Part shown: positions 1 through 64,000 of the stretch, in pieces
Position numbering within the stretch: the first letter of the stretch is position 1
Layout: each line of letters starts with the position of its first letter
IMG/VR virus record: IMGVR_UViG_3300032893_000011
Span: 1-64,000 of that record
Direction: 5' to 3' (one strand)
From: a virus
DNA: 64,000 bases
Notes under the pieces: generated by a model
Told to the model about the DNA's origin: nothing
The model's database searches: none
What the model saw: the letters and a program-made list of their open reading frames with translations, nothing else
Made by a program: the position numbers and the translations under genes

Positions 1-2
1 GG

Positions 3-155
3 CTCGCGGGAACGGCCGGGAAGCGGCTCATGCCGCCGTGGAGTTCGGACGACCTGTCGCGGGCGGTGGGTGTCGACCCGGAGCGCTTCGACCGGCACAC
101 CGCCCTGGGCGACGTGCGCTGGGTGATAGCGCAGTGGGACGCGGTGATGGGTTGA
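3..155 (+). CDS. C-terminal end of an exonuclease-like protein (partial)
   Basis: The reading frame is open from the window edge to TGA at 153-155 and gives about 50 residues ending in FDRHTALGDVRWVIAQWDAVMG. The motif HxALGDxRW near a C-terminus is typical of DEDD-type 3'-5' exonucleases, where the H and D are catalytic, so I infer an exonuclease of that kind. Only the tail is visible. The stop overlaps the next start (TGATG), so the gene is probably translationally coupled to the conjugation genes that follow. Confidence 0.45.
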   Translation, partial: LAGTAGKRLMPPWSSDDLSRAVGVDPERFDRHTALGDVRWVIAQWDAVMG

Positions 156-1081
156 TGCGGATCAACCGGACGTGGCGGCACCGCATCGACTCGTCGCGCC
201 ACGGTGCCCGCAGGTGGGTCGTCTACGCGGCGGTCGCGCTGGGCGCGCTCGCGGGGGCGCACCTGCTCTGGTCGTGGCTGTTCGCCGTCCCCGACACCGT
301 GGCCGCGCAAACCCGCTCGACCGTCAACCGGGCCGCGGTGGTGTCGTCGTTCGCGCAGGACTTCGTCACCGTGTGGCTGACCGCCACCGACCCCCACGTC
401 CTCGACGCGTTCGCCACCCCGCCCGACGCGATGGTCACACCCCCGACACCCGCGGTGGTGCTCGGCGCCCCCAACGTCGTCGCCGTCGAGCTGGTCGGCA
501 ACGCCGGCAAGAACGCAGCCGCCGAGCAGTGGTCCGTCGTTGTCGGCGTCACCCAACGCCCGTGGGAGTCGGCCCCGCCCACCCGGGCCCTGTACCGGGT
601 GTCGATCCTGTGGAGCAGGTTCGGGCCCCGCGCGACCGGCATGCCCGCCCGCGTCTCCGGGCCCGGCGCGGGCGCGGACCTGCCGGTGGCCTACCCGGTG
701 ACCCTCGGGCAGGGCGACCCGCTGTGGACGCTGGTGTCCGGCTGGGCCGCCGCCTACCTCACCGGCTCGACGCCGGTGAGCCTGTACATCACCACCGACT
801 CCCTGATCAGCGGCCTAGGCGGTGCCTACCAGTCGGCGACATTGACTGGGCTGCGCGCCGACACCAACCCCGCCGCCAAACCCGCCGAAGGGCAGCGGAT
901 ACGGGTCTACGCCCAGGTCGACGCGCTCACCGCGCAATACGCCCACACATACATGAGCTACCCCCTGACGCTGCGCGGGGTCGGCGGGGCGTGGAGAATC
1001 GCGGCCATCGACCGCGCCCCGGCGATGATCGCCGACGACGACCCCCAACCGGTAACGCAAGGAGACAACAACCATGGTTGA
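155..1081 (+). CDS. TcpC/VirB8-like conjugal transfer protein
   Basis: This 308-residue protein has a short basic cytoplasmic tail, one membrane helix at about residues 20-45 (VVYAAVALGALAGAHLLWSW) and a large extracytoplasmic part. The exterior reads as two similar alpha/beta regions (about 60-160 and 185-295). That is the architecture of TcpC, the Gram-positive counterpart of VirB8, which has two NTF2-like domains and helps assemble the secretion channel. The ATG at 155 overlaps the previous stop, and the 3' end overlaps the next gene by 8 nt. The downstream VirB4-type ATPase supports the assignment. It is based on architecture and neighbours rather than a catalytic motif. Confidence 0.72.
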   Translation: MRINRTWRHRIDSSRHGARRWVVYAAVALGALAGAHLLWSWLFAVPDTVAAQTRSTVNRAAVVSSFAQDFVTVWLTATDPHVLDAFATPPDAMVTPPTPAVVLGAPNVVAVELVGNAGKNAAAEQWSVVVGVTQRPWESAPPTRALYRVSILWSRFGPRATGMPARVSGPGAGADLPVAYPVTLGQGDPLWTLVSGWAAAYLTGSTPVSLYITTDSLISGLGGAYQSATLTGLRADTNPAAKPAEGQRIRVYAQVDALTAQYAHTYMSYPLTLRGVGGAWRIAAIDRAPAMIADDDPQPVTQGDNNHG

Positions 1082-1346
1082 GACAACCCAGGCCGCGGCG
1101 GACCTGTTTTCGGCCATCCCGTCGATGTGGAGCGACGGGCGGGTCACCGCCGCGATCGTCGTCATCGCGATCGGCGCCATCATCGCGATCGCCAAGATCC
1201 ACCACGGCATCGGCAAGGCGATCGGCCTGTTCCTGGGGGCCGTCGTGCTGGGGGGTCTGGTGCTGGGATCGACCGGCGCCCTGGCGTCGATCAAACACAC
1301 CCTCGACAACCACGGCGGCATAACCTCCGGCGACTACGGCCGCTGA
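1074..1346 (+). CDS. Small two-helix membrane protein of the T4SS module
   Basis: The 90-residue product has two hydrophobic helices (about residues 24-42 and 50-68) separated by a short HHGIGK loop, with polar ends. It starts inside the preceding gene and ends four bases before the VirB4-like gene. In conjugation operons this slot usually holds a VirB2/pilin-like or TcpD-like subunit; that role is inferred from size, topology and position. No signal peptidase site is clear. Confidence 0.55.
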   Translation: MVETTQAAADLFSAIPSMWSDGRVTAAIVVIAIGAIIAIAKIHHGIGKAIGLFLGAVVLGGLVLGSTGALASIKHTLDNHGGITSGDYGR

Positions 1347-1349
1347 CCC

Positions 1350-4124
1350 GTGAACGACGAACGCGCGCGCGTCTACACCGACGTGCGCGACTTCCCCATC
1401 CACGTGTCCTACATGGACGAGCGGACCCGCATCTGGGGCGCCCCCTACCGCATCTGGGACGGCACCGCCGTGATCGTCGGCCTGTCGGCGACCGGGTGGG
1501 CGATGTGGCACTGGCTGGACTCCGGGCACCCCGTCATCATCGGCATCCTCGGCCTGACCCTCACCGCCGCGGCGAGGTGGCTGGCGAAGATGATGCCGAT
1601 CTCACGCCCGAGCCCCGCATGGCGGGCCCGCTGGCTGGCCACCGCCATCACGGCCCGCCCGCGGCGCGCCGACACGGCCGGCGGCGACCCGTGGCTGTCC
1701 CCACCCAAGGCGGTGATCGGCAACCTGGTGTTCACCCACGGCGGGGTGTACGCCGAATACCTTCTGGCCGGGCAGCCCGGCGGGATGATGCCCCACGAGC
1801 AGCGCCGCGCCGTAGCCGCGCGACACCGCCCCCTGGTGCGCCAACTGCCGTCCGGGTTCGTTCTGTGGGGGGTGTGCGCCCCGGTCGGGCGCCGCGAGCT
1901 GATCAACCGGATGCTGCGCGGCCACACCGACCAGCCGCGCTGGGTGTCGGAAGTCCGTGCATGGGAACCGGCCTTCGACCGTAAACAGTTCTGGGAGCCG
2001 GTGTTCGGTTTGCGGGTGCCCGTCGACGCCGGACAGGCCGGGCGCTCCAGCGTCGGCGGGCTGGCGAAGACGTGGAAAACCATCGTAGGGGCCGAGCCCG
2101 ACAACGCCGGAACCCTCGACGGGTACCGCCGCTTCGCCGACGAAATCCTCGCCAAGATCCCCGCCGAGTTCAACCCCGTCCCGGCCACGCCCCGCCAGAT
2201 CCGCTGGTGCTACCACCGCCACTGGACACGCGGCACCGACACCGAGCCGTTCCCGCACGGGCCCGGCGGCCCCGAGCGGTTCGACCCCGCCCACTTCCTC
2301 GACATGCCAGCCGTCTTCGACGAGGGCGACCAGGCCGGTCGCACCGGCCCGTGGTGGCGCCGGTGGCTGCCGTCGCTGGCGCCGGTGCTGCGCATCGACA
2401 CGGCGGGCGGTAATTCGTATCAGGCGCTGCTGGCGGTCGACCAGCTGCCCCGCCAGGGCCTCGCGCATCCCGGCGCCGAATACCTCATGTCCGTCTACGA
2501 CGTGCCGACCGACGCGCAGGTCGACTGGTACGCCCACGTCGACACCCGCTCGCGGGAGCGCGCCCTGGTCGGGGTGGACCGGGCGCAACGCAACCTCGAC
2601 GACCAGGCGTGGCAGACCAGCGGCCGCGGCGATTTGGCGCGCCGCTACGACTCGTCGGTCGACTACCGCCAAGCCCTGGAGGCCAGCAAGCTCGAACGCG
2701 AAACACAAACCACCACCGTCGTGGCGGTCGGCGCCTCCTCCCGCGCCTGGGTGCTGCGCGCGGCCGCCGCGCTGCGCACCCACATGGCCGAGGACATGGA
2801 GATCGTGCTGAGCGGACCGGCCGGCGCGCAGCGGGCCCTGTGGTGCCTGGGGGCCACAGGCGCCGCCGACCAGTCACCGCGCTCACAGTTCCGCCATCCC
2901 ACCACCACCACCGAATGGGCGCGGTTCGCGCCGCTCGCATCGGCCGAACTGGGCAACGACACCGGCATCCTGCTGGCCGCGAACCTGTCCACGGCCCGTC
3001 CTGGCCCGGTGTACGTCGACCTGGAGGGCTCCGCGGCGCGGCGCGACGCCCCCGGCATGCTGTGGTTCGGCCCGCCCGGCGGCGGCAAGTCGCAGGGCTG
3101 CAAACGCGTCGCCGACGCCCTGATCAAACGCGGCTCCCAGGTCACCGTCATCGACCCCGGCTCGAAACGCGAATGGGAGCACGCCCTGGCGCACCACGGC
3201 GACGCGGTGGCGGTGATCGACCCCACGGCGGGCCGCTGGTCGATCGACCCGCTGCGCCTGTTCCCGCGGGCGGTGGCGGTCGAACACACCCTCGACCACC
3301 TTTTGCCGCTGCTGGGCGTCGAACCCGACTCCGCAGCCGCCGGGCAGCTGAACCTGGCGCTGCGCGACGAATCCATACCGAGCCTCGCCGCGCTCACCAG
3401 AACGTTGCGCCCCGACGGCGAGCACCCCGAGCTGGCCGCCAAGCTGCGATCCTGGGCCGGCGTGGACTACCTGCGCGGCCTGTTCGACGACACCCTGCCC
3501 GTCCCGCCCATCGCGCAGCACGACGCCGTCATCTGGCTCACCCACTCCCTCGAACTGCCCACCATGAGCAACACCGACAACCTGCACCTGTACGGCCGCC
3601 AGTCCCGGCGGGCCCGCGCGGGTCTGGCCGTCTACGGCCTCATCGCGGCCCTGACCCGGCTCACCTACACCAGTGCGGGCCGCGACCGCTGGGGGTGGCT
3701 GATCTGCGAGGAGGCCCGCACCTACCTGGCGTCCCCGGCCGGGCGGGAGGAGGCCACCCGCACAATCACCCAGGGCCGCAAGGAGCACTACGGCCTGATC
3801 GTCATCTCCCAGCACATCGAGGACTTCGACGGCATCCCCACCCAGGACCTGCCGATGCGGATAATCACGCCGTTCAAACCCGCCGAGCGCGACTACGCCC
3901 GCGCGGTGTTCAAGCGGATGGGCATCGACCCCGACCAGTACCCCCAGGTCCTCGACACCCGCACCGCGGAGGGCCACGGCTACGCCTACTTCATCGACCA
4001 CCTGGGCCGCGCCGGGCTGGTGGACCTGCTGGCCCCGGTGCAACCCGAACTGGTCGGCGCGTTCGACACCCGCAACCTCGACCAAACAGTACAATGCCTA
4101 CATGATGGATCCGGAAGACGCTGA
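1350..4124 (+). CDS. VirB4-family conjugation ATPase
   Basis: The 924-residue protein begins at GTG 1350. Its first 110 residues carry two membrane segments (PrgI-like in position), followed by a long domain that would contact the channel and a C-terminal RecA-like ATPase. Walker A is GPPGGGKS at residues 574-581 and Walker B is WGWLICEEAR at about 781-790. A downstream QGRKEHYGLIVISQH segment matches the VirB4/TraC pattern. Known role of the family: cytoplasmic ATPase that powers type IV secretion assembly and DNA or protein transfer. It sits in one operon with the VirB8-like and VirB6-like genes. No relaxase or VirD4 coupling protein is seen in the window, so either the module continues to the left or it is incomplete. 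Confidence 0.9.
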   Translation: MNDERARVYTDVRDFPIHVSYMDERTRIWGAPYRIWDGTAVIVGLSATGWAMWHWLDSGHPVIIGILGLTLTAAARWLAKMMPISRPSPAWRARWLATAITARPRRADTAGGDPWLSPPKAVIGNLVFTHGGVYAEYLLAGQPGGMMPHEQRRAVAARHRPLVRQLPSGFVLWGVCAPVGRRELINRMLRGHTDQPRWVSEVRAWEPAFDRKQFWEPVFGLRVPVDAGQAGRSSVGGLAKTWKTIVGAEPDNAGTLDGYRRFADEILAKIPAEFNPVPATPRQIRWCYHRHWTRGTDTEPFPHGPGGPERFDPAHFLDMPAVFDEGDQAGRTGPWWRRWLPSLAPVLRIDTAGGNSYQALLAVDQLPRQGLAHPGAEYLMSVYDVPTDAQVDWYAHVDTRSRERALVGVDRAQRNLDDQAWQTSGRGDLARRYDSSVDYRQALEASKLERETQTTTVVAVGASSRAWVLRAAAALRTHMAEDMEIVLSGPAGAQRALWCLGATGAADQSPRSQFRHPTTTTEWARFAPLASAELGNDTGILLAANLSTARPGPVYVDLEGSAARRDAPGMLWFGPPGGGKSQGCKRVADALIKRGSQVTVIDPGSKREWEHALAHHGDAVAVIDPTAGRWSIDPLRLFPRAVAVEHTLDHLLPLLGVEPDSAAAGQLNLALRDESIPSLAALTRTLRPDGEHPELAAKLRSWAGVDYLRGLFDDTLPVPPIAQHDAVIWLTHSLELPTMSNTDNLHLYGRQSRRARAGLAVYGLIAALTRLTYTSAGRDRWGWLICEEARTYLASPAGREEATRTITQGRKEHYGLIVISQHIEDFDGIPTQDLPMRIITPFKPAERDYARAVFKRMGIDPDQYPQVLDTRTAEGHGYAYFIDHLGRAGLVDLLAPVQPELVGAFDTRNLDQTVQCLHDGSGRR

Positions 4125-4209
4125 AAACGACTACTGCGTTCAAGGCAAGTTCGACGGGGTACTTGCCCACAAAGCGCAGATGGACGGACGCTTGTACGTG
4201 AGCAGATGA
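4102..4209 (+). CDS. Small acidic protein, 35 aa, unknown
   Basis: An ATGATG start lies inside the end of the VirB4-like gene, and the TGA overlaps the next ATG (ATGA). The product begins MMDPEDAENDYCV and is polar. The tight overlap at both ends in a co-directional operon is the main reason to call it. Function unknown. Confidence 0.48.
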   Translation: MMDPEDAENDYCVQGKFDGVLAHKAQMDGRLYVSR

Positions 4210-4439
4210 GCGACATGAAGCTCTACCAGTGGCGCACGCCGCACGGCTGGCTAGCAACGGAGATCTACATCGGCGACGTCAGCATATGCGTGGCGCCGGA
4301 CGAGGACGGGCACTGGCATTGGCGCATCGGAGATGAAGGCGCCGACTGGCAGCCCATCGAAACGCTCGACGACCTGGCACGCTGCATCATCAAAGCACGC
4401 GGAATCGTCGCAATCCTGTCGTATCCAGGGTCCCAATGA
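4206..4439 (+). CDS. Hypothetical protein, 77 aa
   Basis: A Trp-rich small protein (WRTPHGW, GHWHWRIGDEGADW) with alternating strands and a C-terminal helix. It overlaps both neighbours by four bases or less. I do not recognise a family. The position between VirB4-like and VirB6-like genes suggests it travels with the conjugation module, but no motif shows a role in it. Confidence 0.58.
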   Translation: MSDMKLYQWRTPHGWLATEIYIGDVSICVAPDEDGHWHWRIGDEGADWQPIETLDDLARCIIKARGIVAILSYPGSQ

Positions 4440-4567
4440 CGGCCGCCGCAGACCACCCGAACCAGCCACCCAGGCGAAGCTGGGAGGAGCGCCACCAGTT
4501 CGGGTGGGACGCGCTGGCTGTCGCCATCGACTACTACTCGACGCTCATGGAGGAGTGGGATGACTGA
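4436..4567 (+). CDS. Small protein, 43 aa, unknown
   Basis: The ATG at 4436 overlaps the previous stop and the TGA lies inside the next gene. The product is polar with an aromatic C-terminal helix (AIDYYSTLMEEWDD). Called on overlapping spacing only. Confidence 0.42.
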   Translation: MTAAADHPNQPPRRSWEERHQFGWDALAVAIDYYSTLMEEWDD

Positions 4568-4751
4568 CCACATCTGCCCCATCTATGACTGCCGCTGCCC
4601 AGCCGGAGACGCCGCCCGCATCGCATTCGCACGGGTCAACCTCATGATCGACGAGAAACACCCCGACGACCAATACTGGCAGGCCTGGGACCAGTTCGAG
4701 GCCGCCACCATGACACGCTTCGAGCAATGCCGATGCCCGACCCAGACCTGA
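4560..4751 (+). CDS. Cys-containing small protein, 63 aa
   Basis: The N-terminus has CPIYDCRCPAGD and the C-terminus EQCRCPT, so four to five cysteines flank a central helix. This may be a small metal-binding or disulfide fold. Start and stop overlap both neighbours. Function not recognised. Confidence 0.52.
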   Translation: MTDHICPIYDCRCPAGDAARIAFARVNLMIDEKHPDDQYWQAWDQFEAATMTRFEQCRCPTQT

Positions 4752-4975
4752 CCGCCGCCAAAAGGGTCCTAGCCGTACTCACCGGCCTGCCCTGCGACAA
4801 CACCTGGTGCAACCACCCCGTCGCCTACACCGTCAACTGGCACGGCTGCCACCACCAACTCCTATGCGGCCCCTGCTGGGACAAAACCGCCAAAGTCCTC
4901 GAACACTACGGCCAATGCCCCTGGTGCCACACCATCTACCTCCCCGAGCACCTGGTCAACGCCGAAAAGCTATGA
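4727..4975 (+). CDS. Zinc-ribbon-like small protein, 82 aa
   Basis: Cysteines and histidines are arranged as CDNTWCNH, CHHQLLCGPCW and CPWCH, a pattern expected for a small treble-clef or zinc-ribbon fold. A short helix leads in. The stop overlaps the start of the VirB6-like gene (CTATGA). Metal binding is inferred from spacing; the target is unknown. Confidence 0.58.
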   Translation: MPMPDPDLTAAKRVLAVLTGLPCDNTWCNHPVAYTVNWHGCHHQLLCGPCWDKTAKVLEHYGQCPWCHTIYLPEHLVNAEKL

Positions 4976-6996
4976 CCACCGCACTAGCGGCCTGGCTGCA
5001 CACACACACCCACACCCGCCGCGCCTGGCTCCTCATACAGGCATTATGGGCAACGTGGATCACCGCACTGATGACCGCACCCCACGCCGCAGCCTCCGCA
5101 GCCGCCGACGAACTCTCCTGGACCGGCCTCAAAGACAGCTACGGCGTGCCGATCGGAGCGCACGTCGTGGCGACCGTCCCCATGCTCGAAGCCCTGGACA
5201 AGCAGGGCACCCCGTTCGGCGTCGACCCGGCCCAGTGGGGCCCGGCCTTGGCGGACAGGATGGTCACCGCGCTGGGGTTGACCGGCCTGGGCGGGGTGCT
5301 GGCGTTCGAGTCGGCCGCGCTGGCGTTTCTGTGCGCGGTGGGGATCTGGCTGGTGCGGTTCGCCCTGTCGACGACGTGGCTGGGCTGGCTCGCCGCTGCG
5401 GCGCGCCCGATCCTCGTTAACGTTAACGCCGTGGAGGCGCAGTTCCACCTGGTCGCCGGGGTGGGCCTGGTGTGCGCGGTGGTCGGCGCGGTGGTGGGTG
5501 TGATGCGCGGGGTGGGCCGCGGTTTGGGCATCATGGCCGGCGGTGTCCTCGTGTTCGCGGCATCGCTGTTTCTGCTGCGCGACCCCCTGGGCGAGGAGAC
5601 GGGCGACAACGGGGTCCTCGGCATAGGCCGCAGCCTGGGGTTTCGCATCTCGCAGGGCTTCGGCAACAACGGCCCGCTGACATCGGGCGGCATGGACGCG
5701 CAGCTGGACCGGCTGTCGTCCTCGCTGGTGGACGTGCTGGTGCGCCAGCAGGTGGAGCAGGTCAACTTCGGGCACGTCATCGACTCGGTGCCCGGCGCGG
5801 CGGCGGCCTACAACGCGGCGCTCATGTCGCCCGACCCGACCGTTAACGCCGCGCACGCGGTGGGGGTGTACGACCCGTCGGCCCTGGCGCACGCCCAGCA
5901 GCTCACCGAGGGCTCGGCGGCGCTGTTCGCGCTGCTGATCTGCGTGGTGGGTGTTGTTTTGCTGGCCGTGTGTTACGTGGGCGCCGAGGTGGTGCGCATC
6001 GGCTTCAAAGCCTTCTTTTATGTGCTGATCATCGGCCCGGCGGCGCTTTTGGCGATCCCGCCGGGCCCGCCGCGCCAGTTCGCCAAGCGCGCCGCGTTCA
6101 GGCTGGTGGTGTTCGGTCTGGAGACCCTGGTCGCCACCGTCGGGCTGGGCGTGTTGGTGATCCTGCTGTCCGACACGGCCCGCGGCACACTGCCCGGCGT
6201 TAACGGCATGGCTGCTCCGATGGCCAAACTTTTGGTGATGGCGATGATCGGGGTCGGCGGCGCGTTCGGGTTCCGATACTTGCTTAAGTCGCTGTTCGGG
6301 GACCGTGGGATCGCGGGCCCGGTGCGGGCGTTTCGGGCGGTGTCGGGCGGTTCGGCCGCAGCGGAGAGAACCATCCAGGAGGCCGGGCACATCCGGCGCC
6401 GAGCCCAGGCGGGCGCGTCGTGGCTGTCGTTGGCGACCAGCAGATCCGCCGGGCCGCCGCCGCCGGCCCGTCAGGCCCACCCGACACCCGCCCCGGCGCG
6501 CACCCAGAGCCAAACCGCGAGCCCGCCCACAGGCCAGACCACAAGCCAGCCCGGGCCCGCGAGCCCGGCCCAGCCAGCCGGCCCGGCTCCGGCGAATGGG
6601 CGCACACCCGCCCCGCCGCGAACGGCAGCCGCCGCGGGCACCGCCGCCACCATTGCCGCCGCTGCCCTCCCGGCAGCCGGTGCGGCCAAAGTCGCCGCGG
6701 GCGCAGCCAGGATCGCCACGACGAGCGCTGCTACTCAGGCGCGGTCACTCGCCGCGCAACCACCCGCCGCGCCGCAAGCCAACCCGCCACGAACGACCAC
6801 GCCACCGTCCCGCACGCAACCCCAACCCTCCGCGCCAACCCAACCGGCCGACAAAGCCGCCACGCCGACCCGGCCGCCCAAGGCAGCCACACCCGCGCGC
6901 CCAGGCCCCAAACAGCCGCCGCCCGCAACCCCGCGCGAGCACCCCAACGATCCGCCGCCACCCGCGCGCACCCCAGGCAAACCGCCCGGCCAGTAA
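4972..6996 (+). CDS. VirB6/TrbL-like polytopic conjugation protein
   Basis: The ATG at 4972 is chosen because it overlaps the previous stop and opens directly on a signal-like hydrophobic segment ending in TAPHAAASAAA. The 674-residue product then has about six further membrane segments up to residue 430, including a cluster around LFALLICVVGVVLLAVC. A cytoplasmic tail of about 200 residues is almost entirely Pro, Ala, Thr and Arg. This is the plan of VirB6/TrbL or TcpH-type inner-membrane channel proteins in Gram-positive conjugation systems. Together with the VirB8-like and VirB4-like genes it forms the core of a type IV secretion apparatus. Three CGTTAACG palindrome sites (one doubled) fall inside this gene. 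Confidence 0.78.
   Translation: MTTALAAWLHTHTHTRRAWLLIQALWATWITALMTAPHAAASAAADELSWTGLKDSYGVPIGAHVVATVPMLEALDKQGTPFGVDPAQWGPALADRMVTALGLTGLGGVLAFESAALAFLCAVGIWLVRFALSTTWLGWLAAAARPILVNVNAVEAQFHLVAGVGLVCAVVGAVVGVMRGVGRGLGIMAGGVLVFAASLFLLRDPLGEETGDNGVLGIGRSLGFRISQGFGNNGPLTSGGMDAQLDRLSSSLVDVLVRQQVEQVNFGHVIDSVPGAAAAYNAALMSPDPTVNAAHAVGVYDPSALAHAQQLTEGSAALFALLICVVGVVLLAVCYVGAEVVRIGFKAFFYVLIIGPAALLAIPPGPPRQFAKRAAFRLVVFGLETLVATVGLGVLVILLSDTARGTLPGVNGMAAPMAKLLVMAMIGVGGAFGFRYLLKSLFGDRGIAGPVRAFRAVSGGSAAAERTIQEAGHIRRRAQAGASWLSLATSRSAGPPPPARQAHPTPAPARTQSQTASPPTGQTTSQPGPASPAQPAGPAPANGRTPAPPRTAAAAGTAATIAAAALPAAGAAKVAAGAARIATTSAATQARSLAAQPPAAPQANPPRTTTPPSRTQPQPSAPTQPADKAATPTRPPKAATPARPGPKQPPPATPREHPNDPPPPARTPGKPPGQ
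5415..5428. repeat. CGTTAACG palindrome, first of 13 dispersed copies
   Basis: CGTTAACGTTAACG holds two overlapping copies. Further exact copies begin at 5841, 6198, 7093, 9711, 23963, 24470, 34705, 35846, 36641, 53588 and 54399. Near-copies are AGTTAACG at 8493 and CGTTAACA at 9240. Copies occur both as Val-Asn (GTT AAC) and as Leu-Thr (TTA ACG) and also in intergenic DNA, so protein sequence does not explain them. Confidence 0.8.
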
Positions 6997-7008
6997 AGGG
7001 ATGATTCG

Positions 7009-7098
7009 ATGAGTGAAGAAAGCCTGCTGAAAACACGGCTCACACAATCTGCCCTTGATTTCGAGGACGTAGGGACCGAGCCGCCCGACCACCGTTAA
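7009..7098 (+). CDS. Small protein, 29 aa
   Basis: An ATG at 7009 has an AAAGGG eight bases upstream and encodes 29 mostly polar residues beginning MSEESLLKTRL. Its TAA stop lies within a CGTTAACG site. Called on the ribosome site and spacing; no function recognised. Confidence 0.42.
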   Translation: MSEESLLKTRLTQSALDFEDVGTEPPDHR

Positions 7099-7135
7099 CG
7101 ACACACCCCGCCGCAAACAGGGCCCGCCGCAACCA

Positions 7136-7157
7136 CGGCGTTATCCTGAGAACGCCG
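7136..7157 (+). promoter_or_regulatory. Hairpin with embedded -10-like hexamer before the 7174 gene
   Basis: CGGCGTT and AACGCCG form a perfect 7-bp stem around an 8-nt loop. TATCCT at 7142-7147 overlaps the loop and matches TANNNT. It may be a terminator for the conjugation operon, a promoter region, or both; there is no U-tract, which weakens the terminator reading. Confidence 0.3.
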
Positions 7158-7173
7158 AAGAAGCGAGACCCCC

Positions 7174-7653
7174 GTGTTCCTCACGCGCCTGCTGCGGGCA
7201 CGCCAACCCGACCCCGAACCGCCTGTGACGCCCAACTTCGACGCCCCGGGGCTCACCCACCACTGGCAGCTGGTCGAGCGCCACGAAATCAGCAGCGACC
7301 TGGCCGACGACCTGCCCGAGCACGAGAAGGCCGCCATCATCTCCGACGCCCGCCTAGCCGCCGCCGAGTGGGCCGCCCGCGAGGGTGTCGGCGTGACCCA
7401 CGTCGAAGCGTTCAAACGCCGCCTGCAGGTCGGCATCCGCTTCGAGCTGACCGTCGCCAAAGCGGTCGCCAACCCCGCCTGGGACGAGTTCGAGTGGGTG
7501 TGGTCGTCGCGATGGCGCGACTGGCAGCGCCGACTGGGCGCGCTGCGCCGCTACGAGAAGCACGGCCGCGCCCATCCCATCCGGGCCCTGCCCGGCGGTG
7601 CCATGGTGATACCGCTGCACCAACGCCACCAACACGAAAGCGACCCCACCTAG
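7174..7653 (+). CDS. Hypothetical protein, 159 aa
   Basis: It starts at GTG 7174 and gives a mostly helical, charged protein with a Trp-rich segment (WDEFEWVWSSRWRDWQ) and a basic end. It is the first gene after the hairpin. I do not recognise a family. Confidence 0.58.
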   Translation: MFLTRLLRARQPDPEPPVTPNFDAPGLTHHWQLVERHEISSDLADDLPEHEKAAIISDARLAAAEWAAREGVGVTHVEAFKRRLQVGIRFELTVAKAVANPAWDEFEWVWSSRWRDWQRRLGALRRYEKHGRAHPIRALPGGAMVIPLHQRHQHESDPT

Positions 7654-7829
7654 TGGGCGCGGCACCGCAAATGGACCTAGAGGAGCTGGCCGCCCTTTTG
7701 GGGGAGCACGCGCTCGCCGTCTACTCCTGGGGGCCGGAAGGTTGCCGATGCCAAGAATGGGACGGCGACAGCGCTGATCACCCGCGGCACCAGGCGGAGA
7801 TGATTATCGCCAGGTGCGGCAACGGGTAG
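7653..7829 (+). CDS. Hypothetical small acidic protein, 58 aa
   Basis: GTG 7653 overlaps the previous stop (TAGTG); ATG 7671 would give 52 residues. The product has a helical N-terminus (MDLEELAALLGEHALAVYSW) and two cysteines. Unknown function. Confidence 0.48.
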   Translation: MGAAPQMDLEELAALLGEHALAVYSWGPEGCRCQEWDGDSADHPRHQAEMIIARCGNG

Positions 7830-7842
7830 CTACCGCCGCCGC

Positions 7843-7848
7843 TAACAT
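7843..7848 (+). promoter_or_regulatory. Leaderless-type promoter TAACAT
   Basis: TAACAT is followed by seven bases and then GTG 7856. This places the expected transcription start at the start codon, and it decides the start of the glycosyltransferase. Confidence 0.5.
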
Positions 7849-7855
7849 CGACCCC

Positions 7856-8512
7856 GTGATCGGGGTCGCGATATCCACCTGGCGCCGCCCGGACACCCTC
7901 GCGCTGGCCCTGAACGAGTGGGCGCGGCGCCTCGCCGGGGTGTCCCTGCTAGTCGTCAACCACGACGAGCAGGGCCGCGGCGTCGCCGAAACCAAAAACG
8001 CCGGGCTGGCCGCCCTCATGGCCGATCCCCGAATCACCGACCTGTTCTTGGCTGATGATGATGTGTCTCCCATCGCCGACGACTGGGCCCGCCCCTACGT
8101 CCAATCCCCCCACCCCCACCTGATGCACTGCTGGGGAGCCAACCGCTACGAACGCGAAATCGACGGCCACACCATCTGGTCGTGGCCCCGCGGGGTGCTC
8201 CTGTACGCCAGGAGGGCGGTCGTCGAGCGCGTCGGCGGCATGCGCCCCGACTTCGGCCCGGTGGGCGGAGAGCACGTCGAATGGTCGCGCCGCGTCCACA
8301 ACTGCGGGTTCACCCCCCACCCGTTCATGGACGTCGCCGGATCCAACCGGCTGTGGTGCTACGACACCACGGCACCGACCACCCTGCCGAAAACCCGCTA
8401 CACCGACCGCCGCTGGAAAACACGCCGCCAACGCCTCCTGGAGTCCTATCGGCACTCCACCGAACACGTCGCTTTGCCCCTGCCCGCCCATCAGTTAACG
8501 TCACCGCTGTGA
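7856..8512 (+). CDS. Family 2-like glycosyltransferase
   Basis: From GTG 7856 the product (218 aa) starts IGVAISTWRRPDTL, a GT-A opening. It continues with KNAGLAALM and LFLADDDVSP, in which the acidic run is the DxD-type metal and nucleotide-sugar site, and then VGGMRPDFGPVGGEHVEWSRR, the acceptor/catalytic segment. GTG 7814 is an alternative start inside the previous gene, but the -10 hexamer supports 7856. The donor and acceptor cannot be told. It is one of about seven glycosyltransferase-like genes here, which suggests glycosylation of virion proteins, host glycans or modified DNA. Confidence 0.75.
   Translation: MIGVAISTWRRPDTLALALNEWARRLAGVSLLVVNHDEQGRGVAETKNAGLAALMADPRITDLFLADDDVSPIADDWARPYVQSPHPHLMHCWGANRYEREIDGHTIWSWPRGVLLYARRAVVERVGGMRPDFGPVGGEHVEWSRRVHNCGFTPHPFMDVAGSNRLWCYDTTAPTTLPKTRYTDRRWKTRRQRLLESYRHSTEHVALPLPAHQLTSPL
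8496..8501 (+). promoter_or_regulatory. Leaderless-type promoter TAACGT overlapping a GTTAACG site
   Basis: TAACGT plus a 7-nt spacer leads to GTG 8509. The hexamer overlaps AGTTAACG (8493-8500), so a protein that binds this palindrome would cover the promoter. Confidence 0.48.
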
Positions 8513-9042
8513 AATGGTCGCCCGACGAGGGGCTGATCACCGCCGTCCGGACCGGCCGCTGCACGCAGCGCTACGCGACCATGACACCGGCGGACCGCTC
8601 CTGGGTCGTCGCCGGGCTCACCCGCGCCGGATACACCGCCGAACGGATGGCCGAACTGATGGGCTGCAGCCTGCGCACGGTGCGGGTGATCAAAGCTGAG
8701 CCGATGACACGCATGGCCGAGCTGCTGCAAACCGAGGCCGCCGCGTTCGAGGCCGAACTGTCCCTGGCCCGCTCCGAGCACGCCCGACTAAACTCCGAGC
8801 TGGCGTCGTGCACCCTGGCACAACGACGGATGCGCGCCAACCTGATCCGCGTCACCTCACCCCGGATCACCGAAGGCCATCCGCTGTGCGCGCGGGGCGT
8901 GCACCGCATGACCCCCTACAACACCTACGAGAACGGCGGCCGCCGGTGGTGCCGCGAATGCCACCGCATACGCGAGGCCGGGCGACGCGCCCGCAAACGA
9001 GCGGCCCGCACCGAAGCGCAGCCCAAGACGAGGATAAGTTGA
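8509..9042 (+). CDS. Helix-turn-helix protein with C-terminal zinc/HNH-like motif
   Basis: GTG 8509 overlaps the preceding stop (GTGA). Residues about 30-65 form a helix-turn-helix (YTAERMAELMGCSLRTVRVI), followed by a long helix. The C-terminus has CARGVHRMTPYNTY then NGGRRWCRECHR, a CxxGxH...CxxC arrangement common in small phage HNH or zinc proteins, and ends in an Arg/Lys-rich tail. DNA binding is likely. Nuclease activity is possible but a full HNH triad is not clear. Confidence 0.68.
   Translation: MKWSPDEGLITAVRTGRCTQRYATMTPADRSWVVAGLTRAGYTAERMAELMGCSLRTVRVIKAEPMTRMAELLQTEAAAFEAELSLARSEHARLNSELASCTLAQRRMRANLIRVTSPRITEGHPLCARGVHRMTPYNTYENGGRRWCRECHRIREAGRRARKRAARTEAQPKTRIS
9035..9040 (+). 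promoter_or_regulatory. Leaderless-type promoter TAAGTT
   Basis: TAAGTT is followed by six bases and ATG 9047, which fits a leaderless start for the epimerase fusion. Confidence 0.45.
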
Positions 9043-9046
9043 CCTG

Positions 9047-10624
9047 ATGGGATTCGGCATCATCGGCACCGCCCACCTGGGCGCGCCGCGGCGCGTGCAC
9101 GGCGACTACGACTACCTCGTCACCGGCGGCATGGGCTTCATCGGCCGCCACACCATCGCCGAGCTGCGCCGCCAACACCCGCAGGCCCGCATCGTCAGCC
9201 TCGACAACCTCGCCACCGCGCAGCAGGACCGCACCGACCCGTTAACAGAGTTCGTGGCCGGCGACGTCGCCGACACGTCACTGGTCAACCACCTCGTCAG
9301 CAGATGCAAAACCGCCGTCATCCACCTCGCCGCCGACTCGCGGGTGCTGCCGTCCCTGCACGACCCCGCCAAAGTCCTCGACACCGCCCGAACAAACATC
9401 ATCGGCACCGCCAACATCCTCGCGGCGATGACCAAAACCATCGACCCGCTCACCCTCGTCTACGCCGGGTCGTCCACCGCCTACGGCGACACCAGCGTCC
9501 CGCAAACCGAGACGGACCTGCCCAGCGTCAAAAGCCCCTACGCGGCGACGAAACTGGCCGGCGAGCTGCTCATCAGATCGTTCGCGGTGACATTCGGGCT
9601 CGACGCCGTGGTGCTGCGCTACTTCCAGGTGTACGGGCCCGGCCAACCCACCGAAGGCGCCTACGCCCTGGTCACCGGCGTGTTCATGCGCCAGTACGCC
9701 GCCGGGCAACCGTTAACGATAGAAGGCGACGGCACCCAGACCCGCGACTTCGTCCACGTCGCCGACGTGGCCCGCGCCAACGTCGCCGCCCTCGGGTTGC
9801 GCAGCAGCGGCGGGCTGCCCATCAACATCGGCTCCGGGCAGATGCACTCCGTCGCCGAACTGGCCGACCTGATCTCCCTCAACCAGGTCCACGTCCCCGC
9901 CCGCCGCATCGACCTGGCCGCCACCTGCGCCGACATCACCGCCGCTAAGAGCCTGCTCGGGTGGGAACCCGAAATCAAGTTCGCCGACGGGATACACGCG
10001 ATGCTGGCCACGCTGGGCGCCCAGCGGCGCGAGGAGACCAGCGGCCACGACATGCGCCCCGGCCCCTACCTGGCGCCCAAACCCGACCCGGCCGACCCGT
10101 GCCACCGCGGCCAGTGCTACAGCCTCCTACGCCACTGCATAGAGCTGTGCGAACCCGGCTACGGCCTGGAGTTTGGCGTGCAGACCGGGCACTCGCTGGA
10201 GCTGATCGCCCGCCGCCTGTACGGGGTCGGGTTCGACAGCTTCAACGGCCTCCCCGAGCCGTGGGGCCCCTACCCGAAAGGCATGTTCGCCCACCACCCG
10301 CCCGCGATCCCCAACACGCGGATCGTCGTGGGATGGTTCGCCGACACGCTGCCCACGTTCGACTTCACAACCGTGCAGCCGCTGCGCCTCATCCACATCG
10401 ACTGCGACCTGTACAGCTCCACGAAAACCGTGCTTGAGCACCTCGGCCCGCACCTGGCGCCCGGCACGATCCTGGTGTTCGACGAATACCTGTACGACTG
10501 GCCGCCCAACGAGGCCCGCGGCGGCGACGAGCAACGCGCCTGGCGCGACTTCACCCAAACCCACCCCGTGCGCTGGAAGGTGATCGGCCACGCCGCAGGG
10601 GCATGGGCCATACAGGTCGCCTAA
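9047..10624 (+). CDS. NAD-dependent sugar epimerase fused to a TylF-like O-methyltransferase
   Basis: Residues 1-330 are an extended short-chain dehydrogenase. The nucleotide-binding glycine motif TGGMGFIG lies at 26-33 and the catalytic SPYAATK at about 163-169, as in UDP-glucose 4-epimerase-type enzymes. Residues about 345-525 match TylF/macrocin O-methyltransferase-like proteins: EFGVQTGHSLELIA (SAM loop), FDSFNGLPE, and HIDCDLYSSTKTVLE with the metal-binding acidic residues. The expected roles are nucleotide-sugar interconversion and methylation of a sugar hydroxyl. The fusion would couple making and capping of a sugar. It sits among glycosyltransferases and a second methyltransferase. 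Confidence 0.85.
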   Translation: MGFGIIGTAHLGAPRRVHGDYDYLVTGGMGFIGRHTIAELRRQHPQARIVSLDNLATAQQDRTDPLTEFVAGDVADTSLVNHLVSRCKTAVIHLAADSRVLPSLHDPAKVLDTARTNIIGTANILAAMTKTIDPLTLVYAGSSTAYGDTSVPQTETDLPSVKSPYAATKLAGELLIRSFAVTFGLDAVVLRYFQVYGPGQPTEGAYALVTGVFMRQYAAGQPLTIEGDGTQTRDFVHVADVARANVAALGLRSSGGLPINIGSGQMHSVAELADLISLNQVHVPARRIDLAATCADITAAKSLLGWEPEIKFADGIHAMLATLGAQRREETSGHDMRPGPYLAPKPDPADPCHRGQCYSLLRHCIELCEPGYGLEFGVQTGHSLELIARRLYGVGFDSFNGLPEPWGPYPKGMFAHHPPAIPNTRIVVGWFADTLPTFDFTTVQPLRLIHIDCDLYSSTKTVLEHLGPHLAPGTILVFDEYLYDWPPNEARGGDEQRAWRDFTQTHPVRWKVIGHAAGAWAIQVA

Positions 10625-10630
10625 GGGGGT

Positions 10631-11518
10631 ATGCCGATGGGCGGTAATACGGATCGGATAGACCCGGCGCTGCTGGGGCCCGACCTCGGGGCGCAGGTGT
10701 CCTGGCCGGTCACCGACGACCCGATCCCCGACTCTCCGATGGCCCGCTGCTTCAATGACACCTGGCAGATCCACAAGAACGACAACTACATACCGGTGTA
10801 CGAATCGATTTTCAGCCCCTACCGCGACAGGCCGATACGGATGCTGGAGATCGGGGTGAGCCGCGGCGGCTCGCTGCAGCTGTGGCGCCGCTACTTCCAC
10901 CCCGACTCGATAATCGTCGGCTTGGACATCAACCCGGGCTGCGCACGGTTCAACGACCACGAGCATGGCATCTGCGTGCGCATCGGCGACCAAGCCGACA
11001 TTGATCACCTCAACGAGCTCATCGACGAATTCGGCCGCTTCGACATCGTCCTCGACGACGGATCGCACCTACCCACCCCCACCCTCACATCGTTTCAGCA
11101 CCTGTTCGCCCACGGCCTCGCCGACGGAGGCGTGTACCTCGTCGAGGACCTGTGGTTCTGCTACATGCCCGTCGGGCAAGACGAGCACTGCCCCACCTTC
11201 GTCGACGTGGTCAAATACCTGATCGACGTCATGCACCAGGAGTGGGTCGGCCACAACACCCTCGACGCGTTCAGCCTTGAGGGGGCCCGGCTGCTCGCCG
11301 AGCATCCCGGCAGCGCCGACCAGATCGCCTACGGCACCGTCGACCCGCTGCAGGCCACCGTGTGCCGCGTCCCCAACCCGTACCGCATCCGTGAGCACCG
11401 GGTGCCGCTGGCCGCCACCCTCATCGCTGGCATCGAGGTGTACGACGGCATCGTGGCCATCCACCGCCAGCCCCGACACCCGCCCAACGTGCTGCTGAAC
11501 GTGACAGGAGAATTCTGA
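10631..11518 (+). CDS. Class I SAM-dependent methyltransferase (macrolide/sugar O-methyltransferase-like)
   Basis: The 295-residue protein has the SAM motif MLEIGVSRGGSLQLW from residue 71, then IIVGLDINPGC (acidic residue for the ribose) and FDIVLDDGSH, the metal or active-site segment typical of MycE-type and related sugar O-methyltransferases. The family methylates sugar hydroxyls on natural products. It follows the epimerase fusion after six bases and its stop overlaps the next start, so the three genes form an operon. Confidence 0.8.
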   Translation: MPMGGNTDRIDPALLGPDLGAQVSWPVTDDPIPDSPMARCFNDTWQIHKNDNYIPVYESIFSPYRDRPIRMLEIGVSRGGSLQLWRRYFHPDSIIVGLDINPGCARFNDHEHGICVRIGDQADIDHLNELIDEFGRFDIVLDDGSHLPTPTLTSFQHLFAHGLADGGVYLVEDLWFCYMPVGQDEHCPTFVDVVKYLIDVMHQEWVGHNTLDAFSLEGARLLAEHPGSADQIAYGTVDPLQATVCRVPNPYRIREHRVPLAATLIAGIEVYDGIVAIHRQPRHPPNVLLNVTGEF

Positions 11519-12723
11519 TGCCTGACGTGATCATGTTCTGCTTCGCGGGACGCGAGCCCAACATGCGGCTGCAACTGCCGTTCATCCGGCGGATATTGGA
11601 CGAGCATCCCAACATCCGCTGGGACTGCTGGAATTTCGCCGGGAACTGCGGGATCGGCGGCAACCGGCAGGACTCCGACCGTGACTACGTGGCGTCGATC
11701 AGCGGCGAGCGGATTCGGGTGATCAACGACCACGGCCCGATGCAGCACAACGAGGCCTACCGCTACTACGCCAGCAACAGCGCCTACCGAGATGTCCTGT
11801 TCGTCAAGCACGACGACGACGTCGTGTTCTGGGAGACGGCGCGCTTCGACCTGTTCCTCGACGCCGTCGACAAGCACCGCGGCGCGTGCGTGACCGCGAA
11901 CGTCGTCCACAACGGGGCCTGCGCGCCCCTGCAGCCAACCTGGCGCGACGTGACACGCCTGAACGTCCCCATCCTCGACATCCACAAGTCCCAGGAGTTC
12001 GGCGACGTCTGCCACCGCCACTTCCTCGACCACCCCGACGCCTACCTGCGCCAAACCCCCGAACTGATCCGCACCGACGACTGGCTGTCCATCAACCTGG
12101 TCGGCTACGACTGGCCCACCCTGCGCTACTGCATCGACACGATCGGCACCCCCCACCCCGAATACCTCGCCGGGCGGCACATGCTCGTGAAGGGCAAATG
12201 GCACTACGGCAAGACCTTCGGCGACGAGGGCACCTTCCAGACGCTCAACCGGATCATCGTCAAAGGCTTCTGCGCCGTCCACCTCACCTACGGGCCGCAG
12301 CGCCAACCCGAGCCGAAGCTGGCACGGTGGCGGGCCCGCTACGCCCGGGTGGGCGCCGACTACCTCGCCGACGCCGCCCCCGAAGCGCTGCCCCTACCCG
12401 CCCTGTCGCCCGACGTGGTGCGCGGCTACACCCACGAGGCCCCGCCGCCGCCGCCCGACTGGCACGCCCGCTACCGAGGGGACGGCTGGTCGCGGCGCAA
12501 AATCATGCGCACCGTCGCCAACAGCCACCGAGGCGTCGTCAACAAGATCGGCCGCCAAAACGAGGCCCAGACCGCCGAAATGTTCGCCCGCATGATGTCC
12601 TGCCCGTCGGAGGCCCAGGCCGCGCAGTTCGCCCGACAGTGGGCCGCCTGCACCAACACGAAAGCCGAGCGGGACCTGATCCTGGCCTGGTGGCCCGACG
12701 AGGACACCGACTACGGGCTCTGA
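11518..12723 (+). CDS. Glycosyltransferase-like protein with C-terminal extension
   Basis: The N-terminal 270 residues look like a GT-A enzyme: a hydrophobic first strand (DVIMFCFAGREPN), then LFVKHDDDVVFW at about residues 94-105, where the acidic triplet is a DxD-type site. A DEGTFQTLNR segment probably belongs to the catalytic pocket. The last 120 residues are charged and helical, with a Pro run, and are not recognised. It overlaps the preceding methyltransferase by one base. The donor sugar is unknown. Confidence 0.65.
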   Translation: MPDVIMFCFAGREPNMRLQLPFIRRILDEHPNIRWDCWNFAGNCGIGGNRQDSDRDYVASISGERIRVINDHGPMQHNEAYRYYASNSAYRDVLFVKHDDDVVFWETARFDLFLDAVDKHRGACVTANVVHNGACAPLQPTWRDVTRLNVPILDIHKSQEFGDVCHRHFLDHPDAYLRQTPELIRTDDWLSINLVGYDWPTLRYCIDTIGTPHPEYLAGRHMLVKGKWHYGKTFGDEGTFQTLNRIIVKGFCAVHLTYGPQRQPEPKLARWRARYARVGADYLADAAPEALPLPALSPDVVRGYTHEAPPPPPDWHARYRGDGWSRRKIMRTVANSHRGVVNKIGRQNEAQTAEMFARMMSCPSEAQAAQFARQWAACTNTKAERDLILAWWPDEDTDYGL

Positions 12724-12727
12724 CCGC

Positions 12728-12823
12728 TCACTTGGTCTTGCGGCCAGTCTTCTTCGGGGTGAACGGCGGCGCCTTCCGGTCCCCGAAGTTCGCCAGCTTG
12801 CCCTTGCTCTTCTTCTTGGCCAT
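12728..12823 (-). CDS. Tiny Lys-rich protein, 31 aa
   Basis: The product starts MAKKKSKGKLANFGDRK and ends TGRKTK, so it is strongly cationic. A TAGGCT hexamer lies seven bases upstream of the ATG on the same strand. It is convergent with the preceding gene, four bases apart. Probably a small nucleic-acid-binding protein, by charge only. Confidence 0.58.
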   Translation of the reverse strand: MAKKKSKGKLANFGDRKAPPFTPKKTGRKTK

Positions 12824-12830
12824 GCGGGCG

Positions 12831-12836
12831 AGCCTA
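12831..12836 (-). promoter_or_regulatory. Leaderless-type promoter TAGGCT
   Basis: On the minus strand TAGGCT plus seven bases leads to the ATG at 12823. Confidence 0.42.
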
Positions 12837-12837
12837 G

Positions 12838-13575
12838 TCAGCGGCTCGGCGCCGCGCCCCGATCAGCGCCGGTGAGCAGCCGGATCTGCCCGGCGGTGCG
12901 CGCCCCCAGGTAGGCCCGCAGCCGCGCCCGGTTACGGTCGGTGGCGGCACGCTCCTCCGCGCTCACATGCGCCGCGCCCCCGGCGAACCGCCCAGCCGGC
13001 CAGCCCGGGGTGTGAAACAAGTGGTACGCCGGGCCCTCCACGTAGCGGGTCAACCGCCGGGTGCACACCGCGAACGCCCGCACCATCGCCCTGTCGTCGT
13101 AACCCCAGCCGGCCATCTGTTCGTCCCACCGACCGACGGCGCGCATCGTCTGCGCAGACACCACATTGACAGCCCCGACGGCGCTGCCCCCGTACATGGT
13201 GCGCAGAGGCTTGATAGTCGCAGGGTCCACACCGGCCCGCACCGCCGCACTGCCCTCCGGGCTCAGGTAGTGGTACGAGGTCATCGGCACCACCAGCCCC
13301 GGCGCGGCGGTCGCCATGTCCACCGCCAGCCGCAGCGAGGACGGCGGGACGAGCATGTCGGCCTCGACGAAACAGAAGCAGCCCACCCTCCCCGCCTCGG
13401 CGACACCGCGGTTGTAGGCCGCCGAGCGGCAGAACGGGCCGCCACTGCGGCCGTCGTCGGCGACGATCACCGGCCAGCCGGTCACCTCAAGCCGCTGCCT
13501 GACGACGACCAGGTTCGCGGCCCGGTCGGGGTCGCCGCGGTCCCGATAGGGCACGACCACCGCCACCGACGTCAC
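12838..13575 (-). CDS. Family 2-like glycosyltransferase
   Basis: The 245-residue product opens with SVAVVVPYRDRGDPDR and has FCFVEADMLVPP, where E-A-D is the DxD-type site. WDEQMAGWGYDDRAMVRAF is the C-terminal acceptor segment typical of GT2/GT27 enzymes. Start and stop are close to minus-strand neighbours, so it belongs to the 12.8-18.4 kb leftward block. Donor and acceptor unknown. Confidence 0.76.
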   Translation of the reverse strand: MTSVAVVVPYRDRGDPDRAANLVVVRQRLEVTGWPVIVADDGRSGGPFCRSAAYNRGVAEAGRVGCFCFVEADMLVPPSSLRLAVDMATAAPGLVVPMTSYHYLSPEGSAAVRAGVDPATIKPLRTMYGGSAVGAVNVVSAQTMRAVGRWDEQMAGWGYDDRAMVRAFAVCTRRLTRYVEGPAYHLFHTPGWPAGRFAGGAAHVSAEERAATDRNRARLRAYLGARTAGQIRLLTGADRGAAPSR

Positions 13576-13582
13576 GGTGCGC

Positions 13583-13825
13583 CTAGTTCTGCGGTGCGAC
13601 GAGCAGCCCGGCCCGGCGGGCGTAGCCGCGATGCGCCGCGCACGCCCTGCGGTACCGCGCCGTCCCCGGCTGACGGGTGTAAGAATGCCAGAACGTCACG
13701 CAGCCGCACGGGTGCTCCCGGTCGGGCCCGTCGACGGCCACTGCCACCGACTCCCGCGGCGTCTCTGCGGGGCCCAGCCGGAATTCGCCCATCGGGATCG
13801 GCGGTCCGTTCGGGATGTCGGTCAT
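13583..13825 (-). CDS. Hypothetical protein, 80 aa
   Basis: This frame gives a balanced composition with CGCVTFWHSYTRQPG and RACAAHRGYARR, whereas the two competing frames are Arg/Pro-rich shadows. The ATG overlaps the stop of the upstream gene. Three cysteines and a histidine could bind a metal. Not recognised. Confidence 0.55.
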   Translation of the reverse strand: MTDIPNGPPIPMGEFRLGPAETPRESVAVAVDGPDREHPCGCVTFWHSYTRQPGTARYRRACAAHRGYARRAGLLVAPQN

Positions 13826-13947
13826 AAGTCACACCGAAGGCGCTCGTCGAGCCATTCGACAGCCCGCAGCACGACCATCGAGTAGGCCAGGATCTGATAG
13901 GTGATCATCGCCATCCACACCTGCACCACCTGCTCGTCGTCGGTCAT
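13822..13947 (-). CDS. Small single-helix membrane protein, 41 aa
   Basis: One hydrophobic helix (VWMAMITYQILAYSMVVLRA) is followed by a charged tail. Its TGA overlaps the next ATG. An 11-codon frame at 13944-13979 (MARPFRRCGSR) with a strong GGAGGAGGG ribosome site overlaps its start and could be a coupling leader. Role unknown; holin-like roles cannot be excluded. Confidence 0.5.
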   Translation of the reverse strand: MTDDEQVVQVWMAMITYQILAYSMVVLRAVEWLDERLRCDL

Positions 13948-13978
13948 CGCGACCCGCAGCGCCTAAACGGTCTGGCCA

Positions 13979-14347
13979 TCACGCCCTCCTCCTATTCCCC
14001 CGCCGGGTCGGCATGTGCCTGCGCACGGCACGGCGCCCGGCGGCAGTATGACCCCCGCCACTCGTGCCGCCGGGGATCGCCACACCGTGACGTTCATACA
14101 GTGGCAACGCGCGGTAACGAGGCGAATACCCGATCACCTTGGTGATCGCCGAAAACATGCCCGCCTTGTGGGATTCCTTGTGCGCGAACCGTTCTCGTAG
14201 ATACGGGTTTGCGTAGAAGTAGCGCATTTGCTTCTTGGAAACAAAGCCGAACGGCAAGCCGTGCCCGTGTCGTCCCTTACGGTGCCCCGTGACCGTTCTA
14301 CGCGAATGGCCCCGGCGGTGTGCCGTTGTGTGTCGGCGGGTGGCCAT
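13979..14347 (-). CDS. Basic hypothetical protein, 122 aa
   Basis: ATG 14347 overlaps the stop of the HNH gene, so I prefer it over 14362. The protein is Arg/His-rich at both ends, with a central ordered segment (FVSKKQMRYFYANPYLRER). Nucleic-acid binding is plausible from charge. I do not recognise the family. Confidence 0.6.
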   Translation of the reverse strand: MATRRHTTAHRRGHSRRTVTGHRKGRHGHGLPFGFVSKKQMRYFYANPYLRERFAHKESHKAGMFSAITKVIGYSPRYRALPLYERHGVAIPGGTSGGGHTAAGRRAVRRHMPTRRGNRRRA

Positions 14348-14829
14348 CAGACATGCCTCCATCTGGCTCGGCGGATGATCTGGCTGACGTACACCCGATG
14401 CAGGCCATACTCCTCGGCGAGCACGAGTTGCGTGACACCGCCGTGGGCGTATCGCGCCCGGATGGCCAGGACGATGTCGGCGCTAATTCGGGCGTTGCCG
14501 TTGCCTTCACCGCGGTTATGGGTGTTACCGGCGGCGTGGGTTCTGCCCTTCATGAACGTGCTGATCTTGGCGCGGGTGGCGTCAGTCATGTCGTAGATGG
14601 TGTGGCAGCCGTAGCACATCGGTTCGTAGCTGGTGATCAGCATCGGGTCTTCGCCATGCTGCCACGCCCAGGTGCGCGCAGGCTCATCACACTGGATGCA
14701 GTCGTAGTTGCGTGCGGGCCCGTAGGTGAGGCGGACAATCCTGTGGACGCGGCGGTACGAACCAGTGTTCTTTAACGGCGGTATCCAGGTTTGAACCCCG
14801 GCGATGCCATCGCAGACCTCAGCGACCAT
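14347..14829 (-). CDS. HNH homing endonuclease with helix-turn-helix tail
   Basis: The 160-residue protein has CIQCDEPARTWAWQHG then YEPMCYGCHTIYD, the two zinc knuckles and His-containing core of phage HNH endonucleases. TRAKISTFMKG follows, and then a C-terminal helix-turn-helix (VTQLVLAEEYGLHRVYVSQI). Such genes are mobile free-standing homing endonucleases. The cleavage site cannot be read from the sequence. Confidence 0.86.
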   Translation of the reverse strand: MVAEVCDGIAGVQTWIPPLKNTGSYRRVHRIVRLTYGPARNYDCIQCDEPARTWAWQHGEDPMLITSYEPMCYGCHTIYDMTDATRAKISTFMKGRTHAAGNTHNRGEGNGNARISADIVLAIRARYAHGGVTQLVLAEEYGLHRVYVSQIIRRARWRHV

Positions 14830-14897
14830 GCCGCCTCCGATTGGCCTGGATGGAGGCGGGAGGTTCCCGGCGCCGTGTCATAACAGCTCAGTGCCGG

Positions 14898-15044
14898 CTA
14901 ACCACGGCACGCCGTGTTCGACTGGAGCATGTGACTCCACTTCGACATCGGCTTGCCGCGCTGAATGGTGGGATTGCGTCCCGCGGCCGTGTTGAACACC
15001 GACCGCGACTTGCCCCGACCCCTGCGCCTACGTCTGCGTGCCAT
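14898..15044 (-). CDS. Small Arg-rich protein, 48 aa
   Basis: It begins MARRRRRRGRGKSRS and continues with a less charged tail. TAGGAT lies seven bases before the ATG. It resembles in composition the cationic mini-proteins at 28.6-31 kb. Probably binds nucleic acid. Confidence 0.56.
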   Translation of the reverse strand: MARRRRRRGRGKSRSVFNTAAGRNPTIQRGKPMSKWSHMLQSNTACRG

Positions 15045-15051
15045 GGACCCG

Positions 15052-15057
15052 ATCCTA
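15052..15057 (-). promoter_or_regulatory. Leaderless-type promoter TAGGAT
   Basis: On the minus strand TAGGAT and a 7-nt spacer lead to the ATG at 15044. Confidence 0.45.
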
Positions 15058-15073
15058 TTGCTGTGGCGTGCGC

Positions 15074-15328
15074 TCACGCCGTGTCATCGGGCCGCGCGGT
15101 CGGCGAGGCCCCGGCATCTGCCTGCAGGGACCTGAGGATGCCGTCCAAACCGGTGCTCTCATCAGAGACCAAGCCCACAAACGCGGCGGAAGGAAATGTG
15201 CAACGCAGCAGCAGCGCCGCCTCCACACCGCCGGGCTTGCGGATCAAATCGCAGTTCATGGTCACCTCCTCAGCCCCGGGCTGATCGAACCAAATCTGGT
15301 TGTTGACGACGATGACCACGTGATTCAC
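15074..15328 (-). CDS. Hypothetical protein, 84 aa
   Basis: A soluble small protein opening with a beta-strand run (MNHVVIVVNNQIWF). Its start overlaps the stop of the 15325-15681 gene (ATGA). Not recognised. Confidence 0.57.
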   Translation of the reverse strand: MNHVVIVVNNQIWFDQPGAEEVTMNCDLIRKPGGVEAALLLRCTFPSAAFVGLVSDESTGLDGILRSLQADAGASPTARPDDTA

Positions 15329-15681
15329 GGCAGCCTCACCTCCGCGGGCGCCGATTGCACAACCCTGGCAATCGCCTGGACCATCGCCACGATTGCCTCT
15401 TCCTCCGTGAGCATCGACTCCACAACCTTGGCGAGTGCCTGAACCATCGCCAACGTCTCGCCGAAATAAGCCGCCACGGTCTCGCCGTTGAACGGCTGAC
15501 CCTCACGCTTTTCGACGTCTGCCTCGCAGTCGGCGATGATCATGCGAACAACATCCATACGCTTAGCCGGAGTGCTACGCGTGTCCGCATCCTCGACCTC
15601 GCGCGCCTGCCTGTCGAGTTCGTCGGCGATCGCCCGAGCCCTGTCCGCCTCCCAGCGCAACTTCGCGGCGCTGGCCGTCAT
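15325..15681 (-). CDS. Helical hypothetical protein, 118 aa
   Basis: Nearly all helix: an N-terminal charged coiled-coil-like stretch (RARAIADELDRQAREVEDA) and two similar C-terminal segments (AMVQALAKVVES and AMVQAIARVVQS), an internal repeat. Overlaps both neighbours. Function unknown. Confidence 0.62.
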   Translation of the reverse strand: MTASAAKLRWEADRARAIADELDRQAREVEDADTRSTPAKRMDVVRMIIADCEADVEKREGQPFNGETVAAYFGETLAMVQALAKVVESMLTEEEAIVAMVQAIARVVQSAPAEVRLP

Positions 15682-15965
15682 AATGCCTCCTCCTGGTAGT
15701 CGGTGCGCATGGCCAGATGTGTCTGCTCCGCGGCGGCGGCGGCGATACCCTCACCGAATCCCCGCAGCGTGGCCGCCGCCATCCGCCAGCCGTGCGCGGC
15801 CTCGCCGAACCCCAGCTGGTCCTTCTCGGCCGCATAGGCCTCGAACCGCTTAATCAGGGAGTCCATCGAGACGCATGCCGAGGCACGGGCCTGCGCATAA
15901 CCGGCGCGCCAGCCCTCGCTGTAGCCGTAGGCGTAGCCGGATCGCACTTCATGGGTGTCGGCCAT
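15678..15965 (-). CDS. Hypothetical protein, 95 aa
   Basis: The N-terminus is Tyr/Gly/Ala-rich (SGYAYGYSEGWRAGYAQ), resembling small phage proteins with a GYxxG pattern, and the rest is helical. Overlaps the next gene by four bases. Confidence 0.58.
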   Translation of the reverse strand: MADTHEVRSGYAYGYSEGWRAGYAQARASACVSMDSLIKRFEAYAAEKDQLGFGEAAHGWRMAAATLRGFGEGIAAAAAEQTHLAMRTDYQEEAL

Positions 15966-16145
15966 TTAGGGCTCCTTCGATTGTTCGGTGAGGTAATCGG
16001 CATGCGAGGGCAGCGGCCAGAACAGGCCGCGCCGAAGACGCGCCACGACGGAGAAAAGCTGCTCATACCGCAGCGCAGCCACCACCGAGCGCCAGGCGTC
16101 GTTCAGCGTCAACGACGACATCTCCCTACAGGTCGCGCCACTCAT
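15966..16145 (-). CDS. Hypothetical protein, 59 aa
   Basis: ATG 16145 is chosen because it overlaps the stop of the upstream gene; the frame upstream of it is Arg-rich shadow. The product is helical and ends in a polar tail. Not recognised. Confidence 0.5.
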   Translation of the reverse strand: MSGATCREMSSLTLNDAWRSVVAALRYEQLFSVVARLRRGLFWPLPSHADYLTEQSKEP

Positions 16146-16648
16146 AGCGGCATCACCCCGACCGGCCCGACCGACTCGATAGCGTCCAAATTCCAGACGC
16201 AGCCGCTGGCGCAATCCCAGCCGTAATACCAGCCCGGCCCGAAGCGCCGGGAGTACTGGTAGGGGGCGATGATCAGCCCGTCGTACTCCCCGGCGACCCG
16301 ATGCCAGTCGACCGGCCAGGAGCCGCGCACGTATTCGTGAAACAGATTCCAACCGCGCATCAGGCGCGCATCTTCCGTCTCCACCGAATACGCGGCGTGA
16401 AACCAGTCGATGTCACCGGGGGTTCGCAGATGCAGCACGTCGTTGCCCGCGGCCAGCTCGACGGCATGCGGGACCGCCAGCTGTCCGAGTGCGAAGCCCT
16501 CGTCGTGGCACCAGCTCGGCCAATCGTCGTCGCCAGTCACGCTGACCCAGAAGCCCCTCGGCTTCATGAACGCCCGGGGTTCCCCCTGCTCGTAGAGCCT
16601 GCCGCGGTTGAACACGACCGGCTCGGCGGCGTAGTGGATCAGCTCCAT
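16142..16648 (-). CDS. Hypothetical protein, 168 aa
   Basis: ATG 16648 is favoured by TAGGGT seven bases upstream and an AGGAAG ribosome-like site. The protein is Trp-rich, with GFWVSVTGDDDWPSWCHDEGF, PGDIDWFHAAYSVE and PGWYYGWDCASGC. This is an ordered soluble protein that I cannot place. Two cysteines near the end may form a pair. Confidence 0.62.
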   Translation of the reverse strand: MELIHYAAEPVVFNRGRLYEQGEPRAFMKPRGFWVSVTGDDDWPSWCHDEGFALGQLAVPHAVELAAGNDVLHLRTPGDIDWFHAAYSVETEDARLMRGWNLFHEYVRGSWPVDWHRVAGEYDGLIIAPYQYSRRFGPGWYYGWDCASGCVWNLDAIESVGPVGVMPL

Positions 16649-16655
16649 GCTTCCT

Positions 16656-16661
16656 ACCCTA
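16656..16661 (-). promoter_or_regulatory. Leaderless-type promoter TAGGGT
   Basis: On the minus strand TAGGGT and a 7-nt spacer lead to the ATG at 16648; the spacer also holds AGGAAG. Confidence 0.42.
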
Positions 16662-16703
16662 TAACACGATGGTGGCATTGTGGTCTGCGACATGACATGA
16701 CCG

Positions 16704-16874
16704 CTAGGCCGTGCATCCGTCGTACTGCAGGCACGGGCACAACCGGTGCCCACGATCCCGGCACCTCGGATGCCCCATCTCCCCGCAGGTCAGGCACACA
16801 CGGCACTGCCCCCACCCGCGGCCGTCCCACGAATGCTGCATCGGCATATGGCCGCAGCCCCGCGGCGCGCTCAT
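16704..16874 (-). CDS. Cys/His-rich small protein, 56 aa
   Basis: CRVCLTCGEMGHPRCRDRGH and LCPCLQYDGC give eight cysteines and several histidines, a knuckle or zinc-ribbon pattern. ATG 16874 overlaps the stop of the upstream secreted protein gene. Metal binding inferred. Confidence 0.55.
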   Translation of the reverse strand: MSAPRGCGHMPMQHSWDGRGWGQCRVCLTCGEMGHPRCRDRGHRLCPCLQYDGCTA

Positions 16875-17209
16875 GACGTGTCCCCGACCTCGATGTGGTG
16901 CTGCGGCGCCCCGACCGGGATCAGCGGCCACGGCTGGGACGGGTCGACGTCCTCGCAGTGCACCATCCGCGGGATCACGATCGAGTACAGCAGCGACCCG
17001 CTCACGTAGGCCCTGGAGCCCCAGCAGCGTTTGAACGTGCCGTCGGGACGAATCGGGCCGTCGCACACCGCCGAGCTGCCGTCCCACGCCGTGAGGCACG
17101 CGGGCGGCGCGTCGGCATGCGCGGCCGGCGGGTGAACCACCCCGACCGCCGCGGCGGCGATAACCGCCGCGGCCAGCCGCGCATACATGGTCCTGCCCTG
17201 GGGTTTCAT
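16871..17209 (-). CDS. Secreted mycobacterial-type Cys protein
   Basis: A cleavable signal peptide is clear (LAAAVIAAAAVGVVHPPAAHA, cut before DAPP). The mature part has CLTAWDGSSAVCDGPIRPDG followed by FKRC and a later Cys, so four cysteines are spaced for two disulfides. The CDGPxRPDG motif resembles a family of small secreted mycobacterial proteins, which is recalled family knowledge and was not searched. It sits directly downstream of the PE-PPE hydrolase gene, so two exported proteins are co-transcribed. Confidence 0.68.
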   Translation of the reverse strand: MKPQGRTMYARLAAAVIAAAAVGVVHPPAAHADAPPACLTAWDGSSAVCDGPIRPDGTFKRCWGSRAYVSGSLLYSIVIPRMVHCEDVDPSQPWPLIPVGAPQHHIEVGDTS

Positions 17210-17212
17210 GAC

Positions 17213-18217
17213 TCACCTCGTTGCGTGGCGGGCGGTCGGCGTGTGCGCTGTCGGCACCAGCCGGCCGTGGCTGATGTGCGGCCCCAGGTTCGGTGTCAGC
17301 TGCGAGTAGCCCGCGTCGACCACCGGCTTGAGCGCACTGTTGAGGCCGTTGTAGACCTTCGGCGGCAGCACACCCTTGATCGGGGACAGGATCGGCAGAT
17401 CCTGTGTGGGCACCATGTAGGTGGTGGTCACCCCACCCTTGGCGTTGACGGTTCGGCTCATCTGAACCGCGTCCGCCGGGCTCGACAACGCCGCCTGGGT
17501 GTGCAGCGTCTCACTGGTGCCCGGCACCTTCAGCAGCGCGCCCATGACCGCATTGACATCAGCCGGCAAGTCCCACGGCCGATCGGGGAAATTCGACCAG
17601 CCGTCGTACTGCTTGTACACCAGCGTGATGCTGTACGGGCTGTCGGTCGGTATCTGCCCGACCGTGTAACCCAGCACCGGGATGCGGGTACCCACGGGGA
17701 ACAACGACGCGACGCCCTCGTCCGGGTCGGCGAACAAGTAGAAACTCAGCCGGCCCGGGGACGGCGGGGCGGCGCTGTCGTCGAGGGTGACAATCTCACG
17801 CTCGATGAGCAGCGTGCCCTCCGACTCCCCGCTGACCACCACCGGGTCGCCGGCGTTGATCGCGGACATGATGGCGCCGTTCAACATCGGCAGGCCGACC
17901 GCGATGGACTGGTCCCCGGTCAGCCCGGGGGATTGCAGCGTGCCCCAAGCCGCGCCGGCCTGCGCCGGCCAGTACACCACGTTGCCGGGCGGTGTGGGCC
18001 CGACCCAGTTCTGCCCGGTCTGCCGGGCGTGTTGCTCGTAGAAGGCCTCCCCGTTGCTGCCGAGGATTTTGGCCACTAGCGGGCTCTTGGGCACCGACGC
18101 GCCGGGCGCGTCGATGCGAACCGTGTCAGCAGCGAACACTGGCGCGGAAGCGCCCACGGCCGCCGCCAGGGCGACACCCGCGACCGCGACCGCTTTAGCT
18201 GTCCGTGTTTTCCTCAT
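17213..18217 (-). CDS. Secreted PE-PPE-domain serine hydrolase
   Basis: ATG 18217 has a strong ribosome site (GGAGGAGAAGG) and opens on a signal peptide (TAKAVAVAGVALAAAVGASA, then PVFA). The mature part is an alpha/beta hydrolase of the PE-PPE type, a domain found almost only in mycobacteria. The nucleophile elbow is GESEG in PVVVSGESEGTLL, followed by the domain's typical SFYLFADPDEGVASLFPVGTR region. The family hydrolyses or transfers acyl chains on surface lipids. In a phage it could modify the host envelope or exclude other phages, by inference. The same frame stays open upstream to 18394. Confidence 0.82.
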   Translation of the reverse strand: MRKTRTAKAVAVAGVALAAAVGASAPVFAADTVRIDAPGASVPKSPLVAKILGSNGEAFYEQHARQTGQNWVGPTPPGNVVYWPAQAGAAWGTLQSPGLTGDQSIAVGLPMLNGAIMSAINAGDPVVVSGESEGTLLIEREIVTLDDSAAPPSPGRLSFYLFADPDEGVASLFPVGTRIPVLGYTVGQIPTDSPYSITLVYKQYDGWSNFPDRPWDLPADVNAVMGALLKVPGTSETLHTQAALSSPADAVQMSRTVNAKGGVTTTYMVPTQDLPILSPIKGVLPPKVYNGLNSALKPVVDAGYSQLTPNLGPHISHGRLVPTAHTPTARHATR

Positions 18218-18394
18218 GGTCCTTCTCCTCCCTCTGGCGATTCGCCTGGCGTCCTCGCCCAACTCGCCCCGCCGCGCCGCTTTCACAATCGCGCGGGCCG
18301 CTGCTGGGCTGGTCTTAATGAGGGCGCGTGCCTCGGCTATCAGCCGGCGAAGCTCAACCTCAGTGCTACTGATTGGCGTACGGGTGGTGGTCAT
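18218..18394 (-). other. In-frame 59-codon N-terminal extension of the PE-PPE gene
   Basis: An ATG at 18394, preceded by GGAGGAGC, begins 59 helical, charged residues (VELRRLIAEARALIK) that run without a stop into the signal peptide. Two forms are therefore possible: a long one with an internal hydrophobic helix and a short secreted one. Which start is used cannot be told, as both ribosome sites are strong. Confidence 0.5.
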
Positions 18395-18411
18395 AATTGC
18401 TCCTCCGTTGT

Positions 18412-18500
18412 GGTAGTGGCCAGGGGAGATTCGAACTCCGCATCATCGCCCTACCCGGGTAGCCTTGGTCGGGGAGCCGATGCTTTTCATGGTGCCCTCC
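18412..18500 (-). other. tRNA-like T-arm and 15-codon peptide between divergent genes
   Basis: Read on the minus strand, GGAGTTCGAATCTCC looks like a tRNA T-arm, and CCTGGCC after it could be an acceptor strand. No matching complete cloverleaf is found upstream, although GGCCCAGG lies about 85 nt away. The same strand has AGGAGGGCACC then ATG and 15 codons (MKSIGSPTKATRVGR). Options are a decayed tRNA, an attachment-site core carrying a tRNA 3' end, or chance. Confidence 0.3.
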
Positions 18501-18572
18501 TGGGCCGGTGGTTCGGCGTGGGTTCCCACCTACCCCCATTATACGCCGTGGAGGCATTGTAGGCTAGGGGGT

Positions 18573-18578
18573 TAGGAT
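18573..18578 (+). promoter_or_regulatory. Leaderless-type promoter TAGGAT
   Basis: TAGGAT is followed by six bases and ATG 18585, at the head of the DNA-modification operon. It is divergent from the PE-PPE operon. Confidence 0.5.
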
Positions 18579-18584
18579 ACCGCC

Positions 18585-19349
18585 ATGGCGAGAACCGCCC
18601 CCAAACCCCCGAGCGGCCTGATCGACACGACCACCACCATCGCCCCCGACCAGCTGAACTACTACCACCGAAACGCCCGCCGCGGCGACGTCAACGCGAT
18701 CATGCGGTCCCTGCTGAAACATGCCCAGTACAAGCCGCTCACCGGCAACATCGGCACTTACACCGGACGGCCCAACGAGATCCTGGCCGGGAACCACACG
18801 CTGCGCGCGATCCGCCAGCTGGCCGCCGACGACCCGGCCGACCCGCGGTGGCAGTCAGTGAAGGTCCATTGGGGCGACTGGGACGACGACACCTGCCGCA
18901 CCATCAACCTCGCCGACAACCGCACCGCCGAACTCGGCGGCTACGACACCGCCGAGCTGGTCGCGCTGCTCAACGGCGTCGACGACACGGACCTGTCGAG
19001 CATCGGCTACACCGTCGAGGACGTATCAGATTTGCGGGCGTCTCTAGAGGAGCAGGACACGCCGATCGTCGATCAACGCCCACCGCGCCTCGGCGAAGAT
19101 GGGCTGATCGACAGCAACGACATCACCGAAAACAAGGAAGGCTACGCTGACGCGGCGAGCCGGCTGGTGGTGTTGGTGTATCCGATCCCGCAGTTCGTTT
19201 GGGCGCAGGAGCAGTTTGGGAAGTTCCGGGCGGACCGCGGGATAGACACCAACACGGAAGCTGTGTTGGCGCTCCTCGCGGATTACACCGGCGTGGCCCC
19301 GCCGGAGGCGGAGGGGTTCGAGCCCGCGGGGGTGGCTGTTGAGGGTTGA
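18585..19349 (+). CDS. ParB-like (ParB/sulfiredoxin fold) protein
   Basis: The 254-residue protein has the ParB-fold core: LNYYHRNARRGDVNAIMRSL, then NEILAGNHTLRAI (the GNHR-like box) and INLADNRTAELGGYD. In phages such proteins occur with DNA methylases and base-hypermodification genes, where the fold acts as a nuclease or NTP-dependent enzyme. It heads a run of five overlapping genes with dioxygenases and a kinase, so a role in DNA modification is inferred. A C-terminal 90-residue part is unassigned. Confidence 0.8.
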   Translation: MARTAPKPPSGLIDTTTTIAPDQLNYYHRNARRGDVNAIMRSLLKHAQYKPLTGNIGTYTGRPNEILAGNHTLRAIRQLAADDPADPRWQSVKVHWGDWDDDTCRTINLADNRTAELGGYDTAELVALLNGVDDTDLSSIGYTVEDVSDLRASLEEQDTPIVDQRPPRLGEDGLIDSNDITENKEGYADAASRLVVLVYPIPQFVWAQEQFGKFRADRGIDTNTEAVLALLADYTGVAPPEAEGFEPAGVAVEG

Positions 19350-20319
19350 CGCGGCGCGCCTGCTGACCCGCGAGCAAGCCACCGAGCTTGTCGGGCTGAA
19401 ACCGGCTGTTATGACACCGAACGTGGACGCGCCTGCGTTTGTGCACGACGCCGACACCGGCGAGCTGATCCTGGCGTATCTGCCGCTGGAGGATCCGGGG
19501 CCGCTGCGGCGGGCGATGCTGACGGTGGACTGCTCGTCGGGTGTGCAACGCAACCGCAACTACCGGTCGCAGTCGCGCACATTCGGATACGCGCCGCGTC
19601 GGCCGGTGTTGCGCCGCGAAGGCTGCAGCCACACGTCGATCTGCATTGAGCAGCCCGACGTTGAACAAGTCCTGGAGAACTACGCAGACCAGCTGGGCCG
19701 GACCTTCAACAGTTTCGCGCCCGAGGTGGTCGAGGCTAACCGCGTCACCTTGGGTGACGTGCTGCCGCAGTGGCGGCTGGGGAAGGAGAAGCTGTGGACG
19801 TCGGGGGTGATCAACAACACCGCCGCCCTGCCCTATCATCGGGACGGTTACAACTTCCCCACCTGGTCGGCGATGTCCGTCATCCGCAGGGGCGTCCGCG
19901 GCGGTCACCTGCACGTCCCCGAATATGGTGTGGTGCTGCCGTGCTCTGACGCGACCGTCGTGTTCTTTGAAGGTTTCAGGCACGTTCACGGCGTCACCCC
20001 GATCGTGCGCGTGAAGAAGGGCGAAGGGTATCGGATCAGCGTCGTGTATTACGCCCTGCGGGGCATGAAGAACTGCCGCGAAGCCGCCGAAGAGACAGTG
20101 TTGGCCCGCCAACGACGTACCGAACGCGAGGTCGAGATGGCTAAACGGCTGGCCGCCGGCGAAACTGGCATCCCTCAATCAATAGGCGGCCGCATAGACC
20201 CTCGCAAGTTGGATAGACGTGTCTCCTCCGTTAATTGGCGGTTCAATTCCGAGTCGCCGCCGCCGAAGGCCCGGGCAGCCAAGCCGAAAGACGACGATGA
20301 GGGGTCTCGTGCTGATTGA
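19339..20319 (+). CDS. TET/JBP-like 2-oxoglutarate/Fe(II) dioxygenase
   Basis: TTG 19339 overlaps the ParB-like gene. The iron-binding HxD is LPYHRDGYNF (H167, D169), the distal His lies in RHVHGVTPI at 215-217 and the 2-oxoglutarate Arg in EGYRISVVYYA at about 232. The GGHLHVP strand fits the TET/JBP group. This family oxidises the methyl group of thymine or 5-methylcytosine in DNA. A C5 cytosine methyltransferase at 31459 could supply 5-methylcytosine; oxidation of thymine is the alternative. A basic C-terminal tail may bind DNA. Confidence 0.8.
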   Translation: MRVDAARLLTREQATELVGLKPAVMTPNVDAPAFVHDADTGELILAYLPLEDPGPLRRAMLTVDCSSGVQRNRNYRSQSRTFGYAPRRPVLRREGCSHTSICIEQPDVEQVLENYADQLGRTFNSFAPEVVEANRVTLGDVLPQWRLGKEKLWTSGVINNTAALPYHRDGYNFPTWSAMSVIRRGVRGGHLHVPEYGVVLPCSDATVVFFEGFRHVHGVTPIVRVKKGEGYRISVVYYALRGMKNCREAAEETVLARQRRTEREVEMAKRLAAGETGIPQSIGGRIDPRKLDRRVSSVNWRFNSESPPPKARAAKPKDDDEGSRAD

Positions 20320-21187
20320 CCAGCGGCGGCTGGCTGATTTGACGGAGTTCGCCCGCGTCGAAGCCGAAAGCCGCGACGTGGAGCCGTGGGCTGACATCAT
20401 CGCCGCCGTCGAGCTGCCTCGCGAGCAGCGCACCTGGCTGATGACCTTGTACAACACGTTCGACGACCTGCATTCGGCGTGGTCGTGTATGCGACGCTGG
20501 CCCACCCCCGCCCGGTGGGGCGCGGCGCCCGACCGCCACGAGGCGGCGCGATTCAACTGCACGCAGGAGCGCCGCAACCTGCGCGGCGGCCGGGTCCTGC
20601 AACGCTTCGCCTCCTACGCGGCAATCCTCACCGGCCGCACCGAGGAGCAGTGGATGACCGTCGGGCTGGGAGCCGACCCGGGCCGCAACTTCACGCGCCT
20701 CACCACGCGGATGCGCACCGTGTGGGGGGTGGGCCGCCAATCAGCTTTCGAGTGGGCCGAATTCGCCGGCAAAGTCCTCGGCCTACCAGCCGACGCCGCT
20801 GACGGCCAACTATGGGAGTCGTCAGGGCCCCGGCGTTGTTTGGAGCGGATCTTTCACCTCGATCAGCCGAGCCCCGCGCAGCTGCACGAGGCGGCCAACG
20901 TGTGCCGCGAATGGCTGCGGCAGGAGGGGGTGCCGCTGGCGTGGGTCGACTTCGAAACCGTGATCTGCGACTACAACGTGGCCCGTGACGGGCGTTACTA
21001 CCCGGGCCGGCACCTCGCCGCCCTGCGGGAGGAGATCAACACGCTACCCGACGCCGCCGACAGGGCCCTACTCGGCGCGGCGTGGGACTCTTTCGTGCCT
21101 GAGCCGTGGCGCTCCATCCGGCCCGGCATCGACCCCGCGAAGATGAATGTTTATCGCGACTCGGGGAAGATTATTCAATGGCCGTAG
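20297..21187 (+). CDS. Probable amino acid:DNA transferase / pyrophosphorylase-like protein
   Basis: A mostly helical 296-residue protein with LMTLYNTFDDLHSAWSCM near the start, ERRNLRGGRVLQRF in the middle and FETVICDYN late. The size, helical fold and place between a TET/JBP-like oxygenase and a P-loop kinase match the alpha-glutamyl/putrescinyl-thymine pyrophosphorylase (aGPT-PPlase, AADT) proteins of phages with hypermodified bases. Those replace a pyrophosphate on a hydroxymethyl base with an amino acid. I assign it from context and overall resemblance, not from a proven motif. GTG 20309 is a possible alternative start. Confidence 0.6.
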   Translation: MRGLVLIDQRRLADLTEFARVEAESRDVEPWADIIAAVELPREQRTWLMTLYNTFDDLHSAWSCMRRWPTPARWGAAPDRHEAARFNCTQERRNLRGGRVLQRFASYAAILTGRTEEQWMTVGLGADPGRNFTRLTTRMRTVWGVGRQSAFEWAEFAGKVLGLPADAADGQLWESSGPRRCLERIFHLDQPSPAQLHEAANVCREWLRQEGVPLAWVDFETVICDYNVARDGRYYPGRHLAALREEINTLPDAADRALLGAAWDSFVPEPWRSIRPGIDPAKMNVYRDSGKIIQWP

Positions 21188-22257
21188 AAGACCCCGCCGC
21201 GACAGCCCGGTTCCTGGGCGCCTACTGCAAACAGTTCAACGCTGGGGCGTTCGCCCACCCGACCGGCAAAGAACTCGCCGCCCACCCCGAGTGGATAACA
21301 GACGAGCAAATCGGCGACGAACGCGCTGTGGTCATCAGCCGCGTCTTAAGTCGCGACTCGGTGCGCACCGACTTCACCGGCAGGAAATTCGCGATCCCCG
21401 CCAGCCAGCGAATCGCCACCCTAGTCGCGCACACACCCAACCTGCTGCCGCAGCTGAACCGCTACGCCTACATCATGACCTACGCCGAGGACCGCCAGCT
21501 GAACGCCCTATGCGCCACCCTCGGCAGGCGCATCGTGGGCACTCGGATCACCGCAGCCGCCGAAATCATCCACTGCTGGGGGCCGCCCACCGACCAAGCC
21601 CACTACGCAGCCTGGGACCGTGCCACCGTCACCGAAGTCGGCCACACCGACCCAGCGACCGTCTTTGGGTTCGTCACCGAAGCCGCCGCCGCCACCGGAT
21701 GGGACGACGACTACCCCTACTACAGCGACGGCGGCTGGAGCGCGGTATGCCTCAAAGGGTTCTGGCCTGACGACCCCAGCCGCGGTGTCAAACCCTCCGA
21801 GATGCCCAAACCGTGGAAAGCCGAGCACCGCAGCGATTTGACTCGCACCGCCCAATGGACAACCCTGGCCCGCCGAACCCCGTCGTTGACGGCGTTCGTG
21901 GAGTCGGTGCCGTGGTGGCGGCGCACCGAGCGGGTTCGGCTGCTGAAGATGAAAGCGGGATCGCGGCTCGCGCGTCACAGCGACATCACCGACCGCGACA
22001 GCGGCACCCGCGACGGCCAGATTGTCCGGTTCCACATCCCGCTTCTCACCCACCCGGACTGCCTGCTGCACACCTGGGACCTCGACGGGCTCCGCCGCGA
22101 CCACCACCTACAGGCGGGCCGCTGGTACTACCTCGACGCCCGCAAACCCCACGCCGTCACCAACCGCGGGCCCGTCGACCGCATCCACCTCGTCGTGGAC
22201 GTGCTCTGCGACGTCGACGTGCGCCGCCACATCGCGCAGGCCCGCCAATGCGTCTGA
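21178..22257 (+). CDS. Aspartyl/asparaginyl beta-hydroxylase-like dioxygenase
   Basis: ATG 21178 lies within the end of the previous gene. The C-terminal third is a double-stranded beta-helix dioxygenase: RLARHSDITDRDSG at about 264 supplies HxD, and KPHAVTNRGPVDRIHLVVDV at about 323 supplies the distal His and the Arg for 2-oxoglutarate, as in Asp/Asn hydroxylases. The first 180 residues are a separate, unrecognised domain. In this operon it may hydroxylate the amino-acid adduct on the modified base, which is inference. Confidence 0.74.
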   Translation: MAVEDPAATARFLGAYCKQFNAGAFAHPTGKELAAHPEWITDEQIGDERAVVISRVLSRDSVRTDFTGRKFAIPASQRIATLVAHTPNLLPQLNRYAYIMTYAEDRQLNALCATLGRRIVGTRITAAAEIIHCWGPPTDQAHYAAWDRATVTEVGHTDPATVFGFVTEAAAATGWDDDYPYYSDGGWSAVCLKGFWPDDPSRGVKPSEMPKPWKAEHRSDLTRTAQWTTLARRTPSLTAFVESVPWWRRTERVRLLKMKAGSRLARHSDITDRDSGTRDGQIVRFHIPLLTHPDCLLHTWDLDGLRRDHHLQAGRWYYLDARKPHAVTNRGPVDRIHLVVDVLCDVDVRRHIAQARQCV

Positions 22258-22793
22258 TATACCTCGCCGGTGGGCCCGGCTCAGGCAAATCCACCCTGAT
22301 GGCGGCCCTGACCAGCCGATACGATCGGATGCCGTGCTACCGCGACAAACCTCCGCATGATGTGCTCGTCGACCGGGGCACCGGCGCGGCGGTGGGCGCG
22401 GAGATAGGGCGCCGCCGCGCCAGCTTCGGCGGCACCGACGCCCTAGCCTCCACAATCATCAACACCGCCGTCCCATGGGTGGAGTCGAAGCCCTACCCGC
22501 TGATCCTGGCTGAGGGCGCCCGCCTGGCGTGTCAACGATTCCTGCTCGCCGCCACCGCCACCTACGATGTGACGTTGGCGCTGCTCGACCACCCCCAAGC
22601 CGAAGGGTGGCGCGTCGCGCGCTCCCAAGCCAACAACCGGTTCCAAAACGAGGCCTGGGTGCGGGGCCGAATCAGCGCCAGCCGCAACCTCGCCGACAAG
22701 CTCGACGGCCGCGAGCGGATCACGGTCCTGCGCGGACACCCCGACGACCTGCAACCAATCCTGGCTGGACTACTCGCCGATGAGCACCACTGA
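22248..22793 (+). CDS. P-loop kinase, probable hydroxymethyl-base DNA kinase
   Basis: The 181-residue protein begins MRLIYLAGGPGSGKST, a Walker A at residues 8-16. Later come LILAEGARLACQRF and a helical region with two Arg (RVARSQANNRF) like a lid. Phage 5-hydroxymethyl-base DNA kinases have this size and plan. The start overlaps the dioxygenase and the stop overlaps the terminase, so it is the last member of the modification operon. Phosphorylation of the base hydroxyl is the inferred step before the transferase. Confidence 0.76.
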   Translation: MRLIYLAGGPGSGKSTLMAALTSRYDRMPCYRDKPPHDVLVDRGTGAAVGAEIGRRRASFGGTDALASTIINTAVPWVESKPYPLILAEGARLACQRFLLAATATYDVTLALLDHPQAEGWRVARSQANNRFQNEAWVRGRISASRNLADKLDGRERITVLRGHPDDLQPILAGLLADEHH

Positions 22794-24465
22794 GAAGCAG
22801 CACGCCGTCACCAACCTGACAGCAGCGTGGCCGCCCGAGTCGCGCAACGCGATGCTCGAATACCTGTCCGCGGGCGCGAAACGCAAGATCCTGGCGGGGA
22901 CGTACCGCGACGCCGCGAACCTCGCCCAGGTCATCGACCCCCGCTACGTCGTCACACCGGCGCTGCAACTCATCGCCACGCACATCGAGACGGTGCTGCG
23001 CCGCCCCCGCCACAACCTGCTCATCAACATGCACCCCCAGTCGGGCAAGACTCAGCTGTGCGCCGTCTACGCGCCGCTGCGGGCCCTCATGCTCAACGCC
23101 AACTGCCGCATCATCCTCACCTGCTACGCGGCGTCGCTGGCCGAGGAGTCGTCCCGGCGCTGCCGCGAACTGATCGAGCAGCACGGCACCGGCGTCATCG
23201 ACCCCGTCACGGGCGTCGCCGCCGCCGACAAGCTCGGCTACCGCCTGGCCTCGGGATCCAACCGGGTGAACGCCTGGAAGATCGCGGGCGCCCGCGGCGG
23301 CATGGTCGCCGTCGGGTGGGGCGCCAGCCTCACAGGCAAGCCCGCCGACCTGTTGATCATCGACGACGTGGTCAAGAACCAGATGGAGGCTGACTCCGCC
23401 AACCACCGCCGCAAGATCTCCGAATGGTTCTCCACGGTGGCGCTGACCCGACTATCACCCGACGCATCCATAATCCACATCAGCACCCGCTGGCACCCCG
23501 AGGACCTGGCCGGGCAGATCATCTCCGGGGAGGCCCTGCAGGACGACCGGTTCAAGACGTGGAAACACATCAACATCCCCGCCATCGCCGAACGTGGCAT
23601 CCCCGACGCGCTCGGCCGCCAGCCTGGGGAGGCGATGGAATCCGCGCGCGGCTTCACCAAAGAATCCTTCGAGGCCATCCGCCGCGAGGTCGGGGAGAGG
23701 ACGTGGTACAGCATGTTCCAGGGGGTCCCCAGAAACCCGGCCGGCGGCCTGTTCCTGCGGGCGTGGTTCGAGCCCCGCGCGGTCATAGCCCCCGCCGACC
23801 CGGTGGCCGTCATCGTCGGGGTCGACCCCGCAGACACGGGCCGCGACGACGAGACCGGCATCATCGCCGCCGCCCTCGACCAGGACGGGCGCATAATCCT
23901 CACCGAGGACTGGTCGGGGAAGTTCACCAGCGACCAGTGGGGGCGGCGCGCCGTCACCCTGGCGTTAACGGTCGGGGCCCGCGAGATCTCGTTCGAGGCC
24001 TACAGCATCGCCACCACCTACAAGCAGGTCCTCGAACACGCCTACCGTGCCATCCACGCCGACGCCGCCGCCAAGCACCGCAGCGGCGCCGACCTCACCG
24101 ACATCGAGCGCAAGGCGCTGGGCGAGTTGCCGCCGTTCACGATCCACAAGTGGCGCGGCCCGGCCCGCGTCGACGCGGTCGGGCGCAGCGCCGTCCTGCG
24201 TCAGGCGTTCGAGACACGGCGCGCCCGCACCGTCGAACACAAGCTGGCCGTGTTCGAGGACCAGGCCGCCGACTGGTTCGCCGGGCAGCACTGCCCAGAC
24301 AGGGTCGCCGCCGCGGTCATCGCCCACGACCGGCTCGACAAACTGTCCGGAGGGGCCCGGATGACGATAGCCACCCCGATCAACACCCGCCCCGACCCCG
24401 TGTCGAGATTCAAGACGCCCGCCGCGGTGCAGACGCATCTGGCCCGCCGACTTGGACGCCGGTAA
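22780..24465 (+). CDS. terL: Terminase large subunit
   Basis: The 561-residue protein has Walker A HPQSGKT (85-91), the adenine/coupling segment ISTRWHPEDLAG, Walker B LLIIDD (191-196) and an RNase H-like nuclease starting with VGVDPADTGRDDETG (D349). This is the full ATPase-nuclease plan of phage large terminases that pump DNA into the prohead. No small terminase is recognised beside it. It overlaps the kinase gene by 14 nt, linking packaging to the modification operon. Confidence 0.93.
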   Translation: MSTTEKQHAVTNLTAAWPPESRNAMLEYLSAGAKRKILAGTYRDAANLAQVIDPRYVVTPALQLIATHIETVLRRPRHNLLINMHPQSGKTQLCAVYAPLRALMLNANCRIILTCYAASLAEESSRRCRELIEQHGTGVIDPVTGVAAADKLGYRLASGSNRVNAWKIAGARGGMVAVGWGASLTGKPADLLIIDDVVKNQMEADSANHRRKISEWFSTVALTRLSPDASIIHISTRWHPEDLAGQIISGEALQDDRFKTWKHINIPAIAERGIPDALGRQPGEAMESARGFTKESFEAIRREVGERTWYSMFQGVPRNPAGGLFLRAWFEPRAVIAPADPVAVIVGVDPADTGRDDETGIIAAALDQDGRIILTEDWSGKFTSDQWGRRAVTLALTVGAREISFEAYSIATTYKQVLEHAYRAIHADAAAKHRSGADLTDIERKALGELPPFTIHKWRGPARVDAVGRSAVLRQAFETRRARTVEHKLAVFEDQAADWFAGQHCPDRVAAAVIAHDRLDKLSGGARMTIATPINTRPDPVSRFKTPAAVQTHLARRLGRR

Positions 24466-24494
24466 AGGGCGTTAACGGCTGCACCGTCCCCCGT

Positions 24495-24500
24495 TAGATT
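24495..24500 (+). promoter_or_regulatory. Promoter TAGATT downstream of a CGTTAACG site
   Basis: TAGATT lies about 35 nt before GTG 24535, which also has a ribosome site (GAGGAC). A CGTTAACG palindrome at 24470-24477 sits just upstream in the intergenic gap, where an operator would be expected. Confidence 0.4.
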
Positions 24501-24534
24501 TGCGGGCGAATCCACACCGTCACGAGGACAGCAC

Positions 24535-26151
24535 GTGGCCGCCCCGAAGCTCTACCACTGGCGGCGTGTCCGCAACTTCGGCGACGAACTCTCCGCATGG
24601 ATCATGGCCCGCCTGAACGTCGCCTACGACGCCGCCGAGCCCCGCGACGCGAACCTGGTCATCTGCGGGTCGGTGCTCGAACACCTGCACCCCGGCTGGG
24701 TCGGCACCGTCTGCGGCGCCGGCCTGCTGCGCGAAACGTCCACGGCGGACCTGTCGCTGGCGCGGGTGGTGGCGCTGCGCGGCAAACTGACCGCCGCCCG
24801 CACCCGCGGCCTACCCAAACAGCCCGTCCTGGGCGACCCCGGCCTGCTCGTGTCGCGCTGGGCGCCGCAGATCGTCGCCAAACACGACCTCGGCGTGGTG
24901 CCCCACTGGTCCGACGACAGCCTCGCGTCCCGGTTCCCCTACGGGCTGCTGATCGACCCGCGCCGGGCGCCCGGCGACGTGATCCGCGACATCGGCGCCT
25001 GCAAACGCGTCGTGTCCTCCAGCCTGCACGGCCTGATCGTCGCCGACAGCTTCGGCATCCCGCGGCGGGCCGAGCTGTTCCCCGACGCCGGCAAACCCTA
25101 CGAGGGCGGCGACTTCAAGTACCGCGACTACGCCTCGATCTACGACACCCACCCGCACTGGGGAGAGTTCTGGCGCGCCCCCTACACCGTCGTCGAGGCC
25201 GTCAAGAACCGGCTGCGCGACGCCCTGGCCGAGGCGACGAACACCCCCGTCCCCCGCATCGACATCACCCCCCCGCCCGACGTGCCGCCCCGAACCCGCG
25301 GGCGACGTCCCCTGCTGAGCCTGCTCGTCCCGTTCCACCACGACCACACCGACAGCGAGCACCGCGCCCGCGTCTGGGCGTGGCTAGCCCGCCACTGGCA
25401 CGCGCAGCTACCCGACGCCGAAATCCTCATCGGCCACTGCCCCACTCTGCCCTACAGCAAGTGCCGCGCCGTCAACGAGGCCGCCGGCCGCGCCCGCGGC
25501 AAAGTGCTGTGCATCCTGGACGCCGACGCCTACCCCGACGCAAAAGTCATCCGACGCTGCGCCGCCGACATCATCGCCGCCACCACCGCCGGGCGCAGGC
25601 TGTGGCACGTCCCCTATCGCCGCCTGTACCGCCTGTCCCGCGACTACACCGAGACACTGCTCGAAACCGACCCGACCCGGCCGTACGCGATGCCCTCACC
25701 GCCCAACGGCGCGTGGCTGGAACCCGACAGCCGCAACACCGTCGCCCACGGCTACCTCTACGGCGCCATGTGCATGATCATGCCCACCGAGGCCTTCTTC
25801 ACCGCCGGGGGCATGGACCCCCGCATGGCCGGATGGGGCGGGGAGGACATCAGCTTCCTGCGCTCGCTCGACACCCTGTACGGCCTGCACGAGGTCGTCG
25901 ACGCGGACATCTGCCACCTGTGGCACCTGCGGCCCGGCAAGGACTGGAAAACGCGGACATGGCAGGGCCAGGCGGCGGGCCTGGCCAACTCGCGGCTGGC
26001 GCAGCGCTACGCGGCGGCCACGGGCGAGCCGGGGTTCATGCGCCAGCTCGTCGCCGAGTACGCCCAACCCGCCCCGCTGTCGATGGAGTACCTGCGGCCG
26101 GCTAGAACGAGCCAGGCGGGTGCCCGGCGAAAACGAGCGCCAAGTCCTTGA
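24535..26151 (+). CDS. Polysaccharide pyruvyltransferase-like domain fused to a GT2 glycosyltransferase
   Basis: Residues 1-235 match polysaccharide pyruvyl transferases: RRVRNFGDELSAWIM, VICGSVLEH, LGDPGLLVSRW and SSSLHGLIVADSFGIP, with the conserved His. Residues about 260-520 are a GT-A enzyme: LLSLLVPFHHDH, CILDADAYPDA (DxD) and GGMDPRMAGWGGEDISFL as the catalytic region. One protein would thus both transfer a sugar and add a pyruvate ketal, or the first domain has another role. The start is GTG 24535. A small opposite-strand gene overlaps the last 50 nt. Confidence 0.8.
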   Translation: MAAPKLYHWRRVRNFGDELSAWIMARLNVAYDAAEPRDANLVICGSVLEHLHPGWVGTVCGAGLLRETSTADLSLARVVALRGKLTAARTRGLPKQPVLGDPGLLVSRWAPQIVAKHDLGVVPHWSDDSLASRFPYGLLIDPRRAPGDVIRDIGACKRVVSSSLHGLIVADSFGIPRRAELFPDAGKPYEGGDFKYRDYASIYDTHPHWGEFWRAPYTVVEAVKNRLRDALAEATNTPVPRIDITPPPDVPPRTRGRRPLLSLLVPFHHDHTDSEHRARVWAWLARHWHAQLPDAEILIGHCPTLPYSKCRAVNEAAGRARGKVLCILDADAYPDAKVIRRCAADIIAATTAGRRLWHVPYRRLYRLSRDYTETLLETDPTRPYAMPSPPNGAWLEPDSRNTVAHGYLYGAMCMIMPTEAFFTAGGMDPRMAGWGGEDISFLRSLDTLYGLHEVVDADICHLWHLRPGKDWKTRTWQGQAAGLANSRLAQRYAAATGEPGFMRQLVAEYAQPAPLSMEYLRPARTSQAGARRKRAPSP

Positions 26152-26281
26152 GCACCGTCTCGGCCTCCTGCTGAAACGCCGGGGGCAGGCCCGTCATGTC
26201 GGGCACGATCTGCGTGAGCCACCCAAGGGCAAGCGACCCGAAAATGACCTGCACGGTCGTCAGACCCGGCACTGACTGCAT
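26102..26281 (-). CDS. Small membrane-type protein, 59 aa
   Basis: From the ATG at 26281 with an AGAGGAG ribosome site the product has one hydrophobic stretch (VQVIFGSLALGWLTQIV) and an acidic helix. It runs against its neighbours and overlaps the end of the pyruvyltransferase fusion by 50 nt. A holin-like role next to the Rpf gene is possible, but the evidence is thin. Confidence 0.42.
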   Translation of the reverse strand: MQSVPGLTTVQVIFGSLALGWLTQIVPDMTGLPPAFQQEAETVLKDLALVFAGHPPGSF

Positions 26282-26341
26282 CGCGGGCTCCTCTGCGTGG
26301 TCCCAGCGCATAATAATGCATCCGAAGGGTGGGAGGCGCCG

Positions 26342-26449
26342 ATGGACATCCCCCTGACCGTGCTGCTGGTCGTGGCCGCTATCCTGCTGACCGTTTTCGC
26401 GGTCGAGACCTGGGAGGTCCTAAGAGACGAGACCCATCACCCCAGGTAA
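26342..26449 (+). CDS. Small single-helix membrane protein, 35 aa
   Basis: GGGAGG precedes ATG 26342. The product is one membrane helix (LTVLLVVAAILLTVFAV) with a short charged tail. It lies just upstream of the secreted Rpf protein and could assist lysis or secretion. DNA from 26450 to 26543 holds only an AT-richer stretch and a CCCC/GGGG hairpin. Confidence 0.5.
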   Translation: MDIPLTVLLVVAAILLTVFAVETWEVLRDETHHPR

Positions 26450-26543
26450 CAGCGCCATCGCGTTAAGATAACGATGAGAATACGCTGAATTCGGGTGTCG
26501 AGAACCCCTACACCGCATGGGGTGGCGAGTAGGGTAACCCGCC

Positions 26544-26861
26544 ATGACTGCCAAATCATATGTAATCGGTGCTGCCCTGCTCGCCGCGATCAGTGTATCC
26601 GCAACCCCCGCCCAGGCGCAGCCGCTGCCACGCGACTGGGGCTCGATCGCCCAATGCGAATCGGGCGGCAACCCGGCCACCAACACCGGCAACGGCTTCT
26701 ACGGCATGTACCAGATCCAGCAGAGCACATGGGTGGGGGCCGGCGGCCTGCAGTTCGCCGCCCGCGCCGACCTGGCCACACCCGCGCAGCAGACCATCGT
26801 CGCCGACCGGATCATGGCCACCCAAGGCCCGGGCGCCTGGCCGGTGTGCTCTAGGAGGTAG
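26544..26861 (+). CDS. Secreted Rpf-like peptidoglycan muralytic protein
   Basis: After a signal peptide (IGAALLAAISVSATPAQA) comes a complete small Rpf domain: WGSIAQCESGGNP with catalytic E39, NTGNGFYGMYQIQQSTW, and a closing AWPVC that pairs with C38. Resuscitation-promoting factors are lysozyme-like enzymes of actinobacteria that cut peptidoglycan. Here the domain fills the whole mature protein. It could open the wall for a conjugation channel (VirB1-like), help lysis, or wake dormant hosts. TAGGGT lies eight bases upstream of the ATG. Confidence 0.9.
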   Translation: MTAKSYVIGAALLAAISVSATPAQAQPLPRDWGSIAQCESGGNPATNTGNGFYGMYQIQQSTWVGAGGLQFAARADLATPAQQTIVADRIMATQGPGAWPVCSRR

Positions 26862-27387
26862 CGAACAGCGACAGCGGCCCGGAGACATCCGCGTCGATGT
26901 CGGCGGCGCTCGCAGCCACCAGGACCGGCCGGACCGTCACGTGGACCGCGAACTCCTCGCCAGCCTCGGCGAGACGTTTCGTGCCGCCCCAATGCACCAC
27001 CTGCGAGTCGTCGGCGATAACCGGGCCGGTGATCGCGTCAAAAATTGCGCGTGCGAGCTTGTCGGCGTCGGGACGCTTCACCGCCTGCGGGGTGCGCCGC
27101 GGCGTCGACTTGGGCCGCGGCAACACGACGTCCAGGTGCACGCTCACCGCGCCGGTCAGCAGCGGCCGCCCCCGCATCGCCACCCGGGCGGCCAGGGCGA
27201 CCCGCTGCCGCCACGGCCCCACCTGCGGGTTGTCCTCCACCAGGTTGACCACGACACGGCCGTTGCGGTCACGCACCGGCTGCCTGAAACGGTCGGTGAC
27301 GACGAACGACCGCTTACTCCCCTGCGGCTGCGCCTTCCCGGGCACGGTGAACCGAATCGGCGGGCCCATGAACCTGACCTCGGTCAC
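26851..27387 (-). CDS. rusA: RusA-type Holliday junction resolvase
   Basis: The 178-residue product has FTVPGKAQPQGSKRSF near the start and the signature KRPDADKLARAIFDAITG followed by VIADDSQVVHW, whose aspartates bind the catalytic metal in RusA resolvases. Phages use it to trim branched DNA before packaging or in recombination. GTG 27387 is supported by TATCAT six bases upstream; M at residue 7 is an alternative. Its 3' end overlaps the Rpf gene from the other strand by 11 nt. Confidence 0.9.
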   Translation of the reverse strand: MTEVRFMGPPIRFTVPGKAQPQGSKRSFVVTDRFRQPVRDRNGRVVVNLVEDNPQVGPWRQRVALAARVAMRGRPLLTGAVSVHLDVVLPRPKSTPRRTPQAVKRPDADKLARAIFDAITGPVIADDSQVVHWGGTKRLAEAGEEFAVHVTVRPVLVAASAADIDADVSGPLSLFATS

Positions 27388-27393
27388 AACCCA

Positions 27394-27399
27394 ATGATA
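27394..27399 (-). promoter_or_regulatory. Leaderless-type promoter TATCAT for the resolvase
   Basis: On the minus strand TATCAT plus six bases leads to GTG 27387. On the plus strand, 14 nt away, TATCGT at 27413-27418 lies seven bases before GTG 27426, making a compact divergent pair. Confidence 0.45.
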
Positions 27400-27416
27400 A
27401 TCGTGGAGGTGTTATC

Positions 27417-27827
27417 GTGCCCCCCGTGGGACAGACCCTGCTCATCCTGGCCGTCTACGTCCTATCATGCTCACGCGTGACACGGCTGATAAACAGCGAC
27501 GTCATTCTCGACCCCGCCCGGGTGTGGATGGCGCACCGTGCCGCCGCCGCCAAAACCGGGCGCGACGAGGCACTGAGCCACGGCCGCCACCACCACGCCG
27601 AACGGCTCGAACGCGCCACCGCCCGCTGGAATAAGGCGGTCTACTTCGTCGGCTGCCCGTGGTGCGTCGGGTTCTGGATCTGCCTCGCCGCGGCCTACCT
27701 GCCTGTTGCGCTCATCGGATGGCCGTGGTGGGCTGTCGTGCCGGTCGCGCTGTCGGCCAGCCACCTCGTCGGCGTAGCCTCGGCGCTGGACACCGAAGAC
27801 ATGCAGATAGAGGAGGAGAAGCCGTGA
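27417..27827 (+). CDS. DUF1360-like phage membrane protein
   Basis: The 136-residue protein has an N-terminal helix (LLILAVYVLSCSRVTRLI), a charged middle, then FVGCPWCVGFWICLAAAYL and two more membrane segments ending ASHLVGV. The CPWCxGFW and SHLVG pattern is shared by small phage membrane proteins of the DUF1360 type, function unknown. GGAGGT six bases before GTG 27417 supports that start; GTG 27426 is the leaderless alternative. A 17-nt sequence repeated at 43527 lies inside. Confidence 0.72.
   Translation: MPPVGQTLLILAVYVLSCSRVTRLINSDVILDPARVWMAHRAAAAKTGRDEALSHGRHHHAERLERATARWNKAVYFVGCPWCVGFWICLAAAYLPVALIGWPWWAVVPVALSASHLVGVASALDTEDMQIEEEKP
27468..27484 (+). repeat. 17-nt direct repeat with palindrome TCACGCGTGA (copy 1)
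   Basis: TGCTCACGCGTGACACG occurs here and at 43527-43543. Its core TCACGCGTGA is a perfect 10-bp palindrome. Both copies lie near the start of small membrane protein genes, in different reading frames. Confidence 0.6.
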
Positions 27828-28570
27828 CCACACGGGTGGCTGGCAAACTGGGGCGACGCCCGGCACTGCCGCCGGAGCAGAGGTTCGCGATCAAATGGGT
27901 CCACGAATACGGTGCCCTACCGGCACCGGCCTACCCGATAGACGTGTCCGGCGGCATCACCGACTGGGGCATGTACGGCAACGGCCCCGACCCCGACTGC
28001 ACGCTGCGCCCAGACGGCGTCGGGGACTGCTCCTTCGCGGCGCGGATCCACTACCAGATGGCCGTCGCCGCATGGGGCCACGAACACCCGCCCACCGAAA
28101 CCCCCAACCAGCTCGTCGCCGAATACCTCCAATACGACGACGGCATTGACCAGGGCGCCGTCCTCGCGCAGCTGCTGCTGAACTGGTACCAGACAGGCAA
28201 AATTGCGGCGTTCGCCCCCGTGCACCCCGACACGTCCGACGCCGCCCTTCAGGCCTTCCACGGACTCTACGTCGGCGTGAACCTGACACCCGACGCGCAG
28301 GACCTGTTCGCGGCCGGGCAGCCGTGGACCGTGGCCGACGGGCAGCAGCCCGATCCCGCCCTGGGGCACTGCGTCCTGCAGGTCAAAGCCGACGGGCACC
28401 GATTCAACGACTACGTCACATGGGCGGAGGACCAGCCCGCGACGCTGGACTGGTCGGATCTGTGCGTCGAGGAACGCTGGGCCGTCATCCTGCACGAGGA
28501 CACCGTCGCACCCCTCTACATCGACGTGTCTGTGCTGCGCGCCGACATCGACGCCCTCGACGCCGCCTAG
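27824..28570 (+). CDS. C39-like cysteine peptidase-like protein
   Basis: GTG 27824 has GGAGGAGAAG upstream. The 248-residue protein has GVGDCSFAARIHYQM, a Cys in the position of the C39/papain nucleophile, and later GHCVLQVKADGHRFNDYVTW, which gives a Gly-His and an Asn/Asp-type site. This resembles phage proteins annotated as C39-like peptidases. No signal peptide is seen, so it would act in the cell or the virion. The substrate is unknown. Confidence 0.64.
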   Translation: MTTRVAGKLGRRPALPPEQRFAIKWVHEYGALPAPAYPIDVSGGITDWGMYGNGPDPDCTLRPDGVGDCSFAARIHYQMAVAAWGHEHPPTETPNQLVAEYLQYDDGIDQGAVLAQLLLNWYQTGKIAAFAPVHPDTSDAALQAFHGLYVGVNLTPDAQDLFAAGQPWTVADGQQPDPALGHCVLQVKADGHRFNDYVTWAEDQPATLDWSDLCVEERWAVILHEDTVAPLYIDVSVLRADIDALDAA

Positions 28571-28654
28571 GGCTTGCACGCCGCCGCGCTAGGCTGCCGC
28601 CAGCCCCAACAACCAGAAAGTCGAGGCTGGAGCCCCTAGAAAGGGAGGCTGATC

Positions 28655-28834
28655 ATGGCACGTAGGCGAATGGGCGGCAGGCGCCGCCGCGTGGGCACCA
28701 CCGGACACCGGCACCACGCAGGACACACCCACATCGCGATCGCTGTGCACCACAGCACGCACCACCACGCAGCCCGCGCGGTAGGGCGCGGTGTGCGGCG
28801 GCGCGGACGGCGCCGGGCGCGTCGGCTCGTCTAA
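28655..28834 (+). CDS. His/Arg-rich mini-protein, 59 aa
   Basis: AAGGGAGG precedes the ATG. The product begins MARRRMGGRRRRVGTTGHRH, has about eleven His in the centre and an Arg-rich end. First of a run of cationic mini-proteins. The His-rich core may bind metal or buffer charge; nucleic-acid binding is inferred. Confidence 0.58.
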   Translation: MARRRMGGRRRRVGTTGHRHHAGHTHIAIAVHHSTHHHAARAVGRGVRRRGRRRARRLV

Positions 28835-28856
28835 CCCCCGAACCAGGGAAACTGCC

Positions 28857-29141
28857 ATGGCACGACGCAGGCATGGCGTCCACGCCCACGCCGGTGGGGC
28901 ACACGCCCACACCGGCGGGGCGGCGGGACGCATGGGGAGGCGAGCAGGTCGCCGCAGCGCACGCAGAGGCGTCGCACGGCGCAGGGGGCGCACACCCAAA
29001 CTCGGCACCGGCGCCCGATTCCGAAACCTCACCAAACAAGGTCTAAGCCCTCAATTGGCTGCGTGGATTGGAAGACGGAAATTCGGAAAAGCTCGCTACC
29101 AGGCTCTTTCTGCCGCCGGTAGGCGGCGGCGGAGGCGTTAG
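28857..29141 (+). CDS. Cationic protein with AHAGGA motif, 94 aa
   Basis: It opens MARRRHGVHAHAGGAHAHTGG, then Arg-rich repeats, an ordered segment (GARFRNLTKQGLSPQLAAWI) and a terminal run of arginines. It shares the N-terminal AHAGGA motif with the genes at 30664 and 30848. Its stop overlaps the opposite-strand HNH gene. Confidence 0.58.
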   Translation: MARRRHGVHAHAGGAHAHTGGAAGRMGRRAGRRSARRGVARRRGRTPKLGTGARFRNLTKQGLSPQLAAWIGRRKFGKARYQALSAAGRRRRRR

Positions 29142-29752
29142 CGTCCTCTGCGTGAGAGTGCAGCGCACTTTCGGGAGCAGAAACCTTTCCCGATTTCGCA
29201 GACGGGTCGATGATAAGTCGCTCCGCACCGCCTGCAGGTCTGATCAGGCGTTCGGCGAGGTGAAGGTGTGCCTTTTGGCGGAAGATTCCGCCACGCTTCG
29301 TGCTCAATCTGGTGACAGCGTTTACATAACGTTTCGAGGTTCGCCGGGTCACTGTTCCGGCGGTTCCCGTCTTGGTGGTGAATCAACAGGAACCTCGTGC
29401 TGCCGCATCGCTCGCAGGAGTCTTTGAGGTGGCGGCGATAGTGAATGGGAGATCGGCCGTCGACGTACATCGGGTTGTCGACGCCCAGCTGGAATGTCCC
29501 CTTCCGCTCGGCGGATTGCAAAGCGCCAAGACAGGAGCGCGAGCAGGCGCGGGCGGTGTCGATCCGTTTGGGCGAGATCGTGAAGACCGAGCCGCAGTGT
29601 TCACAGGTTTTCGTGGTGTTGGTGCGGTTCCATCCGGCTTGGGTGCCTTTGGCGGTGCAGGACAGGGAGCAGAAGCGTCCGGTGCCACTGCCTTTCCGCC
29701 GTTGGAAGGCGGTTCCGCAGTGCTCGCAGGTATAGGTAATCATGGTCGGCAT
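29138..29752 (-). CDS. HNH homing endonuclease with zinc knuckles
   Basis: The 204-residue protein has tandem CxxC knuckles (CEHCGTAFQRRKGSGTGRFC, then CEHCGSVF), an HNH core (SCERCGSTRFLLIHHQDGNR, NLETLCKRCHQIEH) and a last pair of knuckles. His-His-Asp followed by N and H fits the HNH fold. Composition is less GC-rich than its neighbours, and it is inserted against the direction of the cationic gene run, both signs of mobility. Confidence 0.87.
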   Translation of the reverse strand: MPTMITYTCEHCGTAFQRRKGSGTGRFCSLSCTAKGTQAGWNRTNTTKTCEHCGSVFTISPKRIDTARACSRSCLGALQSAERKGTFQLGVDNPMYVDGRSPIHYRRHLKDSCERCGSTRFLLIHHQDGNRRNSDPANLETLCKRCHQIEHEAWRNLPPKGTPSPRRTPDQTCRRCGATYHRPVCEIGKGFCSRKCAALSRRGR

Positions 29753-29796
29753 AGGCCAATTCTAGCGGCGAGGGCAAGCATGGAGGGGCGCTCGCG

Positions 29797-29904
29797 ATGC
29801 GGATGACCATCGACGTGCTGATGATCGCCTCTGCTGTCATAGCCGGTGCGATAATCGGGGCAGCGGCGGCCGTCCTGTGGCCGCGCGAGTGGAGGTGGAT
29901 GTAA
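29797..29904 (+). CDS. Small single-helix membrane protein, 35 aa
   Basis: One hydrophobic helix (IDVLMIASAVIAGAIIGAAA) ends in a Trp/Arg tail. The stop abuts the next ATG directly. Role unknown. Confidence 0.48.
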   Translation: MRMTIDVLMIASAVIAGAIIGAAAAVLWPREWRWM

Positions 29905-30033
29905 ATGGGAGGCCGTCCCTCTCGCCAAACCCCGGCGGACCGCCGATTGCGTGAAAACCGGGGCAAGCCGCATCCGATGCCCCAACCGGCGCCGGTGTCG
30001 AAGGAAGTCCGCAGGAAGATGGGACACAAGTAA
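29905..30033 (+). CDS. Basic small protein, 42 aa
   Basis: ATG follows the previous stop with no gap and the TAA overlaps the next ATG (TAATG). The product is Arg/Pro-rich and ends KEVRRKMGHK. Unknown. Confidence 0.48.
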   Translation: MGGRPSRQTPADRRLRENRGKPHPMPQPAPVSKEVRRKMGHK

Positions 30034-30179
30034 TGGCCATGATGAAGAAGATCCCGCGGGGGATGATGTCGCAGCCGGCGACGGCGGCGCAGGCGGGTGT
30101 GACCCGCTCGGCGGCATCGGCCGGTAAGTCGGCGGCGAGCACCGCGTCGATGCCCCGCATGCCCCGCAAGAGACCCTGA
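30033..30179 (+). CDS. Met/Ser/Ala-rich small protein, 48 aa
   Basis: It starts MAMMKKIPRGMMSQPATAAQ and ends in RMPRKRP; low complexity with basic ends. Overlaps the previous stop by one base. Confidence 0.47.
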   Translation: MAMMKKIPRGMMSQPATAAQAGVTRSAASAGKSAASTASMPRMPRKRP

Positions 30180-30216
30180 TCAACGGAAGTTCAAACTGCC
30201 AACGAAGGAGTTAGTT

Positions 30217-30408
30217 ATGGCACGTCGACGTGGCAGCCGCGGTGGCGGCCGGGGTCGGGGCGGGTCGAACGCCACGGCAGGACAGTACGGGTCGGGTGGC
30301 ACCCATGCCCAGGTGGCCGGCGGGGCGACCGCGCAGGTGAGCGGACCATCCACGTCGCTGCCCCCGGGTGGGCGGGGTGGCGGGCGCAGGCGCGGCCGTA
30401 GTGGCTAA
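30217..30408 (+). CDS. Gly/Arg-rich mini-protein, 63 aa
   Basis: GAAGGAG precedes the ATG. The N-terminus is MARRRGSRGGGRGRGG (RGG-box-like), the middle is neutral (GGTHAQVAGGATAQVSG), and the end is again RGG-like. RGG boxes bind RNA or DNA in other proteins; here that is inference. Confidence 0.58.
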   Translation: MARRRGSRGGGRGRGGSNATAGQYGSGGTHAQVAGGATAQVSGPSTSLPPGGRGGGRRRGRSG

Positions 30409-30538
30409 GAGCAAACGCGGCCCATCCGCTGTATGCCCCGGCGGCATGGCCGACGCAGGCATGGACGCGGCAGCCGAAGCAGTGCCCGTGAGGAAGAAGA
30501 AACACCGGAAGAAGGCGGGGCGTCGTCGTGGCGGCTAA
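30401..30538 (+). CDS. Lys/Arg-rich mini-protein, 45 aa
   Basis: GTG 30401 overlaps the previous gene. The middle (CPGGMADAGMDAAAEA) is neutral and both ends are basic (RKKKHRKKAGRRRGG). Member of the cationic run. Confidence 0.48.
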   Translation: MAKSKRGPSAVCPGGMADAGMDAAAEAVPVRKKKHRKKAGRRRGG

Positions 30539-30671
30539 GAAACGCGCGACTCGCCGCAGAACGTCCACGCGCACCTACTCGGGACGCCGCGGCGCCGTCA
30601 CCTACCAGATCACGGTCGGCCGATCCAGGGTGACGCACCGCCCAGCCCGGCGTCGGGGCCGTCGTGGCTAG
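30528..30671 (+). CDS. Arg-rich mini-protein, 47 aa
   Basis: GTG 30528 overlaps the previous gene by 11 nt. The product is basic with a short strand (AVTYQITVGRSRVTH). Its stop overlaps the next GTG start. Unknown. Confidence 0.48.
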   Translation: MAAKKRATRRRTSTRTYSGRRGAVTYQITVGRSRVTHRPARRRGRRG

Positions 30672-30855
30672 GCGCCGACGGACCGGGGTGAGCGCACACG
30701 CCGGCGGTGCCCGCGCGTCGGCGAATGAGATGTCCGTGCGGTTCCGCGAGATGGCGTTCCCGCATCCGTTCCCGGTCGGTAAGGCGGGCCGCGCCAGCGG
30801 CGGCGGATACACCCGGGCGGCCCGGTCAGGCCGGGCGCGGAGGCGCCGTGGCTAG
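30664..30855 (+). CDS. Cationic mini-protein with AHAGGA motif, 63 aa
   Basis: The product begins ARRRRTGVSAHAGGARASA and is closely related at its N-terminus to the next gene's product (ARKRRAGTTAHAGGAHASA), which marks a tandem duplication. The middle (MSVRFREMAFPHPFPVGK) is unique. Starts and stops overlap neighbours. Confidence 0.55.
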   Translation: MARRRRTGVSAHAGGARASANEMSVRFREMAFPHPFPVGKAGRASGGGYTRAARSGRARRRRG

Positions 30856-31053
30856 AAAACGCCGCGCTGGGACCACGGCGCATGCCGGCGGGGCCCACGC
30901 GTCGGCGGGCTACAAGCCGCCCTCGTCAACACCGGCCTATCTGCTCACCGGCGGGCCCCTGCCGGGGACGCGGCGGGCCTCGGGCCGAGCACCACATGCG
31001 GAGAACGCCTCACCAACCCCACCGCGAACGCTGAAAAGGCGGTGCCGTTCTGA
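30848..31053 (+). CDS. Cationic AHAGGA protein with apparent frame change
   Basis: From GTG 30848 the frame gives an AHAGGA N-terminus and YKPPSSTPAYLLTGGPLPG, then has no stop until 31462. The -1 frame ends TTCGERLTNPTANAEKAVPF with a TGA at 31051-31053 that overlaps the next ATG, but that frame has no start of its own. A frame change near 30960-30990, real or a sequencing error, would join the two. Without it, the protein would read through into the coiled-coil gene at 31262. Confidence 0.4.
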
Positions 31054-31265
31054 TGAGCATTCCGAAGCCGCCATTGGGTGCGAACCCCATCGCATGTGCA
31101 GTCTGCTTGAACATCGACAACCGCACCCGCAACCCAGCCACCACCATCGTCAACGGCTTCGCAGTCTGCGACAGCCACGCCGAACATCTGACCGGCGAGT
31201 ACACCGACTTCGCCGCGCTGATGCGGCGCATCAAAACCACCACCACCCCCGGAGAACCACTGTGA
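31053..31265 (+). CDS. CxxC/CxxH small zinc-type protein, 70 aa
   Basis: CAVCLNIDNRTRNPATTIVN then FAVCDSHAEHL gives CxxC and CxxH spaced by about 20 residues, a small zinc finger-like pattern found in many actinophage proteins. Coupled to the next gene (CTGTGA). Confidence 0.6.
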   Translation: MSIPKPPLGANPIACAVCLNIDNRTRNPATTIVNGFAVCDSHAEHLTGEYTDFAALMRRIKTTTTPGEPL

Positions 31266-31462
31266 ACCTCGATGAGCTGCTAGTGCAGATCGACACCGCG
31301 GTCTACGAACTTGAGTCTGAGGCTGTCAAGGCCGCCATTGAGGCGGATCGCTTGCGCGACGAGAACGCTGAACTACACCTGCGCGTCGCTGAACTCACCA
31401 CCGAACGCGACGACGCCCGAGCCCGAGCAGCGCACTACGCCCACGACAACCGCATGCTATGA
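31262..31462 (+). CDS. Coiled-coil protein, 66 aa
   Basis: GTG 31262. Almost entirely a heptad-patterned helix (LLVQIDTAVYELESEAVKAA, RLRDENAELHLRVAELTTER). Its stop overlaps the methyltransferase ATG. May be a partner or control protein; unknown. Confidence 0.6.
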   Translation: MNLDELLVQIDTAVYELESEAVKAAIEADRLRDENAELHLRVAELTTERDDARARAAHYAHDNRML

Positions 31463-32820
31463 GAATCGGTTCCCTGTGCTCCGGCGCCGGTGGCCTTGAC
31501 CTCGCCGTTGAAACCGTTTTCAACGCCACAACCGCCTGGCACGCCGAAACCGACCCCGCCGCCGCCAAAGTCCTCACCCACCGCTGGCCTGACACCCCCA
31601 ACCACGGCGACATCACCACAGCCGATTGGAGCACCGTTGAACCCATCGACATCCTCTGCGCGGGATGGCCCTGCCAACCCTGGTCCGCAGCCGGTCAACG
31701 CAGAGGCGCAGCCGACCACCGAGCCATCTGGCCGGCCATCACGCGCGCCGTTCGCCTACTACGACCACGATGGGCGGTGCTGGAAAACGTTCCAGGAATC
31801 TTTGTTCTCGGGGAGTTTGCCCGAACAGTCGGTGACCTGGCCGCGCTCGGGTATGACACGCAATGGGTATGCCTACGAGCTTCCGATGTCAGTGCCCCCC
31901 ACCAGCGCGAACGAGTGTTCATCTTGGCTGCCGACGCCGCGCAGCACGAGAGATGGATCAACGACGGAGACGAGTTACGCCTTGGGCGGCGAACGCGACA
32001 ACAGCAACCGCACACAGGGCGAAGTCCTGCTTCCGACTCCTCGTGCGACGGACGGCACGAAGGGCGGCCCGAACCAGCACGGCTCATCGGGGGACCTGAT
32101 GCTGCCCTCAGCGGTGCTGGACCTGTAAACCTGCTGCCGACACCCCTTGCCCGCGACTTCAAAGGCCACAGCCCCGCTGACATGAACCGCCGCAACCCGA
32201 ATATGTCAGCCATCACAGACCTACTGCCGACACCCGCCGTAAACGACATTGGCGACAACAAGACCATTGAGTGGTGGGACGACTGGACCACCCGCATGAA
32301 AAACCAGCACAGCAACGGCAACGGCCACGGCCCATCACTAGAGATCGAAGTGCAACGCCCACTGCTACCCACGCCGCGTAGCAGCGACTGTTTCGGTGCT
32401 GGCGTCCACGGTGACGGCGGCATGGACCTACGCACCACCGTGCCACTACTCGCCACTCCGAGCACCGCTGACGGTAATGGTGGTCACCTGAACCGATCCG
32501 GTGACCGCAAAAACGAACTACTGCTACCTGGCCAGGCCCGCGACATGGTGACCAGTTGGGGTAAGTATGAGCCCGCGATCCGCCGCTGGGAACAGCACAC
32601 CCGCCCCGCCCCACCACCCACCGAACCCAACACCAAAGGCAACCCCCGCCTATCCGCCGCGTTCAGTGAGTGGATGATGGGCTGGCCCGAAGGCTGGGTC
32701 ACCGCCGTCCCCGGTATCAGCCGCAGCGATGCCCTGCGCGTCATCGGCAACGGCGTCGTGGTTCAACAGACCACCGCAGCCCTGCAATGGCTCCTACACG
32801 CCACCCAGGTGACCGCATGA
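31459..32820 (+). CDS. C5 cytosine DNA methyltransferase
   Basis: Conserved blocks are in order: SLCSGAGGLDLA (SAM site), CAGWPCQPWS with catalytic C72, LENVPG at 109-113, and APHQRERVFIL (motif VIII). The C-terminal motifs IX-X region is GWPEGWVTAVPGISRSDALR followed by VIGNGVV. The long middle (about 160-370) holds LLPTP repeats and stands where the target-recognition domain lies. The enzyme would make 5-methylcytosine, a possible substrate of the TET/JBP-like enzyme at 19339. A second, recognisable frame overlaps codons about 97-223. Confidence 0.9.
   Translation: MRIGSLCSGAGGLDLAVETVFNATTAWHAETDPAAAKVLTHRWPDTPNHGDITTADWSTVEPIDILCAGWPCQPWSAAGQRRGAADHRAIWPAITRAVRLLRPRWAVLENVPGIFVLGEFARTVGDLAALGYDTQWVCLRASDVSAPHQRERVFILAADAAQHERWINDGDELRLGRRTRQQQPHTGRSPASDSSCDGRHEGRPEPARLIGGPDAALSGAGPVNLLPTPLARDFKGHSPADMNRRNPNMSAITDLLPTPAVNDIGDNKTIEWWDDWTTRMKNQHSNGNGHGPSLEIEVQRPLLPTPRSSDCFGAGVHGDGGMDLRTTVPLLATPSTADGNGGHLNRSGDRKNELLLPGQARDMVTSWGKYEPAIRRWEQHTRPAPPPTEPNTKGNPRLSAAFSEWMMGWPEGWVTAVPGISRSDALRVIGNGVVVQQTTAALQWLLHATQVTA
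31490..32128 (+). CDS. Overprinted ORF inside the methyltransferase gene
   Basis: In the frame one base ahead of the methyltransferase, codons from 31748 to 32128 encode PFAYYDHDGRCWKTFQESLF, SVTWPRSGMTRNGYAYELP and SSWLPTPRS, then LLPTPRATDGTKGGPNQHG. That string resembles a phage family with S-W-R/K-T-x-Q and TWPRSGMTRNG motifs often found beside Dcm genes. The stretch before 31748 is Pro/Thr-rich shadow. GTG 31490 is the formal start, but the real start is uncertain. Confidence 0.4.
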   Translation: MALTSPLKPFSTPQPPGTPKPTPPPPKSSPTAGLTPPTTATSPQPIGAPLNPSTSSARDGPANPGPQPVNAEAQPTTEPSGRPSRAPFAYYDHDGRCWKTFQESLFSGSLPEQSVTWPRSGMTRNGYAYELPMSVPPTSANECSSWLPTPRSTRDGSTTETSYALGGERDNSNRTQGEVLLPTPRATDGTKGGPNQHGSSGDLMLPSAVLDL

Positions 32821-33053
32821 CCCCGCGTGTGTACACCCCCGCGACCATCGCCGCTGCCACCGACCGCCGCTGGCTCACCACCAACCACCGCATCAGCCGC
32901 GACTGGATGATCCACGCCAACTGCCGAGGCTGCGACCCCGAACTATGGTTCCCCCACGTCCCGGCGTTACGGCGTGCGCGGCGCCAACGCGGCGGCCAGG
33001 CGGGCACTGAGGCGCCGAAGGGCCTAGGTCGCACGCCGGGTGCCTATCGTTGA
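32817..33053 (+). CDS. WhiB-like remnant or miniature
   Basis: ATG 32817 overlaps the methyltransferase stop. The product has DWMIHANCRGCDPELWFP, which matches the N-terminal cluster region of WhiB regulators. After that the frame turns into a polar tail, and three of the four iron-sulfur cysteines are missing. In the +1 frame the DNA reads YGVRGANAAARRALRRRR, like the G(V/I)WGG-plus-basic tail of WhiB. This suggests a WhiB gene shortened by deletion and frameshift. Confidence 0.58.
   Translation: MTPRVYTPATIAAATDRRWLTTNHRISRDWMIHANCRGCDPELWFPHVPALRRARRQRGGQAGTEAPKGLGRTPGAYR
33045..33050 (+). promoter_or_regulatory. Leaderless-type promoter TATCGT for the portal gene
   Basis: TATCGT and a 6-nt spacer lead to GTG 33057. 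It lies in the end of the WhiB-like gene and would start the head operon. Confidence 0.5.
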
Positions 33054-33056
33054 CGC

Positions 33057-35807
33057 GTGACGGTCCCCGCCCTGCGTGTCGTGCGCCGTCCCAAACGCGC
33101 CCACCGCCACCTGTCCCTGGTGGCCGCCAGCCAACCCATCGAAACCCCGCAACGCATATTCAGGACCACCGTCTCCGGGGTCGTCGCCGACGACGACTGG
33201 CAAACCGAGGCCTGGGACATGTACGACGCCGTCGGCGAGCTCCGCTACTACGTCGGCTGGCGCTCCTCATCGTGCTCACGGGTGCGCCTCATCGCCTCCG
33301 AGATCGACCCCGACACCGGCCGCCCCACCGGCACCTGCGACAACCTCGCCGCCGCCCAAGTCGTCAACGGCATCGCCGGTGGGCACCTCGGCCAAACCCA
33401 GCTCATCAAACGCGTCGTCGAATGCCTCACCGTGCCCGGAGAAGTGTGGGTGGGCATCATCCAACCCGGCGACGAGCCCGCGCAACGCTGGCTCGCCCTG
33501 TCGAAGGACGAGATCTTCAGAAACGGCGCCGGGGCGGAGATCGAGCTGCCCGACGGGTCGCGCCACACCCTGTCCATGCCCCGCGACTCGCTGATCCGCG
33601 TCTGGATCCCCCGAGCCCGGCGGGCGTCGCAGCCCGACTCGCCGGTCCGGGCCTGCCTCGGGTCGCTGCACGAGATACACCGCACCACGAAAACCATAGC
33701 CAACGCCTCCAAGTCCCGCCTCATCGGCAACGGCATCGTGTTCGTGCCGCAGGAGATGTCCCTGCCGCCGATGAACACCCCCCTGGCCGCCAACCAGCTC
33801 GGGCCGCCCACCCCGACGATGGACGGCACGTCGGCGGTGCAGCAGCTGCAGGAGCTGCTGTGGCAGGTGGCGCAGACGGCCTACGACGACGAAGACTCGA
33901 TGGCTGCCCTGATACCGATGTTCGCCACCGTGCCCGGCGACCAGATCAAAAACGTGCAGCACCTGCAGTTCGAGAACAACATCACCGACGTCGCGATCAA
34001 GACCCGCAACGACGCAATCGCCAGGCTCGCGATGGGATTGGACGTGAGCCCAGAAAGGCTCCTCGGTTTGGGGCGAAGCTCAAACCATTGGTGCAAAGAC
34101 GACCAGACTGAAATTCTGACACAACGCGGCTGGTTACGGCAGGATCAGCTGCGAATCGGCGACATGGCGCTGACGCTACAGCAAAGCGGGTTGAGCGAGT
34201 GGCAGCCAGTGCTGGACATCTACCGTGCTGACGTGATTGATGAGCCGATGCTGTCAATGGAGGCGGCGTCTCATTCATCGTTGTCCACGGCAGGGCATCG
34301 CTGGCTGGTGACTCACGTTAGCAACGGGAAATGGCGATGGACGACCAGCGGTCAGGGTTTCGCCAAGGCGGACCGCATACCCGCCGCTGCAAGATGTGTG
34401 TCGTTACCTTCTGGGCCGAAGTACTCGGATAGTTTCGTTCGGCTCGCAGCTGCTTACATGTCGGACGGCTCGCGGTTGCGCTATGAGTCTGGAACAGAAT
34501 TCGTTCGTATCGTCAAGTTCGATGCCGATGAAATCATTGCTTTGCGAGCGGTGTGCCGTGAAGTGTTCGGGCGTGACGTCTCAGAGCGCCATCACCCGAC
34601 CAGAACACGCGCCGGGCTGGCTTTCGTGCTGCACGCCGATGAGTCACAAGCGCTGTTTGACATCACCAGCGAGCATAAGGCGCTCAAACCCGAGTTCATT
34701 CTCACGTTAACGGAAGCGCAGCTGCACCTGTTCCTTGATGCGTTGATTGAGCTTGGCGACGGTGTCGCTTTATCGCATGGTGCTCGGACCTTCTTCCAGG
34801 TGGAGCCGTCACGACTGGACGCCATCGAGATGGCAGCGATCCTCGCTGGCTATCGCTGCACCCGCGGGCAACGTAATCAGCAGACCGGTTTCGGCACGAC
34901 TCCGCTCCACTGGCTACGAGCTGGAACGGCTCGTAAATGGTTTGCTCCCTATGTGGCCGAAAAGTCCTGGCAACGTTACTCCGGGGTCGTCTGGTGTCCA
35001 ACCACCGAGAACGGGACGTGGTTCGCGCGGCGAGATGGAAAGGTCTGCGTCAGCGGAAATTCGGCCTGGCAGTTAGCTGACGAGGACGTGCAGCTGCACA
35101 TTTGCCCCGTGATGGAGTTGCTGTGCGCGGCGTTCAACGAGCGCATCGTCGGCCCTGTGTTTCAGAGGATGGGCATCGACCCCACCCGCTACATGCTGTG
35201 GTACGACGCCACCGGGCTGACCGCAGACCCCGACAAAACCAACAACGCCACAGCGGCGTTCGACCGGGGGGCGATCACCGCCGACGCGTTGCGCTCCTAC
35301 CTGCAGCTCGGCGACGACACCGGCTACGACCTGTCCACCCTCGAAGGGTGGAAGGTGTGGGCGCGCGACCACGTCAGCAAGGACCCCACCCTGCTGTCGG
35401 TCCCGCAGCTCGTCGCGCTGCTGGGCCCCGACGTGGTGAAGGTGACCACACCGCCCGCCCCGCCACCCGAGCAGCCCGCAGTGCCCGCCGGGCAGCGCCC
35501 GCCCGCGCTGCCGTCCGCGAAACCCAAACCCGCAGCCCCCGCGCAGCAGGAGCCGCAAACCGAGGAGGAGGAGGCGGCCCCGGCCGCACAGGTCCGCGAC
35601 GACGTGCACATGGGCATCGTGGACCTGATGGTGTCACGGGCACTCGGCCTCGCGTCGCGGCGGCGTCGCGGCACCGGCGACCGGTGGGACGAAGCCCTCG
35701 AAGACGAAGTGCTGGGTCTGCTGAACATCGACGGCGAGGACGTGCGCGCGGCGGTTCGCCGCAGCGTGCGCCACAAACTCGCCGCGCGCAACGGGGAAGG
35801 AAGCTGA
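33057..35807 (+). CDS. Portal protein interrupted by an intein
   Basis: The 916-residue precursor contains a 323-residue intein at 346-668; the spliced portal would be 593 residues. The exteins read RLLGLGRSSNHW then SAWQLADEDVQLH, which rejoin to NHWSAWQ, a conserved portal sequence of actinophages. The N-terminal part has the EVWVGI and DGTSAVQQLQELLWQVA segments of the portal stem and wing. The C-terminal 120 residues are Pro/Ala/Glu-rich, then helical. The portal forms the ring through which DNA is packaged by the terminase. Confidence 0.92.
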   Translation: MTVPALRVVRRPKRAHRHLSLVAASQPIETPQRIFRTTVSGVVADDDWQTEAWDMYDAVGELRYYVGWRSSSCSRVRLIASEIDPDTGRPTGTCDNLAAAQVVNGIAGGHLGQTQLIKRVVECLTVPGEVWVGIIQPGDEPAQRWLALSKDEIFRNGAGAEIELPDGSRHTLSMPRDSLIRVWIPRARRASQPDSPVRACLGSLHEIHRTTKTIANASKSRLIGNGIVFVPQEMSLPPMNTPLAANQLGPPTPTMDGTSAVQQLQELLWQVAQTAYDDEDSMAALIPMFATVPGDQIKNVQHLQFENNITDVAIKTRNDAIARLAMGLDVSPERLLGLGRSSNHWCKDDQTEILTQRGWLRQDQLRIGDMALTLQQSGLSEWQPVLDIYRADVIDEPMLSMEAASHSSLSTAGHRWLVTHVSNGKWRWTTSGQGFAKADRIPAAARCVSLPSGPKYSDSFVRLAAAYMSDGSRLRYESGTEFVRIVKFDADEIIALRAVCREVFGRDVSERHHPTRTRAGLAFVLHADESQALFDITSEHKALKPEFILTLTEAQLHLFLDALIELGDGVALSHGARTFFQVEPSRLDAIEMAAILAGYRCTRGQRNQQTGFGTTPLHWLRAGTARKWFAPYVAEKSWQRYSGVVWCPTTENGTWFARRDGKVCVSGNSAWQLADEDVQLHICPVMELLCAAFNERIVGPVFQRMGIDPTRYMLWYDATGLTADPDKTNNATAAFDRGAITADALRSYLQLGDDTGYDLSTLEGWKVWARDHVSKDPTLLSVPQLVALLGPDVVKVTTPPAPPPEQPAVPAGQRPPALPSAKPKPAAPAQQEPQTEEEEAAPAAQVRDDVHMGIVDLMVSRALGLASRRRRGTGDRWDEALEDEVLGLLNIDGEDVRAAVRRSVRHKLAARNGEGS
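34092..35060 (+). other. Intein in the portal protein, with sense LAGLIDADG-like domain
   Basis: It starts at C346 (CKDDQTEILTQRGW, block A) and has a block-B-like AASHSSLSTAGHRWLVTH. The end is WFARRDGKVCVSGN before S669. The penultimate residue is Gly rather than the usual His. The middle holds FVRLAAAYMSDGS and LFLDALIELGDGV, two LAGLIDADG-like helices, so this intein encodes its endonuclease in frame. The site is the conserved NHW/SAWQ portal motif, a typical choice for an intein. Confidence 0.9.
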
Positions 35808-35810
35808 ACC

Positions 35811-38800
35811 ATGTGGCCCGACCACGCCGAGGCGATCGAGGAGACCGTTAACGCCGAGGAGGCGCTGGAGGACGCCTACACACAGGCCCTGCACGCATGG
35901 GCGCCCCACGTGCAGGCCGCTGTCCTACCCGAACTGGACGGGCAGATCGTCACCGGCGACGACGACCCGCTGACCGCCGCAGCCACCGAAATCCCGCCCA
36001 ACCCCGACGCTGTCGGCTCCACCCAAAACCAGTGGGACGCCAGCGCGGCCGAGCACGTGCTGCCGGTGGTGGAGAAACTATGGGACGACGCCGCACTGGC
36101 CGCCGGGATCGGAACCGGGACACTCACCGCCGCCCTAAGCGCAGCCGACCTGCTGGCCGCAGCGAAATCGGCGCGCGACGACTTCACAAGCCGCTACAGG
36201 GACACCGCAGCGCAAGTGCCCGCCGCGGTGCGAGCCGAACTGCAGGCCATCATCAAACGCGCGCCCATAGGCACCACCACCTCGGCGCTGCGCTCGACCA
36301 TCCGCAAAGCCATCACACCCGGATCAGCGCTGCTGCGCGACCTGTCGCGACGCGCGAGCTACCACGCCGCCGGGATCCTCAACCACGCCCTCACGGCCGT
36401 CGCCAAACACACCGCAGGCGCCGACCGGCTCGAATGGCTGTGTGTGCACCCCGACACGGTCGTGTCGGCTGTCGGCGTCACCCACCTGGCGCGTCGCCGC
36501 TACGAAGGCACCCTTGTATCGATTCGCACAGCTTCGGGGTCGGCCGTGGCCCTCACACCGCAGCACCGTGTACTGACCGGCCGCGGGTGGGTGGCCGCCC
36601 AGCTCCTTCACGAGGGTGACGAGCTGTTCAAGGTCGGGGCCGTTAACGCCCCGGTCGCACCACACGTACAGGACGGGATAACCGTTATCGGTGATGTGGT
36701 CGACGCGGCGATGGACGGTCGCCCGCCCCAGGTGCGGTCCGTGGCGCGAGGTGTGGATTTCGACGGCCACACCGCTGGCGAGTATGTCGACGTTGTAGCG
36801 GCCGACCGCGACCTGCCGATCAACATCGAACCCGCTGGCGGCGAGATGCTCGGCGACCTGCTGCTCGCTGACGCCGACAGTCTGGCTCATGCGGCGATGC
36901 TTGGTGCGCGCCATCGCAACCACACCCTCGGCCGGTTTGGCGCGGCCCCGGTTCTTGTCGGCAACCATGCCGTAGAAGGCGGCCTTGACATCGGCGGGAA
37001 TCTTCGACACCCGGACCTTGCCAGCGGCGGACTTATCCCGCAACTCGACACCGGCCGCCGCGACAACGGCGGCGATCAACTGACCGGAACAACCGTATCG
37101 CTGGCCGAGCGCGAGCCGGGATCCCCCGGCGAGATACGCGGCGACGATCTCGTCAGCGTTGGCGCGGATGTCGCCGCGCCGCCGGGCCTCGACACCGAGT
37201 TTCTGCGCGGCCCGCGCCTGCGCAACGGCCTCGGGTCGGGTGAAACGCATCCGGGTGCCCTCGGCGCGGGTCCTCAAAACTCCCGCGTCGCGCAGCCTGC
37301 GGCGAACCGTCCCGGGGCTGCCGCCCAGGTCCACGGAGATTTCGACGGGACTCCATCCGGCGGTATACCTGGCGACGACCTCATCGACGTCGAGCCGGAC
37401 CCGCTTGGTGCGTGTGTTCGCGACCGGGTGGTCAGAGTGGGGCGAATTTTCCATAGCGGGTACGTGTACGACCTTTCGACGCGTGGCCATTGGTACACGG
37501 CGAATGGACTTATTGCACATAATTCTATACTCGACGAACGCACCCGCGACACCCATTGGGAGGCAGACGGGCAGGTCACATCGATCGGCGGGATGTTCGT
37601 CGTCGGCGGCTCTGAAATGGAATTTCCAGGGGACCATAGGGCCCCAATACGCGAATGGATCAACTGCGTGACCGGCGAGGCGCTAGTCTCCTGGCCTGGG
37701 CAGCAGGTATCTCACGCTACGAAGCGGCGCCACCGCGGCGCGTTCGTCCATCTGCTCACGGCTGACGGTCACGACCTCACCATCACCGCGAATCATCCCG
37801 TACTGACCGACGCCGGATACGTCACCGCTCACCTGTTGCGCCCAGGCGATCACGTCATCGCATCCGACCCCCTCAATGCCCCACAGGTAGATCACATGCC
37901 AGCCCGTGCTGATGAGGTCTATCGTGCGTTTCGCGATGCGGGGGTAGAGCAGCGGGTTGTAGCGAGCGGCGTGGACTTCCACCACGACGCGCTCGAAGGC
38001 GACGAAGTCAGCGTTGTACGGGCCGATGGTGACTTGTCCGAGGAGTTCAACCCCGGCCTTCTCGGCGGCGGCGACGATGCAGCGCTCGTTGGGCTGGGCA
38101 GCGGAAAGGGTGACGCCGCGCGTGCGGGCTCTGCTGTAAACGGCCGTCTCGACCTGGCCGTAGTAGCCCCTGGACGGCCTGGCGGCCGTCGACCGGCGAG
38201 CCTCGTTGGCGGCCCGGGCGATAGCGCGCCTACCCTCACGGTCGAGTTTGGCGAACCTGATCCGGTTGGCTTCGCTGCCAGAACGCACAGGAAGTCCCTG
38301 GTCGCGCAGGAGACGGACGATGGTGTCTCTGCTTACTCCGATGGTGCGCGCCATCTGCAGCACGCTTATGCCCTCGGCATGAAGCCGAGCAAGCTCACCG
38401 CTGTCGACGTTTACTTTGGCGACCATGATGTCTTCAACTTCTCGACCACCCAACAATTCTACTTCGGCAATGGCATTGCCGTGCACAACTGCCGATGCAG
38501 GCTGATCGCCCTGGGTGCAGGTGAGGAGCCTAAACTGCGGCGCGTGCCCGCCGAGGAGGCGGCCAAACGCGCCAAGCGCGGCGTGGTGCACGCCGAAGCG
38601 GAATCGGTGACCGCAGCGACGGAAGAGGTGGAGCAGATGGGCACCGTCACCCAGATCGATCCCCAGCAGCAGCCCGGCGAGACGTACCGCACGTTCACGG
38701 CGACGACCGCGTTCCTCGGCGTCCCCACCACCGACCGCCGCATGCTGCACAAGAAGATGGACCTGAAGATCCGGGCAGCCCCGCGACCGCTGATGTGGAT

Positions 38801-39962
38801 GTCCAAGACCGGTGATGGCATGGGGGGGCACCAGCACGCGTCCACGGTGGGCGTCATCGAGTCGGAGCAGGTCAAGGGCAACAAGATCGTCGAGTCGGGG
38901 TACCTGCTGAACACCCCGGACGCCGACGAGGCGGCGATGCAGCTCGCGCACAAGGTCACCCGGCCGTCGGTCGATTTGGGCGGCGCGGACTGGCAGATGA
39001 CCGACGAGGACGGCAACAAGATCGGCGAGGAGGAGTGGCGCAACCTGTCGCCGGGCACCAAGACGTACCGCACGTTCACCGCCGGTGAGTTGATGGGCAC
39101 AACCTTGGTGTCCACGCCCGCGTTCGGGGCGACGTCGCTGACGCTGCACCCGGAGCGCGAGACGCGGGACGTGGCGCTGGTCGCGGCGGCGGTGCAAAGC
39201 GCCCTGTTCTACGAGCCCCGCATATACCCGGCGTCGCACTTCTCCGACCCGCAGCTGCCCGGGCCGGCCCAACCGACGATGCTCGACGACGGCCGCATAG
39301 TGGGGCACATCGCCTGCTGGGGGGCGTGCCACCGCAGCGTGCAGAAACTCTGCCAGGAGGCGCCCCGATCCCCGTCCAATTACAGCCACTTCCACACCTC
39401 CCCGGCGGTGCGCCTCGACGACGGCACCCGGCTGCCGGTGGGACGGTTGACGATCGCCACCGGCCACGCCGACGGCCGCCTGAGCGGTGTGCCCGCGCAG
39501 GCCCACTACGACAACACCGGCTCCTGCTGGGCGCTGGTGCGGGCCGGGGAGGACGAGCACGGCATCTGGGTGTCCGGCATCGCCGCCCCGTGGGCCGACG
39601 CGGACCTGGTGGAGCAGGGCCTGTCCGCGCCGCTGTCGGGCGACTGGCGCGACTTCGGCGCCGGCCTGGACCTGATCGCCGCCCTGTCCGTGAACACCCC
39701 CGGGTTCGTCGCGGCCTCCGGGTTCGAGGACGAGTGGGGCCAGCAGCTGACCCTGGTGGCGTCCCTCGGACCGGACCCGACAGGGTCCCGCGGCCCGGCC
39801 GCGCTGACCCGCGACGACATCAAACGCGCGTTCGCCGAGGTCCTGTTCGAGGAGAATGCGCGAATCGAGCGGGAGTCGGCCCTGACGCGGGCCGCAGCGT
39901 TCACCCACCCGCCCACCCACAACGAGCGGGTCCGCGACATGCTGACCAGGGCCGGGTTCTAG
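35811..39962 (+). CDS. MuF-like head protein fused to a prohead protease, with two inteins
   Basis: The 1383-residue precursor would leave 747 residues after removal of inteins at 211-571 and 619-893. Extein 1 plus the short extein 2 (SILDERTRDTHWEADGQ) and NCRCRLIALG after intein 2 rebuild the MuF/gp7-type core of minor head proteins. The remaining C-terminal part has MDLKIRAA...WMSKTGDGMGG, a TTLVSTPAFGATSL segment, and then IVGHIACWGACH, SHFHTSP and RLTIATGHADG, the His and Ser positions of actinophage capsid-maturation proteases. Both strands are open across each intein. Confidence 0.9.
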   Translation: MWPDHAEAIEETVNAEEALEDAYTQALHAWAPHVQAAVLPELDGQIVTGDDDPLTAAATEIPPNPDAVGSTQNQWDASAAEHVLPVVEKLWDDAALAAGIGTGTLTAALSAADLLAAAKSARDDFTSRYRDTAAQVPAAVRAELQAIIKRAPIGTTTSALRSTIRKAITPGSALLRDLSRRASYHAAGILNHALTAVAKHTAGADRLEWLCVHPDTVVSAVGVTHLARRRYEGTLVSIRTASGSAVALTPQHRVLTGRGWVAAQLLHEGDELFKVGAVNAPVAPHVQDGITVIGDVVDAAMDGRPPQVRSVARGVDFDGHTAGEYVDVVAADRDLPINIEPAGGEMLGDLLLADADSLAHAAMLGARHRNHTLGRFGAAPVLVGNHAVEGGLDIGGNLRHPDLASGGLIPQLDTGRRDNGGDQLTGTTVSLAEREPGSPGEIRGDDLVSVGADVAAPPGLDTEFLRGPRLRNGLGSGETHPGALGAGPQNSRVAQPAANRPGAAAQVHGDFDGTPSGGIPGDDLIDVEPDPLGACVRDRVVRVGRIFHSGYVYDLSTRGHWYTANGLIAHNSILDERTRDTHWEADGQVTSIGGMFVVGGSEMEFPGDHRAPIREWINCVTGEALVSWPGQQVSHATKRRHRGAFVHLLTADGHDLTITANHPVLTDAGYVTAHLLRPGDHVIASDPLNAPQVDHMPARADEVYRAFRDAGVEQRVVASGVDFHHDALEGDEVSVVRADGDLSEEFNPGLLGGGDDAALVGLGSGKGDAARAGSAVNGRLDLAVVAPGRPGGRRPASLVGGPGDSAPTLTVEFGEPDPVGFAARTHRKSLVAQETDDGVSAYSDGARHLQHAYALGMKPSKLTAVDVYFGDHDVFNFSTTQQFYFGNGIAVHNCRCRLIALGAGEEPKLRRVPAEEAAKRAKRGVVHAEAESVTAATEEVEQMGTVTQIDPQQQPGETYRTFTATTAFLGVPTTDRRMLHKKMDLKIRAAPRPLMWMSKTGDGMGGHQHASTVGVIESEQVKGNKIVESGYLLNTPDADEAAMQLAHKVTRPSVDLGGADWQMTDEDGNKIGEEEWRNLSPGTKTYRTFTAGELMGTTLVSTPAFGATSLTLHPERETRDVALVAAAVQSALFYEPRIYPASHFSDPQLPGPAQPTMLDDGRIVGHIACWGACHRSVQKLCQEAPRSPSNYSHFHTSPAVRLDDGTRLPVGRLTIATGHADGRLSGVPAQAHYDNTGSCWALVRAGEDEHGIWVSGIAAPWADADLVEQGLSAPLSGDWRDFGAGLDLIAALSVNTPGFVAASGFEDEWGQQLTLVASLGPDPTGSRGPAALTRDDIKRAFAEVLFEENARIERESALTRAAAFTHPPTHNERVRDMLTRAGF
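36324..37490 (-). CDS. Antisense HTH plus Vsr-like homing endonuclease inside intein 1
   Basis: On the minus strand a 388-residue frame starts at ATG 37490 (ATG 37454 is an alternative). It has two helix-turn-helix units (EVVARYTAGWSPVEISVDLG, then IVAAYLAGGSRLALGQRYG). The nuclease follows: VSEQQVAEHLAASGF, VGRYNVDILASGVAVEIHTS and RRVDHITDNGYPVLYVW. The E, YNVD and VEIH elements fit the Vsr-like homing endonuclease fold. Similarity to the intein 2 gene continues to GQYTVLRCEG at about 36550, opposite intein block B. The tail beyond that reads across the intein border and is probably meaningless. Confidence 0.76.
   Translation of the reverse strand: MATRRKVVHVPAMENSPHSDHPVANTRTKRVRLDVDEVVARYTAGWSPVEISVDLGGSPGTVRRRLRDAGVLRTRAEGTRMRFTRPEAVAQARAAQKLGVEARRRGDIRANADEIVAAYLAGGSRLALGQRYGCSGQLIAAVVAAAGVELRDKSAAGKVRVSKIPADVKAAFYGMVADKNRGRAKPAEGVVAMARTKHRRMSQTVGVSEQQVAEHLAASGFDVDRQVAVGRYNVDILASGVAVEIHTSRHGPHLGRATVHRRVDHITDNGYPVLYVWCDRGVNGPDLEQLVTLVKELGGHPPAAGQYTVLRCEGHGRPRSCANRYKGAFVAATRQVGDADSRHDRVGVHTQPFEPVGACGVFGDGREGVVEDPGGVVARASRQVAQQR
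36441..37523 (+). other. Intein 1 of the MuF-protease gene (no sense endonuclease)
   Basis: Block A starts at C211 (CVHPDTVVSAVGVTHLARR), block B is ALTPQHRVLTGRGWVAA, block F is GYVYDLSTRGHWYTANGL and block G is IAHN before S572. The 250 residues between blocks B and F are Gly/Asp/Pro-rich and look like no endonuclease; they are the reverse reading of the antisense gene. The host site lies in the MuF core, between EWL and SILDERTRD. Confidence 0.88.
37522..37527 (-). promoter_or_regulatory. Minus-strand TAGAAT hexamer upstream of the intein 1 antisense gene
   Basis: TAGAATT on the minus strand covers the intein 1 splice junction codons (Asn-Ser), about 31 nt before ATG 37490. The intein 2 antisense gene has the same heptamer about 29 nt before its start. 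It fits a mycobacterial -10 element. Confidence 0.35.
37683..38426 (-). CDS. Antisense HTH plus Vsr-like homing endonuclease inside intein 2
   Basis: The whole 247-residue gene, ATG 38426 to TAG 37683, lies inside intein 2 on the opposite strand; the frame is open far upstream, but that part is shadow. A helix-turn-helix (GISVLQMARTIGVSRDTIVR) is followed by NERCIVAAAEKAGVELLGQ, then GPYNADFVAFERVVVEVHAA and KRTIDLISTGWHVIYLWGIEG. The E, YNAD and VEVH elements and the GW(H)V(I)Y(L)W strand match Vsr-like homing endonucleases and the intein 1 antisense protein. The C-terminal GQYGMIRGDG lies opposite intein block B. Confidence 0.82.
   Translation of the reverse strand: MVAKVNVDSGELARLHAEGISVLQMARTIGVSRDTIVRLLRDQGLPVRSGSEANRIRFAKLDREGRRAIARAANEARRSTAARPSRGYYGQVETAVYSRARTRGVTLSAAQPNERCIVAAAEKAGVELLGQVTIGPYNADFVAFERVVVEVHAARYNPLLYPRIAKRTIDLISTGWHVIYLWGIEGVGCDDVIAWAQQVSGDVSGVGQYGMIRGDGEVVTVSREQMDERAAVAPLRSVRYLLPRPGD
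38456..38461 (-). promoter_or_regulatory. Minus-strand TAGAAT hexamer upstream of the intein 2 antisense gene
   Basis: TAGAATT lies on the minus strand within the coding DNA for intein block F, about 29 nt before ATG 38426. A GAGAAG sequence just before the start could serve as a weak ribosome site. Confidence 0.35.
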
Positions 39963-40030
39963 CCCCGCGCGGTGGTGCGTTCGACGCGGCGGCGTTTACG
40001 CTGTGACCGGAGCCTTGCAAAGGGAGGGCA

Positions 40031-40246
40031 GTAGACACGCCATGCAACTGCGGCGGCGGCCGCCGCACCATCCCACCGTCGCCCCCGGTCGGCTACTACG
40101 TGGTGCTGCCCGACGGGACCGAGATCCCGGCGGTGCACGCAGACCCGCCCGAGAAGCCGTTCCTGCAGGCGTGGCAGGCGCGGCGCAAAGCAATCGAGGC
40201 CGGCGGCGGGACGATACGGTCGGTGAAACGGCGACCCACGAGGTGA
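40031..40246 (+). CDS. Small head-region protein without a clear start
   Basis: One frame reads CNCGGGRRTI then GYYVVLPDGTEIPAVHADPP and ends GGGTIRSVKRRPTR, an ordered small protein like those found between protease and capsid genes. No ATG, GTG or TTG is available upstream in this frame after AGGGAGG. The first in-frame start is GTG 40100, which would lose the Cys-Gly part. Another frame from ATG 40042 is Arg-rich shadow. The start is unresolved. Confidence 0.45.
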   Translation, partial: VDTPCNCGGGRRTIPPSPPVGYYVVLPDGTEIPAVHADPPEKPFLQAWQARRKAIEAGGGTIRSVKRRPTR

Positions 40247-40312
40247 TGCACACCCGATAGATACCCTGCGGCGTAGTAAACAGGCCCTTCGATAGAGAGT
40301 CAGAGCGCCGCC

Positions 40313-42178
40313 GTGGCTTTCCAACTGCCGGAGCAGCTGCCCACCACCGTCGCAGAGCTCGACGAGCTGCTGAACCAAGCCCGCGCCGAGATCCAGGAAA
40401 TCCAGCGCCGCGACGAGGAAGGCGAAGTCCTCACCCAGGACGACGTCGACGAACTCAACCGCCTGCTGGACGCCGTCGACCAGGTCAGCGCCGCCAAGGC
40501 CGAGGCCGTGGCCGCGGAGAAGGCCGCCAAAGCCGAGGCCGAGGCCAAGGAGAAGGAACGCCGCAAGGCGGTCGACGCCGCGCTGCGGCGCGCCAAGAAG
40601 GTCACCGAGGTCAAGGCCAAGCCCGAACCGGTCGCCGAGGAGCCCGAAACCGAGGAGCCCGAAGCCGAAGACGGTGAAGGCGAGGCCGAGGAGTCCGAGC
40701 AGCCGGTGGAGGAGGCCGAGGAGCCTGATGAGGCGACCCCGAACGTGCCCGCGGTCCCCGAGGACACCAAGCCGGTGCCCGTGGCCGCCGCCGCGAAACC
40801 CACCAACGGGCGGCGCCCGGTGCGATACGACGGGCTGGGCAGAAGCGACGACGTGCCCGCCACCCGCGAGCCCGGCTGGGAGATGGACCCGTCGTGCCCC
40901 GGCTACCGGCCCGGCATGGGCCGTATTGGGTTCGCCGAGCTCGGCCGCGCCATCGACTCGGTCAAGCCCGGCTCCCGCAGCCGCAACCGGCCCAACAAGT
41001 TCTCGCCCAACGCCATCTACTCGGCGCAGGTCCTGGCGAGGCTGGCGCGGGACATGGAGACCGCGGCCGACGCGCACGCCCTGTACGCCGCCATCAACGC
41101 GGCCACCGACCAGAAGGCCCTGCCCGGCGGGTCGCTGGTCGCGGCCGGCGGGTGGTGCGCCCCGTCCGAGCAGCTGTACAACTTCTGCGACGTCCCCAAC
41201 GCGACCGACCTGATCTCCCTCCCGGAGATCGCTATCAACCGGGGCGGCATCCGCTGGCCGATAGAACCCGACCTCACCGCCATCTTCAACGACTTCGAAT
41301 GGTTCTACACCGAGCCGCAGCTGGAGGCCGTCGACTCGGGCGGGGACCCGACCGCGCAGAAGAACTGCGTCGACATCCCGTGCCCCGAGGAGTTCGAGGA
41401 GATCCGGCTCAACGCGCTCGGGTACTGCGTCGAGGCGGGCATCCTGCAGACCCAGGGCTGGCCCGAACTGATCACGTGGTTCATGGAGCAGCTGGCGCAG
41501 GAGCATTTAAGGGCCCTGTCGAAGAGGACGATCATCGACCTGGTCGCCGGGTCCACGCACATCTCGATCAACCCGAACTACACGTTCGGCGCGGTCCCGG
41601 CGCTGCTCAACAGCCTGGCGATGGTGGCCACCAACCTGCGGCTGCAGAAGGGCCTGGCCCGCGACACGATCATCGAGGGCGTGGCCCCGTCGTGGCTGGC
41701 CGAGGTGATGCGCGCCGATTTGGCGATGCAGGAGGGCGTGTCCAACAAGGCCGTCACCGACGCCGAGGTGCTCGGCTGGTTCGCGGCCCGCAACATCGCC
41801 CTGCAGCTGGTCGGCGACTGGCAGACCCGCGACGCCGGCACCCCCGGCGACCTGACGATGGGCGTGTGGCCCGCCGAGATGGACATCCTGCTCTACCCGG
41901 CCGGGACGTGGTTCCGGTCGATGAGCAACGTCATCGAGTTGGGCGTCATGTACCCCAAGGAGCAGCTGGCCGTGAACCGCTACACGCGCTTCTTCGTCGA
42001 GGACGCCCTGGCGGTCGGCAAGCGCTGCTACCAGTCGCAGGTCGTGACCGTCCCCATCTGCGTGTCCGGTGCCCTGTCGGAGCGTGTCAGCGTCGCCTGC
42101 GGCCCCTACACGGGCGTGCGGGAGGCCGGCAGCCTGACGGTGCCGTCGACCTTCCAGCCGGGCGGCGACTGGTCGTAG
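40313..42178 (+). CDS. Major capsid protein with N-terminal scaffold-like region
   Basis: From GTG 40313, residues 1-150 are a charged, coiled-coil-rich segment (LLDAVDQVSAAKAEAVAAEK) that then turns Glu/Pro-rich, like a built-in scaffold. The remaining about 450 residues are the capsid: GGWCAPSEQLYNFCDVPNAT, INRGGIRWPIEPDL, EHLRALSKRTIIDLVAGSTH and TRDAGTPGDLTMGVWPAEM are typical of actinophage HK97-fold capsid proteins. The N-terminal part is probably removed by the protease encoded just upstream. Confidence 0.86.
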   Translation: MAFQLPEQLPTTVAELDELLNQARAEIQEIQRRDEEGEVLTQDDVDELNRLLDAVDQVSAAKAEAVAAEKAAKAEAEAKEKERRKAVDAALRRAKKVTEVKAKPEPVAEEPETEEPEAEDGEGEAEESEQPVEEAEEPDEATPNVPAVPEDTKPVPVAAAAKPTNGRRPVRYDGLGRSDDVPATREPGWEMDPSCPGYRPGMGRIGFAELGRAIDSVKPGSRSRNRPNKFSPNAIYSAQVLARLARDMETAADAHALYAAINAATDQKALPGGSLVAAGGWCAPSEQLYNFCDVPNATDLISLPEIAINRGGIRWPIEPDLTAIFNDFEWFYTEPQLEAVDSGGDPTAQKNCVDIPCPEEFEEIRLNALGYCVEAGILQTQGWPELITWFMEQLAQEHLRALSKRTIIDLVAGSTHISINPNYTFGAVPALLNSLAMVATNLRLQKGLARDTIIEGVAPSWLAEVMRADLAMQEGVSNKAVTDAEVLGWFAARNIALQLVGDWQTRDAGTPGDLTMGVWPAEMDILLYPAGTWFRSMSNVIELGVMYPKEQLAVNRYTRFFVEDALAVGKRCYQSQVVTVPICVSGALSERVSVACGPYTGVREAGSLTVPSTFQPGGDWS

Positions 42179-42203
42179 CCCCGCAGGCCGGAACGGAGGA
42201 CTG

Positions 42204-43064
42204 ATGTCGCAGGCGGTGCTGCAGTCCGCCCAGTTCTACCCGCCGCTTGAGCACCCCAACCCCCACGGGCTGTACGCGGCGACGAACTGGGGTGTGCCGC
42301 TGTCCCGCGACCCCGCCGAACCGGCCGGCGACGACGCTATCCCCCGCTGGCTGGACGCCGGGGTGCTGTTTAGGCGGATCAACTACCAGGGCGAATGGGC
42401 GTCGGGCGTGTGGGGGGCGCCGTGGTGCCGCGACCCCGAGCAGACCTCCGGCGACGAGGAATCCAAGTACGGGATACGCCCGCAGTTCCCCGGCCCGTTC
42501 GAGGCGGTCACCGTCTGGGCCTACGACGAATGCGACCCCACCCTGTTCTCGCAGGCCGAGATCCTGGAGCGGGTGCAGCAGACCCTGCGGCTGCAGGAGC
42601 AGGTCAACGTCGAGACGATGCTGGCCGCCAGGATGGTCGCCGACCTGGAGGCCATACCGGGGCAGGTGGTGCACCGCCCCACCGTGCACCAGGCGGTCGG
42701 CTACCTGGAGGGTCTGCTCGCCAAAACCAACACCACCGGCCTGATCCACGCCTCCCCGGAGGCCGCAGCCGTCGAGTACGGCATCGTGCTGCCCGTGCGC
42801 TCCGGGGTCCTGCAGACACCCTTGGGGCACCAGTGGGTGTTCGGCGGCGGCTACGTCGACGGCCTGCAGGACCTGCTGGTGGCGACCAGCAGGGTGTACG
42901 GGTGGCGCAACGCCGTGCAGGTCCGCCCCGTCTACGACCAGTACACCTACACCATCGCCGCGATCGCCGAACGCAGCGTCGTCATCGGATACGAGCAGAT
43001 CATGGGCGCCGTCTACACCGAGAGCGTGGAGACCAGCGGCGTGATCCCGGGAGGGGAGCTGTAA
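42204..43064 (+). CDS. Head or connector structural protein, 286 aa
   Basis: GGAGG precedes ATG 42204. The protein has FPGPFEAVTVWAYDECDPTL and a C-terminal half with GHQWVFGGGYVDGLQDLLVA and RPVYDQYTYTIAAIAERSVV. These features look like phage structural proteins encoded directly after the capsid gene. The exact role (minor capsid, capsid-like or connector) cannot be fixed from sequence. Confidence 0.68.
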   Translation: MSQAVLQSAQFYPPLEHPNPHGLYAATNWGVPLSRDPAEPAGDDAIPRWLDAGVLFRRINYQGEWASGVWGAPWCRDPEQTSGDEESKYGIRPQFPGPFEAVTVWAYDECDPTLFSQAEILERVQQTLRLQEQVNVETMLAARMVADLEAIPGQVVHRPTVHQAVGYLEGLLAKTNTTGLIHASPEAAAVEYGIVLPVRSGVLQTPLGHQWVFGGGYVDGLQDLLVATSRVYGWRNAVQVRPVYDQYTYTIAAIAERSVVIGYEQIMGAVYTESVETSGVIPGGEL

Positions 43065-43514
43065 ATGCCCAGAGGTGTGATAGCCGAGGTCGTCGACGGG
43101 GTGGCGACGGTCGAGTTCGCCGACGCCGACGCCCGCGTGCAGGCCCTGACCAGGCTCCTGGACGTCGGCGGGCCCGAATCGATCCAGGTGGACACCCGCT
43201 CGGGGCGCCGCCGCAAGTACGTGGTGGCCGAGGGCCACGCCCGGGCGGCCGGGCTGCTCGACGGGCCGCCCAGCAGCGTGTCGCCCCACGGGGACAGCGG
43301 CTACGCCGCCGCCCTGGCCGCCGCCCACGAGGACGCCAAGGCGGTGACCGGCCCGGCGCAGCCCACCAGCCGCAACACCTACAGCGGGCAGACCCCCGCA
43401 GAGGTGGCGCTGGCAGGCGGGCACATCCCCACCGCCGCCCCGCCCGGGCCGGCCCGCAGCCGCCGCGGGAAGATGGCCACCCAACGCGACAAGCCCGAGG
43501 AGAGTGCTGAATAG
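43065..43514 (+). CDS. Hypothetical head-region protein, 149 aa
   Basis: The N-terminal 65 residues form strands (GVIAEVVDGVATVEFADADA, RRRKYVVAEGHARAAGL). The rest is Ala/Pro/Gly-rich, low complexity. It starts one base after the previous stop codon, within the head operon. Not recognised. Confidence 0.6.
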   Translation: MPRGVIAEVVDGVATVEFADADARVQALTRLLDVGGPESIQVDTRSGRRRKYVVAEGHARAAGLLDGPPSSVSPHGDSGYAAALAAAHEDAKAVTGPAQPTSRNTYSGQTPAEVALAGGHIPTAAPPGPARSRRGKMATQRDKPEESAE

Positions 43515-43526
43515 TGACAAGAATCG

Positions 43527-43543
43527 TGCTCACGCGTGACACG
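43527..43543 (+). repeat. 17-nt direct repeat with palindrome TCACGCGTGA (copy 2)
   Basis: Identical to 27468-27484. The GTG start of the next membrane protein (43536) lies inside the palindrome, so a protein bound here could block initiation. Confidence 0.6.
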
Positions 43544-43736
43544 CCTCCCGCGAGTCACTGATCGAGGGGCACTGACGGCCGTGATCGCCGGGGCGTGGAT
43601 CGTCAGCATCGCGGTAAGGATCTGGGTGCCGTCGACCGCGCCGATGTTCGCCACCGTCGACGCCGCCATGCTGGGGGTGGTCGGATACTGGTTCGCGCAG
43701 CGGTCGGTGCGCCGCGACAACGGCGGGTCGACATGA
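43536..43736 (+). CDS. Small two-helix membrane protein, 66 aa
   Basis: GTG 43536. Two hydrophobic helices (LTAVIAGAWIVSIAVRIWV and VDAAMLGVVGYWFA) with a basic end. It overlaps the next gene by four bases, and a 14-codon frame from GTG 43514 precedes it. Size and pairing with the next membrane protein suggest holin-type proteins, unproven. Confidence 0.58.
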   Translation: MTRLPRVTDRGALTAVIAGAWIVSIAVRIWVPSTAPMFATVDAAMLGVVGYWFAQRSVRRDNGGST

Positions 43737-44197
43737 GCTGGGACCAGTGGCTGGTCGTGGTCGTTGTCGCCGCCGGGCTGCTCGGCATGGGGGCGGTGGT
43801 CGGCTGGGTGTGGCGCGACTCGATACCCGACACGCATCCCCGGCGCATGCAGGTCGTCGTCGCCGTCGTGTTCGCGCTGATCATGGCCGGCTACACCGCC
43901 GACACGGTCAGCCTGCAGCACAGGCTGCGCGCCCATAGCGAGGGCCAGTTCGCCTGCGACAACCTGATGGACAACCGTCGGACGGTCATCGCCAACGAGG
44001 AGGAGAAGGTCGACACCGCCGCCGCAGCCCGCGCGGACGCGTTCGTCGCCGCCCTGCAGGAGGCGGCGCAGACCGGCGGGATCATCGACGCCACCAACCC
44101 CAAATTCGTGCAGCTTGAGGACGCGCTGAAAGCCGAGGCCGCGGAGCGCCGGAACATGCTGGCCGTCACCGCGGCCAACCCGCTGCAAGAATGCTGA
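43733..44197 (+). CDS. Membrane protein with C-terminal coiled coil, 154 aa
   Basis: Two membrane helices (WLVVVVVAAGLLGMGAVVGWV and MQVVVAVVFALIMAGYTA) are followed by a charged helical domain of about 90 residues. It is coupled to the preceding small membrane protein. A holin or spanin-like partner role is possible; nothing in the sequence proves it. Confidence 0.62.
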   Translation: MSWDQWLVVVVVAAGLLGMGAVVGWVWRDSIPDTHPRRMQVVVAVVFALIMAGYTADTVSLQHRLRAHSEGQFACDNLMDNRRTVIANEEEKVDTAAAARADAFVAALQEAAQTGGIIDATNPKFVQLEDALKAEAAERRNMLAVTAANPLQEC

Positions 44198-44200
44198 ACC

Positions 44201-44965
44201 ATGACCGTCCCGGCGATCATCTACCCGGTCCGCGACGGCGAGCACAACCCCGAGCTGGCGTATTCGCTGCGATCCCTGGCCAACCTGCCGCACGGGCCGG
44301 TGTTCGTGGTGGGCTACAAGCCGACGTGGGTCCGCGGTGTCGAATACATCCCCGGCGGCAACGCCTCGCAGTGGCCGCGGGCCAACCTGTACAACAACCT
44401 GCGGCTGGCCTGCGCGCACCCCGGCGTGCCCGACGAGCTGGTCATCATGAACGACGACATGTACATCACCGCCCCGGTCGACTCGGTGCCCGTCCTGTGG
44501 CGCACCCCCACCATGGAGGCCTCGCTGAAGGAGCTGGTGCGGCGCGTCGGCGCGCGCGGCTGGTGGCAGGACTCGCTGCAAACCACCCTGCGGGCCCTGC
44601 GTGACGTGGGTGTCGCCGAGCCGGGCTGCTACGAGATACACACCCCGTTCCCCTGCGACCGCGACCTCATGGCCCAGACGCTGGCCCGGTTCGCCCACCT
44701 GACACCGCACAACCCGCCGCAGTGGCGCACCCTCTACGGCGTCCTGCACCACCGCGACCCCAAACTGCACATCGACCCCAAGATGCTGCGCCCCGGCCCG
44801 CTGCACCACCCGTTCCACTCCACAGAGGACCACAGCTTCAAATACTTCCGGTCACGCTTGAACGAGATGTTCCCGCAGCCCAGCCCGTACGAAACCGAGC
44901 CGGTTGTTGCACGCCATCCCGTTACTGTCAGGCCAAGACCCGCCAGGGGTGCCCGAGCCAGATAG
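44201..44965 (+). CDS. Stealth-like sugar-phosphate transferase / glycosyltransferase
   Basis: The product has IIYPVRDGEHNPELAYSLRS, then ELVIMNDDMYITAPVD, the NDDMY motif of Stealth (CR2) proteins. HHRDPKLHIDPK and DHSFKYFRSRLNEMFP follow. Stealth enzymes transfer sugar-1-phosphate to surface glycans. It sits between tail genes without a separate promoter, so it is likely expressed with virion proteins. Confidence 0.65.
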   Translation: MTVPAIIYPVRDGEHNPELAYSLRSLANLPHGPVFVVGYKPTWVRGVEYIPGGNASQWPRANLYNNLRLACAHPGVPDELVIMNDDMYITAPVDSVPVLWRTPTMEASLKELVRRVGARGWWQDSLQTTLRALRDVGVAEPGCYEIHTPFPCDRDLMAQTLARFAHLTPHNPPQWRTLYGVLHHRDPKLHIDPKMLRPGPLHHPFHSTEDHSFKYFRSRLNEMFPQPSPYETEPVVARHPVTVRPRPARGARAR

Positions 44966-44985
44966 GAAAGTCGCAGGAAGAAGAC

Positions 44986-45801
44986 ATGTCGACGTTTCCC
45001 CTGCTTTTCGGCGAGGCACTGCGCGCAACCCGCATCAACAGCTGCGGCCTGCCGATAGCCGGCGCGCAGAACCGCATCTGCATCGAGGGCTTCGTGTCGG
45101 TCAACCTCGGCCGCGAGATGAAACAGGCCAACGACATCGAGCAGATCAACGCCCAGGGCCTGGTGTGCGTATCCGACCGCACCCCGCCGGTGCGCAAGTG
45201 GTACAACGTCGACCTGGAGATCTGCTCGATGGCCACCGGGCTGGTGTCGATGTTCACCGGCTGGCCCGCCGTGCTGGACTATGCGGGCAACCCCGTCGGT
45301 GTGCGCGACAAGTCCACCGTCGACCCCAACTACGGCGTCGCGTTCGAGGTGTGGACGGGCGGGCGGGCGTCCACCGACTGCCCCGCCGTCACCAACGACG
45401 ACGGCGTGTTCACGTCCGGCGGCACCGGCAAGTCCTACGGGTACCTGCTGTTCGGGGTGATCGAGATCGCGGTCACCTCCGACATCAAGATCAGCGCCGA
45501 CCTGCAGACCATCACGCTGAGCGGCATCACCACACCCATGACCCAGTGGGGCCGCGGCCCCTACAACGTGGTCGACGTCGGCGCGAACCAGGCAGGGCGG
45601 CTGCTCACCCCGTTCCCGTCCGACCCGCACATCCACATCGAACGCACCCCCGTCCCCCCGCCCGCCTACACCGAGTCGGGGGAGCCCACCAGCCTGGAGA
45701 TCGCCAGCATCTTCACGCCCCCGAACTACTACTTCGGCGGGCCCGCTGGCCAGGCCGCCTGCAGCGTCGCCCCGGCGCAGAACATCGGCTCCTGGGAGTG
45801 A
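44986..45801 (+). CDS. Major tail protein
   Basis: ATG 44986 follows AGGAAG. The 271-residue protein is beta-rich, with AQNRICIEGFVSVNLGREMK, VSMFTGWPAVLDYAGNPVGV, GKSYGYLLFGVIEIAVTSDI and LSGITTPMTQWGRGPYNVVD. Together with its place upstream of the tail genes this fits the tube subunit of actino-siphophages. A Pro-rich loop near the end may be exposed. Confidence 0.76.
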   Translation: MSTFPLLFGEALRATRINSCGLPIAGAQNRICIEGFVSVNLGREMKQANDIEQINAQGLVCVSDRTPPVRKWYNVDLEICSMATGLVSMFTGWPAVLDYAGNPVGVRDKSTVDPNYGVAFEVWTGGRASTDCPAVTNDDGVFTSGGTGKSYGYLLFGVIEIAVTSDIKISADLQTITLSGITTPMTQWGRGPYNVVDVGANQAGRLLTPFPSDPHIHIERTPVPPPAYTESGEPTSLEIASIFTPPNYYFGGPAGQAACSVAPAQNIGSWE

Positions 45802-45804
45802 CCC

Positions 45805-46119
45805 GTGGGCCAGATCCTGGTCGTGGCCGGGCCGTCGAACCGGGTGTACAAGCTGCCCGGCGAGATCCGCGACGTGACGATCGACTGGACGTCTGACCTG
45901 CCGGCCGGGACCAGCATCGTCGACACCACGTTCGCCGCCGCCGACCCCACCCTAACGCTCGGGCCGCCCACCTACAGCGGCACCCAAACCGGGGTGCGCC
46001 TGGCCGGGGGCAACCCCAACACCAGCTACAGCGTCCTGAACTCGGCGTACCTGGACGACGGGGAGATCCACCAGTACCCGTTCACCGTGGCATGCGGGAG
46101 CAGCCCCGGTGCCGGCTGA
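45805..46119 (+). CDS. Tail-region structural protein, 104 aa
   Basis: GTG 45805, three bases after the tail tube gene. Beta-rich, with VVAGPSNRVYKLPGEIRDVT and a single Cys near the end. It overlaps the next gene by 11 nt. Specific role unknown. Confidence 0.6.
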   Translation: MGQILVVAGPSNRVYKLPGEIRDVTIDWTSDLPAGTSIVDTTFAAADPTLTLGPPTYSGTQTGVRLAGGNPNTSYSVLNSAYLDDGEIHQYPFTVACGSSPGAG

Positions 46120-46642
46120 CACGGCCGGTATCACCGGCGACTTTCTGTTCGAGCGCCGCGACGCCGCGGGCAATCTCCTCGAAACGGCCCGCGGCCACAA
46201 CATCGTCACCGACATCGGCAACCAGCTCTACGGCGAGCACGGCGCCGGTGTCGGCAGCACCGTCGCCGTGCCCACCGGGATGCGGCTGGGCACCGGGGCG
46301 GTCACCGGCGCCAACACCCCCGCCAACACCGGCACAGGCGCCGCGCTGGCCGCCTACCTGCCCGGGTCGGGGCTGGCGCTGGACGCGTCGTACCCGCAGT
46401 CCACGCAGCCCGCCGGGCCGGGGACCGCCCGCGTCATCACCTACAAGTGCACCTACCAGGCCGGCGAGGGGACGTCGGCGGTGCCGATCACCGAGGCCGT
46501 CATCGTCAACGACAACATCACCGTCGACTCCGCGTCCGCGGCGGCCAACACGATCGCGCGGGTGGCGGTCGCCGGGATCAGCGCCAAAGGCCCCTCCGAC
46601 ACCCTCACCGCCAGCTGGCAGCATTCGCTACTCGGGTCCTGA
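46109..46642 (+). CDS. Tail-region structural protein, 177 aa
   Basis: GTG 46109. The N-terminus (GDFLFERRDAAGNLLETARG, then HNIVTDIGNQLY) resembles phage proteins with a conserved 'HNxVTxxG' start found in tail accessory proteins. The rest is Ala/Thr-rich beta. Role inferred from position. Confidence 0.6.
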   Translation: MPADTAGITGDFLFERRDAAGNLLETARGHNIVTDIGNQLYGEHGAGVGSTVAVPTGMRLGTGAVTGANTPANTGTGAALAAYLPGSGLALDASYPQSTQPAGPGTARVITYKCTYQAGEGTSAVPITEAVIVNDNITVDSASAAANTIARVAVAGISAKGPSDTLTASWQHSLLGS

Positions 46643-46646
46643 GCAT

Positions 46647-46652
46647 TAGGAT
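46647..46652 (+). promoter_or_regulatory. Leaderless-type promoter TAGGAT
   Basis: TAGGAT and a 7-nt spacer lead to GTG 46660. An in-frame ATG at 46651 overlaps the hexamer, so the GTG is the better start. Confidence 0.48.
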
Positions 46653-46659
46653 GGCTGCC

Positions 46660-47322
46660 GTGTTCGACGCGACCGTCGCCATCCCGTGGCGACCCACACC
46701 CGAGCGGATACCCACCCACGACCGGGTCGTCAAATTCTGGCACGACCACGGGTTCGACGTGATCGAGGCCGACTCAGACCCCGCCAAGCCGTGGCTGGCC
46801 GGGCAGGCCCGCAACAACGCCGTCCGGGCGGCCACCACCGACATCGTCATCGTGATGGACGCCGACATGATCGTGCACGACATCCGCCAGATCGACGCCG
46901 CCGTCATCAAAGCCGCACAGGGATTCGTGGTGTGGCCCTACACCGTGTACCGGGCGATCCCCGCGGCCTGCGTCGACGAGGACGACCTGTACGGCTGCGA
47001 GGTGCTCGTCGAAAGCGCCAACGAGCACCCGTGCGGGATCGTGGCGCGGCGCGACGTCTACTGGGACCTCGGAGGCTACGACGAGGGCTTCACGCCCGGG
47101 GTGTGGGGCTGGGAGGACACCGCGTTCGCGATGGTCGCCCGCACCCTGGCGCCGCACGGGCGGATACACGGGCTGCTGTACGCGTTCGACCACGGCGGCG
47201 CCCACGACATGACCGACGACAACCCCAACAAGCCCCGCGCCTGCCTGTACACCTACGCCGAGCAGGACCCCCGCCTGATGAGGGCCCTGATCGGCTTCAA
47301 CCCCGCCCGCCGTTCACCATGA
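46660..47322 (+). CDS. Family 2/27-like glycosyltransferase
   Basis: The product begins FDATVAIPWRPTPERIPTHD and has ARNNAVRAATTDIVIVMDAD (DxD at the end), GGYDEGFTPGVWGWEDTAFA and later HGGAHD, the order of GT2/GT27 enzymes. It has its own -10 hexamer although it lies among tail genes. Donor and acceptor unknown. Confidence 0.74.
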   Translation: MFDATVAIPWRPTPERIPTHDRVVKFWHDHGFDVIEADSDPAKPWLAGQARNNAVRAATTDIVIVMDADMIVHDIRQIDAAVIKAAQGFVVWPYTVYRAIPAACVDEDDLYGCEVLVESANEHPCGIVARRDVYWDLGGYDEGFTPGVWGWEDTAFAMVARTLAPHGRIHGLLYAFDHGGAHDMTDDNPNKPRACLYTYAEQDPRLMRALIGFNPARRSP

Positions 47323-47618
47323 CGACGACAACCAACCCGCGGCCCGTCCAAGGGGCGGCGAACCTGCTGGTCGCCGACTTCTCCCAGATCACCGACTCCC
47401 ACATCAAACGCGCCAACGCCGGCAACACCGTCGAGGCGATGGTCGCGGCCTACCGCGCCGAATTCGGCGCCGCCGACCCGCCCAGCGTGGCGGAGGTCAC
47501 CCAGAACGCGCTGATGTTCATGCACATCGCCGAACATGAGGCCAAGGGCACGGAGATGATCTGCTGGTGTCTGGCCGACGCCCTCTCCAGGCTGGCGAAA
47601 GGCAAACGAGGCCGATGA
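47319..47618 (+). CDS. Hypothetical helical protein, 99 aa
   Basis: Helical and soluble, with NAGNTVEAMVAAYRAEFGAA and MICWCLADALSRLAKGKRGR. Overlaps both neighbouring glycosyltransferase genes by four bases, so it may work with them. Not recognised. Confidence 0.57.
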   Translation: MTTTTNPRPVQGAANLLVADFSQITDSHIKRANAGNTVEAMVAAYRAEFGAADPPSVAEVTQNALMFMHIAEHEAKGTEMICWCLADALSRLAKGKRGR

Positions 47619-49309
47619 GCGACATGTTCGTGGTGTGCCCCGCCGGGGTCGTCACCGGCGGCCCGGAGCTGTGCCACAAGTTCGTCGCAGCGGTCAACCG
47701 CATCACCCCAGGCCGCGCCGCGGTCGTCTACTTCCCGTTCTCCGGGCGGCACGTCACCCCCGAGCCGTACCGCCGCTACGGGGCGCCGGTGGCCACCGTC
47801 GAGGACTTCACCCCCACCTCGACGGTGATCCTGCCCGAGGTGTACGCCGACCTGGTGGGCACCGCCCCGCCGTGCCGCCTGTGGTTCTGGTGGATGAGCG
47901 TCGACTACTTCGTGGCCGGCGCCACCGACGTCGCCGAGCGCGTCGAAACGCTGCGCCGCCGCATCGACCTGCACATCTACTCCAGCGAATACGCGCGCCT
48001 GTACCTGGAGGCCAACGAACTCGGCCCGGCCGCGCGGCTGTTCGACTACGTCGCCGACGAATTCCTCGCCGCCCCGCCCACCGGGCAGCGCCGCGACGTG
48101 GTGGCGTTCAACCCCCGCAAGGGCCTGTGGCGCACCGAACGGGTCCTAGGGGCCCTCACGGCGCGGTTCGGGGAGCACGACCAACCCAAGGCCGTGGCGC
48201 TGGAGGACATGACCCGCGACGAGGTCATAGAAGTCCTCTCCCACGCCAAGTGTTACATCGACTTCGGGCCGCACCCGGGCAAGGACCGGCTGCCCGCCGA
48301 GGCCGCGTCGCTGGGCTGCTGCGTGGTCACCAACCGCCGCGGCGCCGCAGCCAACCCCGTCGACATCGCCATCCCCACCGACCTGAAAATCGACGACGCG
48401 GAGGAGGGCTGCGAGGAACGCGCCGCCGATCTGATCCACGTGATGCTCACCGACTACCCCCGCCAGACACGGCGCTTCGACGGCTACCGTGCGGTGATCG
48501 CCGCCGAGCCGGCCCAGTTCGCCGCCGACGTGGCCGAGCTGCTGGCCCGGTCCGCCCCCGGCGCCGTCCACGAAGCGACAGCCGGGTGGGAGCAGATCAA
48601 AGGCGAGTACGTGTCGGTGGCCCCCGCCGAACCCAACCGGCTGCTGGTTATACGGCCCCTGTGGCACCACGTCGACGTCGAATGGCTGCTGATGTGGGAC
48701 GCGATGGACAAAACCCACGTCACCGACGTGCTGACCGTCAACGGCGCGTGCCTGTCCATGGCGATGCAGGACATGGTCGACCGGGCGCTGGAGCGCGACG
48801 ACTGGACGCACCTGGTGATCCACGAGCACGACAACGTAGCCGACAAGGACGCGTTCGACAGGATTGCCCGCTACGGCGACGAGCACCACATCGTCGGGTC
48901 GCTGTACTGCATGCACGACCCGCCGCACCGGGCCTACGCCTACCTGCCCGACGGCGAAGGCAACCTGCGCCAGATCAACGCCCGGGCCGTGCAGATCGGT
49001 CTGGCGCGCCCCGCGCTGTACGAGGTCGCCGCGGTGGGGTTCGGGTTCACCACCATCGCCCGCTGGGTCCTCGAAAAATGGCCCGCCGACCTGAAAATGT
49101 TCGTGCCCGACAGTCCCGACGTCGGCTACTCGCACGACCTGTGGTTCTGCCAGACCGCCCGCACCAAACTCGGGGCGCGGGTGTGGATAGACTTCGGGCT
49201 CGTCACCGGCCACCTCACCAAGAAAGCGGTCTGGCCGGCCGACAACCAACGCTTCCTGGGCCGCGACGACCCGGAACTGTTCCCCGACCGAAAGCCGGCC
49301 AAGAAATGA
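47615..49309 (+). CDS. Two-part glycosyltransferase-like protein
   Basis: Residues 1-320 look like a GT-B (family 4/1) enzyme: GVVTGGPELCHKFV, DLHIYSSEYARLYLE, VVAFNPRKGLWRTERVLGAL, and HPGKDRLPAEAASLGCCVVT, the donor-binding helix. Residues about 345-560 are GT-A-like, with HLVIHEHDNVADKDAF and SPDVGYSHDLWFC. One chain may therefore act twice on a glycan. It is coupled to the genes on both sides. Confidence 0.7.
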   Translation: MSDMFVVCPAGVVTGGPELCHKFVAAVNRITPGRAAVVYFPFSGRHVTPEPYRRYGAPVATVEDFTPTSTVILPEVYADLVGTAPPCRLWFWWMSVDYFVAGATDVAERVETLRRRIDLHIYSSEYARLYLEANELGPAARLFDYVADEFLAAPPTGQRRDVVAFNPRKGLWRTERVLGALTARFGEHDQPKAVALEDMTRDEVIEVLSHAKCYIDFGPHPGKDRLPAEAASLGCCVVTNRRGAAANPVDIAIPTDLKIDDAEEGCEERAADLIHVMLTDYPRQTRRFDGYRAVIAAEPAQFAADVAELLARSAPGAVHEATAGWEQIKGEYVSVAPAEPNRLLVIRPLWHHVDVEWLLMWDAMDKTHVTDVLTVNGACLSMAMQDMVDRALERDDWTHLVIHEHDNVADKDAFDRIARYGDEHHIVGSLYCMHDPPHRAYAYLPDGEGNLRQINARAVQIGLARPALYEVAAVGFGFTTIARWVLEKWPADLKMFVPDSPDVGYSHDLWFCQTARTKLGARVWIDFGLVTGHLTKKAVWPADNQRFLGRDDPELFPDRKPAKK

Positions 49310-49461
49310 GCGACATAGTCATCGGCGCCTCGATAGAGGCCACCGCCTCCGTGTACACCGCCGGGGAGAAGGTGCTGGCGCTGCACGCCCTGATCGCCTC
49401 CGACATCACCGACGCGGCGTTCCGCGCCCAGGCGAAGGAGATCCTCGGGCCTACACCCTGA
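49306..49461 (+). CDS. Hypothetical small protein, 51 aa
   Basis: ATG 49306 overlaps the previous stop. A mostly helical small protein (IEATASVYTAGEKVLALHAL). Downstream, 49462-49515 holds a TAGAGT hexamer and a ribosome site (GAAGGG) for the next gene. Unknown. Confidence 0.5.
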   Translation: MSDIVIGASIEATASVYTAGEKVLALHALIASDITDAAFRAQAKEILGPTP

Positions 49462-49515
49462 GTCCGTAGAGTCCCGCGTAAGCACAAGGACCGCTCACAG
49501 AAGGGTGCCCGGCTA

Positions 49516-49905
49516 ATGGCTGATGGCCTCGCGACAGTCGCATGCGCCAACGCGCTGCTCAACACCCTGGTCGGCACGTCGTTTTCCGTCTCGTCGCTCT
49601 ACATCGAGAACCACACCGCCGCCACGGGCGCAGCCGGGACGACGGGCGGGTCGACCGGGTCGACGGTGCGCCCCCGCCTGTACATGGCGGCGGCGGTGAC
49701 GGGAACGATCACGATGAGCTCCACCGCCCCCAGCTGGACCAACACCGGGGTCACCGAAACCATCACCGACCAGGCTGTCTGGTCGTCAAGCTCGGGGGGC
49801 ACGTTCTACTGGTCGGTGCAGCTGACCCTGTCCAAGGCGTGGGCGTCCGGCGACACGCTGACGCAGAACACCTGCCAGCTAGCCCTTTCGCCGCTGGCCG
49901 CCTAA
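49516..49905 (+). CDS. Beta-rich virion-type protein, 129 aa
   Basis: Ser/Thr/Ala-rich beta protein with SVSSLYIENHTAATGAAGTT and TFYWSVQLTLSKAWASGDTL. It resembles small tail or fibre-associated proteins and precedes the depolymerase and repeat genes. Function unproven. Confidence 0.6.
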   Translation: MADGLATVACANALLNTLVGTSFSVSSLYIENHTAATGAAGTTGGSTGSTVRPRLYMAAAVTGTITMSSTAPSWTNTGVTETITDQAVWSSSSGGTFYWSVQLTLSKAWASGDTLTQNTCQLALSPLAA

Positions 49906-49934
49906 GCCGCGCCCGGGGGCACACGGTGGCTGGC

Positions 49935-49940
49935 TAGGCT
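49935..49940 (+). promoter_or_regulatory. Leaderless-type promoter TAGGCT
   Basis: TAGGCT and six bases lead to ATG 49947, the head of the GH16-like and repeat-protein genes. Confidence 0.48.
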
Positions 49941-49946
49941 CGGCGC

Positions 49947-51479
49947 ATGACCACAGCACCGCGCGTGCAGGGCCTCATCGGCGCCCTGCAGGTTTGGCTG
50001 GCCGCCCACCCGACATCCCCGGAAGCCCCCGACGTGAAGGCGCTCATCCAGGTGTTGGGGACGCCGGCCACGGTGCCCGCGCCGGTCGCGGGCGCGCCGC
50101 TGCACGCCCTGGTCGCCGACCTGGCCGCCGTCCTGGACGCCTGGGAAACCAGCCACCCGCTCACCCCGCCACCCCCTCCTCCCCCACCGCCGCCGCCGGT
50201 CCCGGTCGTCACGTCGGTCACCCCCAACACGGGCGTCGACACCGGCGGCACGACCGTGTCCGTCGCCGGCAGCGGCTTCACCGGGGCCACCGCGGTCGAC
50301 TTCGGGACCGCCCCGGCCTCGTTCAGCGTCGTGTCCGACGCCGCGGTGTCGGCGGTGTCGCCCGCCGGGGCGGACGCGGCCGTGGACGTGACGGTGACCA
50401 CCCCGGGCGGCGTGTCCACGACCAGCGCCGTCGACCGGTTCACCTACACCCCGCCCCCACCCCCGCCGCCCCCGCCGCCGCCCGGGCTGCCGCCGCTGTG
50501 GAACGCCGCACCGCCCGCCGGGGTGTGCGCGGCACCGAGCGGCCCCTACGTCGGGGTGCCCGGCGACTGGGCGTACGGCATCCAAACCACAACCGAGGTG
50601 TTCGACAACTTCGACGGCCCGGCGGGCTCCGCCATCAACCAGACCCTGTGGCAGCTCGACAGCATCAACCAGGGCGGCAACCAGACCTACGACCCGTCCA
50701 CCGACCGGGTCTACCTCGACGGCGACTCCAACGTGGTCCTCAAGGCCACCGGCGTCGGCGGCACCTACAGCAACACCAGCTGCGACCATCCCTACATATC
50801 GCAGCCCGGCGACACGTGGGCGAGCATCGCCGCGGCGTGGGGCACCAGCCCCGCGGTCCTGCGGGAGTACGTCAACCAGGGGATCCTCAACGAGGGGGTC
50901 ACCACGCCGTTCCCGCCGGGCACCGCCATCACCATCCCCAACATCAGCGGCCGGTTCACGTCGCGGCAGCGGTTCAACATGGGGCTCGGCTGGTCCGCGG
51001 CGCGGGTCAAGTTCCCCAAGTCCGTCGCCCAGACGTCGGGCCTGTCGTGGTTCCCCGCGGTGTGGCAGCTCTATGTCGCGTACAACCAGCTGCCGGGCAA
51101 CTATCTCGAAATAGACATGATGGAGATGTTCGGCGACTCCACGAAGTACAACACGCACGTCTACCTGCACAAGAACCCGATGACCACGCTGCAGGACGAG
51201 CTGCCGGTGCCCAACGGGGTCAACGCCGGCGACGACTTCCACACCTACTGGATGCTGCGCACCGCCGACGAGATCCAGATCGGCGTCGACAGCCTGATCA
51301 TGGGGGCGTGGACGTCGGCTAACGTGCCGGCCGGGGTGTGGCCCGACACGCAGCAGAGCGTCTATTGGATCATCAACTTCGCCATGGACCCGGGCTACCT
51401 GGCGCACCCGAAAGCCAGCGACTTCCCCGCGTACATGCTCGTCGATTGGGTGTGGTTCAAACCCCTAGCGCTGCTGTGA
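49947..51479 (+). CDS. GH16-like glycan hydrolase with IPT domain and inserted LysM-like segment
   Basis: Domains in order: helical N-terminus; Pro run; IPT/TIG domain at about 88-170 (VVTSVTPNTGVDTGGTTVSV); second Pro run; then a jelly-roll hydrolase from about 210. The catalytic motif EIDMMEMF (E388, D390, E393) matches the ExDxxE of GH16 beta-glucanases. Between two hydrolase strands lies a LysM-like segment (SQPGDTWASIAAAWGTSP) at about 285-325. Such an enzyme on a tail would bind and cut a host polysaccharide. No signal peptide is present, as expected for a virion part. Confidence 0.8.
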   Translation: MTTAPRVQGLIGALQVWLAAHPTSPEAPDVKALIQVLGTPATVPAPVAGAPLHALVADLAAVLDAWETSHPLTPPPPPPPPPPPVPVVTSVTPNTGVDTGGTTVSVAGSGFTGATAVDFGTAPASFSVVSDAAVSAVSPAGADAAVDVTVTTPGGVSTTSAVDRFTYTPPPPPPPPPPPGLPPLWNAAPPAGVCAAPSGPYVGVPGDWAYGIQTTTEVFDNFDGPAGSAINQTLWQLDSINQGGNQTYDPSTDRVYLDGDSNVVLKATGVGGTYSNTSCDHPYISQPGDTWASIAAAWGTSPAVLREYVNQGILNEGVTTPFPPGTAITIPNISGRFTSRQRFNMGLGWSAARVKFPKSVAQTSGLSWFPAVWQLYVAYNQLPGNYLEIDMMEMFGDSTKYNTHVYLHKNPMTTLQDELPVPNGVNAGDDFHTYWMLRTADEIQIGVDSLIMGAWTSANVPAGVWPDTQQSVYWIINFAMDPGYLAHPKASDFPAYMLVDWVWFKPLALL

Positions 51480-51486
51480 GGTAACC

Positions 51487-51783
51487 GTGGCCGTCGCCTA
51501 TAGCGCGGTCGGCGCTGGGGCGCACGGCACCAGCATCAACGCCCTCGCCTTCACCCACGCTATCGGCGCCTCCGACAACTGCCTGATGGTGGGGGTCGGC
51601 GCCTACTACGGCAGCTCCGGCTACTCGAGCTGGACCCGGTCCTGCGGCATCACGGCAGCGGCCGTTACCTGCGACTCGGTCGGCGCCGGCATCGCCAACG
51701 GCAGCTACACCGGCGGCACGGCCCAGACCTGCAGCCACACTGTGGTGCACAGCAGCCAGAGCCTACATAGCGACGGGGGATAG
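51487..51783 (+). CDS. Short fibre-domain protein, partial paralogue of the next gene
   Basis: GTG 51487 follows GAGGT. The first 60 residues (AVAYSAVGAGAHGTSINALA) resemble the start of the large repeat protein (AVIFDAVGAGNDVWAQTTAT), so this looks like a duplicated or truncated N-terminal domain. It stops after SSQSLHSDGG, three bases before the next gene's start. Confidence 0.6.
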   Translation: MAVAYSAVGAGAHGTSINALAFTHAIGASDNCLMVGVGAYYGSSGYSSWTRSCGITAAAVTCDSVGAGIANGSYTGGTAQTCSHTVVHSSQSLHSDGG

Positions 51784-51786
51784 CCG

Positions 51787-54700
51787 GTGGCTGTCATTTT
51801 CGATGCTGTCGGCGCCGGCAACGATGTTTGGGCGCAAACCACGGCGACAACCAACATTTCGTGGGCGCATAACGCGGCGTCCGGGGCGTGTGTTATCGCC
51901 GGAATGGCCAGCCGCGACACCACAACTTCATCAGCGGCCAGCACCGACACCAGCGAGTCCTGCAGCTACAACACCGTGGATATGGGCGCGGCGCTGGGCA
52001 CGTCGAAGCACAACAACTCGAACACCGGCTACGGAAACACCACCCTGTTCGGGATGACCGGAGCGCCCAGCGGCTCCAAGACCGTCGCCGCGTCGGTGAC
52101 CGACACCAACAATGAGGTGACCGGCCTGGCCGGCTGCTCGGTGTCTTACCTGGGTGTCGGCTCTATCAGCACGTGCTCCACCAACGGCGGCTCGGGCACG
52201 ACGGCGTCGATTTCGGTGACCGCCCCGGCTGGGGCGATGATCGTTGTGGCGTTCGGCGCCCCCAACGGCAGCTTTTCCGCGTTTAACGGCTCAACACGGT
52301 ACAACCACGCCTCGGCCGGCGGCACCGACGCCGGTTTCATGATCGGCGACGTCGCGGCCACCGGTTCGGCGCAAACAATCTCCGCGACAGTCACTAGCGG
52401 GTTCTGGTCGGCCATCGCCGTTATTCTGCTGCCGACCATCCCCGGCGCTGTTTTGAGCCGCGGCACGTCGGTTTCCGGCCCGACCGGCTCCACCTGGACA
52501 TATACGGGCGGGGCGGCCACCTCCGCCAATGCTTACGACGGCACTTTCGGCCTGTACCCGGTCACTTACTGCGTGTTCACAACTTCAACCGCCAATGCTG
52601 TCGGCACCATCACGCCGGGCGGGTATTTCGGCGCGGCGTCGGTGCCCACCGACGCCTCTATCACGATCAACGCGGTCTTGCGGGGATATGTCAACACCGT
52701 GGCGCGTTGGGCGAGCATCACCGCGCAGTTGTTGGACAGCGGCGGCTCGGCTATCGGGGCGGCGCAGACGATCACCCTGACCACGGCTGTATCGACGGTC
52801 GCGTTCACGCCTAACGTGGCGCCGACGCCGGCGCAGATCAACGCTGGGTTGCAGATGCTCGTCACCGCAACTCACGACGGCACGTCGTCGAGCGGCATTT
52901 TCCGCCTCGACAACGTCGACATCACGATTTCTTACACGCGCACGCCCGCCGACGCCGCCCAAACCGTCACAGCCACAGGCGCAGCCACCATCGCCCACAA
53001 CGCGCCCGTCGACGCCGCCGCAGCCGCCGTCGCATCCCCCACGGCCGCCCAGACCGCAGCCCTGCTCGCCAACGCCACCCAGACCGCGACGGCCACGACC
53101 GCCGCCACCCTGGTCGGTGCACTGCAAGCGAATGCGGCGCTGACCGCCACCGCCGCCGCGGCGGCGACCGCTACCCGCGCCGCCGTCTGCGATGCCGCGC
53201 AAACCGTCACCGCCGCGCCGACAACAACCCTGACCGCAGCGCTGTCCGCCAACGCGGCCCAGGCGGCCATCGCCACATCCGCCGCCACCGCGACCCGCGC
53301 CGCCGTCTGCGACGCAGCCCAGACGGGCATTGCAACCAGCGCAGCCACCCTGGCCGCGGCACTGCAAACCAACGCCGCCCAGACGGCCACCGCCGCACCG
53401 ACCGCGACCCTGACGGCCGCGCTGTCGGCGAACGCGACCCAGACCGTCGCCGCCAGCCCGGCGGCGCTCGCTGCCGCGGCGCTGCTCTCCAATGCCGCCC
53501 AGACGGTGACCGCGGCAGCGGCCGCCGCCGCGACCGCAGCGCTGCAGGCCAATACGGCGCAGACCGTCACCGCGACCGGGTCGGCTTCGTTAACGGCAGC
53601 GCTGCTCGCCAACGGCGCCCAGGCGGTCACGGCAACACCGGCGGCAACGCTCACCGGGGCGCTTCTGGCCAACGCCGCGCAGGCGGTGACGGCCGCCCCG
53701 GCTGCGACCGTCGCGCACAACACGCCAGTCGACGCCGCCGCAAGCATCGTCGGGTCCGCAGCAGCCACCCTCACCGGGGCGCTTCTGGCCGACGCCGCCC
53801 AGGCGGCCACAGCCACCGCGGTAGCCGCCGCCACCAGGGCGGCGGTCTGCGACGCAACCCAGGCAGTCGTGGCGGCCGCGGCGGCGAGCGCCAACACGGC
53901 ACTCAACGCAAACGCCGCCCAGACGGCCACGGCAACCGCCAGTGCCAGCCTGACCGCGGCGCTGCTGGCCAATACGGCGCAGACCGGGATGGCAGCGCCA
54001 ACCGCCACCCTGGCCGCGGCGCTGTTGAGCAACGCTGCCCAGACGGCCTCGGCAACCGCGACAGCGACAGCGACCGCCGCGCTGCAGGCCAACGCCGCGC
54101 AGGCGGTGACGGCCGCCCCGGCTGCGACCCTGACCGGGGCCCTGCTCGCCAATGCGGCGCAAACCGCGACGGCCGCGAGTGCCGCCACCCTGGCCGCCGT
54201 ACTCCTGGGCAACGCCGCACAGGCGGTGACCGCGACCCCAACCGCGACCGCGGCCCACAACGCGACCGCCGACACCGCCCAGACCGTCACCGCCACCGGG
54301 TTGGCCTCATTGACCGCGGCACTGAAAGCCGACGCCGCCCAAACCATCACCGCCACCGCCGCGGCCGCCGCCGCCGGAGGCGCCGACGCACCGCAAACCG
54401 TTAACGCCACCGCCGCCGCCACCCTGACAGCAGCGCTACTCGCCAACGCGACACAGACCGTGACCGCAACCGCGGCGACCACCGCCACCCGGGCAGCTGT
54501 CTGCGACGCCGCGCAGAGCATCACCGCCGCGCCATCGGCGAGCGCCACCAGGGCCGCAATATGCGACGCTGCGGCGGCAGTGACAGGCAGCGCCTCGGCA
54601 GCACTGACCGCAGCACTGCAAGCCAACGCGGCACAAACGGGCATAGCCGCTGCGGCTGCCACCCTCGCGCACAACGCTCAACCCGCCGCCGCGCAGACCG

Positions 54701-56190
54701 TCGCAGCAACCCCGGCCGCAACCCTGACGGCAGGCCTGCTGGCCAACACAACCCAGACCATCACAGCCACCGCGGCTGCCAGCGCCACGCGCGCCGCCGT
54801 CTGCGACGCAACCCAGGGCATCACAGCGACAGGAGCGGCGTCGGCGCAGGCCGCGCTGCACGTCGACGCCACGCAAACCGTCAACGCCACCGCGGCTGCC
54901 AGCGCCACACGCGCCGCCGTCTGCGCCGACGCCCAGGCGCTCACTGCCGCCCCAATCGCCGCGCTGGGTGCGGCGCTACTGGCCAACGCCGCGCAGACCG
55001 CGGCCGTCGCCCCATCTGCGAGCGTCACCTACGGCGCCCTGGCCTCCGCCGCGCAAACCGCGACGGCCGCACCCGCCGCCACCGTCAACAAGGCAGCCGC
55101 CGCAGACGCCGCCCAAACCGTCAACGCGACAGCCTCGGCGGCCCTGACCGCGGCCCTGAAAGTCGACGCAGCCCAGAGCATCACTGCGTCCGCCTCGGCC
55201 AGCTCGGCGACCGGCCCGCAGGCCACCCAAACCATCGTCGCGACCCCCTCCGCGAGCCTGACCGCCAACCTGGCGTTGGCCGCCAACCAAACAGTTGGCG
55301 CCACCCCGACCGCCGGACTCGCACACAACGCCCCCGCCGACGCGGCGCAGGCGCTCACCGCGACCGCGACGGCCACCGCCACCCGATCCGCCACCGCAGA
55401 CGCCGCCCAAACCGTCAACGCCACCCCGACGGCGAGGGTCACCGCGGGCCTGAGGGCCGACGCCAGCCTGACGGTCACCGCCACCACAACAGCTGCCGCC
55501 ACGACCGGGCCGATGGCAACCCAGGCCGTCACCGCCACCGCCGCCGCCACCCTGTCCGCAGGGCTGAGAGTCGACGCGACCCAAACCCTCACAGCGACGG
55601 GTACAGCGTCGGCGACGCGCGGCGCGCCGCTGGACACCGCCCTCACCGCCACCGCAACCCCCGCAGCCGCCGCCAGGCTCGATGCCCGAACCGACGCCAC
55701 CGCAACCGTCAACGCCTCGATAGCGGGAGTGCTCGCCCAGGGGTTCCACCCCCACCCAACCGACCACGTCGCCATCACCGACGTCTACTACACCTCCGGG
55801 GCCGCCACCCCGGCCGACGCCGTCGCGCTCACCGACATCGCCACCTTCCAACTCGCCCACCGCGTCGCCGCCGCCGACCCCGAAAACCTCATCGACAAGC
55901 TCGCGACCCGCCTCGACGCGCAACGCCCCCACACCGACCCCTTGGCCCTGTCCGACACCGTCGTCGTCAGGCTCTACGGCGGGCCCGCGGTGCTGCACCC
56001 CCAGCAGGCCCGGCCCGTGCCCGGCGAACCCAAGCTGCGCGCACCCGCCCGCGCGCCGCAGCTGTTGACCGTAGCCGCCGAACCCGACCTGCGAGTGCGC
56101 CCCAACAGCGAAAAGCTCACCGCCCCCGCCCGGCGCGGCACGCTGACCGTGGCGGGGCGCAGCCGGCTGCGCGTCCCCGCCCGCACCTGA
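51787..56190 (+). CDS. Giant Ala/Thr repeat tail protein, 1467 aa
   Basis: Residues 1-220 are a beta domain also seen in the preceding small gene. Residues about 225-390 form a second beta domain with Cys. About 395-1310 are degenerate 20-residue repeats. The C-terminus (1315-1467) has HPTDHVAITDVYYTSGAATP and ADAVALTDIATFQ-type strands, then a Pro/Arg tail. The protein is almost certainly exposed on the virion as a fibre or stalk. It has no catalytic motif. Repeats carry occasional CD pairs (TRAAVCD), which is unusual for a fibre. Confidence 0.83.
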   Translation: MAVIFDAVGAGNDVWAQTTATTNISWAHNAASGACVIAGMASRDTTTSSAASTDTSESCSYNTVDMGAALGTSKHNNSNTGYGNTTLFGMTGAPSGSKTVAASVTDTNNEVTGLAGCSVSYLGVGSISTCSTNGGSGTTASISVTAPAGAMIVVAFGAPNGSFSAFNGSTRYNHASAGGTDAGFMIGDVAATGSAQTISATVTSGFWSAIAVILLPTIPGAVLSRGTSVSGPTGSTWTYTGGAATSANAYDGTFGLYPVTYCVFTTSTANAVGTITPGGYFGAASVPTDASITINAVLRGYVNTVARWASITAQLLDSGGSAIGAAQTITLTTAVSTVAFTPNVAPTPAQINAGLQMLVTATHDGTSSSGIFRLDNVDITISYTRTPADAAQTVTATGAATIAHNAPVDAAAAAVASPTAAQTAALLANATQTATATTAATLVGALQANAALTATAAAAATATRAAVCDAAQTVTAAPTTTLTAALSANAAQAAIATSAATATRAAVCDAAQTGIATSAATLAAALQTNAAQTATAAPTATLTAALSANATQTVAASPAALAAAALLSNAAQTVTAAAAAAATAALQANTAQTVTATGSASLTAALLANGAQAVTATPAATLTGALLANAAQAVTAAPAATVAHNTPVDAAASIVGSAAATLTGALLADAAQAATATAVAAATRAAVCDATQAVVAAAAASANTALNANAAQTATATASASLTAALLANTAQTGMAAPTATLAAALLSNAAQTASATATATATAALQANAAQAVTAAPAATLTGALLANAAQTATAASAATLAAVLLGNAAQAVTATPTATAAHNATADTAQTVTATGLASLTAALKADAAQTITATAAAAAAGGADAPQTVNATAAATLTAALLANATQTVTATAATTATRAAVCDAAQSITAAPSASATRAAICDAAAAVTGSASAALTAALQANAAQTGIAAAAATLAHNAQPAAAQTVAATPAATLTAGLLANTTQTITATAAASATRAAVCDATQGITATGAASAQAALHVDATQTVNATAAASATRAAVCADAQALTAAPIAALGAALLANAAQTAAVAPSASVTYGALASAAQTATAAPAATVNKAAAADAAQTVNATASAALTAALKVDAAQSITASASASSATGPQATQTIVATPSASLTANLALAANQTVGATPTAGLAHNAPADAAQALTATATATATRSATADAAQTVNATPTARVTAGLRADASLTVTATTTAAATTGPMATQAVTATAAATLSAGLRVDATQTLTATGTASATRGAPLDTALTATATPAAAARLDARTDATATVNASIAGVLAQGFHPHPTDHVAITDVYYTSGAATPADAVALTDIATFQLAHRVAAADPENLIDKLATRLDAQRPHTDPLALSDTVVVRLYGGPAVLHPQQARPVPGEPKLRAPARAPQLLTVAAEPDLRVRPNSEKLTAPARRGTLTVAGRSRLRVPART
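52950..55720 (+). repeat. About 45 degenerate 60-nt (20-residue) repeats
   Basis: The unit is close to A-A-Q-T-V-T-A-T-x-x-A-T-L-T-A-A-L-x-A-N, in strict 20-residue register over long stretches. Variants replace the end by TRAAVCD or AHNAPVD. The repeat is diverged at DNA level, which suggests age rather than recent expansion. Confidence 0.85.
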
Positions 56191-56196
56191 GCCGAC

Positions 56197-56202
56197 TACC
56201 GT
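56197..56202 (+). promoter_or_regulatory. Leaderless-type promoter TACCGT
   Basis: TACCGT and a 7-nt spacer lead to GTG 56210, starting the connector operon. Confidence 0.45.
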
Positions 56203-56209
56203 CAAGCCC

Positions 56210-56995
56210 GTGGGACTCCAATGGCCCGTAGATTTGTTCTGCCTACCGCCGCTGTCGTCGGCCGACGACGAAGGCGCCGCCAACCAGAACGCGGCGATCA
56301 ACCTGGCGATCACCACCATGTGGGCCCTGTCCGGGCGCCAGTACGGGCTCGTCGACCAGATCGTGCGGCCCTGCATCCAGACCATGCCGTGGTGGTCGCG
56401 GCGCAGCAGCTACGGCTACTCCGGCGACTACGCCGCCGTCACCAGCTACCTACTGTCCTGGGAGGGAGACCGCTGGGTCAACTGGTGGTGCGGCTGCGGC
56501 TCCATGTGCCGCCTGTCGGGGCCCGGCGCGGTGCACCTACCCGGCCCGGCACGCGAGGTCATCGCCGTCACCATCGGCGACACCATCCTCGACGCCGACC
56601 AGTACACCCTGGAAGGGGACATGCTGTACCGGGTCCGCGGAGCCGCCGACGTCGCCCACGGCCCCGAGAGCCGCGGCCACCACTGGCCCCGCCAGGACCT
56701 GTCGCGGCCCATGGGCCACCACAACACGTGGTCGGTGGAGTACCTGTGCGGCAACCCCGTCCCGCCGGAGCTGGCGCATTTGACCGGGGTGCTGGCCAAG
56801 GAGTTCCTGGCCGCCTGCCAGGGCGACAAGTGCCGCCTGCCCCGCAACGTCACCAACGTGAACCGTGCGGGCGTGTCCTACCAGATCGACACCACCCGCA
56901 TCCTGGAGGCAGGCAAGACGGGGATAGCCGAGATCGACCTGTGGCTGGCGGCGGTCAACCCCGCCAAGCTGCAATGCGCACCGTCGGTAATCTAA
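56210..56995 (+). CDS. Head-to-tail adaptor protein
   Basis: The 261-residue product has INLAITTMWALSGRQYGLVD, RWVNWWCGCGSMCRLSGPGA, VIAVTIGDTILDADQY and AKEFLAACQGDKCRLPRNVT. This is the pattern of gp6/gp15-type adaptor proteins of actinophages, which dock under the portal. It is followed directly by a second connector gene. Confidence 0.76.
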   Translation: MGLQWPVDLFCLPPLSSADDEGAANQNAAINLAITTMWALSGRQYGLVDQIVRPCIQTMPWWSRRSSYGYSGDYAAVTSYLLSWEGDRWVNWWCGCGSMCRLSGPGAVHLPGPAREVIAVTIGDTILDADQYTLEGDMLYRVRGAADVAHGPESRGHHWPRQDLSRPMGHHNTWSVEYLCGNPVPPELAHLTGVLAKEFLAACQGDKCRLPRNVTNVNRAGVSYQIDTTRILEAGKTGIAEIDLWLAAVNPAKLQCAPSVI

Positions 56996-57526
56996 ATGTC
57001 GTCGCCCGCCCCCACCGATCCCGCCATCGAGGCGGTCTCCATCGTGATGGGCACCCTGGCCGACGCGTTCGACCCGAACGGCCCCTGGCCCCCGGTGCAG
57101 GGCTCCACCGACGTGCACTTCTTCGCCGGGGAGGGGCCCGCCACCGCGGCGTGGGACGCGCACACGACCCAACCCGGCTGCGACGCCCCGTTCCTGTGGG
57201 TGCGGGTCGCGCAGCGCTACCGCACCAAGCGCATCCCCGCGCCCGTCGTCGACCCCGCCAACTGCCAGCTGCCGCGGGCGATCACCGTGGAGGTGGGGGT
57301 GGCGCGCTGCGCGGTCGTCGACGTCGACGCCACCTGGGACGACTACGCCGCAGAGGCCGCCACCAGCCTCGACGACTCGTGGCGCATCGAGGCGGCGCTG
57401 TGCGCGGCGCGGGGCCGGCTGCTCACCGACTCCTACCTGGCGGCCACCCACCCGGTCAGCCCGTACGGCCCGGAGGGCGGGTTGTTAGCCTGGAGCGGGA
57501 TGATCGACATACAGATCGGAGACTGA
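56996..57526 (+). CDS. Head-tail connector or tail terminator protein
   Basis: ATG 56996 abuts the previous stop. The 176-residue protein has LWVRVAQRYRTKRIPAPVVD, AITVEVGVARCAVV and LLAWSGMIDIQIGD. It fits the connector/terminator size class in this gene order. The exact role is inferred. Confidence 0.7.
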   Translation: MSSPAPTDPAIEAVSIVMGTLADAFDPNGPWPPVQGSTDVHFFAGEGPATAAWDAHTTQPGCDAPFLWVRVAQRYRTKRIPAPVVDPANCQLPRAITVEVGVARCAVVDVDATWDDYAAEAATSLDDSWRIEAALCAARGRLLTDSYLAATHPVSPYGPEGGLLAWSGMIDIQIGD

Positions 57527-57530
57527 CGCG

Positions 57531-57800
57531 ATGAGGCTGGTCACCGTGCGCGGCAGCATCAACCCCTGCGTCGATTTGGCCACCGGCGATGAGATGACCT
57601 TCGAGTACAACGAGTGGGTCGACCGAAGAATCCAGCTTGGCTACTTCGATGTCGTCGAATGGTACGGCGACGAAGACACGCCACTGCCCCCGGAGGAGCC
57701 GCAACGCGAGCAGTCCATCGAGGACGACATCACACCGTGGCCCGTCCCGGTGGCCGAGCCGGCGCCCAAACGCCGCCGCGCCGCCAAAACCGGAGACTGA
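57531..57800 (+). CDS. Small connector-region protein with SINPC motif, 89 aa
   Basis: It has VTVRGSINPCVDLATGDEMT and VDRRIQLGYFDVVEWYG, then an acidic Pro-rich tail. The next gene encodes a related protein, so this is a tandem duplication. Probably a small head-tail protein. Confidence 0.6.
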   Translation: MRLVTVRGSINPCVDLATGDEMTFEYNEWVDRRIQLGYFDVVEWYGDEDTPLPPEEPQREQSIEDDITPWPVPVAEPAPKRRRAAKTGD

Positions 57801-57801
57801 C

Positions 57802-57969
57802 ATGGCCGAGATCGCGCTCATCGAGGGCAGCATCAACCCCTGCACCGACTTCGAGACCGGGCGGCAATACGTCGTGCCCTACACCGAGCACATCGCCCGC
57901 CTCGCCAAACGCGGCTACATCAACATCCTGGCCCGCCAACCCATACCGCTAAGCGGACACGTCGACTGA
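57802..57969 (+). CDS. Small connector-region protein with SINPC motif, 55 aa
   Basis: IALIEGSINPCTDFETGRQY and IARLAKRGYINILA parallel the preceding protein position by position, without its acidic tail. It starts one base after the previous stop codon. Function unknown. Confidence 0.6.
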   Translation: MAEIALIEGSINPCTDFETGRQYVVPYTEHIARLAKRGYINILARQPIPLSGHVD

Positions 57970-57978
57970 GAACACGAC

Positions 57979-58419
57979 ATGACCAAAGGGATCGTCACCT
58001 ACACCATCCACATCGACCGGCCCGCAGTGGAGGCCGAGTTCATCAAGGTCGCCACCAGCCGCGTCGACCACGTCACCGGCGAGATCGCGAAGACCGCGAA
58101 GCTGCTGGCACCGTTCCGCACCGGCCGGCTCAAGGCGCGGATCGGCGCGACGCACGCCAAGCGCACCGGGCCGTGGCGGGTGCAGGGCGAGGCGGTGTCG
58201 CGTGCGAAATACTCCGCGTACGTCCACGACGGCACCCGACCCCACATCATCCGGGCCCGGCGCGCCGCCGCGCTGCACTTCTTCTGGCCCAAGGTCGGGC
58301 GCGAAGTTTTCTTCCGGCACGTGCACCACCCCGGGACCCGGCCGAGGCCGTTCATGCTTGAGGCGGCCGAGGAAGTCGCAAGAATACAGCGCGCCAAAGA
58401 AGCGCTGTACCATCCCTAA
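57979..58419 (+). CDS. HK97 gp10-like tail completion protein
   Basis: The 146-residue product has AKTAKLLAPFRTGRLKARIG, YSAYVHDGTRPHIIRA and GTRPRPFMLEAAEEVAR. These are the 'P-x-R-T-G-x-L', 'Y-x-x-V-x-x-G-T-R-P-H' and 'R-P-F-M' segments of gp10/HK97 tail-joining proteins. It would cap the tail for joining to the head. Confidence 0.78.
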   Translation: MTKGIVTYTIHIDRPAVEAEFIKVATSRVDHVTGEIAKTAKLLAPFRTGRLKARIGATHAKRTGPWRVQGEAVSRAKYSAYVHDGTRPHIIRARRAAALHFFWPKVGREVFFRHVHHPGTRPRPFMLEAAEEVARIQRAKEALYHP

Positions 58420-58433
58420 AAGGACGCAGCGAG

Positions 58434-58901
58434 ATGAAGGACCAGCCCGAACCCATCGAGGTGCTCGACGCCGAACCCGAGGACCCGCCCGCGCCCGCGC
58501 CCGCTGCGAAGCCCGGGAAAGCGGCGGTGCTGCTGTCCAACATCGAGGGGTGGGAAGACCCCGGCACCGACGGACGCTACGACGTGTGCGTCGAATTCTT
58601 CGGCGACAAACTGAGGCTACGTAAACCCAAATCGCAGTCGTTGAACGCGCTGAGCTGGGCGAGCCTGCCCGGGGTGGACCCAATGACCACCAACCGGGTC
58701 ACCGGGAACTTCGTGAAACGCCACATGTCCCCCGAATCGTGGGAACGGCTGTTCGCCGACCGGCTCGTCGACCCCGACGACCCCGACTGCGACGAGGAAA
58801 CCATCGGGAAACTGATCACCGAACTGTGCGACCTGGCGGTGCGGGAACTCAACGAGAAACCCGCCAACCGGGCCGAGCGCCGTCACCCGACCGGTCCGTG
58901 A
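58434..58901 (+). CDS. Tail assembly chaperone
   Basis: The 155-residue protein has an acidic, Pro-rich start, then VCVEFFGDKLRLRKPKSQSL and a helical end. It lies directly before the tape measure gene, the constant place of tail chaperones. I found no frameshifted extension; only 29 nt separate it from the tape measure start. Confidence 0.7.
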   Translation: MKDQPEPIEVLDAEPEDPPAPAPAAKPGKAAVLLSNIEGWEDPGTDGRYDVCVEFFGDKLRLRKPKSQSLNALSWASLPGVDPMTTNRVTGNFVKRHMSPESWERLFADRLVDPDDPDCDEETIGKLITELCDLAVRELNEKPANRAERRHPTGP

Positions 58902-58918
58902 CCCGGCACCCGCAGCGA

Positions 58919-58924
58919 TAATCT
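58919..58924 (+). promoter_or_regulatory. Leaderless-type promoter TAATCT
   Basis: TAATCT and six bases lead to GTG 58931, so the tape measure gene may be transcribed alone. Confidence 0.48.
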
Positions 58925-58930
58925 GAGCCG

Positions 58931-61900
58931 GTGGTCGACGCCGGTCAGGTCCGCATCAACGTAGTTATCGATGCGCGCGACCTCGGCAACGAAGTCAACG
59001 CCGCCGTGCGCAGCGCCGTGACGCCCGCCGTCGCCAAGGCCCAGGCTCAGGTGAACAGCCTCAACACGGCGATGGGCAAGGTCGACGCCACCAAGTTCCA
59101 GCAGATGGCAGCCAACGCCATCAACACCAACCAGGCCGTGCAACGGGCGCGCCTATCGGTGCAGCAGTACGGCACGGCGGTAGCCGACGCGCAGAAGGCC
59201 TCACGCAAAGCCGACGCCGAATACCAGAAGGCGATGAACGCCCGAACCACCGCCTACAAGGCGTGGCAGAAAGTCGTCAAAGACAAAGGCGAGATAGCGG
59301 CGATCCTCAACGCCAAGGAAGCCTACGAGGCCACCGCCAAAGCCGAGCAGAAAGCCGCCGCCGCGAGCCAGAAATCCCACGCCGCCGAGCAGTCGGCCAT
59401 CTTCAAGGACCAGCAGGCGCGCCTGCGGGCCGCCGCAGCCGAGCAGGCCGCCGTCACGAAGATGATCACCCTGCAGCAGCGGCTCAACCGTGAACGCGAA
59501 CGCTATACACGCGGCGGCGGGGGTGGACGTGGTGGCGGCGGCGGCGGAGGAGGGGGCGGAGGCGGGGGTGCCGTGCCCTTCCGGCTGGAAACCACCGTGC
59601 TGCAAATCTTCACCCGGCAGTGGCAGACCCTGGCCGCCACGATGGGCTCCGCCACCATCGCCGTGGCCTCCCTGTCGCCGGTCATCGGGGCCCTGGCAGG
59701 GGCGCTGGGGGTGCTCGCCGGGGGCATCGGCATCGTCCTCGGCGGCCTCGGGCAGCTGACCACCGGGATCGGGGCGCTGATACCGGCGTTCGGCGGGGCG
59801 GTCGCCGCCATCAAAACAGGCCTGAGCGGGCTCGCCGAGGGCGCCAAAGAATACATGAAGCAGTTCTCCGACGCCCAAACGCAGCTATCCGTGCAGATCG
59901 GCAACCTGATGGGCCCCATGCTCAGCGCATGGACAGGGGTGTCGTCGCGCATCAAACTGGACTTCGCGCAGACCCTGGTGCCCGCGTTCAACAACCTGGC
60001 CGCGGTCATCAACAAGGTCGCCCCGGCGCTCGACGCGGTCGCCACCGCGGCCGGCGGGGTCATCAACGACATCACGGCCACCCTCAACGCGCTCGCCCCC
60101 CAGCTCAACGCCGTCCTGGAGGGCTCGCGGGCGCTGATCACCACGATCGGCCCAGGTGTGCAGGCCCTGCTCGCCGGCATGGTGAGCCTGTCCGCCGCGG
60201 CGCAGCAGTCGATGCCCCTGATCTCGGGGGCGATCCGCGATGCCCTGTCGGCGATCGGCGCGGCCATGAGGGAGGTCGCCGCCAGCCCCGAGCTGCAGGC
60301 CGCGCTGGCGTCGTTCGCGCAGGGCGTGAAAGTGCTGGGCGACCAGCTCGCCGGGTTCGGCAAAGAAATGGTCCACCTGGCGGCCGTGGCGGGCCCCGTC
60401 GCCAACCAACTGGGTGTCGTGTTCGGGCAGATGGTCCACCAGGTCGCCGACGCGTTCGCCGACCTGGCCACCAAGGTCGGGCCGATATTCAACCAGTTCG
60501 TCGCCGCGACCGGGCCTGGGCTGTCGCGGCTGATAGGCGACTTCGGGCGGCTCGGCCAGATCGTCGGCCCCACACTGATCCCGCTGTTCACCGCGCTGGG
60601 CAACGCCATCCACAGCATCATCGAACCGCTCGGCGCGCTGGGTAAACAGTTCGTGCAGGGCCTGACCTCGATACTGCCCGACCTGGCGCAGGCCATCAAA
60701 TCGGTGATGATCCCCATGGAGCAGCTGCTGCCCACCTTCGGCACCCTGCTCAAGGGCGCGCTGGACACCGTGATCGCGCTGGGCCCGGCGATCAACGCCG
60801 TCGCGGGCGGCATCGGCGACCTCGCGCAGGGCATCATGACGGCGCTGCACCCGGTGCTGCCGACGGTCCGCGAGCTCGCGGAAACACTGGCGCCGACCCT
60901 GAAGCAGATCGGCGACGCCGCCGCGCAGCTCCTCCCGACGCTCGGCCCGGTCATCGCGTCGCTGGTGGCTGCGCTGACACCGGTCGCGCAGATCCTCGGG
61001 CAGGTCATCGTCTTAAGCCTCAAAAACCTCGCCACCATCATTTCGGCGATCACCCCGGCGCTGACGACGTTCTTCACGATGGTCGCGCAGGGATTCAACG
61101 AGATAGCGCCGCAGCTTGACCAGCTGCTGGGCGAGCTTGCCCAGCAGATGCCGCAGATCATGGCCACCCTGGCGCCCGTGCTCAACGACCTGGCGGCCGG
61201 GCTGGGGCAGGTGGCCATAGAGGTGATCAAGCTGCTACCCCCGCTGCTGACCATCGCGCCGAAATTCCTGGAAACCGCCGCCAACATCGGTGGGCGCCTG
61301 GTGCCGACGATGATTCCGCTGCTGGATGTCCTGGGCAAAGTGCTGTCGATAATGCAGCCCCTGATCGACGCCATGACTCGCCTCAAGGCGCCGATTGATC
61401 TGATCAACCTGGCGCTGGACCACATGAGCGGCGTGGTGAACGCGCTGGTCGGGCCCTTGGGGCGGCTGATCGGGACGATACCCGGGCACGGCCAGGGTGC
61501 TGGCGCCCCCCCGCCGTCGGGTCAGCTGCCGGCCGGGCCGCCCCTGTGGGACTACCTGCCGTACCAGCCCAACGTTCAAGGGCAGATGACCAAGCCGCGA
61601 CAGTTCGTCCCCGGCGTGACACCGGGGGCCACACCCGCCATCCCCTACCTGCAGGCGGGACCGCAGCCGTTCACACCGGTCACAGGCGCGGCCGGGGCTG
61701 GCGCCAAACCACCCCAACCCCCCGAGCTGCCCATCCAGGAGGTGCCGCTGGGCCTGCTGCCCCAAACCGCGGCGCAAACCGACCTGCTCAAACAGATCCG
61801 CGACCTGCTCAACGGCACCGGCAACGCCAACGCCCCCTTGAACAATTTGAAGGATCTGCACGACGCCGTGCGCCAGATCGGCACCGACCTGAAGAAATCC

Positions 61901-64000
61901 CTGCCCGCCAGCCGGCTCCCGCCGGGGGCCATCCCCGGCCGCATAGGGCCGTGGGGCACGCCCATCCCGCCGCAGAACCCGCCCGGCTACCAGGTGGCCG
62001 CCGCCGTGATCCAAGCGCTGGGCGGCAACGTCGAAGCCGCTATCGGCGAATCCCCGATCCAGTACGCGCAGGAGCAGTGGGAGCAGGACGTCGACCGGTG
62101 GGTGGACAAGGCGGATCAGCAGATCAGCCAGTGGGAGCAGATGCTGCAGGAGATGCAGCAGTGGAACGCCTACCAGCAGGAGTATCTGGACTGGCTGCAG
62201 GGGCAGTCGCAGCAGAAGCCGATACCGGGGATGCCGTGGACCGCCCCCAACATTCCGCCGCCCGCGACGGGGCCGCGGCTGCCGCAGTTCGGACCGCCAC
62301 CGGGCTGGCCACCCGGATCAGCCCCGCCGCAGCAGCCGGGCTGGCCATCCGCGACACCCGGCTGGCCCTCGGCGCAAGGTTACGCGCAGATGGCGCCACC
62401 GGTCACCCTCCAGCCGGCTGCCGGCGCCCACGCCGTCATACCGCCCAACCCCACCAAGGACCAGGTGATCGCCGCGATCATCGCCGAAGGCCGGGCGCGC
62501 GGACTCAGCGACCAGGAGATCGCCGGTGTGCTGTCGGTGGCGCAGCAGGAAAGCGGCTTCAACCTTGAGGGGTTCATGGGGTTCGCGACGAAAACCACCG
62601 ACACCGGCTACACCGGCGGGGCCGCCTACGCCAACCAGTGGAACCCGGCCCTGCAGAAGTTCTACGACAACTACATGGCCGGTGGGTACGGGGCCGCCGG
62701 TGGCCCCCAAGCCAAGGCCGCGGCGCTGCAGGCCCTCCAAAGCGGCAACCCGCAGCCGTTCCTGAACTGGCTTCAGTCCGGTGTGCAGGGCATACCGAAC
62801 ACGGTGGGACTCAACGCCTCGTTCGGCCCCAATATCGCCGCCAACTATCCGCTGTGGCTGTCTAGGCTGTCCACGACATCCACCATCGGTGTCCCCCACC
62901 TGGGCACCGGACTGCCGCCCGGACCGACAGCACCCGGGCTGCCCGGAGCCAACATCGCCACCGCAGGTAGCCCCATCCCGGTGTGGGTCGTCGGCAGCGG
63001 CCCGATGACCGGCGCCGGGTTCGGCCCGATGCCTGGAGCCGGGTTCGGCCCGCCAGGAGGCCTCGGCGGCCTCCCAGCGCCGCCGCAAGGCTCCAGCTTC
63101 GCCGGTGCCGCAGCCAGCAGTGCCGGTGTCCAAGCCGCGATCCAGCTGGCACAGCAGGCGGCGGGCGGTCAATACCAGTGGGGCGGCGTGGGACCGCTCT
63201 ACGACTGCAGCGGCCTCATCTCCACGCTGTACGCGGCGATCACCGGCAAGCCCTTCGGCGGCGGGCAACGCTACTTCACCACCGACTCCAACTTCGCCTC
63301 GCTGGGGTTCGTGCCCGGCTACAACCCCGCGTCGGCGCTGAACATCTCCACCACCGGGGAGCACATCACCGGGCAACTCGCCGGGGTGCCGGTCGAGGCG
63401 CACGCGCCGGGCATTCCCACAAGTGTTGGCCCCGGCGCGACCTTCCCGCTGCCCGGCGGCACACCCTACTACCTGCCCATCGACGTCAACGGCCAACCGC
63501 TGGGACCCCCAACCGCGGCGCTGACATCCTGGAACGCCCCGGCCCCGCCGAGCACCGCGAACGCCTCACCGGCCTACTATCCAGGCCTGGGGCAGCCCGG
63601 CGGGCTGGGCTCGGTGGGCTCACCGGTGCCCGTGTACGTCACCAACTGGCCGTCCAGCGGGCCCGCAGCCCGCGGCGCCCCCCTGCCCGGCAGCACCGCA
63701 GCCCAGCAGATCGGCGAAGGGGTCGGGAATGTCGCCGCCAACGTCACCGGCAACATCCTCGACGCGATCGGTGGCCTGGGCAACCAGCCGTGGCAGCCAT
63801 GGAAGCAGCAGCCCGCCGCGTCGGTTTGGCAGCTCGCCAACCAGGGCAACCCGCTGGCCATCGCCGCAGCCGCGGGTTTCACCGTCCCGTCGTTCGCCAT
63901 GTCCGGCTCGGGTATCGGCCCCAACCAGATCGCCGCCCCGCCGAGCCCCGCGTTCAACGCGCAGGGGCAACTCTTCAGCGACACCGCCGCGCTGCTCGAA
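58931..64000 (+). CDS. Tape measure protein with two muralytic domains (3' partial)
   Basis: The frame is open from GTG 58931 to the window edge (at least 1690 residues). Residues 1-190 are coiled coil. A glycine run follows at about 195-215, then hydrophobic membrane-like segments (IVLGGLGQLTTGIGALIPAF) and long helical repeats with 'APALDAVATAAGG'-type units. At about 1190-1300 a lytic-transglycosylase-like domain occurs (VLSVAQQESGFNLEG). At about 1415-1460 an NlpC/P60-like domain has YQWGGVGPLYDCSGLISTLY with the catalytic Cys. Tape measures set tail length, and muralytic domains help DNA entry through the thick wall. Confidence 0.92.
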   Translation, partial: MVDAGQVRINVVIDARDLGNEVNAAVRSAVTPAVAKAQAQVNSLNTAMGKVDATKFQQMAANAINTNQAVQRARLSVQQYGTAVADAQKASRKADAEYQKAMNARTTAYKAWQKVVKDKGEIAAILNAKEAYEATAKAEQKAAAASQKSHAAEQSAIFKDQQARLRAAAAEQAAVTKMITLQQRLNRERERYTRGGGGGRGGGGGGGGGGGGGAVPFRLETTVLQIFTRQWQTLAATMGSATIAVASLSPVIGALAGALGVLAGGIGIVLGGLGQLTTGIGALIPAFGGAVAAIKTGLSGLAEGAKEYMKQFSDAQTQLSVQIGNLMGPMLSAWTGVSSRIKLDFAQTLVPAFNNLAAVINKVAPALDAVATAAGGVINDITATLNALAPQLNAVLEGSRALITTIGPGVQALLAGMVSLSAAAQQSMPLISGAIRDALSAIGAAMREVAASPELQAALASFAQGVKVLGDQLAGFGKEMVHLAAVAGPVANQLGVVFGQMVHQVADAFADLATKVGPIFNQFVAATGPGLSRLIGDFGRLGQIVGPTLIPLFTALGNAIHSIIEPLGALGKQFVQGLTSILPDLAQAIKSVMIPMEQLLPTFGTLLKGALDTVIALGPAINAVAGGIGDLAQGIMTALHPVLPTVRELAETLAPTLKQIGDAAAQLLPTLGPVIASLVAALTPVAQILGQVIVLSLKNLATIISAITPALTTFFTMVAQGFNEIAPQLDQLLGELAQQMPQIMATLAPVLNDLAAGLGQVAIEVIKLLPPLLTIAPKFLETAANIGGRLVPTMIPLLDVLGKVLSIMQPLIDAMTRLKAPIDLINLALDHMSGVVNALVGPLGRLIGTIPGHGQGAGAPPPSGQLPAGPPLWDYLPYQPNVQGQMTKPRQFVPGVTPGATPAIPYLQAGPQPFTPVTGAAGAGAKPPQPPELPIQEVPLGLLPQTAAQTDLLKQIRDLLNGTGNANAPLNNLKDLHDAVRQIGTDLKKSLPASRLPPGAIPGRIGPWGTPIPPQNPPGYQVAAAVIQALGGNVEAAIGESPIQYAQEQWEQDVDRWVDKADQQISQWEQMLQEMQQWNAYQQEYLDWLQGQSQQKPIPGMPWTAPNIPPPATGPRLPQFGPPPGWPPGSAPPQQPGWPSATPGWPSAQGYAQMAPPVTLQPAAGAHAVIPPNPTKDQVIAAIIAEGRARGLSDQEIAGVLSVAQQESGFNLEGFMGFATKTTDTGYTGGAAYANQWNPALQKFYDNYMAGGYGAAGGPQAKAAALQALQSGNPQPFLNWLQSGVQGIPNTVGLNASFGPNIAANYPLWLSRLSTTSTIGVPHLGTGLPPGPTAPGLPGANIATAGSPIPVWVVGSGPMTGAGFGPMPGAGFGPPGGLGGLPAPPQGSSFAGAAASSAGVQAAIQLAQQAAGGQYQWGGVGPLYDCSGLISTLYAAITGKPFGGGQRYFTTDSNFASLGFVPGYNPASALNISTTGEHITGQLAGVPVEAHAPGIPTSVGPGATFPLPGGTPYYLPIDVNGQPLGPPTAALTSWNAPAPPSTANASPAYYPGLGQPGGLGSVGSPVPVYVTNWPSSGPAARGAPLPGSTAAQQIGEGVGNVAANVTGNILDAIGGLGNQPWQPWKQQPAASVWQLANQGNPLAIAAAAGFTVPSFAMSGSGIGPNQIAAPPSPAFNAQGQLFSDTAALLE

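Follow-up and report, generated by a model that had tools for sequence, protein, structure and literature searches.

What does a compact operon of five overlapping genes, lying beside a phage terminase gene, do to the DNA of the phage that carries it? The window considered here is the first 64 kb (64,000 nucleotides) of an IMG/VR virus record of 113,740 bases (IMGVR_UViG_3300032893_000011), and the operon occupies positions 18585-22793 of its plus strand. The five reading frames named in a preliminary description of this DNA are all present, with neighbors overlapping by 10-23 bases and with family matches, well above chance, to the expected protein types. Gene starts are the codons chosen in this analysis; ATG is confirmed at 20297, 21178, and 22248. 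The location of the operon beside the terminase also holds in the window, where TerL follows the kinase gene at 22780, but the adjacency is incidental, since a locus with the same five genes (L008) has its terminase match ~7 kb from the module and another (L039) gave none in 13 kb to a search model derived from four terminases. The first gene (18585..19349) encodes a 254 amino acid (aa) ParB-like protein of the ParB/Srx fold, which matches phrog_6392 at 1.9e-86 and gives nothing in Pfam at E≤1. This product is probably involved in DNA binding or targeting.

The second gene (19339..20319, TTG start) encodes a 326 aa, TET/JBP-family 2OG-Fe(II) dioxygenase. Its hmmscan match to PF12851 (1.3e-8, 34.6 bits) lies slightly below the cut-off of 34.9, and in a genome search it scores 36.4 bits, above the cut-off. 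The iron/2OG residues are intact [an HxD motif, H167/D169 (codon at 19837), H217, and R232] and are kept in all of the 41 homologs having a residue there (the homolog alignment is numbered +4 relative to the window protein). The name "queuine tRNA-ribosyltransferase" (PHROG 6059, RefSeq) for this gene is ruled out, because both Pfam and these residues give TET/JBP. The enzyme is predicted to oxidize the 5-methyl group of thymine to hydroxymethyl.

The third gene (20297..21187) encodes a 296 aa amino acid:DNA transferase (AADT), predicted to swap an activated hydroxyl for an amino acid. The product matches PF18724 at 5.1e-13, as do 41 of 41 aligned homologs, and the transferase assignment made earlier is therefore borne out by the profile. 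The 48 AADT groups form two clades, A (22 groups, including that of the window) and B (26 groups). This division was made at 40% identity, a value set after seeing a gap between 0.42 and 0.31, and the same split is obtained in a tree of 41 of the 48 groups, in which the clades are separated at 100/100 support by a branch of 1.32 (L016, L032, L083, L084, L087, L089, and L091, fragments or the most distant sequences, were left out). A profile of both clades reaches PDB 25qc (an AADT, 1.6e-20) and 8z2m (a glycinyltransferase, 6.5e-13). Clade A alone reaches only 25qc (2e-4), with 8z2m absent at E≤1.

The fifth gene (22248..22793) encodes a 181 aa P-loop nucleotide kinase with a Walker A motif, GGPGSGKST, at 22269. 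The preliminary description proposed a comparison with hydroxymethyl-pyrimidine DNA kinase profiles. A kinase it is, but of another family: the 5-hmdU DNA kinase family (HMUDK, PF18748) is not among its 19 families with E≤1, while PF18751 (Ploopntkinase3) matches at 1.8e-63, and the protein is classified as Ploopntkinase3 for this reason. The kinase is predicted to phosphorylate the hydroxymethyl group, activating it for AADT.

The fourth gene (21178..22257) encodes the second dioxygenase, a 359 aa protein with a GNAT-like domain at about residues 1-140 and a PF05118 (Asp_Arg_Hydrox) hydroxylase domain at about 149-359. The match to PF05118 (1.2e-9) is shared by 20 of 21 homologs, and residues H267, D269, H325, and R335 (codons 21976-22182) are invariant in all 21. 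The AF2 model has a pLDDT of 92.5; its top Foldseek match is L-proline cis-4-hydroxylase (4p7w, 1.3e-11), its best VIA matches have Z scores of 15.9-17.1, and among solved folds it comes closest to that enzyme and to proline 3-hydroxylase. For the N-terminal domain, acetyltransferases or NatA make up the top five VIA matches (Z 9.6-9.7, with 118-130 residues aligned at an rmsd of 2.8-3.7), and the best Foldseek E value is only 0.018. The CoA loop motif of GNAT proteins (Q/R-x-x-G-x-G/A) is absent from 19 of the 21 N-terminal domains, and the two hits lie at differing positions. A pattern-based search with a three-sequence alignment, which can miss distant relatives, gave 39 pattern matches in genome contigs of 84,980 species and no cellular or wider relatives of the hydroxylase. 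The second dioxygenase is predicted to oxidize the amino acid part of the adduct.

Taken together, these genes make it reasonably probable that the operon carries out a post-replicative hypermodification of thymine with an amino acid, which is then hydroxylated by the second 2OG-Fe(II) enzyme. In this pathway TET/JBP would hydroxylate the 5-methyl of thymine in DNA, creating 5-hydroxymethyluracil (5hmU), and the P-loop kinase would phosphorylate the new hydroxyl. AADT would then put an amino acid, joined through its amine (or another nucleophile), in the place of the phosphate group. While on the base, this amino acid would be hydroxylated by the second 2OG-Fe(II) enzyme, and the end product would be a hydroxyamino-acid-thymine base. 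We infer every chemical step, as well as which amino acid is attached and where its hydroxyl is placed. The TET-kinase-AADT route is of a kind already known, and the novelty lies in the second dioxygenase. No description of the hydroxylase branch was found in those portions of the literature that the search covered.

The survey of AADT loci ties the hydroxylase to one AADT clade. In clade A the hydroxylase gene comes next after AADT in 21 of 22 groups (20 of 21 without L033, a group reached only through the hydroxylase search) and a flavin-type gene is present in 0/22; in clade B the hydroxylase is present in 0/26 and the flavin-type gene in 17/26, with neither in 9/26. The two genes occur together in none of the 48 groups. 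On the AADT tree (41/48 groups, rows with neither gene uncounted) the hydroxylase/flavin label changes once, and their mutual exclusion thus represents a single evolutionary event rather than many. Since the loci are related by descent, a Fisher test on them (p about 1e-12) is not counted as evidence. With starts taken from profile envelopes, the hydroxylase gene overlaps or lies within 17 bases of the AADT gene in 17/21 loci, and overlaps or lies within 10 bases of the kinase gene in 19/21. A search with the hydroxylase only gave 15 loci (not de-duplicated), 14 of which carry AADT; the 15th contig begins inside the hydroxylase. A PF18751-type kinase is present at 21/22 clade-A and 23/26 clade-B groups, and the ParB-like gene was found at 17/22 clade-A groups. 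Mirror-tree comparisons of AADT identities with those of the hydroxylase, kinase, TET, and ParB proteins (Pearson 0.64-0.79, Spearman 0.08-0.50) do not single out the hydroxylase, because its correlation is not the highest of the four.

In 12 of 16 groups the flavin-type gene sits between those for AADT and the kinase, and in the other 4 it comes after the kinase gene. The search model for it combined four dissimilar proteins; of five flavin-type proteins run against Pfam, three gave nothing at 0.01. When 11 of the 17 flavin-type proteins were aligned, their profile matched the solved "flavin-dependent lyase" 8z2o/8z79; the six left out of the profile (L002, L023, L024, L065, L069, L080) have 15-35% identity to its first row. 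At two other loci, weak radical SAM matches follow AADT (L076, 21.7 bits, and L083, 20.2 bits, of the 29.5 bits of the Pfam cut-off), and L076 also has a weak HMUDK match (0.0048). The hydroxylase would fill the tailoring place held by a flavin-type enzyme in the sister branch. The earlier suggestion that the second dioxygenase adds an extra step to the adduct gains support from this link between the hydroxylase and the AADT clade, although the hydroxylation itself is again what we infer. The chances seem evenly balanced that these loci represent an undescribed branch present in 21 phage groups, in which two iron dioxygenases act on one base, a GNAT-like/hydroxylase fusion yields hydroxyamino-acid-thymine, and AADTs have exchangeable, clade-matched tailoring partners (hydroxylase, flavin-type, radical SAM-like, methyltransferase-like). 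Bases of the hydroxyamino-acid-thymine class are not known to occur in DNA. If the proposal is true, it predicts DNA bases of a new chemical class and supplies a simple rule for interpreting amino-acid-type DNA modification in genome sequences, namely that the tailoring enzyme can be predicted from the AADT clade; the hydroxylase might also serve as a DNA-modifying reagent.

Two other roles for the second dioxygenase must be weighed against hydroxylation of the adduct. The enzyme might perform an oxidative N-dealkylation, in which hydroxylation of the alpha carbon of an attached glycine or other amino acid would give an unstable carbinolamine and then 5-aminomethyl-deoxyuridine; it would then be an iron substitute for the flavin-dependent lyase. 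The 0/48 co-occurrence, the position of the flavin-type gene between AADT and kinase in most groups, and the lyase match of the flavin-type profile all fit this idea, as does the comparable chemistry of the tRNA enzyme MnmC1, described as a Cα-N oxidation of carboxymethylaminomethyl-uridine (PMC3648344). Even so, N-dealkylation is unlikely, since the clade-A AADTs lie far from clade B, and the long branch and the failure of their profile to find the glycinyltransferase 8z2m suggest a different amino acid. An amino acid that is removed again would leave little need for a distinct AADT, and the usual chemistry of PF05118 enzymes leaves a stable hydroxyl.

It is also rather doubtful that the second dioxygenase hydroxylates a free amino acid, with AADT then moving the hydroxyamino acid to DNA. 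This idea draws on the closest solved folds, those of the proline cis-4- and 3-hydroxylases, whose substrates are free amino acids (the title of PDB 4p7w is L-proline-bound). It is opposed by the one exceptional clade-A locus, L060, which has a clade-A AADT and no hydroxylase found in the locus, so that the AADT type seems independent of a hydroxylated amino acid, and by the other apparent tailoring genes that lie beside AADT elsewhere. Hydroxylation of the adduct, the preferred reading, faces points of its own: the solved structures most closely related to the hydroxylase include free-proline enzymes, the AADT of L060 is without a hydroxylase, and no more than 12 of 16 groups have the flavin-type gene in the equivalent position, between AADT and kinase.

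A reading in which the substrate of TET is 5-methylcytosine (5mC), produced by a C5 methyltransferase of phage or host origin, and the module decorates cytosine is quite improbable. 5mC is a possible substrate in some phages, because the phage of the window encodes a C5-cytosine methyltransferase (31459-32820) and 10 further contigs yielded one match over the cut-off and one weak match. It is disfavored, however, because none of the nine complete, TET-bearing named phages, Mycobacterium phage LilMcDreamy included, encodes such an enzyme. L060 argues in the same direction: in a locus where TET, a PF18751-type kinase, and a hydroxylase were all sought and not found, the same AADT clade is combined with a thymidylate-synthase-family protein (PF00303) and a 5-hmdU kinase (HMUDK). 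The replacement of TET and the kinase by these two proteins points to a uracil/thymine base. The dUMP hydroxymethylase family PF00303 is absent from the record of the window (which may be incomplete) and from eight complete named TET phages; among the 11 records searched it is present only in that of L060, which has no TET match.

The kinase itself cannot be used as proof of the pathway. Its relatives occur in 400 phage records, compared with 91 that have a TET match (GenBank and RefSeq copies counted apart), and at least 309 of the 400 kinase-bearing records have no TET match (duplicates of one phage counted apart). Saguaro and Funsized carry this kinase family together with PreQ0/DpdA genes. 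JacAttac, which has the kinase, shows no modification gene within 1-8000 or 44000-68311, and its complete record contains no TET. Because the family occurs in many phages that lack TET, JacAttac included, the kinase alone is not diagnostic. In JacAttac, Saguaro, Funsized, and Vincenzo, a kinase with an intact Walker A lies directly upstream of TerL, with no TET in the stretch seen. This position, and the large number of kinase records without TET, would suit a packaging or nucleotide kinase of the terminase, leaving TET, AADT, and the hydroxylase alone to act on bases. We nevertheless regard such a role as improbable, given that the kinase gene overlaps the hydroxylase gene in 15/21 loci, even without an adjacent terminase match, and that HMUDK is placed after AADT in L060. 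In the preferred pathway, the kinase would remain the activating enzyme.

The window conforms to the general kind of thymidine hypermodification, having TET, a PF18751 kinase, and AADT overlapping in one operon, with 5hmU presumably supplied by TET. In M6, ViI, and PhiW-14 (PMC6449724), 5-hmdU, a 5-hmdU DNA kinase, and transferases are used, so that a hydroxymethyl group is likewise phosphorylated and then changed further; these phages draw on a 5hmdUTP pool in replication, whereas in the window TET would oxidize thymine in DNA. Their kinase also belongs to a Pfam family different from that of the window kinase. The N-alpha-glycinyl-thymidine/5-aminomethyl-dU pathway (8z2m; 8z2o, 8z79), structures that we take to be those of Wen et al. 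2024, resembles the window in joining the AADT family to a tailoring enzyme. The window differs in that a 2OG-Fe(II) hydroxylase replaces the flavin lyase, the AADT belongs to another clade, and 5hmU probably comes from TET. Clade-B modules that carry a flavin-type gene are likely a TET-fed version of the glycinyl-thymidine route.

A five-gene thymidine hypermodification set is described for Rhodococcus phage Tonitrus (PMC11955845). Like that of the window, the set in Tonitrus and the Gordonia Sourvirus phages includes genes for ParB-like and TET-like proteins, AADT (under the name aGPT-Pplase2), and a P-loop kinase; it lies at the left genome end. Tonitrus and Wooper differ from the window in having a clade-B AADT and an extra gene, following the kinase, whose only Pfam matches are weak ones of Rossmann type, and no hydroxylase was found in the stretches scanned. 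LilMcDreamy, a cultured phage with the host Mycobacterium smegmatis, carries all five genes in the same order as gp1-gp5, adjoining TerL. These are annotated as a ParB-like partition protein, a queuine tRNA-ribosyltransferase, two hypothetical proteins, and a terminase small subunit, and the annotation, as far as it was available, proposes no role for the set; in UniProt, gp4 is a hydroxylase-domain protein. Identities between LilMcDreamy and the window are 47% for ParB, 62% for TET, 73% for AADT, 60% for the hydroxylase, and 54% for the kinase.

Five overlapping plus-strand genes occupy 18585-22793, and the large terminase gene follows from 22780. The first product is ParB-like (phrog_6392, 1.9e-86), the second is a dioxygenase of the TET/JBP family (PF12851, 1.3e-8) and the third is an amino acid:DNA transferase (AADT; PF18724, 5.1e-13); another dioxygenase (PF05118, 1.2e-9) and, last, a P-loop kinase (PF18751, 1.8e-63) complete the set. 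The overlapping set beside the terminase in the preliminary description is thus borne out, and both the transferase and the kinase that it proposed find profile matches. The second dioxygenase (21178-22257), here called the hydroxylase, has a GNAT-like N-terminal domain ahead of its PF05118 domain. We conclude that this system, located in the 64-kb start of a 113,740-base IMG/VR virus record, belongs to a known kind, probably the hypermodification of thymine fed by TET, and represents a variant for which we found no description, in which a GNAT-like/hydroxylase fusion goes closely together with one AADT clade. In the Tonitrus paper (PMC11955845), ParB, a TET-like protein, aGPT-Pplase2, 5-hmU kinase and one hypothetical protein are put forward as a system that may hypermodify thymidine. 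The sections consulted of that paper and of seven others (PMC6449724, PMC7653180, PMC5977210, PMC12783734, PMC11946847, PMC11721090, PMC7824862) make no mention of modules of this sort that include a PF05118 hydroxylase.

The closest relative is Mycobacterium phage LilMcDreamy (Bclasvirinae, 71,552 bp), in which the five genes have the identical order and adjoin the terminase; identity to the window ranges from 47% (ParB) to 73% (AADT). When 50,697 records were searched by tblastn with the second dioxygenase, LilMcDreamy was the sole phage matched (two records, one phage). The five genes are together in the IMG/VR contig L008, where the detected terminase match lies ~7 kb away; the set is a unit. 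LilMcDreamy annotations read, in gene order, ParB-like, queuine tRNA-ribosyltransferase, two hypothetical proteins and terminase small subunit. Of these names, the one given to gp2 was rejected, since it misfits the family and the protein is TET/JBP-like; RefSeq records and PHROG 6059 apply the same label to TET/JBP proteins (LilMcDreamy gp2 and relatives).

AADT loci were drawn from viral contigs searched with AADT (54 loci), from hydroxylase-based searches and from named phages; after scoring with profile models they were collapsed at 95% AADT identity, which left 48 groups. Identity to the window AADT is 42-100% in 22 groups (clade A, which contains the window) and 19-31% in 26 (the sister clade B). 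Clade A carries the hydroxylase in 21 of 22 groups, the kinase in 21, TET in 18 and ParB in 17; the profile models detected the flavin-type gene, so called for its likeness to a solved "flavin-dependent lyase", in none of the 22. This gene is present in 17 of the 26 clade-B groups, together with kinase (23), TET (23) and ParB (16); the models detected the hydroxylase in 0 of 26, and nine groups have neither gene. The four TET-less clade-A groups include contigs that start within or just ahead of the AADT (L032 and L013) and one of 4 kb (L058); the fourth is L060, discussed below. A maximum-likelihood AADT tree, which took in 41 of the 48 groups, splits clades A and B with support of 100/100; the branch between them measures 1.32 changes per column. 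Since the hydroxylase/flavin label changes once on this tree (rows with neither uncounted), the exclusion represents one event, kept since across a deep clade. With starts taken from profile envelopes, the hydroxylase gene overlaps the AADT gene or lies <=17 bases away at 17 of 21 loci, and overlaps the kinase gene or lies <=10 bases away at 19 of 21. Querying with the hydroxylase recovered 15 loci, of which 14 have an AADT and the remaining one is cut within the hydroxylase.

The iron and 2OG residues of the hydroxylase (H267, D269, H325, R335) are invariant in all 21 sequences. An AlphaFold2 model with these 21 sequences as input (mean pLDDT 92.5) has L-proline cis-4-hydroxylase (4p7w, 1.3e-11) as its top solved Foldseek match, and its best matches further include 7v4o (4.7e-9), a hydroxylase that belongs to a nucleoside antibiotic pathway, as well as proline 3-hydroxylase and human AspH. 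A second structural comparison gave Z of 15.9-17.1 over 152-181 residues (best 16 rows). Residues 1-150, modelled separately (pLDDT 93.4), appear to resemble GNAT acetyltransferases: in the second type of comparison, run on this domain, acetyltransferases lead (Z up to 9.7), though the best Foldseek E is just 0.018. GNAT acetyltransferases usually have a CoA loop motif, and acetyl transfer is doubtful because this motif in its usual form is missing from 19 of the 21 N-domains.

In the pathway that we consider probable, TET would convert thymine in DNA to 5-hydroxymethyluracil, the kinase would activate this base, AADT would add an amino acid to it, and the second dioxygenase would then hydroxylate the base-attached amino acid. 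Alternatively, the hydroxylase might work on the free amino acid, ahead of transfer by AADT; this is unlikely, and L060 argues mildly against it. L060 is the sole clade-A AADT locus in which the profile models found no hydroxylase, TET or PF18751-type kinase. Its AADT is flanked on one side by a thymidylate-synthase-family protein (PF00303, 7.2e-21) and on the other by a 227-residue protein (L060:6858-7541; methyltransferase-like by eye, without a Pfam match), followed by a 5-hmdU DNA kinase (PF18748, 6.5e-9, above the cut-off). Among 11 records searched, PF00303 is in the L060 record only, and TET is in the other 10 and absent from L060. In the simplest reading, TET plus Ploopntkinase3 is equivalent in function to a hydroxymethylase with a 5-hmdU kinase, both pairs supplying activated 5-hydroxymethyluracil; thymine is therefore favoured as the base. 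Consistent with thymine, a C5-cytosine methyltransferase is absent from nine of nine complete TET-bearing named phages. Against it, the window phage encodes a 453-aa C5-cytosine DNA methyltransferase (31459-32820, plus strand; PF00145, covering the first 164 residues only), and 10 further contigs gave one match above cut-off and one weak match.

The hydroxylase could instead be an oxidative N-dealkylase that generates 5-aminomethyl-dU, an explanation to which we give little weight and against which the separateness of the clade-A AADT counts mildly.

In the sister branch, the clade-B AADT of Reprobate/Phelemich type matches the glycinyltransferase 8z2m (0.0032); a clade-A AADT profile gave no match to it at E<=1. 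When 11 of the 17 flavin-type proteins are combined in a profile, it matches the "flavin-dependent lyase" structures 8z2o and 8z79 over nearly its full length (2.2e-10), and the Kozie protein by itself matches such structures at 3.5e-4. AADT is followed by the flavin-type gene and then by the kinase in 12 of 16 groups; in the other four the flavin-type gene comes after the kinase. In the part of PMC3648344 consulted, the tRNA enzyme MnmC1 is described as carrying out FAD-dependent Calpha-N oxidation of carboxymethylaminomethyl-uridine. Two further loci, L076 and L083, each show a weak match to radical SAM 3' of the AADT, under the Pfam cut-off. Given these differing companions, the gene accompanying AADT looks like an exchangeable tailoring enzyme, with the hydroxylase as the clade-A partner.

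The contents between ParB and kinase/terminase vary by phage at Bclasvirinae left ends (loci L015-L021): PreQ0/DpdA genes in Saguaro and Funsized, TET only in KayaCho, TET and AADT in JAMaL, TET with a TET-associated glycosyltransferase and a PIG-L deacetylase in Acadian, TET, AADT and the flavin-type gene in Phelemich, and a "carboxylate deaminase" in Vincenzo. Phage records with the kinase family number 400 and those with TET 91, and in the stretches seen a kinase with an intact Walker A motif adjoins the terminase in phages with no TET found; thus, the presence of the kinase alone proves nothing. In JacAttac, which has no TET match, a Ploopntkinase3 with intact Walker A (L027:1-567) lies immediately 5' of TerL, and the stretches viewed (1-8000, 44000-68311) contain no modification gene.

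Elsewhere in the window, all on the plus strand, a two-part polysaccharide pyruvyl transferase-like and galactosyltransferase-like protein (24535-26151), 3' of the terminase, is unmatched by tblastn in both the LilMcDreamy genome and L008 and could decorate DNA, the virion or the host surface; a nucleotide-sugar epimerase/dehydratase is fused to a TylF-like methyltransferase (9047-10624); and an intein splicing domain has a family match at 35811-39962. An intein-like insert was suspected by eye at 33057-35807, also on the plus strand, where the family search shows no family. On the minus strand, 17213-18394 encodes a PE-PPE domain protein (3.7e-49); this domain is known from mycobacteria, which hints at a mycobacterial-type host.

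Follow-up and report, generated by a model that had tools for sequence, protein, structure and literature searches.

Our analysis indicates that the two inteins interrupting the MuF gene of this virus are very likely mobile inteins, each paired with a homing endonuclease encoded by a distinct gene on the opposite strand of the same DNA, an explanation in which splicing, expression, cleavage and homing are inferred. What could be shown by computation is the anatomy of these elements, the register in which the two strands are read, selection on the antisense protein, avoidance of sense stops, a bias in sequence toward expression signals, the polymorphism between empty and occupied insertion sites, and the use of two unrelated nuclease types. 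In the mechanism we propose, the sense strand would encode the head-protein precursor, from which a Hint domain (blocks A, B, F and G) would splice itself out, and the sense region facing the nuclease would be an unstructured linker on which the sole demand is the absence of stops. The antisense strand would encode a helix-turn-helix (HTH) and Vsr-like nuclease from its own start, which lies opposite the His codon of block F, with the nuclease's own promoter-like and SD-like signals lying, in many relatives, within the block F/G complement. Cleavage of intein-free alleles by such a nuclease would lead to copying of the intein through repair. The window, meaning the whole stretch of 64,000 nucleotides that was analysed, is part of a 113,740-base IMG/VR virus record, and carries the following features, with HEN1 and HEN2 designating the two antisense nucleases:

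35811 to 39962, plus strand: MuF minor capsid/maturation protease gene, 1383 aa (PHROG head/portal families and Phage_Mu_F fragments).
36441 to 37523, plus strand: intein 1, 361 aa, C211 to N571 (junctions WL/C...HN/SILDERTRD; site WL/S-ILDERTRD).
37665 to 38489, plus strand: intein 2, 275 aa, C619 to N893 (junctions IN/C...HN/CRC; site IN/CRC).
36552 to 36578, plus strand: block B of intein 1, LTPQHRVLT (its complement is HEN1 GQYTVLRCE).
37776 to 37808, plus strand: block B of intein 2, LTITANHPVLT (its complement is HEN2 GQYGMIRGDGE).
37455 to 37475, plus strand: block F of intein 1, SGYVYDL (usual start opposite the His position lost, H to Y and ATG to GTA).
38421 to 38441, plus strand: block F of intein 2, DHDVFNF (its complement contains the HEN2 start codon).
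About 36324 to 37454, minus strand: HEN1, predicted tandem-HTH and Vsr/DUF559-like nuclease (overlaps intein 1; canonical start and stop lost).
37683 to 38426, minus strand: HEN2, predicted HTH and Vsr-like nuclease, 247 aa (wholly within intein 2; ATG at 38426, stop at 37683).
38301 to 38402, minus strand: HEN2 helix-turn-helix, approximately residues 9 to 42 (Pfam HTH matches; three-helix segment in the AF2 model).
36753 to 36797, minus strand: putative catalytic core of HEN1, YNVD...VAVEIH (sense reading VDFDGH...VDVV).
37971 to 38018, minus strand: putative catalytic core of HEN2, YNAD...VVVEVH (sense reading VDFHHD...VSVV).

In the case of the sense strand, both inteins lie inside one single MuF ORF of 1383 aa, and both satisfy the criteria for an intein, namely blocks A, B, F and G, a terminal nucleophile and a C-terminal Asn. 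The sense MuF protein matches Pfam Intein_splicing above the cut-off (E 1.6e-14) as well as NCBIfam intein_Nterm and intein_Cterm, and none of three profile libraries gave a match to a nuclease in the sense reading. These profile searches bear out the original prediction, which had claimed two MuF inteins with good splicing blocks and no sense endonuclease; the in-frame endonuclease domain that is usual for homing-endonuclease inteins is in fact absent, the nuclease being antisense at every locus. AF2 models the sense intein as two confident Hint halves with a disordered linker between them at residues ~127–223, and matches of the sense intein profile to the PDB are limited to the intein ends. 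Intein 1 has a relative at the corresponding site of Mycobacterium phage Sejanus, and the nearest relative of intein 2 is found in Gordonia phage Kewpiedoll. The same arrangement recurs in a second contig, IMG/VR 3300032829_000020, with 3 differences over 6.7 kb, of which the sole one within the inteins is silent in the sense reading and T to A in HEN2. We also observed that the PHROG head-protein family phrog_15127 is matched by MuF residues 575–747; because this match spans the intein 2 splicing region, the family model probably includes intein sequence.

On the opposite strand, each intein faces a protein with an HTH and nuclease motifs of the YN(V/A)D and VE(I/V)H type, and with a GQY segment opposite block B, all as originally claimed and now confirmed by exact mapping (YNVD at 36786–36797 and VAVEIH at 36753–36770 in HEN1; YNAD at 38007–38018 and VVVEVH at 37971–37988 in HEN2). 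Judged from its sequence alone, HEN2 appears intact. The description of HEN1 needed two corrections, in that it lacks a canonical start, GTA replacing ATG opposite block F, and in that its frame continues for 39 codons past the intein edge into the N-extein, with its stop in the extein complement. This frame is open from 37637 to 36324, and the most plausible start is the ATG at 37454, which would give 376 aa to the stop and 340 aa to near the intein edge. By appearance HEN1 is partly eroded, and it may possibly be decaying. The three antisense registers contain 0, 5 and 11 stops in intein 1 and 1 (HEN2's own stop), 11 and 13 in intein 2, and homologs for the antisense reading exist by both HMM and tblastn searches, which is evidence for more than a chance reverse frame.

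The antisense protein is very likely a Vsr-like nuclease, its cleavage activity being inferred. HEN1 and HEN2 give weak Pfam matches to DUF559/MTES_1575 and to HTH families, those to the nuclease families falling below curated cut-offs. The antisense profile matches two PDB nucleases, 3HRL and 3R3P, the latter being the catalytic domain of I-Bth0305I. AF2 predicts a folded antisense protein (pLDDT 78, pTM 0.54), and the top Foldseek match of this model is again 3R3P (prob 1.0, E 2e-3). Detectable homology in the catalytic region thus satisfies the criterion for the Vsr/DUF559/MTES_1575-like superfamily, in agreement with the endonuclease type that had been claimed. With regard to the EDxHD signature, E114, D140 and E150 are conserved in alignment A4 and the HD part was not identified. 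The broad alignments A1 and A2 yielded no searchable pattern.

A referee might object that the genuine domain is the sense linker, of which the antisense ORF would be only a mirror image arising from codon-on-codon overlap. In favor of this view, conservation of one strand is partly reflected on the other in this register, and the sense reading DFHGD...EVEIV shows conservation and, in the model, partial structure. Against it, differences between aligned pairs by HEN codon position follow the order 3 > 1 > 2 in every pair, and dN/dS on both strands, a comparison that the original prediction had proposed as a check, is 0.10–0.45 (NG86) for the HEN compared to 0.65–1.38 when those bases are read in the sense frame, again favoring the antisense strand in every pair; nuclease homology, in addition, is exclusive to the antisense reading. 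The flanking exteins show normal sense-frame constraint. A mirror-image artefact of sense conservation is therefore ruled out by codon-position rates and dN/dS, the rival as a whole is all but excluded, and the protein under selection is the antisense nuclease.

The sense frame is nonetheless strictly kept free of stops. Codons that would create a sense stop (TTA, CTA and TCA) were expected 200 times in 69 HENs from local codon usage, and none was observed, which supports the claim that the head protein must remain stop-free. The original inference of a backwards insertion is likewise supported. The codon-on-codon register is workable because sense stops there map to HEN Leu (TTA/CTA) and Ser (TCA) codons, which have synonyms, and we infer that the register is universal because a sense stop in it maps to a single HEN codon for which synonyms exist. 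The possibility that GC content opens these antisense frames was considered and ruled out by AT-rich relatives and by another intein of the same genome. The AT-rich relatives (GC 0.34) have 0 stops in register versus 31 and 17 in the other two. The other intein, the third of this genome, lies in the portal gene (33057–35807, plus strand) at 34092–35060, is 323 aa long (SNHW/CKDDQTE...VCVSGN/S), and has LAGLIDADG-like motifs in the sense frame; since Pfam found no match to it, we regard it as a divergent intein. With 11, 12 and 8 stops, its antisense frames show that such frames are not opened by GC content alone. The claim that the reverse frame is not due to chance was upheld by the homologs, the stop counts per register and this portal intein control.

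The arrangement is far wider than the single genome in which it was noticed. In all ~180 distinct loci (16 named phages, 80 viral contigs found with the HEN, 7 bacterial contigs and 80 found with the sense sequence, with 4 repeats), the nuclease is antisense to the intein in register 0, codon on codon, and from this shared design it follows that a mobile intein can take the form of a two-way gene. Searches by tblastn with the two antisense proteins returned 110 and 61 phage records. In 16 representatives, covering Gordonia, Mycobacterium, Rhodococcus, Haemophilus/Aggregatibacter, Escherichia, Salmonella, Klebsiella, Cronobacter, Pantoea, Pseudomonas, Vibrio, Idiomarinaceae and a metagenomic virus, the nuclease was always antisense and in the codon-coincident register, and its gene was unannotated in all 16 records. 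The 80 viral contigs from the nuclease-profile search have 0 sense stops in that register and 2–34 in the others, and the 7 bacterial genome contigs with the same arrangement come from Atlantibacter, Chloroflexi, Planctomycetota, Scytonema, Phaeospirillum and actinobacteria. We acknowledge that the first HEN scan relied in part on a peptide complementary to block B, and thus carried a search bias; a nuclease-blind search, with the sense blocks A–B as the only query, is free of this bias, yet it also favors the same intein lineage. That search returned at least 80 loci and at least 560 relatives, and an antisense nuclease was present in 80 of 80 loci. The original prediction would have been refuted by the lack of any nuclease-family match, or by antisense frames broken while the sense linker stayed conserved, and neither was met across the ~180 loci.

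It could also be argued that the antisense nucleases are real but are relics, or are becoming so, with their ORFs kept mainly by sense-strand and GC constraint. In support, HEN1 has no canonical start or stop, and three relatives with short inteins of 183–191 aa (L135, L149 and L185) have nucleases without the N-terminal HTH part; these three are possibly decay intermediates. Against this, HEN dN/dS is low family-wide, and 74 of 75 complete inteins from the nuclease-blind search pass the length test for an intact, nuclease-bearing antisense frame, one of the three short inteins being the failure. We consider relic status very unlikely for the family; for HEN1 alone it is a serious option, even if we lean slightly against it.

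Signals for expression of the nuclease appear to be hidden in blocks F and G. In most relatives the HEN starts at a codon complementary to that for the His of block F (GHVYNLQ), an SD-like GGAGG is the complement of the next NLQ/DLQ residues, and a TATAAT-like box, often TGnTATAAT, is found in the block G complement. Compared to synonymous shuffles preserving the sense protein, CAT was present at the start position in 48 of 57 cases (22.6 expected), the −10-like motif was enriched (combined p 6e-25, the loci not being independent), and an SD of 5 or more was found 21 times (8.4 expected); the combined SD p value across all loci was not significant (0.56). Because many loci are related, the combined p values overstate the evidence. 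The start codon and the −10-like promoter in the block F/G complement are thus shown as a bias in sequence, their use in expression being inferred. The signals in the window are weaker than these: in HEN2 the ATG is kept, the SD is weak, and a clear −10 box is lacking. As these signals lie inside the block F/G complements, the mobile unit can contain the complete expression cassette. Another reading of such signals would be that the antisense transcript regulates MuF expression, the protein being secondary, given that any antisense promoter within the gene would yield antisense RNA (an inference, promoter-like sites having been found); protein-level selection and the nuclease motifs speak against this possibility and all but exclude it.

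Evidence for mobility of the antisense-nuclease inteins comes from Vividuovirus, a genus of Gordonia phages, where the MuF IN/CRC site is either empty or occupied by one of three different inteins: the Vivi2 type, the Kewpiedoll type, which is the nearest to intein 2 of the window, and the type of Lennon, Thing3, Nordenberg and Barsten. A comparison of phages with and without the intein, also proposed originally, identified an empty allele in Shivanishola that is exactly 948 nt shorter than Vivi2, and near the site the Vividuovirus MuF exteins compared share about 85–100% identity with the empty allele, so that patchy site-specific insertion with precise empty alleles is satisfied in this group. 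In the Lennon type the antisense nuclease occupies the same register but is an unrelated, LAGLIDADG-like protein with a AAYVAAFIDGEGTV motif and a weak match to I-MsoI (E 0.0013); Pfam found no LAGLIDADG match in this antisense protein. Its homologs in Cyanophage PP and CcrRogue bear the annotation of free-standing homing endonucleases, and dN/dS is 0.11 in the antisense versus about 1.2 in the sense reading. The arrangement therefore arose at least two times. With regard to the window, the HEN tree groups HEN1 with Sejanus (100/98) and HEN2 with Kewpiedoll (100/99), each from the corresponding site of another phage, which indicates that the two inteins were acquired separately; local duplication of one intein within MuF is ruled out by the same tree. 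One could propose that the nuclease is expressed mainly to damage rival intein-free phage genomes (exclusion) and not for self-copying, since cutting intein-free alleles would serve both ends and the targeted head genes are essential and conserved. Inteins, however, have been swapped between diverged hosts (extein dS 1.41 versus HEN dS 0.34 in the pair L017/L020) and alternate with an empty site, which indicates copying, and exclusion is very unlikely as the main function.

In spite of their commonalities with known systems, antisense-nuclease inteins show clear differences from each. Canonical full-length inteins with an in-frame LAGLIDADG or HNH domain share the Hint blocks A, B, F and G, a nuclease between B and F, and patchy sites with empty alleles; here, however, the nuclease is encoded by a gene of its own, antisense to the splicing blocks and overlapping them, and the sense linker is without a domain. 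The I-Bth0305I/EDxHD (Vsr-like) endonucleases and the "fractured genes" also tie a Vsr-like fold to introns and inteins, with 3R3P as our best fold match; Dassa 2009 and Taylor 2011 reportedly place the nuclease within an intron or, as a free gene, between the halves of a split intein, whereas in our case a single polypeptide forms the intein and the nuclease is antisense. Nuclear rDNA group I introns include an antisense homing endonuclease gene, I-DsqI, shown to be active (PMC9548176), and likewise opposite to the host-gene strand; that system involves an RNA intron, eukaryotic rDNA and a His-Cys nuclease, with no second protein through the same bases. The ShiLan insertion, with an out-of-frame HNH (PMC11855218), resembles ours in hiding an endonuclease in another frame, in leaving the host frame open and in being patchy in actinophages, but it is on the same strand, of HNH type, and no splicing domain was detected. 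The claim that no such intein family has been described stands only as far as the literature accessible to us goes, and a preprint by Gosselin, Arsenault and Gogarten (2025, 10.1101/2025.01.02.630785), whose title and citing text (PMC11855218) suggest unusual actinophage inteins with overlapping frames, may possibly anticipate part of it.

Our results show that a homing gene can run in reverse across a protein-splicing element, with almost all of the intein coding on both strands, and they provide a naturally occurring, replicated example of extended antisense gene overlap in which register, stop avoidance and regulatory signals hidden in motifs are measurable. Gordonia phages with and without the intein exist, which permits a direct homing test. 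A bolder reading, which in our judgment could as easily fail as hold, is that these inteins are a large undescribed class of two-way genes, in which blocks F and G double as start codon, ribosome site and promoter, block B as the C-terminal part of the nuclease, with at least two origins from unrelated nucleases, fixed in the sole register where stops can be avoided synonymously.

Among the genes interrupted by these inteins are those for MuF (PF04233), a dCMP deaminase (PF00383) and a phage metallopeptidase (PF18894). The last, a third host-gene type, is putative and carries its antisense-nuclease intein at 2204–3628 of an Actinobacteria isolate 28 contig (L110). The dCMP deaminase interrupted by an intein at 616–1968 of Virus Rctr197k (KX853510.1, L015) is annotated as "putative head morphogenesis protein", a name that likely stems from the intein. 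A Scytonema sp. contig (L111, 1606–4395) has a MuF gene with a nuclease-free mini-intein and a second intein with an antisense nuclease, and locus L083 is another MuF carrying two antisense-HEN inteins. In the close Kagunavirus MuF genes of Snoke (L008) and fEg-Eco06 (L013), the inteins lie at two different sites, and neither phage shares that of the other.
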